This document shows positions 1 to 64,000 of a stretch of 64,000 nucleotides of DNA, piece after piece. The stretch's first letter is position 1. Each line of letters starts with the position of its first letter. Below the pieces are notes generated by a model, which searched no databases, was not told the DNA's origin, and was given only the letters and a program-made list of their open reading frames with translations. Position numbers and translations under genes: made by a program. The stretch comes from Owenia fusiformis (Eukaryota; Annelida; Polychaeta; Sabellida; Oweniidae): contig CAIIXF020000004.1 of assembly GCA_903813345.2 (NCBI GenBank), positions 22,881,985-22,945,984 on the forward strand, read 5' to 3'.

Positions 1-1847
1 ACCCCTGACGACAATGATAAAAAACAGTCATGTGATGAGGCAGTGTCTAATGCTTCTGTGGTAGGATCTAGCAGCGGCTCTGCTGATGAACCCACAGTAC
101 AGGATTTTGCCATAACCCCACATTCTACCCCTGATAGTGGAGTAAGCAGTTATGGACCCAAAGACATTCCTTTCAGGAATCGCGATGGCAGACCAGCTCT
201 TGTGTATCACAATAACTTCATGTGTGAAAATCTGGAGATGTGCGACGTTGATTTGGCGACATTGGAGAAAGGTAAAGCAAACACATTGTTCAAGTTAAAT
301 GCATCAGTTTATTCACTTGGTATATATTAAATGTCCAAAAATACTGCTACCCACCTAGTTACACAGACGTATCGTCAGTGTATCATGGCGGAACTACTTC
401 CGGGACTGGGTTTCAGTAAGATTTTTTTATTTCCCGATTTACACCTACTTATAAGTCACGTTGTGGATCATAATTTGGCTCGAAGTTAAGGAAGATAGTC
501 TAGTTTGAGAATGTGTCGATGGTTTAAGGTTTTATATATTAACGAGGACACAATTCACGTATTTAGTCCCTCGCTTTTGTTACACTGACGAACGACCAAT
601 ATCAGTGTAATATTGGCAATATTAATGTCGATCGTCCCTGTAACAAAAGCGAGGGATTTAATATGTGAAATGCGTCTTCGTTAACATACCAAACCTAAAA
701 CCATCGACACATTCTCAAACTAGACTATCTCCCATAACTTCGAGCCAAATTATAATCGTGATTTATAAGTAGATGTAAATCGAGAAATAAAAATATCTTA
801 CCGAATTCAAATCCCGGAAGTAGTTCCGCCATGATACACTGACGATACGTCTGTGTAACTAGGTGGGTAGCAGTGAAAAAGACATAGATCATGGTTTATT
901 TATGTAGTTCAATTTTATTTATTTTTTCAGACGTCATAATATCATTTCAAAGGCCCTTGCAAATGTTGTTGCAATGTCACACAATTCTAGTACCAAGTGA
1001 CTGTATTACTGATCATGTTTTACGGAATTGTTGGTCGTAAATGGCTTTGTATTGCGGTCAGTTTGCAGTAAACGTTTCTTGTGTTTGTTTTGTTAGGTGA
1101 CATCTTTCACAAGCACTCTCGACATGGTCTAACACGTAAAAAGCAAGTACTGGTGAAAGTTATAACGAATGCTTCAATGGAGTCCAATACATATGCAATA
1201 TCTTGGAATAGTACGCGGCATCCGTTAGTTCTCATATCTGAACTAATATCAGTGAACTGTAGAAAGGATAAAGGTATGGGTAATTCAATCATAATTCAAT
1301 CATATATACATATGTATATATCAGGGGTGGATCTGAGAACCAACAAGGGGGGGGGGGGCAAATTTCAGGTCAGAGAAAAAAATTTGGGCCCCTTAAACCC
1401 AAAAGTGGGCCCAAATTTTGAGGCCCATTTTCTTCAAAATTAGGTCTGAAATAAGGCCTTAAAAGGCCCAGTAATGACCAAAAAGGCCCACTTTTGGGAT
1501 CCTATCAAATTTTTTTGGGGCCCAATTTTTTTTTCTGGGCCCACCCCAGATCCGCCAGTGTATATTATGTAAATTATCTATCTTTGAAATTGACTACCTT
1601 AAATACTAGTACGTGTCGATTGTATAAAATATAGATTCTTATTCACATATAATATGTGTTCGTATCTAACCTACATCGTATAACACATGTATGCATTTCA
1701 GACCTCTATCTGCTGGTCCTAGAAACGACAGGAAGAACGTTTACATTTTCTACCAAGTCTGCAGATATTGTGAGGAAATGGTATAAGGGACTCAATAAGC
1801 TATTTGATATAGAGGTGGAGCTGAATACTTGTATTTGGAATCTCTAG
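1..1847 (+). CDS. Polyketide synthase copy A, 3' end only (linker after ACP plus C-terminal PH-like domain)
   Basis: Three coding exons are visible: 1-271 (open at the left edge), 1097-1273 and 1702-1847 (stop TAG at 1845-1847). Introns are 272-1096 (donor GTAAAG, acceptor TTGTTAG) and 1274-1701 (donor GTATGG, acceptor TTTCAG). Phases agree: the codons split across the junctions read Gly and Asp. The first exon encodes the low-complexity Ser/Asp-rich linker that follows the acyl carrier protein in copy B. The next two encode a PH-like domain, with the beta-strand [13 protein letters not shown] and the C-terminal helix containing KWYKGLNKL. The protein is nearly identical to the end of copy B (for example DSGVSS versus GGVSS in the linker), so it is a recent paralogue. 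No stop or frameshift is seen, so it looks functional. The KS to ACP part lies left of the window. Confidence 0.85.
272..1096 (+). other. Intron of PKS copy A, carrying a MITE
   Basis: This intron is 825 bases, against 271 bases (43430-43700) in copy B. Almost all the excess is the inverted-repeat element at 342-875. The remaining intron sequence aligns with copy B. Confidence 0.8.
342..875. mobile_element. Foldback MITE, 534 bp, in PKS copy A intron
   Basis: The left end begins TACTGCTACCCACCTAGTT and the right end is its reverse complement, AACTAGGTGGGTAGCAGTG. Inverted similarity extends over about 230 bases on each side. The flanks carry a 5-base AAAAA repeat (337-341 and 876-880). Copy B has one AAAAA and no insert at the homologous place, so this is a clean insertion with a known empty site. 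No coding sequence is seen. The superfamily is uncertain. Confidence 0.85.
1322..1560. mobile_element. G/C-tract MITE in second intron of PKS copy A
   Basis: This is an insert of about 239 bases, rich in GGGCCC and poly-G, poly-A and poly-T runs. It starts CAGGGGTGGATCTGAG and ends CCCCAGATCCGCCAGTG, so the ends are imperfect inverted repeats. It lies in a TATA-rich target. Copy B has a different element at the same intron position (43917-44989). The CAGNG termini suggest a hAT-like non-autonomous element, but the superfamily is inferred. Confidence 0.6.
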
Positions 1848-3665
1848 GTTTACAAAACAATCAATATTAGTAAACCCTTTGCAATTGGACAACGTGAATG
1901 CTTGCTATTTTTCCACCGAATAGAGCTTATGTTGGGATATAAAAAACTCGCCTCTCGAGGTGCAAACTCAGATACCGATGTTTTGATTTGTTATTTCACT
2001 ATAGTTGTTGCCTGATTAGTCCATGGTATGACTTTGGAATATGAGGAATCCATAGCACAATGTAGCGCAGCAACATTTGAACCAATATCTAAGGAGGTCC
2101 CTATTTCTTGATTTTTTAAAATACCGTTGGCTGAAAAACTTCTGTCTTTTGGGTCAAAATATGTATCTTATTACAAGGTGTCAAAAAATGTAAACAAACT
2201 CATTCGAATTTTTACACATATTATAAAACCCAAGATGGTATGCGCATCTTGTGAAAAGTTCGCAACAACAACTTTTAGAAACGATAGTCAGTCCACGGCT
2301 TAAATCCTTAAGTATACTACCAATCAGAAAGACATTTTCTGGTATTTCCTAAATGGGACATTATACGCGTATCCTAACTATTTTTAATTAGATATACAAC
2401 TACATACAACTAGTACAACTGTATCGTTTCAATTTCTATAATTATATTATAATCAAGATCACAGCAAGAAACAAGTCTCAATCAGTCAGACTGCTTACTT
2501 GTATCTATATTTCATTATTAAGCATCAATGAGTCCATTAGTTGGGTAATTTTTCCCCGTGCCAAAGATGTAAGATGGCTGCATTTGGAATAAGTTTTGTT
2601 GTGAAGACGGATTGGTTGAGAATGCATCCATCTTGCTAGGTGTCTTGCTATGTTACCTTACATGGAGTTGTTGATTATTATGTTTGTACTCATTTAGACC
2701 GTTTTAGTTTTATTTAATAAATTGATTAAATACTATATTTACATTATTGTGAAGTTCTTATGACATAAGCGTAGATGTATACAAGGTGTCCGGGAAGTAC
2801 GATTTAAATGCTTCTTATTGAGATGAAACTACTACAGATTGTAGAATGACATCATAAAAGTTTATCCTGCGACTGCCAGTAAAGGCGATTGGCAAACTAT
2901 GTATGAATATATTTAGATGATGAAATAAATTGTTAATCTATAAAAAAAATAGTAACGTGAGTCGGGGGTATATAGAGCAACGTCACAATTGTGCTTTACA
3001 ATTCCTTTTCTATGGATCATTTCATATTACTTCTATTATTCAGTATTATGTATTCCCCAGCATTATCTACCAGTGTTATTAATCTAGCGGTCTTTTTAAG
3101 CATTTGTAAACATTCCTTGGGTTTTACTGGTTGGTGACATTACAACTACAGAGTTCATGATTTGTATCATTACATCATTATACAAAAGAACATTATTGCA
3201 ACAATAATACAGAGCAAATCATTGAAAGAAAATACAATAATGAACATAATTATGCATCACGTGGTTACATTTTTAGTAATATACATTTGAACTATGTTTT
3301 GGAACTGCTCCGCATACTTCTCACCACCGTAACAATGACAACCGTAACTTTTACACATTTAGACTACATGTGTATGAAAATTGATAGATATTTTGTAATA
3401 ATGTTCCTCTACAATATGTAGCAGTTTCATGTAAAAAAACTAACATCTCTTAAAATGAGAGTATTTGTATCTTTTCCTCCCGTACACCCTGTACTTGGAT
3501 CCAGGTATCAGTATTAGGACGTCATTCTGTAACAACCGGGGGTCACACTCAACTAGCCGTGACCTAATACAAAATTACGAGATGTTAAAATATTTGATAT
3601 TACCATGGTAGCGTATTGATAGAGTTCGATGGTTGGTATTTGATTTTAACCTACTGTCAAACTTG
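1848..3665. other. Downstream flank of PKS copy A; no gene recognised
   Basis: AT-rich sequence with no convincing ORF. It aligns almost base for base with pieces of 45294-49120 downstream of copy B. The copy B version is interrupted by a 0.2-kb MITE, a truncated LINE and a 1-kb mariner-like element that are absent here. This stretch is therefore close to the unoccupied state. 3'UTR and polyadenylation sites are not clearly marked. Confidence 0.6.
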
Positions 3666-3667
3666 TT

Positions 3668-4275
3668 TCGCGGTAAACACGATACAAAAATATGTCATAT
3701 TCCGCAACAAATATGGCATATTCACTTGCGGTGTATGACAGATTCACCTGCAGTATATGGCATACACACTAACCAATGATGACGCGATACGGAAATACGT
3801 AATTGTCAATTGCATCGATTGAACGAACAAGTAAAACGTTATAAATTATTATAATGATTACTGAATCAACAGTACTGTGTATCGAATATATTAACTTAGC
3901 AGAAGTATCAGTCACTAATCTCGCGTAATAAACTTTCTCAATCAAACCAGGATTCATATATTAGTACTCGACGCACTAACTAATTTGGTAATCCAGCGTA
4001 GTTTTACATTAAGAGGCGATTCTCGCAAGCAATCAAACCAAGGCTTTCTGTATCACGTTTTCATCTGCGGTATATGTCATATTCACCTGTGTTATATGAC
4101 ATATTTCTCATGTGAGTATCAGGTATTCACTGTAATCAATGTATCGCATATTCACTGCGGAATATCGCATATTCACCTGCGGAATATGCCATATACCGCA
4201 GGTGAGTAGGGCATATTCACCCGTATCACAAATACCGCGCAACCATGAATGTATGCCATATACCGCGTAACAAAT
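3668..4275. repeat. Interspersed array of short palindromic GCGGTATATGGCATATTC-type units
   Basis: Variants of CGCGGTATATGGCATATTC and its reverse complement recur many times in both orientations (3668-3765 and 4060-4275). They are separated by CACCTGCGGAATATGCCATA-type joins. Neighbouring units are therefore mutually inverted and could form multiple hairpins. The same array is present downstream of copy B at 49455-50010. Short ORFs here are by-products of the repeat. Confidence 0.7.
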
Positions 4276-4794
4276 CCCATAAACTTGATAGAAAATGAAA
4301 TTGTAAAATTCAAAACAAAAATTCACAAAGTTCAAAACGATATGAATATAACTTGACCATCACATATATTAATTCAATCTTTCATCCATGTGTTTCAAGA
4401 ATGCCTCTAAGGCTTTTGTAAAAACTGCTCTAATAGGCAAAAGTTGTTGGCACCAAATTCAAATGTTACGAAAAGTTTAGACCTTGCCAACCTTACGAAT
4501 TATTGAAATACCAGTAATTAAATTAACAAATATGTGGAATAATAAATATTAAGTACCTATGAAATCAAAATTGCAATTTTTAGATACCCTTTTCAGAAGT
4601 ATGGAAAAAATCAGAACTCAGGATACCGATCATACGGGCTGCCATAATGTAACTAAATTTGCATTTTTACCGACGGGACCATTTTGGTCCCATATGATAT
4701 CACTGGCGAATCGCCCCATTAAACACGAGCCATTGCGTTCTGGGCGTGCTTCATGGTATCCTGATTTGGTCTTATTTATCGTCGGTATGAATCA

Positions 4795-5025
4795 CTAGAC
4801 CATCAATAACATGATGATACTATCTCCAAAGTGCGCGTATTTGGCACTACTAGCTGCATCCATTCTAAAGGAATGTTGGCTAAAATTATCCGCATTCAAA
4901 CCCAGTCGTTGAAGATCACTTTTAAGATGATTATTAAACAAGGCTCGCTTCAATGGTTCACCATCAAAAGTCAAGAAGAATAGATCATTTGATCGACCTC
5001 CGTGACAGAGACATTGCATATTCAA
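4795..5025 (-). pseudogene. Tyrosine recombinase C-terminal fragment (DIRS/Crypton-type)
   Basis: The minus-strand reading frame contains FLTFDGEPL, then LNADNFSQHSFRMDAASSA and AHFGDSIIM. The HSFR box followed by a small-residue helix matches the conserved His-x-x-Arg region of tyrosine recombinases carried by DIRS-like retrotransposons and Cryptons. Only about 75 residues remain, and no catalytic Tyr is seen before the stop. A parallel copy downstream of PKS copy B is split by a 3.2-kb insertion. The assignment rests on this motif alone. Confidence 0.5.
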
Positions 5026-5736
5026 ATATTGTTTTGTTTTGCGTCATCCTACCTAGGTTAATATATAGTTTGTCTTGACATCCCCATATTGATATGTACG
5101 AATGTTGTTGAACACATTTTTGTAAATTCCTCACATCTGAGGAAACCGAAAAATGCAATAGTGTTGGATACTTTTAGCATGAGCTCTGTATATCCCATGC
5201 CACCATAGTTGTTGTGCATTTTCATTTTAGTGAGTCTGATTTATGACAAAACGTTTCAGATTGTGATAGAAGCGTGAATTTTGGAATATAACTTCCTTAT
5301 CCAATTTTAAAAAAATTGATCCGTGGCCGCAAGCTAAATTTTAAAAATTTCAGATAAAATTCAAGATGGCCGCCATAGCATGTCATTATCGTCAAGAATT
5401 TTACAAGAATAGAAAATGTTGAATGTATTCAGCTAAATAAGAGTTATGTGTCAGTAGAAACATTGACTTAAGACCTTAAATAGCTTTTGAGGTACACTTT
5501 ACCTTATTATATGACTATTTCATAATAAGTAATGGTGTTTAACAAGGATCTATATTTGATCCCTCACTTATTTTATCATCCAGTCACTAATGCTCAAAAT
5601 ATAGATCTAAAATGTCAAATATTGCTGCTGTAACATTCTTTTAAAAGGTCACAGATAACTGTTGTCACTCTGAAGACAGGTCCACACTTTCTCATATGAA
5701 TTGACATAGTTAAATGTTAACGTTTATCCTTCCATA

Positions 5737-6048
5737 TTATGACAATTTCCATAACACTTGCAAAGTTCGGTGCATAAAAGTCCACTTTTGTGGCATGAGC
5801 ATCTGGCTCCTTATGATGTCAGGATACATTAGGGCACTTAGTCCATTTGTAATCTCTGGATAAACATTCCACAGCTTCCATGCTTGAAGTTTCCCATGTC
5901 CGTAGAAACATGAAGTTGTATCAGATCTAGCACCCTGGCCACGCTTCTGTCTAGTTGACATTTTTAGACTTTTATCGAGATACTCATCCCACACCAAATC
6001 AAGGCGGGCAACATATTGTAATTCTGCCATCACGCTTGGTAGAAACAC
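5737..6048 (-). CDS. C-terminal part of the element-borne uncharacterised protein
   Basis: 103 codons. Residues near the start read YVARLDLVWDEYLDKSLK, followed by TRQKRGQGAR. From memory, the pattern V-W-D-x-Y-x-x-x-S-L-K-x-x-T-R-x-K-R-G recurs in long uncharacterised proteins of cnidarians and molluscs, near the end of the protein that also contains the AHEQNN motif. Here it lies directly downstream of the ORF carrying that motif (6153-7340), in the same orientation, so both are probably exons or broken pieces of one gene. Function is unknown. Confidence 0.5.
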   Translation of the reverse strand: MFLPSVMAELQYVARLDLVWDEYLDKSLKMSTRQKRGQGARSDTTSCFYGHGKLQAWKLWNVYPEITNGLSALMYPDIIRSQMLMPQKWTFMHRTLQVLWKLS

Positions 6049-6152
6049 GGAGGTCAGATAGTCATTAAAGGTTCTTGCTGTTCCAGGATTTAGGAGGTGA
6101 ATGAGGAAAGCACCATCTATGACTGTAGCTTCTGTAGTTGGGCGCTCTCTAA

Positions 6153-7340
6153 CTAATCTTGCTTGCGTTCATTACAGAATTCTTGGTATTTTCTGCGTCC
6201 CAGGTCTTCTATTGTTCTGACAGTTGTCACCACAGAAGGGTCTGTCATGTCCTTAGTGTCTATTGTATATAGAGTATCATCTGCAGCAAGAAATGGATTT
6301 CCTAGCTTGTCAATGACATCTGTCATGGCAGTTACATTTTGACTGAACTGTTTCTGTATACTTTGGCATTGCTCATGGTGACTGTTATCATCATCGTTTC
6401 TGAGATCACCAACCGCAGAGTTTTCATCAAATTCTTGGACAATCTGGGCAATTCCAGGACCAGCCACCATCCATCGTCTTAGAGCATTTGGGCTTTCTGT
6501 GATTCCTACAACGCCACCTTTGATGAGGGCATTATTTTGCTCATGAGCATGGTCCACAGCTAGTGATGAGAAAGAACGGGCTGACTTGGAGACCGTGAAA
6601 TGTCCTGCAACAAAGGCCTCATGAATGGTTCGATGATTATTTTCAAGTTGAATCATATCTTTAATGTGAACTGGAATCCACCTTGAATAGTTCGTGTGGT
6701 CCAATGAAAAGAACCATGGGCACATTTCTATGAGGACGTCAATATACAGGGGGAAATCTCCAAGACGAAGAGACCTCACAAGAAGAAGTAGCAGCAGCTC
6801 CATATCAAGCGTTATAGCCCAAAACTGGAACATAGGGGACTCTGCTCTCATCTTTGTCTGCCAGTTTTCAAAGGACAAAGGGTCTTCACCAGCAAGTTCT
6901 GTTACTTGAAGATAGATAGCATGAGCTCTTTTCATCAAATTATACAACGCGCATGCAACTAGATCTGTAGTATTAAGTTTGACTAGGATCTTTGGATCTC
7001 GCACAATGTTTGCATATTCACGGATTTTTTCCTCAAGGGCAAATGTAGATACAGAACATAGTTTATCAGTTTGCTGTTCACAAAATAAACATTTTCGATC
7101 ATCGCTCGAACCTGTATTCATGCTTCTACGATACATGTTTTGTGTTTCTGGGAGTATATCATCATTCATCTTTTTCTTGCTAGATACACATTTTCTAGCA
7201 CGTTCAAGTTCACTACTGCTGAATCGTCTGTGACAGCTATGGTGAAATTTTGCATTTTTTAGCAGTGAAGCAAATAGTCCCGAGCCATCATTTAACTTGC
7301 TTAAACCTGCACATCGCTCCAAAACGCAATATTTTGACAT
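6153..7340 (-). CDS. Main ORF of the 4-kb element: uncharacterised protein with AHEQNN motif
   Basis: 395 codons without a break. The N-terminal part holds a Cys/His cluster (SCHRRF, then CLFCEQQ and LCS) that could bind zinc. The centre reads FWAITLDMELLLLLLVRSLR and PWFFSLDHTNYSRWIPVHI. The C-terminal half has SSLAVDHAHEQNNALIKGG and ALRRWMVAGPGIAQ. The Asp-His-Ala-His-Glu-Gln-Asn-Asn block and the RRWMVAGP block are, as I recall, hallmarks of a large family of invertebrate proteins with no assigned function. Flanking inverted repeats suggest the family travels on DNA transposons. Whether this is a transposase is not shown; spaced acidic residues exist but no DDE triad can be assigned. Confidence 0.6.
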   Translation of the reverse strand: MSKYCVLERCAGLSKLNDGSGLFASLLKNAKFHHSCHRRFSSSELERARKCVSSKKKMNDDILPETQNMYRRSMNTGSSDDRKCLFCEQQTDKLCSVSTFALEEKIREYANIVRDPKILVKLNTTDLVACALYNLMKRAHAIYLQVTELAGEDPLSFENWQTKMRAESPMFQFWAITLDMELLLLLLVRSLRLGDFPLYIDVLIEMCPWFFSLDHTNYSRWIPVHIKDMIQLENNHRTIHEAFVAGHFTVSKSARSFSSLAVDHAHEQNNALIKGGVVGITESPNALRRWMVAGPGIAQIVQEFDENSAVGDLRNDDDNSHHEQCQSIQKQFSQNVTAMTDVIDKLGNPFLAADDTLYTIDTKDMTDPSVVTTVRTIEDLGRRKYQEFCNERKQD

Positions 7341-7445
7341 ATATTGTTTTTACACTTTCAAGCTCTAATATAAAGTTTATGTAAATAAAAATTGTTTTTT
7401 TCTGCGTAATATCAAAGAACAATCATTTAGTTAAAAAAATAAAAA

Positions 7446-7515
7446 GGCGGGTGCGGGATTCGAACCCGGGCCTCCCGCGTGCTAAGCGAGGACTCTACCC
7501 CTACACCACCGTGTC
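7446..7515 (-). tRNA. tRNA-Ala(AGC)-like sequence, probably a pseudogene or tRNA-derived promoter
   Basis: On the minus strand an A box (TGGTGTAGGGG) and a perfect B box (GGTTCGAATCC) are correctly spaced. The anticodon stem CTCGC/GCGGG closes the loop TTAGCAC, giving anticodon AGC (Ala). The T stem pairs at four of five positions. However, the putative acceptor strands (GACACGG and ACCCGCC) do not pair, and the D stem is weak. Polymerase III promoter elements are therefore intact, but a functional tRNA is unlikely. It lies inside the 4-kb transposon between two of its coding segments. A short T run follows on the minus strand. Confidence 0.6.
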
Positions 7516-7746
7516 CTAGTGAAGAGTGAAAGTAATTAAACTCTAATTATTTTGAATGCTATGATTCGGAAGTGACGTCACGTTCTTCATTTAGAAACCT
7601 TTCCAAAATCATATTGCCGGCACCGATCGAAGCAAATTCAATGAAAAATCTTTGAAATGACACATTTATCGTAAGTATTTCTACACAAGATTTGCCCCAT
7701 TTGTTCATCATTCTATAATCTTTCATTAAGCTCAAAATGATAAAGT

Positions 7747-7986
7747 TCACCCCCGAAACAACCCAAGATTGCGTTTCGGAGGGAAGTCCAGCTTTAAGTC
7801 TACTTTCATAGGCAAACAGTTAAATTCATGGAACTCTTCAAGATTGGTAGCCAGGACCTCATACGTATGTCCTTTACTTTGTATGGGATTGTTTACTGGA
7901 CATCTTAGAGGTTCATCTTTTACTTCCTTACATAAAACACATCTGTTCCAGATAATGTCTTTCTCAGATTTATTTGCAGTCTCCAT
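7747..7986 (-). CDS. N-terminal Cys-containing ORF of the 4-kb element
   Basis: 79 codons beginning METANKSEKD. It contains CVLCKEVKDEPLRCP, spaced like a zinc-binding knuckle, then HTYEVLATNLEEF. The arrangement resembles the N-terminal exon of the AHEQNN protein family, and the order and strand match the main ORF at 6153-7340. The two are separated by about 400 bases containing the tRNA-like sequence, which would be an intron. A clear splice pair was not identified. Low-confidence functional call. Confidence 0.45.
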   Translation of the reverse strand: METANKSEKDIIWNRCVLCKEVKDEPLRCPVNNPIQSKGHTYEVLATNLEEFHEFNCLPMKVDLKLDFPPKRNLGLFRG

Positions 7987-8011
7987 GGTCTTAGCAAGAT
8001 ATAGTCCCTAA

Positions 8012-9094
8012 CAGATCACCACATTTACTTATGAAGCACTTGTCATTATTTTATGATCATAGATTCATAGTTCATTTCTTTACAAAAGTATTCACACTAC
8101 TTGGGTCAAATCAAGAAATTAAAACTACTAAAACCACTGCCTCACAGACTTTTTAGCAGTATTGAAAAATGCTTAAAGATGAAGAGAATTTACCAGTGCT
8201 AAAACATCTGGTATAGGCTAATCATTTAATAACAAATATAACTTTTTAGATGCAGTGTTTAGAGTATACATATTTCTTGATGTGTATTAAGTAATGTGAT
8301 ACTTTGGTAATATACATTTTGCAGTTAGATTGACAAAATAGATTTTAGGTTCATAATTCACAGTTTCTCAACTTTTCCTATCTCCTTACTGGAGAACTCT
8401 GTCACACACCACATATTCAATTAATGAAACTTCATCAAACTCAGAGTTACAGTAAAAGGTTCATTGTTGGTTTAATTTAAATAGGAAAGTCTGAACAACC
8501 AAAATTGTAATAAAATCATCAAAATAGAAAATAATGTCTGCTAATTGCTATCTCATCATACAGATTCATACAGTCCACTCAAAAGCACACACCATTTATT
8601 CATTTATGGATACATTAATATCATTTCAATTCCAAATGAAGTTTTTTCTGAAGAAAGAATGCATATTAAGGTGAATAAAGTCAATGAATCACAACAGTAG
8701 CAGTAGTTCTCTTAAAACTAAGAATTGCGTTGATTGTGCCAGCACAATCTGGAGCACAACCAGTGACACATGCTATGTTTTCTTCTATTAAGCAACTGAT
8801 ATTGAATTCACACCCTTATATATGTTTGAACATATGTGATTGAGAGAGAATCTGATCTACAGCATAACCATCTAAGCATAATATGAACATGTTTATGTTA
8901 ATTCGCATAAAAAACATAATGGTAATAGTGCCGATCCTTGTTTTACACCTATTTTCTTCCCTTAGTGGACACATAATGCATCTAAAATGATTGCTGAGGT
9001 TCAAGAGACATAAAAGTTTCATTTGAACTTAAATCTAGCACTTGTAGCTCAATACATGATTATATTTTTCATTTGTATTAACATTTGGAAAGAT
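8012..9094. other. Non-coding left portion of the 4-kb element
   Basis: AT-rich sequence between the N-terminal ORF and the right inverted arm. Given the minus orientation of the cargo it could hold its promoter. No repeat, RNA gene or plausible coding segment is seen. Confidence 0.4.
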
Positions 9095-9446
9095 CGTCGG
9101 ATATATTGGCGGCCATCTTGAATTTTGGGACCAAAAAGTGAAAATTTTTCTTGCGGCCACGGATCAATTTTTTTAAAACTCTCTAAAGAAACTCTGTACC
9201 AAAATTCACGCTTCTATCACAATTTGAAACGTTCTGGTGGTATTTTCCCTAAATCTGTCTCACTATTTCATTTCATTATATATTTATTCAATTCAAAGGT
9301 ATACAGTAATTACAGTAGTAGCGCACTTTGCATTATAGGCTAGCATTTCAAGTTATACATAAAACAACATTTAAGGACATTTAAGGAAGGCGGGTGAGTA
9401 AGTGCCAGTAAGCTTAGATGCCAACAGTAAATCAGGAAGAAATGAA

Positions 9447-10433
9447 TTAAGTTATAGTAGAAACGAATTCAACAAACTTTTCTTTTAAATCAGAATCCTT
9501 TCCAAGTGAAAGGGAATTTTGAAAAATTAGAGATTCAATTTTTTCTTGTCCATTGAGTGGGGTCCATAGGTTGTACTGTTCGAGGGATTCTTCAAGGCGT
9601 TTTCTTTGAGTAGAATGGCGCTTGCAATGCAGAATTAAATGTTTTTGGGCTGCACTCTTACCACAGACACATAGGTTAGATGTGTTAGGAAAATTATGGG
9701 CAAACTTTTGTGATTCAAAATAAAGTCCACATCTAATTCTGTTTAGGATGATTTCTTGTTTTCGAGATAGATTTAGTTTTGATGTTGTATTGAAGTCAGT
9801 GAATTTTAAAGTTTTGTTTTTGATTTTACTTTTGAACATTGATATGGTGGGAATAGACCTATCTTCTGGAGATAACCTGTTCCATTCAGAAATTAATCGC
9901 AATACTGGTGCTTTATTAAGTCGAGTGCTTGATTTTGCCGGTATTTGGAAAGGTCTATGAGTTCTAAGAACCCTTCTTGGCTCAGATTTATAACGGTCAA
10001 AAAGTTCAATTATATAATCGGGTGCCATGTTTTTACAAATCTTAAACATGATAATGTGATCTTTATCTCTTCTTCTGGATTCAAGTGGCTTCCACTTTAG
10101 ACAATTAAGAGTTTTTATAGTATTTGATCCATGAAGAGCCCCTGAGCAGCTGAGTGCTGCTTTGTTATGCAGTCTGTCAAGTTTTATCAAGTTTTGAGCT
10201 GTGCTAGAGCCATAAATTGAACTGCAGTAATCTAAGTGTGGTAAAATAAAGGAATTATATATAAGTTCAAGGTGCTTTGACTTTAATTTGTAGGATAGTG
10301 ATTTCAGTGGGCTGAGCTGTTTTTGCACCTTGCTGGCAAGTTCATTTATGTGTATGTCAAATTTTAAGCGATTGTCAAAAATGAATCCCAAGTGTTTTAT
10401 GGGAAGTTTTGTATGGAATTGTATCTCCTTCAA
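9447..10433 (-). pseudogene. LINE C-terminal segment (RT thumb and Cys-rich tail)
   Basis: 328 codons. It begins in the RT connection region (LPIKHLGFIFDNRLKFD), followed by LPHLDYCSSIYGS and LDRLHNKA, typical of the post-palm part of CR1/L2/Jockey-group reverse transcriptases. The tail holds CVCGKSAAQKHLILHC, a Cys-x-Cys ... His ... Cys knuckle common at LINE C-termini. It overlaps the RT ORF at 10375-11052 in another frame, so at least one frameshift separates them. Confidence 0.8.
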
Positions 10434-11052
10434 AATAAAGCGGACTTATGTCAAAATTATTTATATTTTTAGGTTGGAATATCATATGGGCACTTTTTGA
10501 TGCCTTAAATTGCATGTGCCATTTGGCAGACCATTGTTCAATTTTGTTCAGATCATGCTGCAGGTCAAAAGTTTGGTTACCATCAATATTAAAGGACGCA
10601 TAGGCTGACGTGTCATCAGCATAGATGAAGCATTCTGATCTTAGATCATCAGGAAGTTCGTTTATATAGATAAGGAAGAGGAGTGGCCCAAGGACAGATC
10701 CCTGAGGCACTCCTGTGTTGATATATCCGGGGTTAGACAAGGCAGATTTTACACCATCTACTGTTACACAGATTTTTCTTTCTGAGAGATAGGATTTGAG
10801 AAGTGATAAGGTCATACCAGAGATTCCATAGGATTCAAGTTTATGGAGGAGCAACACGTGCGGAACAGAATCAAAAGCAGAGCTGATATCAAGAAAACAG
10901 GCATTTACACCTTTCCCTTTTTCAAATTCATTTATAATGAAGTCAATGATAGCCGTAATTTGGAGTTCGGTATTGTGACCAGCTAGGAATACGGATTGTT
11001 TTGCAAAAAGTAATTTATTTGTAAAGATATGTTCAGTGATTTTTGAATGCAC
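10375..11052 (-). pseudogene. LINE reverse transcriptase core
   Basis: 225 codons. The motif order is standard: ACFLDISSAFDSVPH (RT motif A), then INTGVPQGSVLGPLLFLIY (motif B) and FIYADDTSAY (motif C, YADD). These are the catalytic Asp positions of non-LTR reverse transcriptases. The ORF opens only after the motif for RT block 0/1, which sits in the neighbouring frame at 11099-11476. Disrupted frames indicate a dead copy. Confidence 0.85.
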
Positions 11053-11098
11053 AACTGTCTCAAAAATCTTTGAAAGTCCTTGAAGTAGAGTTATGGGC

Positions 11099-11627
11099 CT
11101 ATAATTTCAGTAGCTGTTCTGTCGTTTTTTTTAAAATTGGTATGATGTTGCCTTCCTTCCATATAGCAGGACATTTTCCTAACTTGAAGATCAGGTTAAA
11201 TAGGACAGCAAGCTTAACTGATAATGATGGAGAGGCTAGTTTGATCATTTCATTAGTAATATTGTCTAGGCCGGCTGCTTTGTTCTTTTTTAATGATCTT
11301 ATAATTAGGTCAACATCTTCCGGTGATGTATTTAGGTTGGCAATTTTGATTTGAGTTCTTCTATTGAAATGCGGAAGTGGGTTGTCAAAAATATGGTCAG
11401 TATGGTATTTTGATGTGAAAAAATGATAGAAACAGGTTCGCTTTTTCAAGGCTTGTAGTGGCAAGGAGATTCCCAATTTTTAAAGAGTGGAAACCACTGT
11501 AGTATTTTCTGTTTAAAAGTTTTTGAATAATTTCCCAGTATTTGTTGCTTCCATTATTTTCTGTCTCAAGGTTGTCACATATTTTGGAGTGATAGTTTTC
11601 TTTGGCTTCAGTGATTTTTTCTTTCAC
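11099..11627 (-). pseudogene. LINE linker and RT N-terminus (two overlapping broken frames)
   Basis: The frame at 11099-11476 contains LKKNKAAGLDNITNEMIK and FNLIFKLGKCPAIWKEGNIIPI, the K-A-A-G-x-D block that opens non-LTR reverse transcriptases. The frame at 11397-11627 contains the preceding linker (KYWEIIQKLLNRK). They overlap in different frames, so a frameshift lies near 11400-11476. Between 11627 and 11825 the frame is broken again. Confidence 0.7.
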
Positions 11628-11824
11628 TTGCTGAGCTAGGAGTTTATAGTTGTCATGGTCAATCTGTTTGTTCGAATTTTTGAACTTTTCATAGAATTGT
11701 GATTTTTTCTAATCAAGTGTTGAATGTTATTGTTTATCCATGGTTGGTCTTTAGAACTGAAGTTTTTTTTTATTTGGGATGTTTTGTTCAAAAATGTTAA
11801 ATATATCTCTAGTAAATGATTCTG

Positions 11825-12973
11825 TTAATTATCAATATCCTTACATTCACTATAATTTTGTTCAATGTTAATGTCAAAAATTTGGCTGTTTATCTCTGCT
11901 CTGTCAGATTGGTCAAATTTCCAAAGACGTTTTTGATATTTGGAGGTTCCTACAATTTTCATTGGAAATGTTAGTTCCAATGTCGAGTGGTCAGTGCAGC
12001 CTATTGAATGTGTAACCTTAGTTTCTCTTAAAAGGTCTGGTGCATTGGTAATGGCTAGGTCGATACATGATCGTGATTGGTTGGTTATTCTTGTGGCTTC
12101 ATGAATAATTTGGACAAGGTTACTATCAATCAAAATTTCATCTAGTCTTTCCCCATTTGAATCAGTAAGCCCATCAGACCACCATTTTTTGTTCTTGGAG
12201 TTAAAATCTCCATTTATAAGTAAATAATCATTCTGACATTTAGAGGCTTGCTTAAAAGTATATTCAGCATTTTCAAAAAATAGTTTTTCTTGATTTCTAT
12301 CTAAATTGGGTGATTTGTAGTAAATCCCATATAAAATGTTGGTGTTTTTGTATTTTATCTCTGCCCAGATACAGTCTGTAGTATCTAAGTCAGGTCTTGG
12401 TTTTAATAATAATTCCCTTCTAACATAAATTAATAATCCCCTGTTGTTTGGGTTGTACAATGGGGGATGAAAATCATCACCAAGAGGAAATCGTTGGTCA
12501 ATCACATCATACGTATACTTCCCAGCTTCACAAATGCCTACAATACTAATATTCTCTGATGTAACTCTATTTCTTAATGTTTCAAACCTGGCGCCATTTG
12601 ATGCTCCGATACTGTTGATATTTGAGAAAAGGAATTTAACATCATGTATCTTTTCTGTGGGACCTGGATTTTTTTCAACTGTTCCTATGGTTACTAGCAG
12701 AAAAGTTAGATCTGGTTCACTCAAGCGATGAAAGATCTCTAGGGAGATAATTAGTGAAATGGTCAATTTAATGTGACATATGACCTCTTTGACTTTCATT
12801 TTTGGATTTAGGATATCCTGAAAAATAGATGTGATGTGAATTATTATAACCATGAGCAACACTATGCTATGTGACCATACAACAAAAGTTAGGCACCAGT
12901 GTAATATGGTTGTCACTATTGTGTTCAGTTCTGATACACAAATGGGGTCAAAATCCGTCATGATGTAGATCAA
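11825..12973 (-). pseudogene. LINE N-terminal region: hydrophobic leader, 2A-like motif and AP endonuclease
   Basis: 382 codons. Residues 20-85 are strongly hydrophobic. At about residues 93-106 it reads LLVTIGTVEKNPGP, matching the NPGP ribosome-skipping 2A core, with Thr where most 2A peptides have Asp. The AP endonuclease follows: FLFSNINSIGA, ISIVGICEAGKY (Glu), LLINGDFNSKNKKWWS (GDFN), SCIDLAITNAPDL (IDLA) and CTDHSTLELTF (DHS). These are the standard APE motifs of non-LTR elements. 2A sequences at the N-terminus of APE-type LINEs are known in sea urchin, amphioxus and molluscs. The reading frame is intact here, but the element downstream is broken. Confidence 0.8.
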
Positions 12974-12980
12974 GCATAAA

Positions 12981-13760
12981 ATGTATAATGTAAATATAAC
13001 TCTTTCCCAACTTGTGGTAAGTTAGTTACAAAAATATTTAGCTCAGCTGAAAAAGTGAAAATGAGTAAAAAGTAGCAAAATTGCCACATTCACCTGAAAT
13101 TGTTACATAATATATCATTTAATTGCTTTACATTGTGCTCATAAATCATTTCTAGCTATCTGTAGTTATTACTAGCATGCTTACACTTTAAGATATCAGT
13201 CTATTGAGGTGAAAATACAACCTTTATATGACAATATGTTAAATAAAGTGCCACGCCCACCTCTGAAATGATTACATAATTTCAATGTCATTTTATAAAA
13301 AATGCTCAACCTGCACAATTTTGCATCTTCCTAATATTTTATGTAGACACAATAAGGTATCCAAAAATGCAAAGAAAAAACTTTCTACTACAAAACGACC
13401 CCTACTGTGTCTACCGCTAGTAGTAAATAATTTCTACCGAGGTGGTAATAATTTTCACCAATGTGAAAATTCATGTAAAATTTTGAATTAAAAAAAAATT
13501 ATTCGAGGAAATTTTTTAATTAAAACTAAAATTCTTGATTCCGAAAAAAGTTCATGTCCCTTATAAGGCTTCGTACTGACATAATCAACGCCATAGAAAT
13601 CAGAGCAATATGCAAATGCCCTGTGATGAATCTTATTTTGTTTCATACAAAAATCATATATGGAACTAATAATTTTACGAAGAGCCGTGAATGGCATGGG
13701 ATAAATCTTATCTACTGGTCGGGATTAAATACGTGTACATGTTTGGGTGTGTTCCTCGTG
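12981..13760. other. Unassigned spacer right of the LINE
   Basis: AT-rich sequence absent from the corresponding flank of PKS copy B. The minus-strand frame 13488-13697 is open (contains FAYCSDFYGVDYV) but resembles no family I know. No repeat or RNA gene is seen. Confidence 0.35.
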
Positions 13761-13809
13761 ACAATATGATATTTCCCTCTGGTCCTCGGGAAATATCATA
13801 TATTGTCCC
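13761..13809. repeat. Perfect-stem hairpin
   Basis: ACAATATGATATTTCCC, a loop of about ten bases, then GGGAAATATCATAT(AT)TTGT form a near-perfect inverted repeat. It lies in otherwise unassigned sequence and may be a MITE remnant or a cruciform-forming site. Confidence 0.6.
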
Positions 13810-14069
13810 TTTTAATGACTTTCCTTTCATTGATAATTTTGATATCAGAATAAGAAATTATTAATTTGATTTTCTGTGAAAATACGAATGTGAATATTGG
13901 AATTTTGGGAAAAATAGATTTTAAAAACAAGTCATTTTTGACATTCAATGCATGTTCTATGATATGATTTTAGGAATGTTTCCAAAAACGTGATATTTTG
14001 ATCTAGATATGATTTATAGCCTATCTTTATTCTTCCGAAAATCGAATACGATGAAACAGATGTGAAAAT

Positions 14070-14375
14070 TCATTCTAACTGCCAGTTCTTTGGAGTCTTT
14101 GTATCCGCAACAACAAGTACCTGCCATTCTGTCAATTTTGCTAAACTTTTTATATCCTCTGTGGGAGACGATATGGTTGTTACTATGATCCATTTATCTG
14201 TATTCTTAAGTGAATCTATACTAGCCACTTTAGCGTTAATTTCCTTGGGTACTTCATTGACATCAAATGTTTCTTTGATTTCTAGACTTTGTTTACAAAA
14301 TAAAAAGCATAATGTGAGTGCACTAATAAAAAAAAGTAAACCAAGTAAACGTCTATGCTTGGATACTATTCCCAT
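14070..14375 (-). CDS. First-exon-like ORF of a STELLO/DUF288-type glycosyltransferase
   Basis: 101 codons beginning MGIVSKHRRLLGLLFFISALTL would give a short cytosolic tail followed by one signal-anchor membrane helix (about residues 9-27), as in a type II Golgi protein. The end reads DKWIIVTTISSPT and LTEWQVLVVADTKTPKNWQ. This matches the opening of the DUF288/STELLO fold, where the conserved pattern is W-I-V ... G-W-Q-V-L ... K-T-P-x-D-W. The frame stops two residues later, so the rest would be on further minus-strand exons, and a GT donor lies within the last codons (GGCAGTTAG). No later exon was recognised between here and the LINE at 12980. This may be a first exon separated from its gene or a captured, truncated copy. 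The paralogous flank of copy B lacks it. Confidence 0.5.
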   Translation of the reverse strand: MGIVSKHRRLLGLLFFISALTLCFLFCKQSLEIKETFDVNEVPKEINAKVASIDSLKNTDKWIIVTTISSPTEDIKSLAKLTEWQVLVVADTKTPKNWQLE

Positions 14376-14770
14376 ACCGTTGTCACTATATATCAGTACA
14401 CTCTCAGATCAGATGTCAATATCGAAAATTCAAACGCACCAAATGAGTTTATTTATCGGTATATGTGCAGAAAATAATTTTTAATGTATGCACTGAGCAG
14501 TTCTATTTTTAAAAAGGGGTGACAGCCTATTATAATGAGTTAGTTCCAGTCAATGCTATTATGAGTTTTCTTAATTTTTCTGCAAACTTCTGCATCAAAT
14601 AATATTTATAATATTTTGATAACCAAAACCTCCTCAATGTTTTCAAAGGAATATTAATTGTAACTCAACATCCCTGTTTATGATCTATATGACATGTCAC
14701 AGTCATTTAATAAATATTTTCAAATGAAGTTATTTTATACACTAAACTTGCCTAAAGTTAAAAGTAGAAT
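14376..14770. other. Spacer upstream of the glycosyltransferase-like exon
   Basis: AT-rich sequence. If the minus-strand exon is real, its promoter would be here. No TATA box or other signal stands out. Confidence 0.3.
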
Positions 14771-15240
14771 GTTAAGGAAGGTGTGTCCGACTCCAGCCAA
14801 TCCAAACACAGTATTTCATATAACAGTGCATTATATTACCAATCACCAAATCCAAAGTCACTCTTTATGTGGTTGTCAATGTGACAACTTGACTCTTCAG
14901 ATTGAAATAGATGCTTTGCCAACTTGACTCTTGGAATTATGTTCTTTTTATGATTCCGCATCTTTAAAGTGACATTGTATAGAATATTTTGCAATGTGTG
15001 AAAAGAATTTAAGCCTGAGACTCAATACATTGTGGAATGACAATTCCTTGCAGGCATTGTTTCCTTAAATCAATACTCTATGCTGGGCATCTCGTGCAAA
15101 TTTTGGAAAGCAACACCTTCAAGAAATGGTCATACCACATTGCACGGAGTCCAGGGATAAAATTCCTTCATGATTAAACAGCCAATCCCCTTTAATAATT
15201 ATATAGTTTAACAATTTCTACAAAACAGGGAATTCAAAGA
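14771..15240. repeat. Far end of the duplicated PKS flank (left copy)
   Basis: This matches 54940-55405 over nearly its whole length (shared blocks include AAGGAAGGTGTGTCC and GTTGTCAATGTGACAAC). It is thus the rightmost detectable part of the segmental duplication. The match is lost at about 15235 / 55400. A shorter, more diverged relative is at 24143-24300, starting GCAATGTGTGAAAAGA. Confidence 0.7.
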
Positions 15241-15527
15241 GTAAATATCTCGAAACTTGACCTTGGAAATTTTACTTTTTTAGACCTTAGTAGGTATTTT
15301 GTGATTAAATATACCTAAATTTGAATCCTGAAAATCAATTTGAAAAATCAACTTTTTGGACCTTTCGAAGGTCACTGTTGGTCCACCAAAGGTCAAAAGT
15401 CAAAGCTAGGGTCAGATGTGGACTCTTGAGATCTTGTGGATAATTGGTCAAGTTGAAGCATCTTAGAATTTGACCTTGAACATTTTCAATTTTTTCAGAT
15501 TTTGAACTCTAATATCTTAAAAGTGTT
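15241..15527. repeat. Dispersed repeat with CCTTTCGAAGGTCACTG core
   Basis: Recognisable relatives are at 18835-18990 and 23865-24120. All share ATATACCTAAATT, GAAAAATCAA and GACCTTTCGAAGGTCACTG in the same order. It contains several AGGTCA-type hexamers. No coding potential is seen. Confidence 0.6.
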
Positions 15528-16639
15528 GCAAAAAAGTTAAGGACCAGTGGTTTTCCTCATAGGTTTGCATGTTAACTCCCATATTTGTTTAAGCGACTAT
15601 TTTCTTAGCGTGGAACAAAAGAAATCCCAATAAAGTAAATAAATCTGTATCTTGATTCTATTCTACGGAAAGCGAAAGGGGATATACCGCAGAATTTAAA
15701 ATTCAATGGAGTTTTAACATGGGAGTGATATCACACACCGCGGCCCAGTCAGATATATTTCTGCGCACTTTATTTATTTAATTCACTTTGCACAACGCGC
15801 CCCCTGTAATTCATTCAGTGCGCCATTAAAAATTGTTTATGAGTGATATCGCACACCGCGGCCCAGTAAGATCGAGCTGCGCACTTTATTTATTAACACA
15901 CTCAAAATATCGCGCTGAAGCTTGTATATGCTGGCGCGATGTAATTATAATTTTCTGTTAATAAATGCCCAACAAGAAACGGTAGCACAACGAATTCAAC
16001 TTTTTTCGAAAGACTGCAGACTTGACCTGCGAAATTGTAATTTTGGATCACAGTGATGCCTCTAGAGAGGATATCTATGAGAATTACAGATTATAGTGCG
16101 CAGAATTATAAAGTCAAACTGACCTCAAAATGGTAGTACACAGTGAACACTGCCATCTTTCAATAAAGTAACTACAGACCTTCGTATACAAAATACCAGA
16201 ATGATTGATGTAATACCTGTATACCATTTCTTCTGGGAGAAGGAAAGTTCCTATATGTATTCCATGGCCGTAGCCAGGGGGCCTCACCCCCCTCCCCCTG
16301 CCAAATATTCGTTCAAAATCATGCAGTTTTTCACCATTCTTAGCACTTTTCGCATGATTTTTTTGCCATAACTGTCAAAAAGCTCCCCCCTCTTGGCAAA
16401 ATCTCCCCCTTGGTAAAACCACTCCCCCAGGTTAATCCAGGATACGGGTCTGTATTCTTAGACGAGATTGTTCAAGAACATAAGGTAAACATAAGTGCCA
16501 CCTGTTAAAAGCTAGGAGATCTTTTCTAAGTTATTAAGTCATCAATCAGCAGACTGGTAATTGTATCCCCCACCCACTTCAAACTCCATACACTAACATA
16601 CTATTACAATTTTATCTGTGTTTATTTGACTGTAGAAGG

Positions 16640-17735
16640 TGTACATTCATAGCATTGAATTGCATTTCATTGCATTGTATTGTATTGTATAGCACATCAT
16701 TGTATTGTATTGTACTGCATTTTATTGTATTGCACTGCATTGTATTGTATTGCATTGCATTGTATTCTATTGCATTATATTGTACTGTATTGCACTGTAT
16801 TATATTATATTGCACTGCATTGTACTTTATTGCACTACATTGTATTGTACTGCAGTGTACTACATTGTATTGCGCTGCATTGTATTGTATTGCACTGCAT
16901 TATAATGTATTGCACTGTACCTCATTGTGTTGCACTGCATTGTGTTACACTGCATTGTTTTGAATTGCACTGCAATATATTGCACTGCACCATATTGTAT
17001 TGCATTGCATTGCAGTGCACTGCATTGTATTATATTGCAATGTATTGTATTGCACAGTATTGTATTGCATTGTCTTGAATTACACTGCATTTTATTACAC
17101 TGCATTGTATTTTATTGCACTGCATTGTATTGTACTGCAGTGTACTGTATTCTATTGCACAGCATTGTTTTGTATTGCACTGTATTGTATTGCATTGCAC
17201 TGTATTGTATTTTATTGCACTGCATTGCACTACATTATATTGCACTGTATTGAACTGCGATGTATTGTATTGCACTGCATTGTATTGCACTGTACCACAT
17301 TGTATTGCACTGCATTGTATTGAAATGAACTACATTGTATTGCACTGCACGGCATTGTTTTGCATTGTATTGCATTGCACTGCATTGTATTGCATTATAT
17401 TGCACTGTATTGTATTGCATCGTATTGCACTGCATTTTATTGTATTATATTGCACTACATTGTATTGTATCATATTGCACTGCATTTTTTGCATCATATA
17501 ACACTGCTTTGTATTGCATCATATTACACTACATTGTATTGCATCATATTGCACTGCATTGTATTGCATCATATTGCTCTGCATTGTATTGCATCATATT
17601 GCACCGCATTGTATTACATCATATTGCACCGCATTGTATTGCATCATATTGCACTGCATTGTATAACATCATATTGCACTGCATTGTATAACATCATATT
17701 GCACTGCATTGTATTGCATCATATTCCGTATTTAC
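16640..17735. repeat. 1.1-kb pentanucleotide satellite (TGCAT/TGTAT/TGCAC units)
   Basis: About 1.1 kb of uninterrupted 5-base period, built from TGCAT, TGTAT, TGCAC and rarer variants. Near the right end a 25-base higher-order unit containing TTGCATCATATTGCACTGCA appears (17470-17730). Long ORFs on both strands (Cys/Ile/Leu/Tyr/His-only peptides) arise because the repeat contains no stop in several frames. They are not genes. Confidence 0.9.
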
Positions 17736-18344
17736 CATTTTGTTACAGTTTTATTACATAAAATGTTATTTATAAGATTATAATTTTCAAACATTGAAAA
17801 TATTTTATACAATATCAATTAAAAGATATGAAATGGCCCAAAATAATATATTTTCAATGGAACCCTTTGCAAGGGTCACTTCAACATAACGCCACGTATA
17901 ATCTGTATGCATACGCCCTCTTTTAATGAACATTATCTTTGAAACCATATTAGAATCGAATCTGATAAAAGTGCGCATGTCCTGGATGTGCTGCGCGCTA
18001 GAATCGGGAAATCTCAAAGTTCTCCTCGTTAGAGCCATCAATATTATCCAAAATTGTCATTTCGCTGGTTCACTCCGCAGTCTTTCGAAAAAATCAAATT
18101 TTTATTCGTTATTTATTCCCAGATAATCATTTTTCCATCGCGCACTGAATGCCGGAATTTCTGCGCACTTTATTTTAATTAACTTTGCACAACGCGGCCC
18201 CTGTAATTCATTCAGTGCGCGATGAAATCTATCTGACTGGGCCGCGGTGTGTGATATCACTCCCATGTTAAAACTCCATTCGATTTTGAATTATGCGCAT
18301 GTCCCCTATAGCTTTCCGTACTATTCCCTATAAAGTCCGCAACA

Positions 18345-18602
18345 TTTCAATGTTATATCTCCATTACATTGGGTCAAAATTTGATGTCAAAATTGATGAA
18401 TTTCATGAAATTTAACAAAAATGGCAGATCCCATGTTTCATCACTTTTGACATCAAATTTTGACCCAATGTAATGGAGATATAACATTGAAATGTTGCGG
18501 ACTATATAGGGAGTAGAATCAAGATACAGATTTATTTACTTTATATTGAAATGTTGCGGACTATATAGGGAATAGAATCAAGATACAGATTTATTTACTT
18601 TA
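18345..18602. repeat. Hairpin plus 58-bp tandem duplication in the right arm
   Basis: GCAACATTTCAATGTTATAT with ATTGGGTCAAAATTTGA (18345-18400) is repeated in inverse at 18440-18500 around a loop of about 45 bases. Immediately after, a unit of about 58 bases (AATGTTGCGGACTATATAGG onward) occurs twice in tandem, 18488-18545 and 18546-18602. Confidence 0.7.
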
Positions 18603-18834
18603 TCTGGTTTTCTGTTGTTCCAAGCCCAGAAAATAGTTGTTCAAACAAATATGGGGGTTAACATGTAAACCTATGAAGAAAACCACTGGTCCTTAACCTT
18701 TTTTGAGGAGTATATAATCAATTGTTAGTATGTGTAGAACGTTTAGAGGAATATATATCCTGACTTTCATCTAAGAATATTGATTTGTAGTCACCAATTT
18801 TGAGAAACTTAGAATACGCAGTTTGAGATTTAGT

Positions 18835-18990
18835 TTGATGACCTTGACCTTTGACCTTGCAAATTTTACTTTTTAGGCCTTAAAAGGTCTTCTGTGATTA
18901 AATATACCTAAATTCGAATCCAGAAAATAAATTTGAAAAATCAACTTTTTTGACCTTTCGAAGGTCACTGAAGGTAAAATGTCAAAACTG
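18835..18990. repeat. Second copy of the CCTTTCGAAGGTCACTG repeat, with tandem TGACCT hexamers
   Basis: ATGACCTTGACCTTTGACCT contains three TGACCT half-sites in direct orientation, with spacings of 0 and 1. This is the arrangement bound by nuclear receptors (DR1 type). The rest aligns with 15241-15400. Confidence 0.55.
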
Positions 18991-19440
18991 GTGCAGAGCT
19001 AGTATTATAAATCGTCAATTGATTATATGTGTAGAACCTTTAGAGAAATATACGTATTTTCGGTATTGCTGTCGGTAACACATACGTATTGAGTACACTT
19101 TTCCTCAACCAATGCGTTACGAATTTTGATACGGGTAGCTAAAACAGTGTCCGCAGCATGTACACTGTGGTTATTGTAATACAGTTCAACACAATGTAAA
19201 ATGAATTCGAACATACCATTTGAAAAACTCGATTTATGTCAAACAATAAACAAATCGATTCACTAAATCTAAATCACATTATATAACACAATGTGCTTGT
19301 TATACAGGGATACTTTAAGAACTAAAAACAATGTAATTGAATGATAAAATGGGATGCAAAAATGACCAACGTACAAACGCCTCGTTTTTGATGTTTTCCG
19401 TATTGCTTTGGAAATAGACATTTTAAATTATATATTTTTC
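18991..19440. other. Unassigned spacer
   Basis: One minus-strand frame of 63 codons (19023-19214) resembles nothing I recognise. Its flank repeats a phrase (TGTGTAGAACCTTTAGAG) also seen at 18730. Confidence 0.3.
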
Positions 19441-20000
19441 CTCCATTAAACTGCAATGCATCTGTTTTTCCCATCTCAAGTTCTCTGTAATAAAGAGGAC
19501 CAAACTCAACAGAACTGAATGATGATACAAGCGTACCATTAAGAGAAGCTACATCCCCGATCTTAGCTTTTGATTTCTAGAGATATTTAGAACATTCAGC
19601 CTCTATTTGCACCTTCTTTCGCTGAGGTAAATATACCTTCATTTCTTTTGAATCAATAACATTGCCAAGAAATTCTATCTTAGTAAAGGGAATCAGTACA
19701 CTTTAATCAACATTCAAGATAAGACCGAAATCAATCATGAATTGACTTGTTGCATTTTTGGTATCATGGCATTCCTGAGTACTGTCTGCTACTAACAGTG
19801 TATCATCGATATAACCTGCAATCATATGACCTGCTTGTCTAAGAGTGGCATACACTGACTTTATAAACTTTGTAGACAACATTAGTGCACAAGTAATACC
19901 CATTGGAAGACATTTATATTGCAGCATTTGACCATTCCACATAAACACACCACCATACCACGTAACCACGTTTAAAAGGCAAACAGGGTACAGTTAAGGT
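19440..20000 (-). pseudogene. DIRS-type reverse transcriptase / RNase H fragment
   Basis: The open part (19703-19969) reads YKCLPMGITCALMLSTKFIK, then LRQAGHMIAGYIDDTLLVAD, with YIDD as the RT catalytic motif. Continuing past an in-frame stop are KIEFLGNVIDSKEMKVYLP, ASLNGTLVSS and FGPLYYRELEMGK, the RT-to-RNase-H junction typical of DIRS-like elements. At least two stops interrupt it. This is the same retroelement class suggested by the tyrosine recombinase fragments at 4795-5025 and 50746-50860. Confidence 0.7.
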
Positions 20001-20156
20001 GGCTTAAAGTGCTGCTTATTTTTTCGTGAAGCCCACCGGGATTTTTTCTGTAGGCACTGTTCAACTGGAAGAGAAGCATACATAGATTCCGCCGTGGTGG
20101 ATCCCCCGTCGAGCGTCAAAAGTATCAGAAAACTGCTCCCCTATACGTACTTTGCA

Positions 20157-20720
20157 TTAATATGCACATGTATTGTAGGAATCTAAAAGGATGCGCCATA
20201 ATTTACCACAGATTCCAATGTTATACAACTTGTAGAACAGCCCGTTAATCCATACACCGTCAAAAGCTTTACGGATATCGATTGTTGTGACGTACGTAGA
20301 CGTTACGTCCAGATTCGACGTCATGGGTTCTTTTTTTGGGGTCATGGGTTCTTGCCTTTTGTGCTAACATGTAAGAGTGGACAGAAGAGTATGATTTTAG
20401 AGATGCGCCCTGTAGTTGGGGAATACTTTTAAGAATTTGTGGCCAACTTCTGTTTAACAATAAGATATCAAACGTTTTTGTGAGAGATTCCGCCTTTCAA
20501 GAGTGGAATTAGTATTCCAGTGCGAAGTAAAGATGGCATGTATTCATTATTGATAATGTGTTGGAAAATTAAGTGAATACGATCGATTACGGCTGAGCCA
20601 CCGTACCTTAAATGTTCAGCTCATATACCGTCATCTCCAGCAGCTTTATTTAGATTTAATTGCTGTATTGCGGTAACAATTTCACTCCTTGTAATGGGGT
20701 CGTTTTTGGACGATTAAAAG
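20157..20720 (-). pseudogene. LINE (RTE-like) reverse transcriptase fragment
   Basis: From high to low coordinate the translated blocks are NKAAGDDGI followed by a stop and AEHLRYGG, LIFQHIINNEYMPSLLRTG, and TTIDIRKAFDGVWINGLFYK, LYNIGICGKLWRILLDSY. The order K-A-A-G-x-D-G-I ... AEHL-K-Y-G-G then D-I-x-K-A-F-D-x-V-W matches RTE/L1-group RT blocks 1 to 3. Internal stops and a 0.1-kb insertion show decay. Confidence 0.7.
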
Positions 20721-20811
20721 TGAAACAAATATATTATTATGTATAATGTTATTTACATCCAATACGTATCGTTATATTGTCTATTGATTCACAACAATCA
20801 AATCTAGGGAT

Positions 20812-22575
20812 TATCACAAATTTACGCCTAACCATCGACAAGGTACAGTGACAAAATATACAGTAGTACATATTTAACCGATTTGAAGCAAAGCCAATGA
20901 TGTAGGTTTGATCAAATTGATGTAGGTTTTAAAAATATAATCTGAGGAATGGATTAAGAATTTCATGTTTGATTTTTTGTGTATTCGTTTAGGAAGACAT
21001 TTAACTTTCTAATAAGCTAAAAGATTTTCGAACAGTGCTCGATTTTTTTCGTAGTCAATCTACCCATATACTTGGTCGGTTGGAAAGTATCGTGTTTTCA
21101 CACGTTTCCTTTGATCATTTCCTCCCCTGTCGTCTAAGAGTGTCGAAGATTTTTATGAGAATATGTGTTTTTAAACAACACAATTAAGGTATTTTGAAGA
21201 TTCAATAAGTATTAACATTTTGGCTATAATTTAAAAACCTCCCAGATTTAAAAAGTGTATGTTGTCAACTCGAATGTACGTTGTCCCATTGAACTTACCC
21301 AATTCACAGTTAACCCCAATGCAGACAACGTACACTAACAGACAGGGGTGGTCAGATGCATTTAAAATTGAAACAGAACGATTACAGAATTACTTCAATT
21401 TGATTGGACTATTGAAACTTTCCAGATATATCATGAACGGGATTTTAAAAAGTTATATTCAATAAGCTATTATAGATCAGTAGATCTATCTATCAATAGA
21501 GAATTTTCGTTATAAGTTTTTTAAAAACTTATACGTATACTTATAAACCCAATAAACAAGGTGTTTCATAATTTCCTAATTCGTCGGGAAATATCTCCTA
21601 GGACGGTAATAAAAAGGGCCAATGGAATACCATCCGTACCCCCTTGATGTAAAGCATGTTTAGTTGTGTCATATGTGTTTTCTAGAATCAAATAGGCTGA
21701 TATAGCACACGGGTTTTACAGATTTATCTTCTCTCAAATATATTTTTTGTAGATGATCGTTTTGAATCACCTTGTAGAAATAACGAAGGGAGAATTAGTT
21801 CAGCTAATGAATGAGTCGAGCTGTTTGATTGGATACTATGCCTATTCAGCCGATTAATTTTAATAAGCCATTCTGGTCAGTAGGTCCACACATATACTAT
21901 GCGGAGATCCAACTCTGTAAGTTTATAATCTGCGTATAAAGGCCCTTTTATACGTAAAAACTTAAAAATTGACCTTATAATTTCATGAGAACTTTGAAAT
22001 GATCGACTCGTTCGTGTAGTGAATCACTTTAAAGGGTCTTGTTTATCGTACACTACAAGGACCCGTCAACTAGCGCTTAGTTTTATCGTGTTCATAATTG
22101 ACACTAGCAAAGGGCATTGTATTCGCAGTCCCTAGTTGATGATGGAGCTTGACTAAATCGGGAATAGTTATGCCCCACTTGGTACAGATTACGAAAATCA
22201 ATTTGAATTGATTTTAGTTCGACAAGACCCTTTAAACTATAAGTATACGTATACGTTTTTGAAACAACTTATAACGAAAATTCTCTAATGTAACTAACAA
22301 AACGTAAGGTACAAAACGTAAGGTACAGACGCCAAATAATCAAACAGGCTGGAAGCAGGTTGACTACAAAAATAATCGAGCATTGTTCGAAAATCTTTTA
22401 ACGTTATTAGAAAGTTAAATGGTTCCTAAACGAATACACACGAACTTAAACATGAAATTTTTTAAGTATTCCCAAGATTAATTTTTAAAACCTACATCAC
22501 ACCTGCAACATTGTCTTTGCTCGTACTACGGTATATTTTGTCACTGTACCTTGTCGATGGTTAGGCGTGCAAATT
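20812..22575. mobile_element. 1.8-kb foldback element
   Basis: Outer arms (GCCTAACCATCGACAAGGTA, 20825-20860) match in inverse at 22540-22570. Further inward, GATTTTCGAACAGTGCTCGA (21023-21045) pairs with 22370-22400, and TATACGTATACTTATA (21530-21545) pairs with 22240-22260. The centre (21550-22200) is a spacer without a recognisable transposase. A 68-codon plus-strand frame at 21259-21465 is not identifiable. Confidence 0.6.
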
Positions 22576-22801
22576 GTAATATTGTAAAATGACTTGATGA
22601 ACAAAAAGTTATAAAATGAGAAATATAAACACGATTTAAAAAAGACATTAAACTACAAACCGTTAACTTTGTTTAGAAAACAGTTTCTGCATAACCAGAA
22701 TTTCCTTTCAAAAATTCAAACATTTATCCGTTCCAGCCTTTGCAATTCAATGGATTAAACGTTTGTTAGATGAAAGCAATGGTCACTGAAAGTATATACC
22801 A
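22576..22801. other. Spacer, nothing recognised
   Basis: AT-rich sequence between the foldback element and the LINE fragment. No repeat or coding signal is seen. Confidence 0.3.
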
Positions 22802-23220
22802 TTATATATGTTCAACAAGGTTGAACATTTAGTGTCTTGAATACTAACATAAATTTTAGCAAACTTAAAGGATGTGAGCATTTTAACAATTTTTTGTATA
22901 TCTGTACTTGAAATATGGATGCAACAGAATAACCATAAATATTATAGCATTCTGTGGAATAACTCTATCATTACATGGAATGGTCACCCTTTGGTTTTTT
23001 ATAATTGGATAAAGAGAGGAATAATATTCATGAATGATATTGTCAAAAATGGTAGATTTGTACTTATGAGGAATTGATATGTAAAATTGGTCACACTATG
23101 CTTCAATATAGTATGCTGAAAGCTTGCATGTATGTCAAAAATGTAAAACATGGATCGTATACACCCAGTGAACGCTTATATGTCTACTAAATTTGAAATA
23201 AAGTGAATCGAATTGAAATG
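22802..23220 (+). pseudogene. LINE C-terminal fragment
   Basis: The frame 22874-23077 contains SILWNNSIITWNGHPLVFY and WIKRGIIFMNDIVKNGRF, a block found in the C-terminal region of many invertebrate LINE proteins ("weNpiI ... vfYknWi.kGI..v.Di"). Downstream, AATAAAGTGAATCGAATTGAA near 23200 resembles a LINE 3' end. The element is 5'-truncated. Confidence 0.6.
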
Positions 23221-23860
23221 AAGAAAAAATATTTACATAAACATGCCAAAACGAAGGTCATGAATACAATAAAGCATACCTGGATTTTACACAAAAATGA
23301 GACGCAAAGGTCAGTAGTGCACGTATTTGCAAATTGTTATAAAAAGTAGGTGGCATTTCTTGTGTAGAATCCAGGTGTGCCTGCAAAGGAATGAATGTCA
23401 TTTAAAGGAAATATTGTAACGCTAATAGAAATGCATCTAGTTATAATCATAAATATAAATCACTAGCGTCCCGGATCCCATTTAAATGCCAAAAATATAA
23501 ATGCAGTTATCTTAGCATTTTACGCATAAATTGTAGTAAAAGTCGCAATAACTATTTATAAACTGTAAATCATGGTTATTAAGGAAAGGCTTTGTATTTG
23601 TTTTTGTAATATTGAGACACTTGCTGCAGATTTACTCCCTCTGGATCAGAGGTATATCTGCAATTAAAACCCGCATCATTCAACTCATTATTTCAATACT
23701 ACTATGCACACCAACAAGCCTGCACTAATGGTAAACAGTGGTGATCGATATCAACGCGGTAGAATTGACTAATAAACTAATTCTAAAATGAGGTGAAACC
23801 AAAGATTTATTTCTAAATATTAAGGGGTAAATTATATTCAATTCAAATACTATCTAAAAC
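23221..23860. other. Unassigned spacer
   Basis: AT-rich sequence with no ORF or recognisable repeat, apart from scattered short A/T tracts. Confidence 0.3.
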
Positions 23861-23864
23861 TGTT

Positions 23865-24300
23865 AAGTATATATCTACTTTAAATCGTCTTTCGTGATTC
23901 AATATATACCTAAATTTGAATCCAAAAAATCAATTTGAATAATTATTTTTTTGACCTTTCGAAGGTCACTGACGGTCAATCAAAGGTCTAAAAACTAAGG
24001 TCAAATTTGAACTCCTCAAAACTTGTAAATGATTTGAAAAAGTTTGGTCAATTTAGAGAAAGGTGAGATTTGATCTTGACCCTTGCAAAAAATGTCATTG
24101 AAAATGTGATATTTTACTGATTTCGTTCCTTTTAGATGATTTCATAAAAAGACTTGCAATGTGTGAAAAGAGCTTAAGCCCAAGACTCAATGCATTGAAG
24201 CTGCTTCATACCACTCAGGCGTTGTTCCCTAAACTTTGCATTCCCGCTGCTCGGTCATTCAAAGGTTTGGAAACAACACCTTCATGGTATGATTCAGCAA
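23865..24300. repeat. Third copy of the flank repeat (CCTTTCGAAGGTCACTG plus GCAATGTGTGAAAAGA modules)
   Basis: The first half aligns with 15241-15530. The second half aligns with 14980-15100 and 55150-55260. Here the two modules stand in the opposite order to the left flank. A 104-codon frame at 24159-24473 falls in it, resembles no known protein and is probably accidental. Confidence 0.5.
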
Positions 24301-24838
24301 ACAATGCATTGGTCTTGGGCTTAAATCCTTTAACCACTGTGATTGTTAGGCTACTTCAATATGAGATAATCAAACATTCGCCGTATAAACAAACACAAAC
24401 CTTTTCAGTGTCAGTGATAGTCGGTTTAAGACGCTCGAGTTTACAAAATGTTTCTACATGTTCGTTGTTTTAAGATTATGACAACTCACTATTTAAAGCT
24501 CGTAAATCAAAAATCATGATGAGCATGAGCACGAGTTGTATTATCAATCCTTATTATATAAAAGTACTTCACGGAAGTTAAAAATGCAATATATTGGAAC
24601 GATACGCGGTGAATGAACGTGGCGTCAATGTGGCATCTGGCAAAACATAAAAATCATAAATTCTGGAATTTATACCAAGATTGCGTAAATGGAATGGGAA
24701 CTAATGGAATTTAAAGAAAATATGGTGTCGTTCTCGTTCGGTGTCTTACCTTCTTCTCTGCAATCTTCCTGACAAGACTGGTCTGGTATTTTATTTTAAG
24801 CAATTTGACCACGTTGTATGATCAAGGTCATATAGTTA

Positions 24839-25383
24839 CACGCCCGGTGATCGTGAATATGGGACGGAGGGGGGGGGGGGGGAGCAGGCAATTTCTGCTA
24901 GGAAATTCAACAAATCTGGAAGATTTATTTTTTCAAGAAAAAGTTTACTATTGAATTGCTAAATGGATAGGCGCACGGTATGGTAGAATATGTTAGGTTT
25001 TCTGGGATTATTTTTTATTTTACGTATGGAAACTTATTTTATAAATTCAGCAATGACATTAATTTAGTTATGATAACATCACTTACAAGTATTTATTACA
25101 GGTCGTGTAGTCCATTGTTGCTTGATTTATAGCAAAAACGTTGATTTGTGCCTGTTGATGGCCTTGCGCCTTTTTTAATAGATCTCATACCTTCGATGCG
25201 TATCGTTTCAGAAAAAATCCCAGAAAACCTAACATATTCTACCATACCGTGCGCCTATCCATTTAGCAATTCAATAGTAAACTTTTTCTTGAAAAAATAA
25301 ATCTTCCAGATTTGATGAATTTCCTAGCAGAAATTGCCTGCTCCCCCCCCCCCTCCGTCCCATATTCACGATCACCGGGCGTG
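24839..25383. mobile_element. 545-bp foldback MITE just upstream of PKS copy B
   Basis: The ends are CACGCCCGGTGATCGTGAAT and its inverse. Inverted arms run about 175 bases and include a poly-G / poly-C tract that pairs across the element. The 5-base direct repeat AGTTA flanks it at 24834-24838 and 25384-25388. The interior has no ORF. It ends 258 bases before the PKS start codon, so it lies within or beside the promoter region. Confidence 0.85.
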
Positions 25384-25441
25384 AGTTAAGAATAGTAAAG
25401 GTTTTGGTATTGGGTCACGTGGTATCCATGTGATATATCCA

Positions 25442-25450
25442 TATATAAAA
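25442..25450 (+). promoter_or_regulatory. Possible TATA box of PKS copy B
   Basis: TATATAAAA lies 190 bases upstream of the first ATG, between the MITE and the gene. It is a good TATA consensus, but the region is AT-rich and no initiator or transcript evidence exists. Confidence 0.3.
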
Positions 25451-25640
25451 AATTACGGGAAGTACCAGTGTACTCATATCTTGGCTATCATGACGTGATG
25501 TAGGCGACATAACATATTATGTTAAATAGAATTACTTTTCTCAGTATCAGTTCAAAAATTTCTTGGAATTGAAACATTTAAAAAAGTGATACATATACAG
25601 TAGTCTTACCAACGTCAATGATGTTAGGCGCATTCTGAAT

Positions 25641-28600
25641 ATGGATTTGACAAAAGCTGTAGCCATTGTTGGCGTAGCTTGCAATTTTCCGGGGGGTGAA
25701 GGTGTTGATAAATTTTGGGAGACTCTCGTGGAATCAAAAAATCATCCCAAAATTATCCCATCTGAGCGTTTCAACATCGATGCTTTCTATGATCCAAACA
25801 GGGATGCCAAAGGAAAAACGTACACAAAACATGCCGCCTTTTTGGACAGGTGAGAATTCAATTTTACTGTTAATTTGAGGTTTATTGTCTCTTTCAGAAA
25901 ACTATGCCATAAATGCACTAACATTTTGCTTTGTTTCTCAAATATTATTAGTGAGCTACATTGCTTTTGAAACAGCCACCAAGATAGAATTCATGAATCG
26001 TTGAGACGAATAGTTGTCATTTTCTTTAAAAAGATAATAACCAGCAGCAATTAGAACTAACTAACATTTACAAAAAGGCCTTCGTTAACGTTCTGTTTCA
26101 GAACCCATATTCTTAATATTTGTATTGGATTCTACTAATACTCTCCCACATGAATACTGTATGGCATTCGTAAGCGTCTATATTCGAATTTTTCAATTTT
26201 ATGCGTGATATTTAATTTTTTGTTGTTGGAATTTTTACTTTTCAATTCAAACTCTCAAATTTTGTTCATTCTTTTGAATTCAGTGTTTGATAATTCATAT
26301 TTCTTGTTTAATATTGCATTGTTCAATTAAAACTTTCCAGTTTTGAAAAAAAGATTTGGAAAAGCTAAACATCAAACACCATACCCTGCGCGCAGAGTCT
26401 AGTTAAACTACAAGACGAAGTTCTCTTTTAAGAAGTGAAGTCAAACGAATGCAAAGGGTACAAACACCAGAAATCGAGATGGCAAACACTGAAAAAATCT
26501 TTCATTGCTAGATCCTTCCCACATTTCATACATAAGTATTGCCAACTCAAGATTGGAGAAAAATGCTTCCTGTACACATTCCAAGAAAAATCTTAGAATT
26601 CAATATAAAACAGAATTCATAATTATTATGGCAATGATGAAAGTGAACCCACAAATCACAAAACATGAACCCAAAGTTTGAATTCCAAGCGTGCATTTTC
26701 TAAAATTCAAACAAATTATTAAAATTCGTCTCAACTAAAAACAGTTGTACTATCGACATTGTGTTTTTAACAGTGTTTTCGACTTCGACAATCGTCTCTT
26801 CAACATTAATGAGATGGAAGCATCCAGGTCTGACCCCCAGCATAGAATCACCCTCGAATGTGTCTTCAAAGCCTTTGAAGACGGAGGTTTCCCTTTAAAT
26901 GAGATGAGTGGCTCCAACACCGGCGTGTATATAGGTAAGGGCAAGTCAGAAATGAATCCGTGGGCGAAACACTAACTAGACAAAAGAAAAAGCTGAGGTG
27001 GTTAAGTCATCAGAAATAAATCCGTAGGCGTAACTAGTAATGTAACAAAAGAAATTTATGACAAGTGTGACCTCATCAAATGATTATGTATGGTTCTTAA
27101 CATAGTTTCATTGTGGTGGAATGTAGAAATCGTGTTTACTCAACTTGCATTTTATATTTTGTAACACCCCAGTCACATTTGTCGCACGGCGGCCGCAGGT
27201 CGACCGCAGAACAATTAAATTGGTGAATTTCTGCGGCGAGCGTAGAAAAACTTGCAGCCTCCGTGCGGCGAATGCAGATTTTTACAGGCCGCAGGGAAGG
27301 CGTAGAAATTATAACTCGGAGTTATAACACCCCAGTCACATTTCCTGCGGCCGCCGTGCGGTCTATCATTTCTGCGGCCAGTTGCTTTTCTACGCTCGCC
27401 GCAGAATTTCTGCGCTCTCATACTTTTGCAGTCACATTTCCCACGGCAGCCGCACGGTGAATTTTAAATTTCAGTTGATAAATGATACTTTTTTATTTAC
27501 ACCCCAGTCACATTTGTCGCACGGCGGCCGCAGGCGTAGAAAGGCGTAGAAATTATAACTCGGAGTTATAATATTTGTTCATTTCTGAGGTCCCCGTAGA
27601 AATCAACTGGCTCAACAAGATTGAATCATTATTTGTCAATGTTTCACGATCACTTTTCATTTGATATTACATCCTAGCACTATGAATAACATTTATAAAT
27701 TGTCCTGATGTAAATAAAATGAAAAAAAGTAATATTTATCAACAGAAATTTAAAATTCACCGTGCGGCTGCCGTGGGAAATGTGACTGCAAAAGTATGAG
27801 AGCGCAGAAATTCTGCGGCGAGCGTAGAAAAGCAACTGGGCGCAGAAATGATAGACCGCACGGCGGCCGCAGGAAATGTGACTGGGGTGTAACAAATTCG
27901 ACGAAATAAACCAGCTACTTATTCGAAATAGAAAATATGGCATCGTTTACTTAAACTCTAAAACGACCTTATACAAGTGTTCGTTACACCCCAGTCACAT
28001 TTGTCGCACGGCGGCCGCAAGTCGACCGCAGAACAATTAAATCGGTGAATTTCTGCGGCGAGCGTAGAAAAACTACGCTCGCCTTGCGGCCTCCGTACGG
28101 CGAATGCAGATTTTTACAGGCCGCAGGGAAGGCGTAGAAATTATAACTCGGAGTTATAATATTTGTTCATTTCTGAGGTCCCCGTAGAAATCAACTGGCT
28201 CAACAAGATTAAATGATTATTTGTCAATGTTTCACGATCACTTTTCATTTGATATTACATCCTAGCACTATGAATAACATTTATAAATTGTCCTGATGTA
28301 AATAAAATGAAAAAAGTATTATTTATCAACAGAAATTTAAAATTCACCGTGCGGCTGCCGTGGGAAATGTGACTGCAAAAGTATGAGAGCGCAGAAATTC
28401 TGCGGCGAGCGTAGAAAAGCAACTGGCCGCAGAAATGATAGACCGCACGGCGGCGGCAGGAAATGTGACTGGGGTGTTATAGTTTATTCTGAAGTCAGAG
28501 CATAACTATTGTACTATACTATAACTATGTGTCTATAAGTGTGTAATGAGCACATTCACTGAGACTCTGGGAGGTATAATCATCTTCAGAGGACAACAAT

Positions 28601-31600
28601 TCATGGATATCTTTTTAATTTAAAATGTCAAACTTTGCATTTCCTTTCGCTTTTATCCCCATTGTGCCTTCCACAGGCTTGGGACCAAAGAACATACTAG
28701 TATGCAACATGTGCACATGAACCTACAACTCTACTCCTAATTGGGCATAAGCATCAAGTGATTCCATCAATGATATAACTATCTGTGTCTGGGTTGTACT
28801 GCACCCATGTATAGTGAGATTTGGAGGGCACAAACATTGACTGTTTTTTCACAAATCTTTATTAACCATTATGGTATATTAATCTTTTTTATCTGTTTTT
28901 TTCACAAATCTTTATTAACCATTATGGTATATTAATCTTTTTATCTACTTGAAGATGCTCGTCTGTGTATCAATTTTTGGTTAACTTTATTAATAGCTAA
29001 AGTGAATTGACGTACATCGACTTATTCCCAGGTACTCACCCAGCTCTTTGCGCAACTATCTAGATCAATTAAATCTTGAGTTTTGAATTGGATTGTGTTC
29101 AATTTCACCAATTTAGATCTTCTTCATTTCGCTTGGAGAATCAATTCTTGACTTCTCATATATCTGTTAATTTGAAGGTTCGATGAACGACGACTACAGA
29201 CATGTGGCAGGGGAAACCTTTGACTCTGAAAACTACATGATTACCGGCACGGCTAAAGGCATCCTTGCAAACAGAGTTTCCTATACATTTAACCTGCTCG
29301 GTCCATCGCTGGCTGTAGACACGGCATGCTCATCCTCGTTGGTAGCCATACACCTGGCTAGACAGGCAATATTGGCAGGTATACGATTTATTTCTAATGT
29401 GATTAGTTACTTAATTTACTCGAGACTCTATACAGTTGAGCATTCTGGGGTCTAGAGAATGACGCTATTTCCCCCAAGGTTTAAAATACCAAAAGAAAGC
29501 GATAAGTGTTGGGAATAAGGATCTGATAAGATTACAGAGCTCTGGTGGTGACTGTGGACGCTTAACATTTTGCATCTTCTTTCTTCTTCTTTCTTGTGTC
29601 TTCCTTGTCACAAATGTGTTGTAGGGACATATATTTTATGTAGTTCTTTGTAGTTTCTAACTTTAATCTAAGCCTCATAGTTGTTTTCCTTTTCATTGTC
29701 CTCTTTGAGTCAACCCATCAGTTTTTTGCAATAGCTGGCATGCCATCTATTTAATTTTTAAATAATTTAATTTTTGAAATTGTTTACTGCACTGTTGCTG
29801 CTACATAAACACACTGCTTTTTTGCCATTATTCTTGGTTCGTTCCTTTTATACTATACAGTGAGGAACACCAAAACAAGCGTTCCATTTGCTAATTACTA
29901 AGGCAACCAGGGTCGGATAAAGCTTGTAGTCATGGTAGCATCCGTAGGGTGTTAAAAAACGGAACCCAAAGAAATCACTATCTTAGAAAATACTAATCCA
30001 ATTGTGTTCATTTTTCAGGAAAGAAAGAGGAGGCTGTGTATGTAGCTCCTGTTGTTTGTTAGTTGTAAAACATGATGTCTTGGACACCTGCTCTAAAGAC
30101 ATTAATATTAGAAAAATACGATATACGAATGGAAAATCGCTATATCATGAAAAATTCTAATTCAATTATGTTCATTTTTTAGGAAAAGAAAGGAGATACT
30201 GTGTACAGGGTGTCCCGAAAGTATGGGCCCCCTAGGCAGACATATAGCAGTGTCGTCATAGTATGTGGCATATATCATTTTAAAGCTTATCCAAAGTTTC
30301 ATTGATTCGCCAAGTATCATGGTTCAACTCTCAAATGTGAAAAAATTACAGGCATTTCAAAATTTAGTGTTTGGTCAAAATTAAGTTCAATTTTACACCA
30401 AATCACTAGTCAATGTGTCCTCCCGGGCCATCTTAACAGCAGCAATTCTTTTCGAGTCGGATGAATATTGGGTTGGAAAAAGAGAACGGTGAGGGTAGAA
30501 ACTCTAAGGAAACTCTTCTTAAGTCCCTTAACAGGTTTTAAAAGTGTTATAAAATTCCACACCCCTATTTGAAGGGCTTTTAAGGTCATATCTGAAAATA
30601 ATTGCTGCTGTTAACATGGCCAAGGGGGGACACATTGACTCAGAATGTGGTGTAAAATTGAACTTTATTTTGACAAAACACTTACTTTCAAATTGACTGT
30701 AATTTGGGAGTTAAACCATGATACTTGGCAAATCAATGTTACTTTGGATAAGCTTTAAAATGATATATGACACATACTATGAGGACACTGGAATATGTCT
30801 GCCTAGGGGTGGGGGGCATACTTTCGGGACACCCTGTATGTATAGCTCCTGTTGTTACTTAGTTGTAAAACATAATGCCTTTGACACCTGCCCAAAATAC
30901 ATTTGTACTCAGAAAATACGAAACACAGTCACAGGTGACTGCCACAGTAATAAAACCTAATAACTTTCACACCATAGTGTTTTAGCAAAAATTATCCTTA
31001 TTCAATGTGTTGTGAATTTGTCGAGTTTATGAAGAACACTCCAGGGACTTTACAGCCATGGTCAAAATTCCTTCTGAAGTCTGCCTGAACCAGAGCTTTT
31101 GACTGCGATTTGAAAGCATTTGGTTCCATGACTGTAAAGTCCCTTGAGGGATTTTGATTTCACTCTACAGATTTAACATACATTGAATGAAGATGATTTG
31201 TGTCAAATTTGAAGAGCCAAAACACTATGGTTAGGAAGTTATTTAGGTTTTTTTCGGTTGCAGTCATCCCTGACTGCGTTTCTCGTTTTTTCCTAGTACG
31301 ACTGTCTTTTGAGCAGGTGTCCAAGGCATCATGTTTTACAACTAACCATCTACAGGAGCTATACATACACAGTCTCTTCTTTCTTTCCTGAAAAATGAAC
31401 ATAATTGAAGTAGTATTTTTCAACATATAGCAATTTGTTTGGGTTGCGTTTTTTAACACCCTGTACAATTTCAATGTCTTTTTTAGATAGGGGTTCAAAA
31501 ACTGCATTTGAGTACTGGAATTTCGGTCTTACTAGTCCATTAAAAAGCAAAAAGGTGCTAACTCGAACAATTATGTTTGTCTATTGTCTCTACTAAAAAA

Positions 31601-34600
31601 AATTGTTATTTAAAAGCGGTCAACTTTTTGGGACATCTGACATATTCAGTTGGCACTTCAGATTTAGCAAAAATTATCCTCATTCAATGTGTTGTGAATT
31701 TGTGGAGTTTTATTATAAGATCACTCCAGGGACTTTACAGCCATGGTCAAAATGCCTTCTGAAGTCTGCCTGAACCAGAGCTTTTGACTGCGATTTGAAA
31801 GCATTTGGTTCCATGACTGTAAAGTCCCTTGAGGGATTTTGATTTCACTCTTTGGTTTTAACATACATTGAATGAAAATGATTTGTGCCAAATTTGAAGA
31901 GCCAAAACACTATGGTTAGGAAGTTATCTAGTTTTTTTGCGGGTGCAGTCACCCCTGACTGTGTTTCTCGTATTTTCCTAGTACAGGTGTCTTTTGAGCA
32001 GGTGTCAAAAATGAACATAATTGAAGTAGTATTTTTCAACATATAGCAATTTGTTTGGGTTGCGTTTTTTTATACCCTGTACACTTTCAATGTATTTTTA
32101 TATAGGGGTTCAAAACTGCATTTGAGTTCTGGAATTTCGGTCTTACTAGTCCATTAAAAAGCAAAAAGGTGCTTACTCGAACAATTATGTTTGTCTATTG
32201 TCTCTACTGAAAAAATTGTTGTTTAAAAGCGGTCAACGTTTTGGGACATCTGACATATTCGCCTCTGGGAAGTAAGTTACCCAGACAGAACGGTGTCTCT
32301 TAGGTCAAATCATTAAGGAGATTTGAGTGATACGTTTTTAAGACACTTGTACGTGAACGTTTGGAATTATGGTCCACTCTGGGTCGGTTCTCCCATTTGT
32401 ACTGTTTACTTGACCAATTGAGTATATGGGTAAACGGAATATAATTGAAATTTTATATCTGGGAAAGGAGTGGTATCGATATGGTGAACTTTTTGAACAC
32501 GCGTTTCTCTTTAACAAATGTCAAAACATTCTGAAAAGTTTACACATCGTCAATTTAATGGTCATCTTTTGGATGGTAACATTATAATTTGAAACATATA
32601 TATATCCTTTCTCTATATTTTGTTTTAGAAAACACATCAGACACTTCTATTGTTGTTGGTATCATATGTTCGGAATGAAATGAAACATCCATCTGAACCT
32701 CATTGGAACAATGTGTATATGCTATTTTGTTCCGAAAAGGTTCGGAAAGACATTTTATTTCATTCTCAAAAATTGGTAGGAAGGATCAAAAAACAATGGC
32801 ACTAAAAAACAAAAAATCTTAACAAAAACAGTTATATAAAATATATATAAACAATTTTTGCATTAAATTGTTGTCAATCAGTCAACATTACATAAAGGAT
32901 CGAATTTTTACAGAATTTTTTAAATAATTGGTTAAAGAGAAAAACATTTTTGAATTCAGTTCACCATATCGATACTTATCCTTTGGGATTTTCAAAATTG
33001 ATCCTTTCAACACACATTTTCCGATTTTCTTGACTGTTTTTTTCTCTTTCAAGTTCTCCATCTTAGTATAACAATCACATCTTTGTATCTGTTTAATCTC
33101 TTATATAAAGTCCTATCAGGATGGCTTTTCTCTAAAAATATTCAATTAAAATTTTCATCTACAAAATCTAACTTTGTAGTCTGTGATGAATTTGAAAACT
33201 CTCCCTAGCAAGAAGTTAACTCAATTTCTCTATATATAACTTCATAGCCAGATATTCCGTCTAGCGTTATTTCTCTTGGCATCATTTTTCTATTCAATTA
33301 CATGACGAGTTTCTTTCATTCTTGAGGTTCTGCCTCAGTATACCGCACAATCATTGATGACTAGGAACTATAGTTCAAAAACAAGACTGAAGTGAAGTTA
33401 GTTGAACAGGTATCCTTTGAGTTTGTAAAAACTAAAGAGCTCTTCTGACCTTTCTTTCCAAATTGCTTGTATCGTCCATTATGCTTATTCTGGTGAATTG
33501 TGTCAAAGGGTATGTCTTAAAGTATTTAAAAAATATTTTAAGTATTTTATTATTGGACCTAATTCAAACTAAGAAAACTCCCCCAACCTAACCTTGATTA
33601 GTAACATGATTAGCTATATATATATTAGTTTATATATTAGATTAGACGATGTATTAATGATGTAAACTCTTCAAATGTATAATGCATGTACTTCTTTGCG
33701 AATGTACTTCTTTACTTCTTTATGAATGTTTGTTGTTCTTCTTTTTGCATGTACTACTTTTTAATTTTCCCTATTTAGACAGTTATATTCCATTAAACCC
33801 AGCATATTAGATATGGCAGAGCATGCTCTAAATATTTAGATTTTAAGTCAAGACACAATACTCTAGTGATCAAACTGTAAGTTCAAGGTTATACTTGTAA
33901 AAAGCTTAATAAATACTTTCTGGGAGCCATGGTTTTCTCCTGATGACCATTGTGAATTATTGTGTTTTATGGATTATGGCGACGGCTTTTGTGAATGGAT
34001 GTTGACCCTTTGAAACGCCTATGGACTTGGAGACTGGATTTAATCTATCCCACATCATTTGAGACTGAATGATCTATCTTGTATGAGTATTTGTATCTAC
34101 AACTATTTTTGATGTTATTAGTATTGGCTATCAATTTCTAATTTTTTCTTCAACATGTATTGTAATGACTTCAGTATGAATGAAATGTCCCTTGGTGTTC
34201 TGGTCTTGGATTGTGATATCGGTTCTTGAATGGTGGGGGAAAACAGGTATTAGGCATTGTTTCTTTTCACGTTAGATCATGGTATTGGGCTATATGGGGT
34301 TTGTTTTTCTAGACTGGAATGCACTTAGAGTTTGCTTTTTCTTGCAATTGCTAAGTTCCATTACAACTTTTGGTCCTTTCCGTTTGGCACTCGTGCTTTG
34401 ATATTTATACATTTTTATATATTTACTGTATTCGTATTGTTATTGTTTTAAAAGTTAAAAAGTTTTAAAAGCCCCGATAATCTGTGGCCGTGCAAATAAA
34501 TAAATAAATATAAATACAAAAACTATGTTCCATAACATATTTTGTACTATTATATAAAGGAGATTGTGATATTGCTGTCTGTGGAGGAACGAATGTAATA

Positions 34601-35269
34601 CTGACCCCTTACATGTTTGTCGACCTTTCAAAGGCACGAATGGCATCTGAGAAAGGACAATGTCATGCTTTCTCAGAAGATGCTGATGGGTACATTAGAG
34701 GCGAGGGGTGTGGTATTGTGATTTTGAAATCTGTGGAACAGGTACGTTAAAATTGCATATTTCCATACTCATTTCAAGAAAAAAAATTATTACATGTACG
34801 TGACAACTACAATACTTTTTTTGTTACTTGACCACTACAATACTTTAAACACAAGATTGATTGTACATCACTCTTGTGTTTAAAGTATTATAGTGGTCAT
34901 ACACTCCCCTCGATAAATTTGGCAACCTTAGCCCCCCCCCCATTGAACTACATGTAAAAGCTTCTTTACCTTTGGATTTTTATTTACTTAACCTGCGATG
35001 AAAGTACTTAAACTATTGATGGAAACCTAATTAACGTTGCCAAACTTATGGAGGGGAGTGTATGTTCATTGATCATTATGTTTTTTTTCTAAAGGCTCTG
35101 AGGGACAATGACAGAATATGGGGATATATTGGAACTGGAATAAACTCAGATGGTCGCTTTGAGACCCCGATGACAGCCCCTTCCATGGAAAGACAACAGA
35201 AACTTATGGAACATGTTCTCGCAAAAATGGATGTTGATCCTAAACACATAGACTTTGTGGAAGCTCATG
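25641..35269 (+). CDS. PKS copy B exons 1-5: ketosynthase N-terminal four-fifths
   Basis: Exon 1 gives the KS opening ([13 protein letters not shown]). Exon 2 gives [20 protein letters not shown]. Exon 3 gives [13 protein letters not shown] and the active-site [14 protein letters not shown]. Exon 4 gives [10 protein letters not shown] and [11 protein letters not shown]. Exon 5 gives [12 protein letters not shown] and ends in EAHG, whose TGT continues in exon 6. Introns are 924, 2243, 5181, 353 and 2331 bases and consist largely of MITEs. The codon split at each junction reads the expected KS residue (Ser, Gly, Gly, none, Gly), which fixes the splice sites. Confidence 0.85.
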
Positions 35270-38200
35270 GTGAGTGCATTCGTAGACTTTGAGATGCAAA
35301 AATATGCATATGATTCTTTTAGAGACTTATATTGTAAAGCAATAATGTATGATCAAATTATACCATTGAATACACAGTGTCAAGTATATCTTTATTTCTA
35401 AATATATCTATTTTCTCAAAAAGTTGGTATTTTCCCAGTATTTTTCGAGAAACTACCATGGGAGTTCCGAAAATTTTGTTTTTGGGATACGATTGTCCAA
35501 ATTCAAAATCGATTAAAGACTTAAAACAGAAAATTAAAAGTACATTTTTACACTTTCCTCACAAAATATGAAAGACAACTTCCAATATATGCCATCTGTA
35601 TTTCCTCGAAAGGTGACGGCAACACCAAAACAAATACAGTCAGTTTTTTTTCATTTCATGATGAATTATACGGAGCAATGTGTGTCATATTATATCATAT
35701 TTCATGTCATATAATAAATCACACCATATCATATGGTATATATTCAATGCTTTATTGTACTAAAAATCCCTTTCGGGAAAATGTACAGCAAATAAACATG
35801 ATAAAATTAAACTAAAACTATACATATAATAACATACCATGCAAAAATTTGCAGGTACAGGTATATCAGGAATATAGCAGGTATATCATATTACACTATA
35901 TATCATATCTTTATCATATTGTTATCATATCATATATCAAACAATATCAAAACATTATATTTGTACCATATTTCATAACGAATATCATACTAAATATCAT
36001 ATCATGTATAATACCACATATTATATATTTATAATGTAATATCATTGGATCATATCATTTATAGTATATTGTGTCAAAAACAACGGCACCCCCCTCTACA
36101 GCAAAAACTCCTTAATGTTACATAGCATGTCATATATCATTTGAAAGATAATTTAATTCTGGAGTTACTCATCAAATTTCATTTAATAAAACTTTAAATT
36201 ACAAAAGTTGCATTGTTTTGAAGTTTGCTACTTCGGTACTTTGTTTACTGCTTTGTTACTGGTTTAAGGTCAAATCTTGGAAATGATTAATATGTAGGAA
36301 ATAGCCCAGATCTCATCTATGCTGAACAAATAGGTTCAATTATGAAAGACAGGGTAGGGGAATTGATGGATAGGGGGCCTCATGAAACTGGATACAGTAA
36401 GGATGTATTTCTGAAGAGTATTAGGAAAGTGCTTCAAGGATTATGCAATGCTGAACCTTCCTTTGAATCTTCATTGAAATCATATTCATCCTGATTAGCT
36501 GCTTTTTGAGCAGCAAGTGGTGGCCATATCAACTACTTATAATCAGCTGTAAATCTGTAAAATCATATCATACAAAGCTGAAATTTCTCAAGTAACTCCA
36601 GAATTAAATTGTCATTAAAATGGAATATGACACACTATGTAACATTAAGTACATTTTGCTGTAGAGGGGGGGGGGCTGTTGTTTTTTGACACCCTGTATA
36701 TATTTATTAATCTTATCTCAAAACTAAAAAGATTTCATCTGGGCTCTGAAAAGTCCATGTGCAGTATGGCAAGTGATTTTAGGTGATCATATCTTTCACC
36801 ATGAGTACTCCCTAGGCATAAATACAGTGTTTTCTATAAAAATAACATGTTTTATTTTTAGAAAAGTACCCATGATGATTAAAATATCAATCAAAAAATT
36901 CATAAAATTATGAATAGGGACCTATATCAACAGTTTTTTCAAAATGTTGAACCTATTTACTCAAACGAGGATCTCCTTTTTCTGATTTTTATTGCATGAA
37001 AAGATCATTCAAAAAGGGGTCTAAAACTTCTTCAAAAGTAGAATGGTATTGAAATTCTAGTTTTAAAGATATCAATTTTCGATGACCAAAATTATGCTGA
37101 AAACAATGGATAGCAAAAGTTTTCCCTATGGGAAAATAACATGGGATATGTGGTTTTAAACTTTAACGCATTTAAATACCAATCCCCTTTTCAGAAGTTG
37201 TTAATATAGTGTAGAAGAAAGTTTCGATATGGTTAAATTGAGAAAAACAAGATCCTCTTTTTAGAAAATAAGCCAACATTTTTAATAAGTGCAGAGGTGG
37301 GGTCCTAAACAATAATTTTCAGAGAGTTGGATAGATATTTAACTATCATGGGGACTTCACTTGAAAGAACACATATTGTTTTAATAAAAAAACACTGTAT
37401 TTATGGCCAAAAAGTACTCATTGTGAAAGATATGACCTTCTAAAATCACTTACCATACTGCACATGGACCTTTCAAATTTCTGTTTATTAAGACTTTAGG
37501 TCGGTTAAAATATATGCATCACAAAAAAGCAATTAAATCACATTCCCATCATTCAGCACTCTTCTGAACGAATATGGTAAAGAAAAAATATTTATTATAG
37601 GAACCGGAACCAAAGCTGGAGATCCGATAGAAGCAAAGAGTATAGGATTGGCAATAGCAACCAAACGTCCTAAAGAATTTGGTCCCTGTCCCGTTGGGTC
37701 AGTAAAAACGAATATCGGGCATACAGAATCAGCAGCCGGGGTAGCAGGTCTTATAAAGATTTTACTCATGATGGCACACGACCAGATTGCACCTTCCATT
37801 ATTTTCAATAGACAAAACCCAAAGATTGACTTTGAAAAGTTAAACATGAGATTGCCGAAAGAAATTGAGGTTTGGTCCAAACATCCTGAAAAACCACGAC
37901 TAGCCTCGCTCAATTGCTATGGATTTGGAGGAACAAACTCTTTTGGAATAGTCCAACAGCACTTGCAAGATAAGACACCAACTTGTGAAATTCGCACAAA
38001 GGTGATAGTTGTCATTTCAGCTAACAACGCATTATCTCTGAAAGAATCAACAAAAGACTTGTTGACAAGTTTAGAGACAGTCGAAATAGAACTTAAGCAG
38101 CTTGCATACACTTCGACTGTCAGACGAATGCACTATGATAGGAGGATCGCTATAGTCGGTGCCGACATTGCAGAGATAAAGAAAGGACTAGAAGTACATC

Positions 38201-41200
38201 TAGATACTATTGATACAAAGCAGAAACAAAAGGAAAAGCTTCAAACAATATTTGTATTTTGTGGGATGGGGACTCATTGGCTTAGTATGGGTGTTGAGAT
38301 GCTTACAAACCATGTTAAGAGTGCTTTCTCACAGACTCTAATTAGCGTCGATGAACATATCTCAAAGAGCGAAGGATGGTCATTGATCGACAAGTTAAAA
38401 ACTCAAAGTGATTTATCCGACCCTTCTGTAGGCCAACCTGCAATATTTGCGATAGAAGTGGCTCTTGCACGACAGTGGATGGAGTGGGGCATCACACCAA
38501 CCTGTGTAATAGGTCACTCAGTGGGAGAAATAGCAGCATGTTGTATTGCTGGAAAACTATCTCTGAAAAATGCAACTGATGTAGTGGTAGCACGTGGGAA
38601 ATGCATCCAGGAAGCGAGTGGAGGGAGCATGCTTGTTGTGAGCAATTATGATATCACACGTATCAAACAAGAGGCCAATACTTTCGACGTAGAGATTGCT
38701 GCAATAAATAGTCAAACATCGTGTACACTGTCCGGAGCTAAAAAGAATATTACATCACTGCTCGATCATCTCAATAATGTAAAACAGGCAGAAGGCATCA
38801 ATATATTCCTACGAGAGCTAGACGTATCGGTTGCCTACCATAGTAGATTCATGGATCCTATCTTGGGAAAACTGAAGACTGAACTGAACCACCTCAGTCT
38901 GCATCCTCCATTGATTGAACTACATAAGCCGCATTTCATATCATCGGTCACTGGTGTACCTGCAACGGGAAGTGATTATATTACGGTTGAGTACTGGTTG
39001 CGAAATGTAAGGCAGACAGTCTTGTTCAGGGATGCCATGGAAACAGCGATTGATAGCTCGTGCCATAACATAATTCTAGAGGTCGGACCGCGACCAGCAT
39101 TGAGGAAAAATATAAAAGACATCGTCGGAAAATATCCTCATACAATTTTGTCATCATTCAAACAGAACGAAGAATGGTCCTCCCTGATAGCTTCCCTAGG
39201 GCGATTGTATGAACAAGGTTTAGACGTAGATTGGAATAAGGTTTTCCTCGTCAAGTATACACCAATTCCATTCCCGAGGTATCAATTCAAACGTAGTCAT
39301 TTGAAATATTACCCAGATGAGGCAGAAATTCTGTACACAACCGGAGAAATTGGAAATGTTGGTAAATTACAAACACATCCGTTCATAAAAAGCTGTCTTG
39401 ATGAAGGACATTTTGTATGTGATGTAAGGAGAGACACGATGCCATTTGTATTCGACCATAAATCATCAAATAGGATACTAATTCCTGGTGCCACATACGC
39501 AGAGCTAGGCATGAGCTGCTCTATGATTTGTAACAAGCGACTGGCTCTTTCTGAATGCGTGTCAACTTTTATTCAGTTCATCAGTCCATGTACGCTGGAC
39601 AGCGACAATTCTACGAGGAATCTAGACATACGCATTTCCAACGAGAAAAGCAATATCACGGAATTTACAATCAGTTCTGAAAAAACGACCCATGCAGCTG
39701 GCTCAACGACGATTTTCGAAAGTTATACAGGTGAAACAAGCATTGACGTTAGGCAGATTGAAACCAGATGTCAAACTGAGAAAGATGGAACTGTCGTGTA
39801 TAAACAATTAGAGAAATTCAAGTTTACTTATGGCCCTAGCCTGCAAGGAATAAAAAGCTACAAAACTAATGGCAAAGAGTGGCTCTTGAAGTTTTCAACT
39901 CCAAAATCGATCGTCGTTGAGAAAGACAGGATGCTCATTCACCCGTCAGTCCTGGACAACATCCTCGAACCTCTTGCCCTTGTTCCAGTAGATGGAGATA
40001 TTGCATTTCCATTCGAACTCGGAAAGTTGACAGTTCGAAAAAGCATACCTTCTGATGCTTTGATCTACATAAGATCAGAATCGACCCAAAGAGATTGTAT
40101 CGTCTGTCATGCAGCATTGTTGACAAACACTGGTGAAGTGGTAGTTGAATGCAAAAACATAATATTGCGGTTCCTTACGGGAGAGAAGATCTTGCACCAA
40201 CCTGATGTTTCATACAATATACACTGGGAGAAGTTGCAGACTGTAAGTCACCCTGAAAATATGTCAAACTCAAAGAAATGTCTTATTCTGGAAGATACAA
40301 ATGGCATATTGAAGAAGCTACGGCCATTTGTCAATGCAGAATCGACATTCATCTCTCCCCCTACAGTGGACTCTTATGAAGACTTCATAGGAAGAAATCT
40401 TTCCTTAGAAAACATACTGAGATGTCACACTGACACCTTGGGCGATTATGAATTAGTTATATTTGCCTGGGGAATTCCTGAGATAGAAGACATTGATATT
40501 CAATCTAGGATGGTTCAAGTTGAAACACCTATTTTGTTTGCATGTTCAGCACTGAGACAACTTGTCCAATGTATTTATAGAGTGTCTTCTAAGACGCCTC
40601 TATATATTGTAACAAAAGGTTCACAGTTTTTTCACGATATCGGATCACCTATTGATCTATGTGGCAGCTCTATTTGGGCTATGACTCGAGCATTGGCAAT
40701 GGAGAGAGTCTTTGATCACCTTTTCCTGATAGACTTTTCAACTGGTTGTAACTCAGAAGTTGAAAGCTTGATGTATCATATATACCAAACTCCCGACCAT
40801 TCTGAATTGGTATTTAAAGCTGGTGAGGTCTACACAAACCAGATCAAACCGTACGTTAGTCGCTCAACTGACCATCGATTAGCCATCTCAGAAAGCAATA
40901 CTACCAATGGAGTACTTGTATCAGCTGCATCGGCGGCAATAACTGATCCATCTTTTATTATCATGAATAGAGATGCTCCAACTGAACCTAGAAAATCAGA
41001 ATGCCTTGTACATATTGACATGTTTAGGGTATGTAGAAATGATTTGGTTCAGCTAGACAACAATTCAGAAAGCAATACCCTTGATGTTGAACCCTGGAGG
41101 GTGACATCTCACAAATATGGTTATCCCGTAAGGGCAGTTGATTTCGTTGGCCGTGTCCGAATTCAAAACAAAAAAAGAATTGAAGAGGTCCTTGTGTGTT

Positions 41201-44200
41201 ATCCTCATGTAGTTCAAAGGGATGTGGTTGTTCCTAAGAAATGTGTAATCCCTTTGAGCAAAATTCCAATCATTGCAAAATTAACTTGCATGTCACTGTG
41301 CGTCATTGGTTGGGAAATTATTGCTAACCATCTTAAAATGAAAATTTCAGCCATTTGCATGTGTGGATTTGAACAACACAAAGACCTCAGTCACGTTCTA
41401 CGGAGTCTTCTTGAAGCATCTCGCATACAAATTGTAAAAGATATCGAAAAGTCAAGTCATGTAATTATTCTCATTGACGACCAACTTTCCAAAGAAGAAA
41501 TTCAAAAGATGCGAATGGCTGAAAAACTGAAGCAAATCGTTCTTATAGAAACAATAAATTCTACCAAAAACAGTAACGCTGTTTGCCAGTCCCTCAGCCA
41601 TAAGACAGATATATCCATTTTACAAACGCTACTGCTGCTCAGTCCATACAACTTACAGCGAAACCTTGGAAAAGTCATTGATTGGATAAAATCTGTAAAA
41701 CCCATTCTGAATAAACTTCAAGTCCACCAACTTACAGAACCATCGGATTTCAATGCCCTCAAAGATCCTGATGCTGACAATGAAGCCATTTATGTCTGTA
41801 ACTTAAGGCAATGTCCCCGCGAGGACGGATTATCGAGGAAGCATTGTCTCAGAGGAAAATGGCGAAGTAATTCAGAGAACAACACACTTGAAGAACTGAA
41901 CAGAGATGTGTGTTCAATTCAAGAATGTACAAAGTCAATTGAACAGTTGCCACGAAATTGCGATAACAATCACCCAGTGATTGACAATTCAGTGAGTCAA
42001 TGTTTCCCGGTTTATGTTGGACAAGAGTATTTATTTAGACCAGATGCAGCTTACATCCACGTGGGGGGCACAAGTGGCCTCACCACAGAATTAATAAAAC
42101 ATATGGCAGGAAAGAGAGCTGGCTATCAGATTATTCTGTCAAGGTCCGGTGGGAAGAAAACTGAGGAAATGATCAATATCGAACGTGAATTTTGTGTCAA
42201 CATTATCACTTTTGCAGCAGATGTCACCAAATTAGATACACTGCATGTTGCGGTTGGGGATTTCAATCAACTTCACCCTGGAGTGCCAATTAAGGGAATA
42301 TTTAACGGAGCAGTCATTCTTGACGATGGACCCTTGGCAACTATGGACGAGACAAAGTTCCAAGGGCCGACAAAACCTAAAATACAAGGTTCGTGGAATC
42401 TTCATCTGTTGTCATTGGGTATGGATTTAGATTTTTTCGTGATGCATTCTTCAATGGCATCAATATTTGGAAACCCTGGTCAGAGTAACTACTGTGCTGG
42501 TAATGGTTTTCAAGATGCCCTGTCACTTTTTAGACGGTATCATGGATACCCTTCTTTGACAATTAACTGGGGAGCTTTGGATTTGGGAATCCTGAAGAGA
42601 AATTTGAAGTCTCAGAGCGTACTAAAGAAAGATGGAATAAACATGTTAGATGCTAGATGCATTGCCGAATGCTTTGACTTTGCACTAACGGCTAATCCCG
42701 AACAAATTTCTTTTGTAAATGCCAACTGGAAGACAATATTCAAATCCAGAAAGATCATGTTAGGAATTATGGGGAGAAGATTCGCCGATCTGATGAAAAC
42801 CCATTCCGCGGAAACATATGAGGTTCTCTCAAAAGGGGCTCAAGCAGAGGATGAAAGAGTCTCATTATTTGCTGACGTCACGAAAACAAGAGGTGTTCGT
42901 GGAAAGTTGAAGAATCTATTGGCAAAATTAGTGATGACTGATGAAGATCAGATGAACGACTCGACGTCAATTGTAGAATTTGGTATAGATTCAATAGTTG
43001 TAGTTACTCTTCAGTCAGATATATCGAATACTTTTGGCGCAGATATTCCTATTGTGGACCTACTGAGTGACACTACCACAATTTCATATCTAGTAAAGAA
43101 ATTAGGTGGTGACACTGACGGTGACGAGACAGGTGATGAAGTTCAAATGTATGACTTGACCCCTGGCGACAATGATAAAAAACAGTCATGTGATGAGGCA
43201 GTGTCTAATGCTTCTGTGGTAGGATCTAGCAGCGGCTCTGCTGATGAACCCACAGTACAGGATTTTGCCACTACCTCACATTCTACCCCTGTTGGTGGAG
43301 TAAGCAGTTATGGACCCAAAGACATTCCTTTCAGGAATCGCGATGGCAGACCAGCACTTGTGTATCACAATAACTTCATATGTGAAAATCTGGAGATGTG
43401 CGACGTTGATTTCGCGACATTGGAGAAAGGTAAAGCAAACACACTGTTCGGGTGCACTTGACATATTAAATGTTCAAAAAGACATAGAATAAGATCATGG
43501 TTAAATTATGTAGTTCAATTTAAGTAAATTTCAGACTTCATATTATCATTTCAAAGGCCCTAGCAAATGGTGTTGCAATGTCACACAATTCTAGTACCAA
43601 GTGACTGTATTACTGATCATATTTTACGGGATTGTGGGTCGTAAATTGCTTTATATTGTGGTCAGTTTGCAGTTAACGTTTCGTGTGTTTGTTTTGTTAG
43701 GTGACATCTTTCACAAGCACTCTCGACATGGTCTAACGCGTAAAAAGCAAGTACTGGTGAAAGTTATAACAAATGCTTCAATGGAGTCCAATACATATGC
43801 AATATCTTGGAATAGTACACGGCATCCGTTAGTTCTCATATCTGAACTAATATCAGTGAACTGTAGAAAGGATAGAGGTATGGGTAATTCAATCATAATT
43901 CAATCATATACATATACAGGGTGGTCCAAAAAATGGGACACTCGTATTCCAAAAATAAATATTGATTTTCTTGATGAAAACATGTCATATTATTACCAGT
44001 GGATATGGAATTCACTTATCTATAATTTGGTATATCATAAGTTCAAATTTATTATAATGTCTGTCAACCAGCGTCCGTTATATAAATGACGTCATTTTAG
44101 TTTCAAAACGGGTTTTCCAAAATTTGCAAAAACAGACGTTCAATATGTCCACCATTTTGATCAATTATAGCCCTAAATTTTGGCCTAAACTGGTCAAAAA

Positions 44201-45293
44201 CATCATTGCTATTCTGTTGAGACAATGGATTCCACTTCTCAACAAGTCTATCTTTAATAAGGGACTGAGTAGATGTAAGGGGTTCATGGTAAACCAATTC
44301 TGTAGGTTCTCCCAATACATGGTAGTTGCAGACGTTGACATCGCATTATCCAATTATGTTGTTTTTAAACCATCCTGATATGAGCTCATTCTCGAATGAT
44401 TACATGTTCCAACAAGATGGGGCTCCAAGCAATAGATCTCACAAGAGTGTCAAATGTTAAAAGGAAAATGTGCCTAGATTCATCCCATAATTGCTGCCTC
44501 CCCCAGATCATATCACACGATCACCCAACGTCTGCGACTACCAGTACGTATGGGGAGAACTTACAGATTTCGTGTACCATGAATCCTTTACATCTATTCA
44601 TTCTCTTGAGGACAGAATTGAATTAATGAGAAGAGAAGTGAAATTCATTGTCTAAACAGCATATCAATGATGCTATTGGCCAGCTTAGACCGAAATTGAG
44701 GGGTACAATTGCTCAAAATGATGGACATATGAAACGTCTGTTTATGTAAATAGAGTTGACAATAAAACTTGTTTTTGTAAGTTTTGGAAAACCCGTTTTG
44801 AAATGAAAATGACGTCATTCATATCATGGACGCTGGTTGACAGACATTATAATAAATCTGAACATATGATATACCAAATAAAAGATCAGTAAATTCCCTA
44901 TCCACTGGTATATAATATGACATGTTTGCATCAAGAAAATCAATATTTATTTTTGAAATAAGAGTGTCCCATTTTTTTGGACCACCCTGTATATATTATG
45001 TAAATAATCTAACTTTGAAATTACATACCTTGACTACCCTAAATACTAGATAGTACGTGTCGATTGTTTGAAATATAGATTCTTATTCAACATTTAATAT
45101 GTGTTCGTATCTTAACCTACATCGCATAACACATGTATGCATTTCAGACCTCTATCTGCTGGACCTAGAAACGACAGGAAGAACGTTTACATTTTCTACC
45201 AAGTCTGCAGATATTGTGAGGAAATGGTATAAGGGACTCAATAAGCTATTTGATATAGAGGTGGAGCTGAATACTTGTATTTGGAATCTCTAG
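25641..45293 (+). CDS. Reducing animal FAS-like polyketide synthase with C-terminal PH-like domain (copy B, complete)
   Basis: Eight exons with matching phases: 25641-25849, 26774-26934, 29178-29378, 34560-34741, 35095-35269, 37601-43429, 43701-43877, 45148-45293. They join to 7080 bases, or 2359 residues. All junctions are GT/AG. Domains: KS about 5-440 (Cys174 in DTACSSS, His309 in EAHGTGT, His350 in NIGHTES); AT 525-830 (Ser616 in GHSVGE, His723); DH 890-1170 (His929, Asp1095); a structural pseudo-KR about 1177-1410; a degenerate ER-like region about 1420-1690 lacking the glycine-rich NADPH motif; KR 1790-2010 (GGTSGL, Lys1903, Ser1927, Tyr1940); ACP 2060-2135 (Ser2107 in FGIDSI); a Ser/Asp linker; and a PH-like domain about 2235-2345. 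There is no thioesterase or methyltransferase. It is expected to build a partly reduced polyketide or fatty-acid-like chain from acyl- and malonyl-CoA. The product and release mechanism are unknown. The start [11 protein letters not shown] fits a KS N-terminus. Confidence 0.85.
25850..26773 (+). other. PKS copy B intron 1
   Basis: Donor GTGAGA, acceptor TTTTTAACAG. AT-rich, with no recognisable element or ORF. Confidence 0.7.
27164..27890. mobile_element. Cluster of GC-rich MITEs in PKS intron 2 (nested copies)
   Basis: It begins ACACCCCAGTCACATTTGTC and ends in its inverse. The terminal repeat recurs at 27328 and 27499, so at least three partial copies are joined or nested. The arms contain GCACGGCGGCCGCAGG and CTGCGGCGAGCGTAGAAA, unusually CpG-rich for this AT-rich region. 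No ORF longer than background is seen. Confidence 0.75.
27986..28477. mobile_element. Second GC-rich MITE of the same family, 492 bp
   Basis: This is a complete copy bounded by ACACCCCAGTCACATTTGTC and AAATGTGACTGGGGTGT. Its interior closely matches the right part of the cluster at 27500-27890, including the AT-rich centre (TTCACGATCACTTTTCATTT). Confidence 0.8.
28838..28943. repeat. 52-54 bp tandem duplication
   Basis: TTTTTTCACAAATCTTTATT through GGTATATTAATCTTTTT occurs twice in tandem inside PKS intron 2. Confidence 0.8.
29990..32262. repeat. Repeat complex in PKS intron 3, including a 683-bp tandem duplication
   Basis: Units beginning TTTAGCAAAAATTATCC at 30981 and 31664 run in parallel to about 31663 and 32262. 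They share the whole block CAGGGACTTTACAGCCATGG ... GACTGTAAAGTCCCTTGAGG, itself an internal inverted repeat. Around them, a TGTAAAACATGATGTCTTGG-type module appears in both orientations (30060, 30860, 31330). A minus-strand frame at 31400-31550 reads [20 protein letters not shown], a LINE RT C-terminal block. Confidence 0.7.
30206..30836. mobile_element. Tc1/mariner-like MITE, 631 bp, nested in the repeat complex
   Basis: Ends are CAGGGTGTCCCGAAAGTATG and its inverse, flanked by TA on both sides. It interrupts the phrase GATACTGTGTA|TGTATAGCTCC of the surrounding repeat. Arms of about 110 bases pair well. No transposase is present. Confidence 0.8.
32461..32987. mobile_element. Foldback MITE in PKS intron 3
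   Basis: Ends share GTATCGATATGGTGAACT in opposite orientations, then TTCTCTTTAAC. It is about 527 bases with no ORF. Confidence 0.55.
32988..34559. other. Remainder of PKS intron 3, including a dispersed LINE-tail-like repeat
   Basis: 34265-34410 (CTAAGTTCCATTACAAC, GGTCCTTTCCGTTTGGCACT) matches in inverse 63300-63420 in the NHE intron, so it is a dispersed repeat, probably a LINE 3' region. The rest is AT-rich without recognisable content. It ends at the acceptor ATAAAG of exon 4. Confidence 0.5.
34827..35063. repeat. Two nested hairpins filling PKS intron 4
   Basis: TTGACCACTACAATACTTTA (34827) pairs with 34876-34901. TACACTCCCCTCGATAAATT (34901) pairs with 35035-35063. The intron is only 353 bases and is mostly self-complementary. 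Confidence 0.65.
35680..36062. repeat. Degenerate ATATCAT/CATAT microsatellite
   Basis: Repeated TATCATAT and CATATTAT words in PKS intron 5. The 61-codon frame at 35849 is a by-product. Confidence 0.7.
36071..36696. mobile_element. Tc1/mariner-like element with transposase remnant
   Basis: Ends are GTGTCAAAAACAACGGC and the inverse of TTGTTTTTTGACACCCTG, with arms extending through the CTACAGCAAAA and GGAGTTACT blocks. Inside at 36297-36494 a plus-strand frame of 65 residues reads [20 protein letters not shown] and ends at TGA. This is the C-terminal end of a Tc1-type transposase, around the third acidic residue (N-S-P-D-L-N-P-I-E-x-x-W in active elements, changed here). It is an internally deleted element. 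Confidence 0.7.
36715..37500. mobile_element. Foldback MITE immediately upstream of PKS exon 6
   Basis: TCCATGTGCAGTATGGCAAG (36752) pairs with 37448-37470. GAGTACTCCCTAGGCATAAA (36800) pairs with 37395-37425. It is about 0.78 kb with no ORF, ending about 100 bases before the exon 6 acceptor. Confidence 0.65.
37601..43429 (+). CDS. PKS copy B exon 6: single 5.8-kb exon from KS C-terminus to post-ACP linker
   Basis: The exon opens with [12 protein letters not shown], completing the KS His motif, and runs 1943 codons without a break through AT, DH, pseudo-KR, pseudo-ER, KR and ACP. The acceptor TTATTATAG and donor GGTAAAG bound it. DH reads [13 protein letters not shown], where the usual HxxxGxxxxP has Asn for Gly, and its second half has YGPSLQGI and [11 protein letters not shown]. 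The ER-like stretch keeps [14 protein letters not shown] and [12 protein letters not shown] but no Gly-Gly-Val-Gly motif. KR keeps [20 protein letters not shown]. Downstream of the ACP come about 110 residues rich in Ser, Asp and Gly, also present in copy A. Confidence 0.9.
43701..45293 (+). CDS. PKS copy B exons 7-8: PH-like domain
   Basis: Exon 7 (43701-43877) reads [20 protein letters not shown] ... ISWNS ... [12 protein letters not shown]. Exon 8 (45148-45293) reads [20 protein letters not shown] ... [13 protein letters not shown] ... WNL and stops. Strand pattern, the basic first loop (K-H-S-R-H ... R-K-K) and the invariant Trp in the last helix fit a PH fold. The basic loop would be the phosphoinositide site in a lipid-binding PH domain. 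Phase continuity from exon 6 (split Gly codon) and identical exon lengths in copy A (177 and 146 bases) show these are genuine terminal exons of the synthase. Confidence 0.8.
43917..44989. mobile_element. Mariner-like element with two inverted transposase C-termini, in PKS intron 7
   Basis: Ends are CAGGGTGGTCCAAAAAATGG and its inverse, within TA dinucleotides. Arms of about 180 bases pair. Minus-strand frame 44103-44315 ends [20 protein letters not shown]. Plus-strand sequence 44400-44740 contains [14 protein letters not shown] and, with stops, [21 protein letters not shown]. Both are the same C-terminal part of a mariner-type transposase in opposite directions. Copy A has no such element. 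The host intron is 1270 bases because of it. Confidence 0.75.
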
Positions 45294-46733
45294 GTTTACA
45301 AAACAATCAATATTAGTAAACCCTTTGCGATTGGACAACGTGAATGCTTGCTATTTTTCCACCGAATAGAGACCCGGGAATAGAGATTATGTTGGGATAT
45401 AAAGGACTCTCCTCCCGAGGCACAAACTCAGCTACCGATGTTTTGATTTGCTAATTCACTATATCACACTACTATACCTAACACCTAGAAATGCATAAGA
45501 TACTTTGTTTGTCTAATTGAATTGTTTAATATATTTTTGAAAGTGCCTTACTAGCATCTAACTTTCAACCGATAAACCATTCATAAGGAACAGACAAATA
45601 AAAACAAATATATAATCTTTACTAATAAGCCAAATGAGTTGCTCATGAACACCAAATGCAAGGTATAGTAGAGTGTATATAGTTGTTGCCTGATTAGCCC
45701 ATGGTATGACTTTGGAATATGAAGGATCCGTAGCACAATGTAGCGCAGCAACATTTGAACCAATATCTAAGGAGGTTCATATTTCTTGATTTTTTAAAAT
45801 ACTGTTGGCTGAAAAAACTTTTGGCTTTTCGGTCGAAATATGCCTCTTAAGGGGTCAAAAAACGTAAACATATTCATTCGAATTTTTACACATATTATAA
45901 AACCCAAGATGGTATGCGCATCTTGTGAAACGTTTGCAACCATACCTTGGAGAAACGATAGTCAGTCTACGGCTTAAATCCTTAAGTATACTACCAATCA
46001 GAAAGACATTTTCTGGTATTTCCTAAATGGGACATTATACGCGTATCCTAACTATAATTCGTTACATTCTTAAATATAATGTGACGTGACAGCAAACTAA
46101 ATCAAACAAAATGATAAGAAAAACTGCAACCACTTATAAATTCAGTAAACGAATTTTGTATATTACATCGACTATAAATCCAAATGCTTTTCGCAATTGA
46201 GATGGCAAGCATAAGTATACAATTTGTTAAACAAAATATATGAGTCGATTTGGTTTTCTTTTGGTTTCAACCTTTTTAATTAAATATACAACTACATACA
46301 ACTAGTACAACTGTATCGTTTCAATTTCTATATTAGATTATATTCGAGATCACAGTAAGAAACAAGTCTCAATCAGTCAGAATGCTTACATGTATCTATA
46401 TTTCATTATCAAGCATCAATGAATCAATTAGTTGGGTAATTTCCCTCGTGCCAAAGATGTAAGATGGCTGCATAGGGAATAAGTTTTGTTGTGAAGACGG
46501 ATTGGTTGAGAATGCATCCATCTTGCTGGGTGTCTTGCTATGTTACATTACATGGAGTTGTTGATTACTATGATTGTACTTATTTAGACCGTATTAGTTT
46601 TATTTAATAAATTGATTAATTACTATATCTACATAAAGGTAGATGTATACAAGGTGTCAGGGAAGTAAGATTTAAATGCCTCTTATTCAGATGAAACTAC
46701 TACAGATTGTAGAATGACATCTTTAAAGTTTAT
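45294..46733. other. Downstream flank of PKS copy B
   Basis: Aligns with 1848-2860 of copy A, with two extra inserts: the MITE at 45465-45676 and about 200 unassigned bases near 46060-46275. No gene is recognised. Confidence 0.6.
45465..45676. mobile_element. 212-bp MITE
   Basis: Ends are CACACTACTATACCT and AGGTATAGTAGAGTG, flanked by TATA. Copy A shows the empty site (TTCACTATAGTTGTTGCC). The 60-codon frame inside is accidental. Confidence 0.75.
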
Positions 46734-47131
46734 ATTAAACATATAATGTTTAATGTGTAATCAATTGCACAATATGAAGCACATGATATTTGAATGCCAT
46801 AAGGTTAAACCCTTGTGGAATAAAATTGGAAGAGTGTTAAAATGTGATATTCAATATAAACATATTGTAATTGGTTCGGAAGAAAAAGAAAACTGGAAAA
46901 TTTTTGACATAACAAATGCATTTATCAAAAATGCGTTTTATTATTCTCAAATTTTTAATATGACAAAAGATAATAATATATCAAAATGGATAACCAAATG
47001 TGTATTAGAAATGTAATTGACTTTGTATGAATGTATCATTACGTCTCTTTTTTGTTTATATTTTATGCATTACATTATTTGTAATCATTATAAACAATGT
47101 ATGAATGTAACAAAATAGGAAATAAAAAAAA
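46734..47131 (+). mobile_element. 5'-truncated LINE insertion with 15-bp target duplication
   Basis: ATCTTTAAAGTTTAT occurs at 46719-46733 and again at 47132-47146. Copy A has it once in diverged form. The insert ends in AATAAAAAAAA and encodes MCNQLHNMKHMIFECHKVK then PLWNKIGRVLKC, the Cys/His knuckle block near the C-terminus of many LINE reverse transcriptases. It is a textbook 5'-truncated retroposition. Confidence 0.85.
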
Positions 47132-47805
47132 ATCTTTAAAGTTTATCCTGCGACTGCCAGTAAGGCGATTGGCAAACTATGTATGAAAATATTTAGATGG
47201 TGAAATAAATTGTTAATCTATAAAAAAAAATAGTAACGTGAGTATATAGAGCAACGTCACAATTGTGCTTTACAATTTCTTTTCTATGGATCATTTCATA
47301 TTACTTCTATTGTTCAGTATTATGTATTCCCCAGCATTATTTACCAGTGTTATTAATCTAGCGGTCTTTTTAAGCATTTGTAGAACATTTCTTGGGTTTT
47401 ACTGGTTAGTGACATTACAACTACAGAGTTCCTGATTTGTATCATTACATCATTATACAAAAGAGAACATTATTGCAACAATAATACAGAGCAAATCAAG
47501 AAAGAAAATACAATAATGAACATATGCATCATGTGGTTACATTTTTAGTAATATACATTTGAACGATGTTTTGGAACTGCTCCGCATACTTCTCACCACC
47601 GTAACAATGACAACCGTAACTTGTACACGTTTAGACTACATATATGCACGGGTGTTAAGCCACGATGATACCATGAGCACATGCTTTGAGGATCCGCGTT
47701 GTTTGAACCTACCGCCGAGCTCACTTATACATCAAGCCCCGTTACAGTCATGATACCGCCGAGCAAGCTCATTGCATCATCGGGTTTGCTTTACCCCCGT
47801 GTATA

Positions 47806-48848
47806 CAGGGCGTTCATAAAGTTCTTGCAAAAGTACTCTAATCTTTTTGTTTCTCAGTCAATCTGGCTGAAATTTTTTCTCACTATACCTACACCATTCA
47901 TACATTAGAATCTTGAATTATAATGAATAGGTTCCCGAAGAAAAAAAATTATGGTTGCTATAGTAACACCAATTGGGGGTAGGCGGAGCAGCATTTAAAA
48001 AAGATTTTTTTAGATAAAAAATATGAGTTAGAGATAACTTTAACATACGTTTAAGTATACATGTAAATATAAAACAAGGTAATGTTGCCATGTCATCTCT
48101 AGGTGATGTCATGTGATGACACCTTAGTTGAAATTTCTTTGATTCATGACATAATTGATGACATCATAGAGACTTATATTGGTTTATGACATCAGATTCT
48201 GTGAAAGACTGCGTCCATTTTTATTTCGTGAAAATGGCTGCAAATTCAGCAAAAGATGATGATTTGCAATTACAAATACGCACTTGCATCGGGATGTATG
48301 TTTTACTCGGAAATTCAACAAAACAAACACTTGGGGATACTCATAAGGTGTACCACTAACAAATTAAAGATGGGTCGACAAGATCAAGCTCCCTACTCAC
48401 CTGACGAGGCAACCCTTGGCTTTTTGGATAGAGAATGATCTTCGAAGAATTCAATTAAATCATTTAATCTTAGGAGAACTTATAGCATCCATACATGATC
48501 AATGGCCAAAACTTTGCCAAATGGGTTCCACCATCTGTTTGAGGAAAGGGTAGCTGACAGCAGAGGTGTATAGACCCTGATAGACCCTATGTTGAGAACC
48601 TATACCCTTGAGATACTGTCAGTAACAAAATGAAAAAACTTGTAAACATTCAAACAAAAATACCCTTTTTTCTGCTCCGCCTACCCCCCACTCATGTTAC
48701 TATAGCAACCATAACTTTTTTCCTTCAAGGACCTGTTCATTATAATTTAAGATCTCAATGTATGAATAGTGTAGGTATACTGAGTGAAAGTTTCAGCCAG
48801 ATTGACTGACAAACAAAAATTTAAGAGTACTTTTGCAAGAACTTTATG
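47806..48848. mobile_element. Mariner-like element, about 1.04 kb
   Basis: The left end GTTCATAAAGTTCTTGCAAA and right end TTTTGCAAGAACTTTATG are inverted. A long inner arm (GGTTGCTATAGTAACA, GTAGGCGGAGCAG) also pairs. Plus-strand fragments read RQDQAPYSPDEA and, frameshifted, LGELIASIHDQWPKLC, resembling the end of mariner-type transposases. The segment is absent from copy A. About 165 bases to its left (47641-47805) are also specific to this copy and unassigned. Confidence 0.65.
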
Positions 48849-49114
48849 TGTATGTGATGAAAATTGATAGATATTTTGTAATAATGTTCCTCTACAATAT
48901 GTAGCGATTTCATGTAAAAAAACTAACATCTCTTAAAAATGAGAGTATTTGTATCTCTTCCTCCCGTACGCCCTGTACCTGGATCCAGGTATCAGTATTA
49001 AGACGTCATTCTGTAACAACCGGGGGGTCACACTCAACTAGCCGTGACCTAATACAAAATTACGAGATGTTAAAATATTTGATATTACCATGATGGTATT
49101 AGATTTTAACCTAC

Positions 49115-49455
49115 TGTCAAACTAACTGTCTTACAAAGTAAACATAAAACGATGATTAGATTATATATATGTGTAACTTTATTGATAAAACTAATCTAAA
49201 ATGATATGAAATATGTACAATGAATATTTACATGGCAAGGTCTCACAGAAATGTGTATCAAATAAGATATTGTTAGGAATGCAGCTTTCGCTCCTATTAC
49301 AAATCTGACCTTATATATGAACTTCACATGTTTCACAAACAATAACAGAACACCCCGCCACCAGCTATCTTCAAATACTCAAAATGAAAGTACACATGCT
49401 GGCATTTCACTGTCTATCTTCAACTTGAATCTCACTAAAGCTTCATGTTGTTACG
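49115..49455. other. 340-base segment specific to the copy B flank
   Basis: Lies between CCTACTGTCAAACT and CGCGGTAAACACGATAC, which are adjacent in copy A (near 3660). No inverted ends or ORF were identified, so it may be an insertion here or a deletion in copy A. Confidence 0.45.
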
Positions 49456-50010
49456 CGGTAAACACGATACAAATATATGTCATATTCCGCAACGAATATG
49501 GCATATTCACTTGTGGTGTATGACAGATCCACCTGCGGTATATGGCATTCTCACTAACCAATGAGAACGTGATACGGAAGTACGTAATTGTCAATTCAAT
49601 CGATTGAACAAACGGGTAAAAGTTTATAAATTATTGAAATGATTACTGAATCATCAGTACAGTGCATTGAATATATCAACTAATGCAGAAATATCACCCA
49701 GCAATCTCACGTGATAAGCGCAGTTTTACATTTAGAGTTGATTCTGGCAAACAATCAAATTAGGGCTTTCTGTATCATGTTTTCACCTGCGGTTTATGTC
49801 ATACTCACTCGCGGTATATGGCATATTCCGCAAGTGAGTATGACAAATTCCGCAGGTGAGTATCGGATATTCACTGAAATTAATGTATCGCATATTCACT
49901 GCGGAATATCCCATACTCACCTACGGAATATGCCATATACCGCAGGTGAGTATGGCATATTCATCCGTATCACAAATACCGCGCAACCATGAATATATGC
50001 CATATTCCGC
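49455..50010. repeat. Second array of GCGGTATATGGCATATTC-type palindromic units
   Basis: Same array as 3668-4275, with shared flanks but different unit numbers and order, including GCATATTCCGCAAGTGAGTA and TATCGCATATTCACTGCGG. Confidence 0.7.
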
Positions 50011-50745
50011 GTAACACATGTAACTTAAGTAGTAATATTAAGAATATGAAATGACTGCATAATATTGAAAGGTTTGATGCTTAATCCCATAAACTTGATA
50101 GAAAATGAAATTGTAAAATTCCAGGCAAAAATTCACAAAGTTCAAAACGATTGTAATGTAAAATGTCAGACCAGCACATATCTTTTATCCATGTGTTTCA
50201 GGAATGCCTCTAACGCTTTTGTAAAAATTGCTCTGATTGGCCAATCTTATCTAGGCAAATGTTTTTGGCACCAAATTCAAATGTTATGAAAAGTTTAGAC
50301 CTTGCAAACCTTACAAATTATTGAAATACCAGTAATTAAATTAACAAAAATGTGGAATAATAAAAAATAAGAACCCATGAAATCAAAATTGCAATTTTTA
50401 AATACCTTTATTCAATTCAATTTAATTCAATTTATTAAATTAAAAATCAATCACACAATGTTTCATACAATACATGAAAAAGACACCCCACGGGGCGTAT
50501 TCATTTCATGGCTCATTAGATTTTCAACAATCATGTTTTACGGACCTCAGGATACCGATCATACGGGCTGACATAATGTAACTAAACTTGGAAAGAATTG
50601 GTGCATTTTACCGACGGGACCATTTTGGTCCCAATCAGTTCCATTAGATGATATCACTGGCAAATCATTAAATACGTCCCATTAAACGTTCTGGGCGTGC
50701 TTCCTGATATCCCGATTTGGTCTTATTTATCGTCTGTATGAATCA

Positions 50746-50861
50746 CTAGACCAATGACATGATGATACTATCTCCAAAGTGCGCGTATTTGGCACTACTA
50801 GCTGCACCCATTCTAAAAGAATGTGGGCTAAAATTATCCGCATTCAAACCCAGTCGTTGAA
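50746..50861 (-). pseudogene. Tyrosine recombinase fragment, first part (split by the 3.2-kb insertion)
   Basis: Minus-strand reading QRLGLNADNFSPHSFRMGAA is the counterpart of 4795-4905. The remainder of the fragment resumes at 54031-54145. SFRMGAA here is closer to the recombinase consensus than SFRMDAA in the left copy. Confidence 0.55.
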
Positions 50862-51206
50862 TATGGAATTTTTTCTGCATCTTTATTCGATTTTCACACT
50901 TTTGTATTTGATTACAACCATTCGATATTCCACTCATTAAAATAATTCGAAACACGTAATAAATTTGTTTGTTTTTACACATTTATATTTGATTTATGTA
51001 CCAATATATGCGGTAAATGCACTTGTATATGCGGTTTATGCTATTCAGTATTTGGTAAAATATCACATATTTAAGCCCATGTACACACACGAACAAAGAC
51101 GGTTGACACATATATTTAGAACACGCATCAAATACAAATAAACTTTAGAACCAAACAATGTTAATTTACCGAACAATCATAGAGTACAAAATAGCACGGA
51201 CATATA

Positions 51207-51624
51207 GTGACTTACCCCACATAATTAATGACATGTACTTTCGCATAAAATTATGTGGGGTAAGTCACGTGACTTACCCCACATAAATGACACATGCTGC
51301 ATGTACCATAAAACCATTCGGTAAATCACGTGACCAGTGACGTAGAAATTATTTCAAAATGGATGAAACAAGCGAGGAAAAAGAATTTGAATACGATTCA
51401 TATTCACAATTCAGAGAGGAAATTGAGAAGTTATTAGATCATTACAACAGGCACGAGGTTACAAGCGATCCTTTCTTATAGAAGATTGGAGAATCACACC
51501 AGAGCTCTTTGAATATATAGATGGCGCAAGTCACATGGTCGAAGTCACGTGACTTACCCCACATCAAAACAGTGAACATTGGTTTATATAAAAGCATTCG
51601 GTAAGTCACGTGACTTACCCCACA
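51207..51624. repeat. Palindrome and repeats of GTGACTTACCCCACAT
   Basis: A perfect 36-base palindrome spans 51251-51286, each arm being GTGACTTACCCCACATAA or its complement and the centre CACGTG. Further copies are at 51207-51225, 51549-51564 and 51610-51624, two of which are again preceded by AAGTCAC so that CACGTG is rebuilt. A related TCACGTGACC is at 51326. CACGTG is an E-box core. Confidence 0.85.
51358..51480 (+). CDS. Small acidic ORF beside the CACGTG repeats
   Basis: About 40 codons starting MDETSEEKEFEYDSYSQF and ending SDPFL then TAG. It is strongly acidic with a helical, charged middle. It may be a first exon of the gene carried by the 3.2-kb insertion. No family is recognised. 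Confidence 0.3.
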
Positions 51625-52904
51625 AATTAATGTGTTTACCACAAATGAATATGTTTACCCAATACGAATGGTACTTGGCATCGCACATATTTAAAATACT
51701 TATCAAAGAATGAATGGCTATAGACACCCCTGGGGTCACTTAACATTTTTTGAAAAATGCAATGTCTAATATCCGTGATATGTAGGATCAAATTGTAGAT
51801 AAATATATATGTATATTTTCAAGAAATAGCAATAAAAAGCATTCAAGATTACTGATATAAGTATATTTTGGTTGATTTTGGAGGTACTGTATGTATCACT
51901 TCCTGTGAAAATGTAAATTTTTTATCAGTCTCAGAAAATGTCTCCAGAATGTATAAACCCAACTTGGCAGATGTCCCATTGATTGATTGTGTCACTCTAT
52001 ACACTCATTGGATAAATATTTTGTACATATAAATAGTCATATTTCAATAGTCATTGAGTAGGGATTAGTTATGTTTGCAATTGTGTTGACCTACTTATTT
52101 TTAGAGAGAGGAAGGTCATGATAAACTACTCTTGCTTTGTTCATATAACGCTTGGTTCTTACCTAGAAAGTTATATGTATTGAGGGAATAGTGTACTTCT
52201 AAGGTACTTCTTGAGATATGCAAAAATGGAACTTTTCTGCAATTTTCAGCATGAAATGAAATGATGTCGCCATTTTGAAAATCCTTAGAATGATTGTGAC
52301 AGTTGTGTTTTATATATTTGAGTATATTTTCTTTATTCATATGATCTTTTCATGAACTAATATGTGTGCTTGCACTGGAGTATGACCTCTTGAGAAGCAT
52401 ATATCTTTACCATGGTTCTAAGCAACATAATAACATGCAATTCCTTTCAATACACTCATATGAGATGATTGTTGTACAATCATTTTATCTTCATGTGACA
52501 GGCGTCATTTTTGTGTATGAATAACTCTTTTATATTATCACAGTTCACTGGCTGATAATACCAATGTTCATATTTAGAAATCCAGCTAAACTTTATTCTG
52601 CAGAAGAAATATACTGTAAGTCACAATCAGTAGGCGGGAAAATGACATTTGCTAATAACATGACCAAACGGCAAAGGGAACTGTATGAGTGAACTGCAAT
52701 CTCCCAGTACCCCCTGTATGGAGACAGAGGGTTACATCTAAATTGTAGTGGACTCTCTTGAGATCAACCCAACCAATCTAAACGAGACACAGACGACCAT
52801 CTTCAAGTAGATGGGAAATATACCACCATTGTTAAAAAAGATACATATGGCCTAATTTGTGTAAAAGTCCAGTAATCGGATTGTGTCCTCTAAATCTCAT
52901 TATA

Positions 52905-52990
52905 TATAGGTGGAGTATAACCCAGATCCAGATGTATGTAATAGTATTGATGCAATCACTGGATGGTGTTGTACATGCCCAGTTGGAGAA
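52905..52990 (+). pseudogene. Possible SWIM-type zinc finger segment
   Basis: One frame reads DVCNSIDAITGWCCTCPVGE. After a one-base shift the sequence continues GCRHKGYKSKKKC. Together this resembles Cys-x-Cys ... Cys-x-His of SWIM fingers. It needs a frameshift or a splice, so it is tentative. Confidence 0.25.
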
Positions 52991-54147
52991 GGGTTGTAGG
53001 CACAAGGGGTATAAAAGCAAAAAGAAATGCACAAAGTTTGACATTTTAAAATCAAAAGATATGTATGAAATGTTGTCATCTAAAGGTGATGATAGCCTAT
53101 AGAATCTCTTATTATAATGAACAAAAACATGAATGTATGTTAAGTCAAGAGTAACCTTTTCGAAATTGTTATATTTTATGTGTTTTCAAATGTTGCTCTC
53201 TGTGCTTCCTCACTGTGATGTGAAATAATAAATTTAGTATTTTACTGCCACTTTAAAACGAACTGTATATGAGCAAATTATCTCAAGGAAGCAGATCAAT
53301 ATGATATGCATTTTTGACTTGTTAATTTCTTCATGTGTTTTTAAATGTTGCCCCTTGTTCTTTCTCATTGTGATATAAATTAAAAAAAACTCAATATTCT
53401 TTTCTGACATAGTTTCGCAAACTTTTGTTGTAGACAATTGATCTAAATGAAGTACAGTATAAAGAAGATTTCTATTCAATATTTTGTTTGCATTTGATTT
53501 GTTATATTTTGTATGTTTTCGAGTGTTGCCCATTATGCTTTGTCACTATTATGTAAGATAATACCAAAAGTATCAATTAAAAAGTCTTAAATGACTGAAA
53601 ATAACCATTATTTTGATAATACATAGAAACAGTGACAATAATGATGTGAAAAAAGTGACTTTTCCTTGAAAAGGTCATTTTATACATGTTAATAGACCTA
53701 TATTTTGAAATATTAAGGTCAGAATGACCTAATTTTGGGATCTGGTTATCCAACAAAGTCCCTTCGTTGATATCCTGTACAATTTCTTCTAAATATCTTG
53801 GGGGCTAATATAGGGTCTTAGAGACACTCGTCCTTTATATTTGATCGGGTCGAATACAGTTTTGAAGCATTTTACATATTTGTTGTGTAAGGCAGTCAAT
53901 TATATGTGGGATAGTAGGTACCACTTGTTGTAACTGGTTTTGTTTATGTTCGGTTTAACTTACTCTGTGGGGTAAAAACCGAAGATATTAATGTTACGAA
54001 TATTGATGCAATAAATACAAGTACACTATAGTTGAAGATCATTTTTAAGATGATTATTAAACACGGCTCGCTTCAATGGTGCACCTTCACCATCAAAGTC
54101 AAGAAGAATAGATCATTTGATCGACCTCCGTGACAGAGACATGGCAT

Positions 54148-54357
54148 ACTGTATAGGTGGTATTTAATCCGAGTGGTTAATTTTCCGAATGGTCAAATTT
54201 CATCATTTTCCTAATTTTAATTTTCCTAATGACAAGAAACCTCCCATTGGATAACATTATAAACAAGACAATATTTCCGACATTTACATTTCCGAGCCTG
54301 GCAAAAATTAGGAAATAGGCAAATTAAATGATTAGGCAAAATTACCACTTATACAGT
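54148..54357. mobile_element. 210-bp MITE
   Basis: Ends are ACTGTATAGGTGGTATTT and AATTACCACTTATACAGT. Copy A has the empty site (GACATTGCATATTCAAATATT). No ORF. Confidence 0.75.
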
Positions 54358-54359
54358 AT

Positions 54360-55405
54360 TCAAATATTATTTTGTTGTGCGGCATCAACTGGACATGTGT
54401 TGAAATTAATTTCTTCATCCTACCTAGGTTAATAGCTAGTTTGTCTTGATAAAAGGTGACATCCCCATAGTGATATGTACGAATGTTGTTGAACACATTT
54501 GTGTAAATTCCTCACATCTGAGGAAACCGAAAAATGCAATCGTGTAAGAGGCTTTTAGCACGAGCTCTGTATATCCCATGCCGCACCATAGTTGTTGTGC
54601 TTTATGGACAACCGAATTAAAACATCGTGTGTAATGGGAAGTCTAGTTGGTCCCACTTTGTCCTGTAATTTGAGAATTGTCTTTGATATTGTTTGTATTC
54701 TTGAAGGTGCCTTCTTGAACCTAGAGAGCCATCGACGGAATGGAATGATGGATTCACGATATTCTGTTTAAGATAATACAGTCTTATTGTAGCGTGTTTC
54801 AAATTTTGGAGATGGCACCAATAAATGAATCTTGGAATAATGTTTTCCTAATTGGAGGCAAACGAAATCAATGTTTAAGGGAACTGCATGTGTATACAGA
54901 AACCGTATGAAAATACATTCACAACCTGTATAAAGGTTGGCAAGGAAGGTGTGTCCAACTCCAGCCAATCCGAACACAGTATTTCATATAGCTGCAATGC
55001 ATTATATTACCAATCACCAAATCACTCTCTATGTGGTTGTCAAGGTAACAACTTGACTCTTCAGATTGAAATTGATGCTTTGCCAACTTGACCCTTGGAA
55101 ATATGTTCTTTTAATGATTCTGCATCTTTTAAGTGACATTGTATAGAATATTTTGCAATGTGTGAAAAGAATTTAAGCCCAAGACTAATAAATGCATTGT
55201 AGAATGACCATTCCTTTCAGGCGTTATTTCCTAAAATGAACACTCGATGCTGCACATCTTGTGCAAATTTTTGAAAGCAACACCTTCAAGAAATGGTCAT
55301 ACCACATTGCACTGAGTCCAGGGCTAAAATCCCTTAGTGATCAAACAGCCAATCCCCTTTAATAATTATATAGTTTAACAATTTCTACAAAACACGGAAT
55401 TCAAA
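54360..55405. repeat. Right end of the duplicated flank (copy B)
   Basis: 54360-54600 aligns with 5020-5217, and 54940-55405 aligns with 14771-15240. The middle (54600-54940) is where copy A carries the 4-kb transposon, the LINE and the glycosyltransferase-like exon. A short open frame there is unassigned. Confidence 0.6.
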
Positions 55406-57349
55406 GAGTTAATATTTTATTGCAATAAAGCATTTTAGTAAAAAATAGTAAACATTAATATATCACAAATATAACATGGGTTAAGTTGGTAAACTTTGTG
55501 ACCATGGACGTAGCCAGGTATAAGGGTGTGAGGCAATTGCCTCACAAAAATTTTACCTCAATAAATCTGATTCATGTTTTCATGTTGGTCGTTAATGGTT
55601 AATAATGCAGATCTCATAAAATCTCATTAAAAACGAGACTTTAACGAGATTTCAAAGCAATATAGAAAAAGACCATTGTCAAATGATAGTGTTGTATTGT
55701 ATCCGCTTTAAAATTTACATCACCAAATTAATGTTGTTTCACCTACATAAAGTTCTGGCTAGCCCTTGCCACCTCAGCTTTTTATTTCAACACTTCTACA
55801 ATACAAATTCTAAAAATACAATGAATGAGACAAAATTCCCAATTATCTACAGAGAATCTTTACAAGCATTTTAATATTATAACTTCTGTGTGAGAAGTAG
55901 CATTTAACACAGAAGTTATAAGCTTGGGTTTTGTCCAAATATCAAATGTTGTGGAGTAATACAGCTAGTTTTGTAAGGGATTATAGTAATAATGACATTC
56001 AATTAAAACATAAATTCTGTAAGGGATAGGGGGTAAATGATAATTTGAATTTCATCAGTGATCAAAATTTTGATTTTTTGCCCAATTAAAGTGGAGAACT
56101 TTTTAACCTAAAAATTTATTTCATGGAAAGGAAACATTGAAACATTAACCCACATTGAAATGATTACTGTTACCTGTAACTTACTTTTTCCACAACTGTT
56201 GGATACCACCCGTTTTTAAAAATATCAGAATATTACATTTTTCTGTACACTAAAGGTATTAAGTGTTGGGTTAGATGTGTTTTTAAATTTAATACTGGCT
56301 CATTAATGATACTAAGTTATCTACATTTTTTAATAACTTCTAAGCTTCTAATTGTTCAAATGAGCATCTAAGTACATATCCTTTATATGGCACTTAATAA
56401 CATAAAGGCTGATCACTGTAATTTCAATTTAAATAGCCCTGAAATATTTTCAAAGCATGATATGTAATTTACAAAAATGACAGACTTGAACCTATGGAGG
56501 AAAAAGTCCTGATAATGCCTGAAAAAAATCTCACAAAGAAAACAGGACAAGTTCTAAATTGAAAAAAATACTTGCACCTTTTTCAGTTTTAAAGGCAATT
56601 ATGCTTAATACAAGATTTTTTCAAGCTACAAAATTACAGAAAAGAAGTTTACTGGCCAAGAGCAATAGAAACCGCACAGGCTAAAGTCGATATAAATAAT
56701 TTTTAAATAAAGATGGCATGGTAATTAATCTCTGATTATTGATAAAGACAATCAAGGAAGATTGCCTCCCAGAGTGCAACATTGATATTCTGTCGCCATT
56801 TTGTTCACTTCAACATTTGAATCATGAATTTTGGTCTTGCCATCTTTATATAAGAACAAAACCTATTGGAAAACGAGTATCTCGTCTTCACATATTTCTA
56901 GACTCACATTAGGTGTCCCTTAGTTTTCTGTGTAAATCGCTACAAAACTGAGCTAGAAATGATTTAAATGATCTACAAGCACCTAAAACAATGTCAGGTA
57001 AACTTTCAGTTCAATTAATGTTCTCAAAGCATGAATTCTAAGAAAAGTCCGCGAAAATCATTAGAAATTCAAAATTCTGCAAATTGCAAAACTAAAAATT
57101 CTGCATTTTTTCTGCTCCGTTGCGGAAATACAGAATTTTAGTATCTCTGATCATGATAAAATGCATGATTATAACACAGATTTTGCCACTTTGTACTTTT
57201 AGTAAACATCCTATTTCTCAAGGAGTTAAAAAAGTATCCCTGAATTTTTATGCATTTTGGTAAAGAGCTGAATGACTGGCATTCTATGACATCTATGATT
57301 GTTACTTGTTGAAGGATGCCTTTCCCCAAATATCTAAAGCTAGTACATG
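55406..57349. other. Intergenic, between the PKS flank and the NHE gene; nothing recognised
   Basis: AT-rich and outside the segmental duplication. A short hairpin (ATAACTTCTGTGTGAGAAG... near 55880-55920) is the only structure noted. The 3'UTR of the minus-strand exchanger gene should lie in the right part. Confidence 0.4.
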
Positions 57350-57555
57350 CAGTGATCTCCCCAGCATTAAAGCAAGTGGGCGCAGCACCCACCTGAGATT
57401 TTGAAAATAGGCTTGCGCCCACCTGGAAATCCATTTGCACCCACTTGAAAATGAGAAAAATCATGAAAAATGGGCATATTTTGACCGATTTTGGTCTGAA
57501 TTGTGAAAATAAGAATTTAGCACCCACTTGAGAAAAAGTCCTGTGGAGATCACTG
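57350..57555. mobile_element. 206-bp MITE with CAGTG ends
   Basis: CAGTGATCTCCCCAG and CTGTGGAGATCACTG form the termini. ACATG flanks both sides. The interior is a purine/pyrimidine-biased stretch around GTGGGCGCAGCACCCACCTG. CAGTG ends suggest a hAT-like origin. It lies just downstream of the NHE stop codon, so it may be transcribed in its 3'UTR. Confidence 0.7.
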
Positions 57556-57586
57556 ACATGTAAAACACTGTGATTGTATTAGATTC

Positions 57587-58198
57587 TTATGCATCAGATG
57601 AAGCTTTGTCATTTTGCAAAAGGGCTGAAGATTCAGTTATTTGTACTTCTGGGTCACCCTGTTGTGGTTTTTGGACACCCGGTTGTGCCTGAGATGAACC
57701 TTGTGATTTTGGTGCAACTCCTTGTTTTGATCTCATTGCTTTCATTTCCATCACATCAGGCATATCGATAGTCTCCCCTCGTTCCAACTTTCCATGCTTT
57801 TTCGAACCTCTGGAGATTTGTTGTTTAGCAACTAAGGGGTCTGATTCTTCAGGTTCAACCACTTCATCAATCGGTTCAAATTTAAAATCTCTCTCAGCAG
57901 GTGGAGCGCTGAGTGGAGCAGTGCTGCCACTTGGCATATCAATTGTAAATGCATGTGGTAACGTTGTGGGTTTTCCATGGTGAGGAGTTTCAACATCATC
58001 TGTTGTTTGAGCTCGAAGAAGCTTTGGGTCAAGAGTCATGTGGCGTGGACCATGTGATCTGACAGCGCCATCTACAGTCTGCCCATGTGATACTTTATGC
58101 CATCGCGACTGGCGTTCAAATTTATCTCTCAGCTTATGTACTAAGGCGTCTTTGTCATCAGAATCTTTGGTGAGATTGCGATCAAACTTGCGGAACGC
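57587..58198 (-). CDS. NHE terminal exon: cytosolic regulatory tail
   Basis: 204 codons with stop, acceptor TTTAAG. It opens AFRKFDRNLTKDSDDKDALV and continues as a disordered, Gln/Pro/Ser/Glu-rich tail ending NDKASSDA. SRGSKKHGKLERGE offers basophilic kinase sites (Arg/Lys-x-x-Ser), as expected of NHE tails. The preceding exon (58350-58435) reads FSQGQRDFSMIAEPSPQ. Confidence 0.85.
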   Translation of the reverse strand, partial: AFRKFDRNLTKDSDDKDALVHKLRDKFERQSRWHKVSHGQTVDGAVRSHGPRHMTLDPKLLRAQTTDDVETPHHGKPTTLPHAFTIDMPSGSTAPLSAPPAERDFKFEPIDEVVEPEESDPLVAKQQISRGSKKHGKLERGETIDMPDVMEMKAMRSKQGVAPKSQGSSQAQPGVQKPQQGDPEVQITESSALLQNDKASSDA

Positions 58199-61100
58199 CT
58201 TAAAAAAATTACATTATCAATAAAAAGATTTCCAAGTCTAAATTTACTTTAAACATTTACATAATATCAAAGAATAAATTTTGAAAACTTCCATAATTTG
58301 GATTGGTTTCCCACAATGTTTTATTATACTTGATGATCATGTGACTTACATAGGGGCTGCTGGGTAAAGCCATCATTCTGAAGTCCTGTGGAGAAGGCTC
58401 TGCTATCATACTGAAGTCACGCTGACCTTGGGAGACTACAAAAAAAAGTTTTATCTGTCTGCTTGTAATCATACCCATATCATGTTTCTCCACACATATT
58501 GTGTTCAGAATTAGAATGTAGTACATGTATCCAATTTTCTTGCATTTCAATACAATTTAGAGTGTTGACTACATGCCTATTTACTTTATGATTTCACTTG
58601 ATTTCCCTCTAAAAGAATGAAGTATCTGATTTTCTTGCATTTCACTACGATTTAGAGTGTTGACTACATGCCTGTATAGTTCATTTTTTGCTGATTCCAC
58701 TCTTTTCCACTCAATTTTTGATTTCAAAACATGACTTTAAGTAACAATGGCATTTGATTTAATGTCTTACCAATACTGCACATTTCTACTGTATAACCAC
58801 TTACATGAACACTTTTATTTGAAATAAATATGGAGAATAATATATTCCTACAAAATGTACGAAAATACATTGCTCATATAACTGAATGAACTAAATGATA
58901 ATCAGAGTAGCAATGAAGATAATGTGATTGACAATATTATCATCATATAATGTTATAGTTATCTCAAGGACTATTCATCGCTACTTGAAAATGAAATAAA
59001 TATTACTTACATATTTTCAGTCGGGACGCCCTGTCTCCACGTCTGCTTTTTCTTAATACTACATCCGGATGTTTTTCGCTGACTGTTGGTTTGCCAGGGA
59101 GAGCCACAGCTCCAGATACTTTGGTCATATTTTCAAATGCTTCATCTAATTCCCTGAAATGGTATGTAACATAAATAAGGTCAAAATAAGGGAACATAAA
59201 ACTGTCTGGGGTTAAATTAGGCGGGGACAGGGGGAGGGGGGGAGGGTTAGGAGACGCATTGATCATGTTGTCAAACGCTTTCGTCAAATCATTAAAATAC
59301 TTTACATACTGTTTTAACATCAGTTTAAATACTCAATTTTGATTGGCTCATTATATATATATCTTTTATTGACTCTCTGATGTCATTACAATGACATATT
59401 AGTCACTAAAAACTACAATCTACAAAACTGACCTAAGACTAAACTAACTATTGAATACAAAAATAAAGTTGTTGTCAAATACAATTCTAATTACATCATC
59501 AAATGTAAAATACAGAATACAAGATAATTGTAAAATACAAATATAACTTGACAGAAATTTAAATATCAGTGTGATGCATCGTTGACACATAAATCCAATT
59601 TTTTGAGTGAATGATAGATGAACTTTGCTAAATGTAAAATTACATAAGAATTTTTGTGAGACATTAGTTTTTTAAAAATAATGTCAGGACTGCCTACAAA
59701 ATTAAATCGTGTAAGGGTGTCAAACAAAATTTTTCTTTCTGTAGTGTTTTTCTTACAAATCATGATGAAGTGTTGTTCATCTTCTAAAATACCACAAATA
59801 TTACATAAACCTTCATCTACAGGTTTTGGCTTTGGCTTTAAATGACGACCAAGTTCTATATGTAACTTGTGGGAACTAAGCCTAAATCTACAAATTGCTT
59901 GCCTGTAATTTTTATTTTGGATATTTAAATAACTCTCTCTTTCAAAGACATTTTTGAATTTAACATAAGTTCTCAAGACAGGGTAATTTAATATATCTTT
60001 GTTCCATTGAGTTTTATAATTCTGATACAGTGTTTTTGTTATTGTCTTGATAAAAATATTGTCATCATCAATCTTTTGAGTATCCCAATAAGATAATAAA
60101 TCACACTTTTTTAAAATATCAATGACTTTGTTTGACCAAGTGCCTTTAAAACCAAATTGACTCATTTCACGGTCATATATATATGTTTTATGAAGAATGT
60201 TTCCTGGTGATAGGTGAAGTAAACGGAGCCAATATTTAATTAATTTGATTTCAAAACGTATTTTTAACGGGTAGCGTCCCAATTCTCCATAAATTGCTGG
60301 TGTTGAAGTTGATTTTTTAACACCTAACAGACATTTAAGAAAAGATAGGTGCATTGTCTCTATTGACTTCAGATGTTTTTCATTGATCCACACCTCCGAG
60401 GCATAAGTTAAAATAGGTTCAACTAAGGAATCGAGAAGTTGACAATTCTGACTGCTGACCCCTATTGAGGTACTATTCACCTCCACCAAGGTAACTTACT
60501 TGTCCTTATTTTCATTTTCATCTGTAGGAGTTGTGATATGTTTAACCTCCTGAAGATGTTGTCTGAAATCAGAGATTTTATTCAAAATAAAATATACCTA
60601 GAAAATTTTGCATGATTTATATTTCAGATTTATTACATTTTTTAATAATTGCAAATTCCACAAGATTATAGGAGATTTTTTGGCGAGAAGAAATTAAAGT
60701 AATCAACATTATGATTATAATATGAGAATAAGCAAGATTTTTCAATCAATCTCCAGACCAAGTATTAAATTTGGGAGTAAGTAATTGGGAGATGACCATT
60801 TTGGTAATATTATTACCAAACTGGTCCATTCAGGAAATGCGGCTTGAGAAGGCATCTTGGGTGCCTGGATCCTCCTTGACTTTGACATTAAACAGACTTA
60901 CTTAAGGGATATCTTTTCATAGATTGCCATGATTTCTGCATCCCTACTCTCAGGGTTCTTTTGGAAGAATTTTTTCAGATATTTGTGATCCACATTATCA
61001 AAGAACTCCTAAAATTCAAATAAATACAGTAAAACCTGTCTAATTTGAACATCTCTTTATCTCAGAGGAAAATATGTTAAAGCAATTAGGTACATTTATA

Positions 61101-63542
61101 CCTTGGACATTTTAGAGGAAAACCTATACATTTACAGAAAGGACAATTATTCAAATCTAAAATTTATAAATTTTCATTCATTAGCCAAGCCCACTCATTT
61201 TTTGTCTTATAAAGGGCTTTCTCTCAACTTACCCTGAAAAAGTTAGTTCCATAATGGCCTAGCACCTGTTCGATTCCAGCGACGATATGGTCATTTGCCC
61301 TATCCTGTATCTCATTGCACATACTCAATGACTTAGTTGCAGCAGTTCGGATCTTGAAAAGCTTCACAAGTGGTTTGATTGTTGCACCCTGTATTCAAAT
61401 AAGAATTCTGAGTAAAACGGCTGGCTGGCTATTTAAAGTAGAACGGATGGTGACACGTTGACAGTGAAAACTAGTCTAGTTGTAAACTAGCCTCTGCGTC
61501 GTACAAACCATCATACAGTTTAGCGGCCTTCATGGCCCCACAAATGTTAAGAAGAAATGATGTGAAATAAGCATAAAGTAGACGGACAATTTTTAGAAAT
61601 TCCTTACCTGTACGAACACTGTAAACAAGACGACTACAAGAGTTGTTGACTCAAACATATTTTGCGGTACATATTTCTTGTCAAACATCGCAACGAGACA
61701 ATACGCAACTGCTCCTCTCAATCCACCATACGACTAAAAAATAAGTAAATTAAAGAATCAGAAATACATTACAATTATTATTATAATTAGATGCTTTCAA
61801 TTTTTTTTAATTTGGCAAATAAAGAGTGAAATTCTCACCATGATAAACTGTTCTTCGTATGATATTTTTATTGTCTTCTTTACTTTGTTCACGATGAATG
61901 TGAGACCGAATGTGACTAAAATAAATAAAAATAAAATCAATAAATAAATTAATATTATACATGTACATCTCACATATGAATGTAAGACAAAATGTCATGA
62001 AAATACATCATAGATTTGAGGTTCTTAGGTTATACAAACAAGCCAAAAAACTATTCAAAACTTGATGATGCCAAAGAAGGAGTAAACATCTATATTTTAC
62101 TTGATTATAGTTTGAAATAACAAGAGATGAGAGGAGATGATATTAAATGCACTTTGGGGACATTGTATGAGTTATCGTTCTTTAAAGCATTTACAAGTCA
62201 AATACAAATATATGGAATACATATGACACACCCTGTATAAAATATAATAGGACAAAACGGGGAAGGATCGGGAGTCAGGATTGGCAATTCATTTTATAGT
62301 AATATGGATTATTTACCCAACAGGTTGTTACTTCAAGTCAAGTAAAACCTGTCTAACCTGAACACTGGCAAAAATTGTTCAGATTAGCAGGTGTTCACAT
62401 TTCAAGGTTTTTCAATAACAGGGGATTAAGGAAAGTGGAACTAAGAAAAAATGTTTACATTGAGAGGTGTTCGGATAAGAGAGGTGTTCGGATAAGAGAG
62501 GTGTTTGGATAAGAGAGGTGTTTGGATAAGAGAGGTGTTTGGATAAGAGAGGTGTTCAGAGAAGAGAGGTGTTCAGATAAGCAGGTTTTACTGTATCATA
62601 TTACTGAAATGAAAAAATAGAATATATAAAATATCAATAAAACTGAAAACGCTCTTACCTAAAAACCTGACGACCAAACAGAGCAGTAGCGTCCAACATA
62701 TAAAGCCAGGGTGCCACACATGGTCAGGGTGAACAAGGGCCATGCCCATAAAAAGAAATATTAGACAGTCATTGGTTGCACTGAAAAACAATGAGCACAT
62801 AATATTCAATGAGTAGGGGCAATCTGTGCGAGTTTAATTTTTTACTCGCTTCTGTTTTTCATGCATGCGCAAAGAACTTCAAATAACTCAAGCTGCTTTT
62901 TTTTGATTGGTTCAAATTTATTTTATGCAGATGTGTCTGGTTTGCGAGAACGGATCCCTGTTCACAAGTGGAAAAAGTAGTTTGGGAGCGAAGAAGTGGT
63001 GGTGCGCAACTAAAGATTTCATGTTTGTGATGTGAGAATTGTGGTTCGAGTGCAAGGAATGTAGTTTGCGAGGACAGAACTGATGTCCGCATTGATGGCC
63101 TGGATGCTGAAGAGTCCAAAATATTGTGCCCTTGTAACATTCCGTTTAGTATTTTGCCAGATCAGGGAACAACTTCGACTTTCGGTTTTTAACATTTCAA
63201 TAATTTCTATAATAAAATCATGATTTTCTAATGTCAAATAAATGTGTCAAGATTCCATATAATTTGTGAAGAGGAATCAAAATGAGAGATAGCGAAGGTA
63301 GTGAATATATAAGCACAAGTGCCAAAGGGAAAGGACCAAAGTTGTACTGGAACTTAGCAAGAAAAGCAAACTCTAAGTGCATACCAGTCAAGAAAAACAG
63401 ACCCCATATAGCTTCTATTATATAAGCAATAATAGAAGATACTCACGCCATCATTTTTATGAAGTACTTCACTGTTGTGTAGGATTTGTGGGAAATGTTA
63501 TGAAATGCGTAATGAGCTTGAACCAATCCACATCCAATCACA
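57587..63542 (-). CDS. Na+/H+ exchanger, SLC9 (NHE) family, 3' ten exons
   Basis: Exons in transcription order: 63447-63542, 62659-62780, 61839-61915, 61608-61733, 61233-61388, 60902-61008, 60500-60562, 59011-59153, 58350-58435, 57587-58198 (about 528 residues). All phases agree and all junctions are GT/AG. The transporter part includes AHYAFHNISHKSYTTVKYF, LIFLFMGMALVHPDHVWHP and SYGGLRGAVAYCL, the last a signature of animal plasma-membrane NHEs. GATIKPLVKLFKIR starts the cytosolic tail, followed by DHIVAGIEQVLGHYG, the calcineurin-homologous-protein-binding region. It exchanges Na+ for H+ across a membrane to set cell pH and volume. The tail FFDNVDHKYLKKFF resembles NHE3/NHE5 more than NHE1, though that is a guess. 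The N-terminal membrane part is beyond the right edge. Confidence 0.85.
59340..60489 (-). mobile_element. 5'-truncated LINE in an NHE intron
   Basis: The minus-strand frame 59566-60489 (307 codons) reads LVEPILTYASEVWINEKHLK, LLGVKKSTSTPAIYGELGRY and a terminal knuckle LCNICGILEDEQHFIMIC. This is the post-RT C-terminal part of an invertebrate non-LTR element. The frame is intact but lacks the RT core. It lies between NHE exons 60500-60562 and 59011-59153, in the same orientation as the host gene. Confidence 0.8.
62341..62595. repeat. MITE-like element with a 17-bp tandem repeat inside an NHE intron
   Basis: Ends are AGTAAAACCTGTCTAACCTG and the inverse of AGCAGGTTTTACTGTA. Between about 62461 and 62580, AGAGGTGTTCGGATAAG recurs seven to eight times in tandem with few changes (C/T at one position). 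A related half-element (ACAGTAAAACCTGTCTAATT) is at 61027. Confidence 0.8.
63235..63425. repeat. Dispersed repeat shared with PKS intron 3
   Basis: Inverse match to 34265-34410 (GGAAAGGACCAAAG, GAAAAGCAAACTCTAAGTGC). Confidence 0.6.
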
Positions 63543-63576
63543 CTAAAAGAAAGAATTCATGGAAATTGTTATAGTA

Positions 63577-63961
63577 TAGTAATAGGATTTATTAGTACTG
63601 TCGATGCCCTTTTAGGGCCAAACGTACATCCGATATACAATTTTCAATTACAGTAAATATAGCAATAAAGTAAAGAAAATAGGATTACATTCTTCAAATG
63701 ACATATAAAATGTTTCTTTGATATAAGAATCCTGTCTCTACCAATCATTAGATAATTTATCATGTTAGCAGATTCTTTTAATATGATCCCCTCACGCGTC
63801 AATAGAAAAATTGTCTTTTGGTGGTAATTCATGTTTTTAAAATTACAACACAGGTTTTCAAATTTTTCAATATGGGATTTTCTGATATACTCCAATTGTT
63901 TACATTTGAATAAAAAGTGCCTATATGATACAGGAATGCCCTCCATATTGGCCAAGTCCAA
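63577..63961 (-). pseudogene. LINE C-terminal fragment in the first visible NHE intron
   Basis: The minus-strand frame 63644-63961 reads IPVSYRHFLFKCKQLEYIRK and TREGIILKESANMINYL, a pattern found at the C-terminus of the LINE family also represented at 59566-60489. No RT core. Confidence 0.5.
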
Positions 63962-64000
63962 ATTATAATATGTCCCTTGTGGTAAAGTATCTTAATTTCA

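Follow-up and report, generated by a model that had tools for sequence, protein, structure and literature searches.

Can an animal polyketide synthase (PKS) end in a PH-like domain, and what would such a domain do for the enzyme? The question is raised by a PKS gene of Owenia fusiformis. The window (the whole stretch of DNA analysed, 64,000 nt, corresponding to 22881985-22945984 of contig C4) contains this gene, here called A, and the end of its tandem neighbour, B. An earlier note on the window had described A as a synthase that carries a PH-type ending in place of a thioesterase. We examined the exon model and domain content of A, the distribution and conservation of its C-terminal tail, and the similarity of the tail to PH domains.

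Gene A encodes a type I PKS

Gene A was modelled with 8 exons on the + strand, encoding a protein of 2359 aa in the type I PKS order KS-AT-DH-KR-ACP. The exons and the ACP are located as follows (window coordinates).

25641..25849, + strand: exon 1, KS start; based on the GT donor, the frame and a Pfam KS match, with ATG 25641 as the proposed start
26774..26934, + strand: exon 2, KS; based on AG/GT and phase
29178..29378, + strand: exon 3, KS with active-site DTACSSS
34560..34741, + strand: exon 4, KS
35095..35269, + strand: exon 5, KS
37601..43429, + strand: exon 6, containing the KS end, AT, DH, a region without ER match, KR, ACP, linker and conserved preface
42904..43092, + strand: ACP within exon 6 (Pfam PP-binding, E 1.4e-9, protein residues 2078-2140; coordinates computed from the exon model)

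All seven introns are of the GT-AG type, and the joined frame contains a single stop, at its end (45293). Pfam identified ketoacyl-synt (E 9e-85), Acyl_transf_1 (1e-46), PS-DH (3e-15), KR (6e-44) and the PP-binding match listed above, such that KS, AT, DH, KR and ACP lie on one chain, as in an animal type I PKS. At E 0.01 the gene A protein gave no match to any thioesterase or ER family, in agreement with the absence of a thioesterase described in the earlier note. The translation contains DTACSSS, EAHGTGT, GHSVGE and GIDS, which we take to be the KS, AT and ACP catalytic motifs, intact by sequence; the KR catalytic motifs look intact as well. The AT and ACP motifs are also present in B and in two further paralogues, C and D, introduced below. 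The DH motif in exon 6 reads DNILE in A and DNILQ in B, C and D, a difference that may weaken the dehydratase of A. Between DH and KR, residues ~1240-1790 of the protein (exon 6) gave no Pfam ER match, and parts of this region resemble a decayed ER by eye.

When the KS-AT region of A was compared with PDB chains, PKS chains matched with E-values down to 1.4e-201 (in two stretches) and CurL with 1.7e-148 (in one stretch), whereas FAS chains gave 4e-87 to 1.2e-83, all among the best 60 of 87 rows. By this comparison the enzyme looks like a PKS and not an animal FAS-like PKS (AFPK), and the "FAS-like" label that it had been given earlier does not hold; the AFPK identity was rejected on KS-AT similarity to PDB chains and not on the published KS-HMMs or tree. 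According to passages of PMC10764717, AFPKs are reported from molluscs and arthropods only, and for most AFPKs of mo-clades 1-3 it is not known how the product is offloaded. The AFPKs (EcPKS1/2) resemble the gene A enzyme in being animal megasynthases, with mo-clades 1-3 lacking a thioesterase (passages of PMC10764717), but differ in that the KS-AT of A is nearer to solved PKSs than to FAS.

Mollusc PKSs are given two architectures, with or without a C domain, and the thioesterase is given for FAS, in passages of Lin et al. 2024 (PMC10764717). Gene A is like the mollusc clade without a C domain as described there, being an animal type I enzyme with few introns that cluster towards the N-terminus; A has five KS introns followed by one very large exon. 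The lack of a thioesterase is ordinary, as echinoderm PKSs are also described without one and SpPks1 makes its product without it (excerpts of PMC11414698). SpPks1 and CrPKS share this property with A, but KR is inactive there and the excerpts mention no C-terminal PH-like domain.

The reading frame continues past the ACP into two further exons

The C-terminal part of gene A is organized as follows.

43105..43323, + strand: linker of 73 aa, rich in Ser/Thr/Asp/Glu (18 S/T, 15 D/E, 3 K/R) and poorly conserved
43324..43429, + strand: conserved preface peptide, ending in LEK
43701..43877, + strand: exon 7, 177 nt, phase 1-1, first half of the PH-like domain with the basic first loop
43912..44994, no strand assigned: repeat element with inverted repeats in intron 7, outside the protein
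45148..45293, + strand: exon 8, last strands, C-terminal helix with the invariant Trp, and stop

The earlier note had proposed that the frame is carried past the ACP and linker into two more exons, and the GT-AG sites, the phases and the single stop all agree with this. The donors (GT after 43429 and after 43877) and acceptors (AG before 43701 and before 45148) are exact, and both introns are in phase 1. Intron 6 is 271 nt long. Intron 7 is long (1270 nt) because a repeat element is inserted at ~43912-44994. The termini of this element form a perfect inverted repeat of 22 nt and its long inverted arms are imperfect, and at least 25 other near full-length copies with 84-91% identity are present in the genome (40 of 655 candidates scored).

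The tail is shared by four related PKS genes

The genome (498 Mb, 525 contigs) was searched with the tail. Nine matches were obtained. Eight of them are strong and correspond to exons, with a pair at each of four loci; the ninth is weak (E 0.165) and contains a stop. The four loci lie on three contigs: A and its tandem neighbour B, C on contig C9, and D on contig C11. At each of them a PKS main exon precedes the tail; the main exon of A shares 93% identity with that of B, 64% with that of C and 66% with that of D. A search with the preface peptide gave four matches, all at these same tail-bearing genes. In the linker of D before the tail the preface also seems to have been repeated, with DDRPVLAYKNK and GRPAVAYNNN next to each other as two diverged versions of the short motif.

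The intron positions and phases of the tail agree in all four paralogues. Exons 7 and 8 measure 177 and 146 nt in A and B, 177 and 128 nt in C, and 162 and 164 nt in D. The neighbouring paralogue had been said to keep the same ending with identical exon lengths, and this was the case for B, of which the window contains the following parts.

1..271, + strand: end of the main exon (remainder upstream of the window)
1097..1273, + strand: exon 7
1702..1847, + strand: exon 8 with stop

Between A and B, exon 7 is identical at 173 of 177 nt and exon 8 at 145 of 146 nt, and the introns contain two alignable blocks of more than 100 nt that are 89% and 85% identical. An inverted-repeat element of ~530 nt (343-874, 85% self-complementary) lies in intron 6 of B and is absent from intron 6 of A; this element and the repeat in intron 7 of A account for the large differences in intron length between the two genes. 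Similar clusters of 22-nt repeats (ATATGACAGATTCACCTGCGGT type) are found downstream of both PKS copies, at 3711-4220 and 49496-49938, and together with the similar 3' flanks they fit a segmental duplication of ~43-46 kb. Retroelement remains lie between the copies at 10375-11106 and 11825-13021 on the - strand (RVT_1 E 4e-31, Exo_endo_phos_2 E 1e-11), and an imperfect CATTG-type tandem repeat of ~1.1 kb occupies 16644-17719. Ten ORFs of at least 120 aa, from 21 stop-to-stop ORFs in the window, were scanned; two are retroelement parts and eight had no Pfam match at E 0.001. No tailoring gene was found among these ten unspliced ORFs.

For contrast we turned to the genes that combine a KS with a strong KR match, seven in all, corresponding to the top 7 entries in a listing of 37 KR matches; this set leaves out two KS matches on contig C6 and probable FAS genes (C1 and C9:34.7 Mb, identity inferred). 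Four of the seven carry the tail. In the other three, two on contig C7 and one on C10, the frame of the ACP exon reaches a stop ~10 residues past the ACP, and two of them end in GKVGLSG. No tail-like sequence was found within 1.8-2.5 kb downstream of their ACP exons, the best chance match (E 0.095) being inside a main exon. Two of these three genes have a GT before the stop and could possess a further exon of another kind. As the three other PKS genes examined reach a stop after the ACP and show no tail-like sequence in the stretch searched downstream, we conclude that the tail characterizes a single group of PKSs.

The tail is under purifying selection

Pairwise dN/dS of the tail was 0.24 (A-C), 0.22 (A-D) and 0.24 (C-D), rough values given that dS among A, C and D is just above 1; bootstrapping over codons placed the 95% limits between 0.09 and 0.45. 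The linker gave higher values for the same pairs (0.40, 0.36 and 1.15). Elsewhere in the protein, KS, AT and DH were below the tail (0.11-0.18) and the middle region between DH and KR, which evolves faster than the catalytic domains, was close to it (0.21-0.29). In the recent pair A-B, dN/dS was 0.20 in the tail versus 1.72 in the linker, based on few differences. The ratio pN/pS of the tail was 0.37-0.43 in frame versus 0.77-1.63 out of frame. From these data we conclude that the tail is under purifying selection in the joined frame.

Similarity of the tail to PH domains

The PH-type pattern that had been read from the sequence of A, consisting of a basic first loop, RTFTF and a Trp in the last helix, is present in its entirety. 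The Trp (W125) is invariant in the four tails and aligns with the sole invariant column of six PH domains, whereas RTFTF is kept in three of the four tails (RTITF in D). Residues K45, R48, K54 and K55 of the first loop (tail alignment numbering) are identical in all four, and the basic first loop is among the best-conserved parts of the tail.

Pfam PH_2 matched all four tails, with E-values of 0.00036 (D), 0.0045 (C) and 0.012 (A), B being counted without an E-value of its own. Pfam PH matched two of the four, and PH_12, PH_14 and Mcp5_PH matched one each. Tail D aligned with positions 7-104 of the 105 of Pfam PH (E 0.0089) and was also matched by PH_12, Mcp5_PH and PH_14. However, no PH match passed its curated Pfam cut-off: PH_2 reached at best 21.3 of the 22.2 bits required, and PH 17.0 of 25.1 (D). 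As this cut-off was missed, we call the tail PH-like and do not file it as a member of the PH clan. Twenty shuffles of tails A and D matched eight Pfam families, none of them PH, with a best E of 0.021. Two unrelated families fell in the same E-value range as some of the PH matches, DUF6807 (E 0.0026, one of four tails) and WhiA_N (E 0.013, two of four). We took both as noise in view of the few tails matched; their E-values are below the best of the shuffles, and the noise floor for real sequences is therefore not clean.

A second PH profile was built from 11 domains, comprising PDB 1mai, 9 of 28 PF00169 matches and 1 of 7 PH_12 matches; the remaining matches, which were fragments or contained internal stops, had been excluded beforehand. 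On this profile the scores were 7.8 for tail A, 11.9 for B, 12.7 for C and 9.3 for D. The score of the corresponding tail was reached by 4 of 1000 shuffles for A and by none of 1000 for either C or D (B was not shuffled). Reversed tails scored 1.4, 5.2 and 0.7, and the highest score among 770 overlapping 110-aa segments of PKS proteins was no more than 6.1. When true PH domains were withheld from the profile one at a time, their scores ranged from 12.1 to 44.0, and the lowest of these was exceeded by C but not by A, B or D. Similarity to the PH profile was beyond chance, more weakly so for A by itself. The match covered positions 13-96 of the 97 of the profile for C, 32-95 for A and 62-95 for D; the short spans of A and D indicate that the C-terminal half carries most of the PH signal. 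The phmmer and hmmsearch listings against PDB chains contained no PH protein, and hhalign of the tail with six PH sequences gave a probability of 1.8% over 26 columns, which was uninformative.

The closest likeness is to PH domains of the PLC-delta type (PDB 1mai; Pfam PH_12/PH_14) and to plant PH_2, with which the tail shares a KG start, the basic first loop and a C-terminal helix with W-x-x-G-L. In the alignment with the PLC-delta type, the strand S-E-L-I-S-V is like I-E-D-I-Q-E-V. The differences are that the similarity is sub-threshold and that the domain is joined here to a PKS and there to a phospholipase. These sequence comparisons support PH-like homology of the tail.

Structure models

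Two AlphaFold2 models of the tail had mean pLDDT values of 46.5 and 47.6. The models were poor because the alignments held only the two near-identical tails of the window. The PH fold is a barrel of seven strands that a C-terminal helix caps. In the second model, tail residues 58-116 form six strands and residues 119-133 a helix, with residues 1-85 below pLDDT 50; at this low confidence, the order of strands and the last helix fit the C-terminal half of a PH domain. Foldseek with the low-confidence models returned nothing below E 0.08, and PH chains were not on top. In VIA with the low-confidence model the top rows were ribosomal chains with Z up to 5.9, and nothing was significant; these ribosomal-protein matches span low-confidence parts of the model and were not taken as real. 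Three VIA rows aligned with the poorly modelled stretches trimmed, namely IRS-1 PH-PTB (Z 4.9), FRMPD4 FERM (Z 4.8) and PYK2 FERM (Z 4.5), all of which we take to have PH-superfold lobes. Weighing the evidence for and against, we think it highly probable that the tail is a PH-superfold domain.

A possible role for the tail

The preservation of a PH-like tail in four related genes suggests attachment of the enzyme to either a membrane or a partner protein. Our preferred reading, to which we assign a probability of roughly 0.55, is that the PKS is tethered via the flexible acidic linker by the PH-like domain, most likely to a membrane. A single gain, before the four genes diverged, would have added the PH exons at a phase-1 intron; because exon 7 has phase 1-1, its insertion at such a site leaves the frame intact. 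The domain would serve to keep the synthase at a membrane, where the basic first loop would contact acidic lipids or phosphoinositides. In an alignment with PLC-delta, K45, R48, K54 and K55 lie at or near its basic inositol-phosphate-binding positions. The first-loop positions match the inositol-phosphate ligands of PLC-delta only in part. The location of these residues would favour membrane attachment, which is plausible. The missing thioesterase makes a tethering as well as a docking role attractive, since either cyclisation or a partner is needed to release the product, and a tether would bring ACP and acceptor close to each other. The ACP-bound product could then be finished or handed over at the membrane by a partner enzyme or by self-cyclisation.

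The main alternative is docking to protein. In this case the PH-like domain would recruit a partner, for instance a scaffold or an enzyme that releases or tailors the product in trans, with the preface in the interface. PH domains bind both lipids and proteins, and many bind proteins or nothing measurable; the superfold also includes the PTB and FERM F3 protein binders, and it was IRS-1 PH-PTB and the FERM chains of FRMPD4 and PYK2 that aligned with the trimmed low-confidence model. Docking would also fit a preface that is conserved and matched only at these four genes, in an enzyme in which Pfam matched no releasing domain. However, few parts of the tail are conserved as well as the basic first loop, as would be expected of a lipid site. 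We regard docking as a serious competitor of membrane attachment but, on this evidence, the less likely of the two.

That the tail is a genuine translated domain of another small fold, beta-sheet plus helix but not PH, would be compatible with the missed curated cut-offs and with the ribosomal chains on top of the fold searches made with low-confidence models. It is difficult to reconcile with matches to several PH families, none of which was obtained with shuffles, with the lower scores of the PKS-fragment decoys, and with a C-terminal half predicted as strand-strand-strand-helix that contains the conserved Trp; we consider this explanation improbable. Finally, although the unspliced frame of exon 6 would stop ~10 codons past the donor (stop-to-stop ORF end 43461), a gene-model artefact in which the enzyme ends in exon 6 and exons 7-8 are pseudoexons or read-through into a neighbouring gene is very unlikely and was rejected, as the intron positions and phases are the same at four loci, selection acts in the joined frame, and all eight strong tail exon matches fall at the four PKS loci.

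Membrane tethering by the PH-like domain could be extended to a family of PKSs in which the type of phosphoinositide determines, through this built-in domain, where the enzyme acts. Assembly would then be switched on, or the product delivered, at one membrane compartment, and hand-over at the membrane side would replace the thioesterase; this extension is speculative and less likely to hold than not. A literature search of partial coverage found no PKS-PH fusion, and neither 'pleckstrin' nor 'PH domain' occurs in the main text of PMC10764717; such a fusion may be known or widespread in relatives. As far as this partial search shows, the PH-like tail may be a previously undescribed variation on the animal PKS.

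How animal synthases without a thioesterase release and deliver their products is largely an open question, and a putative targeting domain built into a PKS would provide a direct handle on it. Such an enzyme would also suggest that animal megasynthases can take up signalling-type modules at the C-terminus by exon joining.
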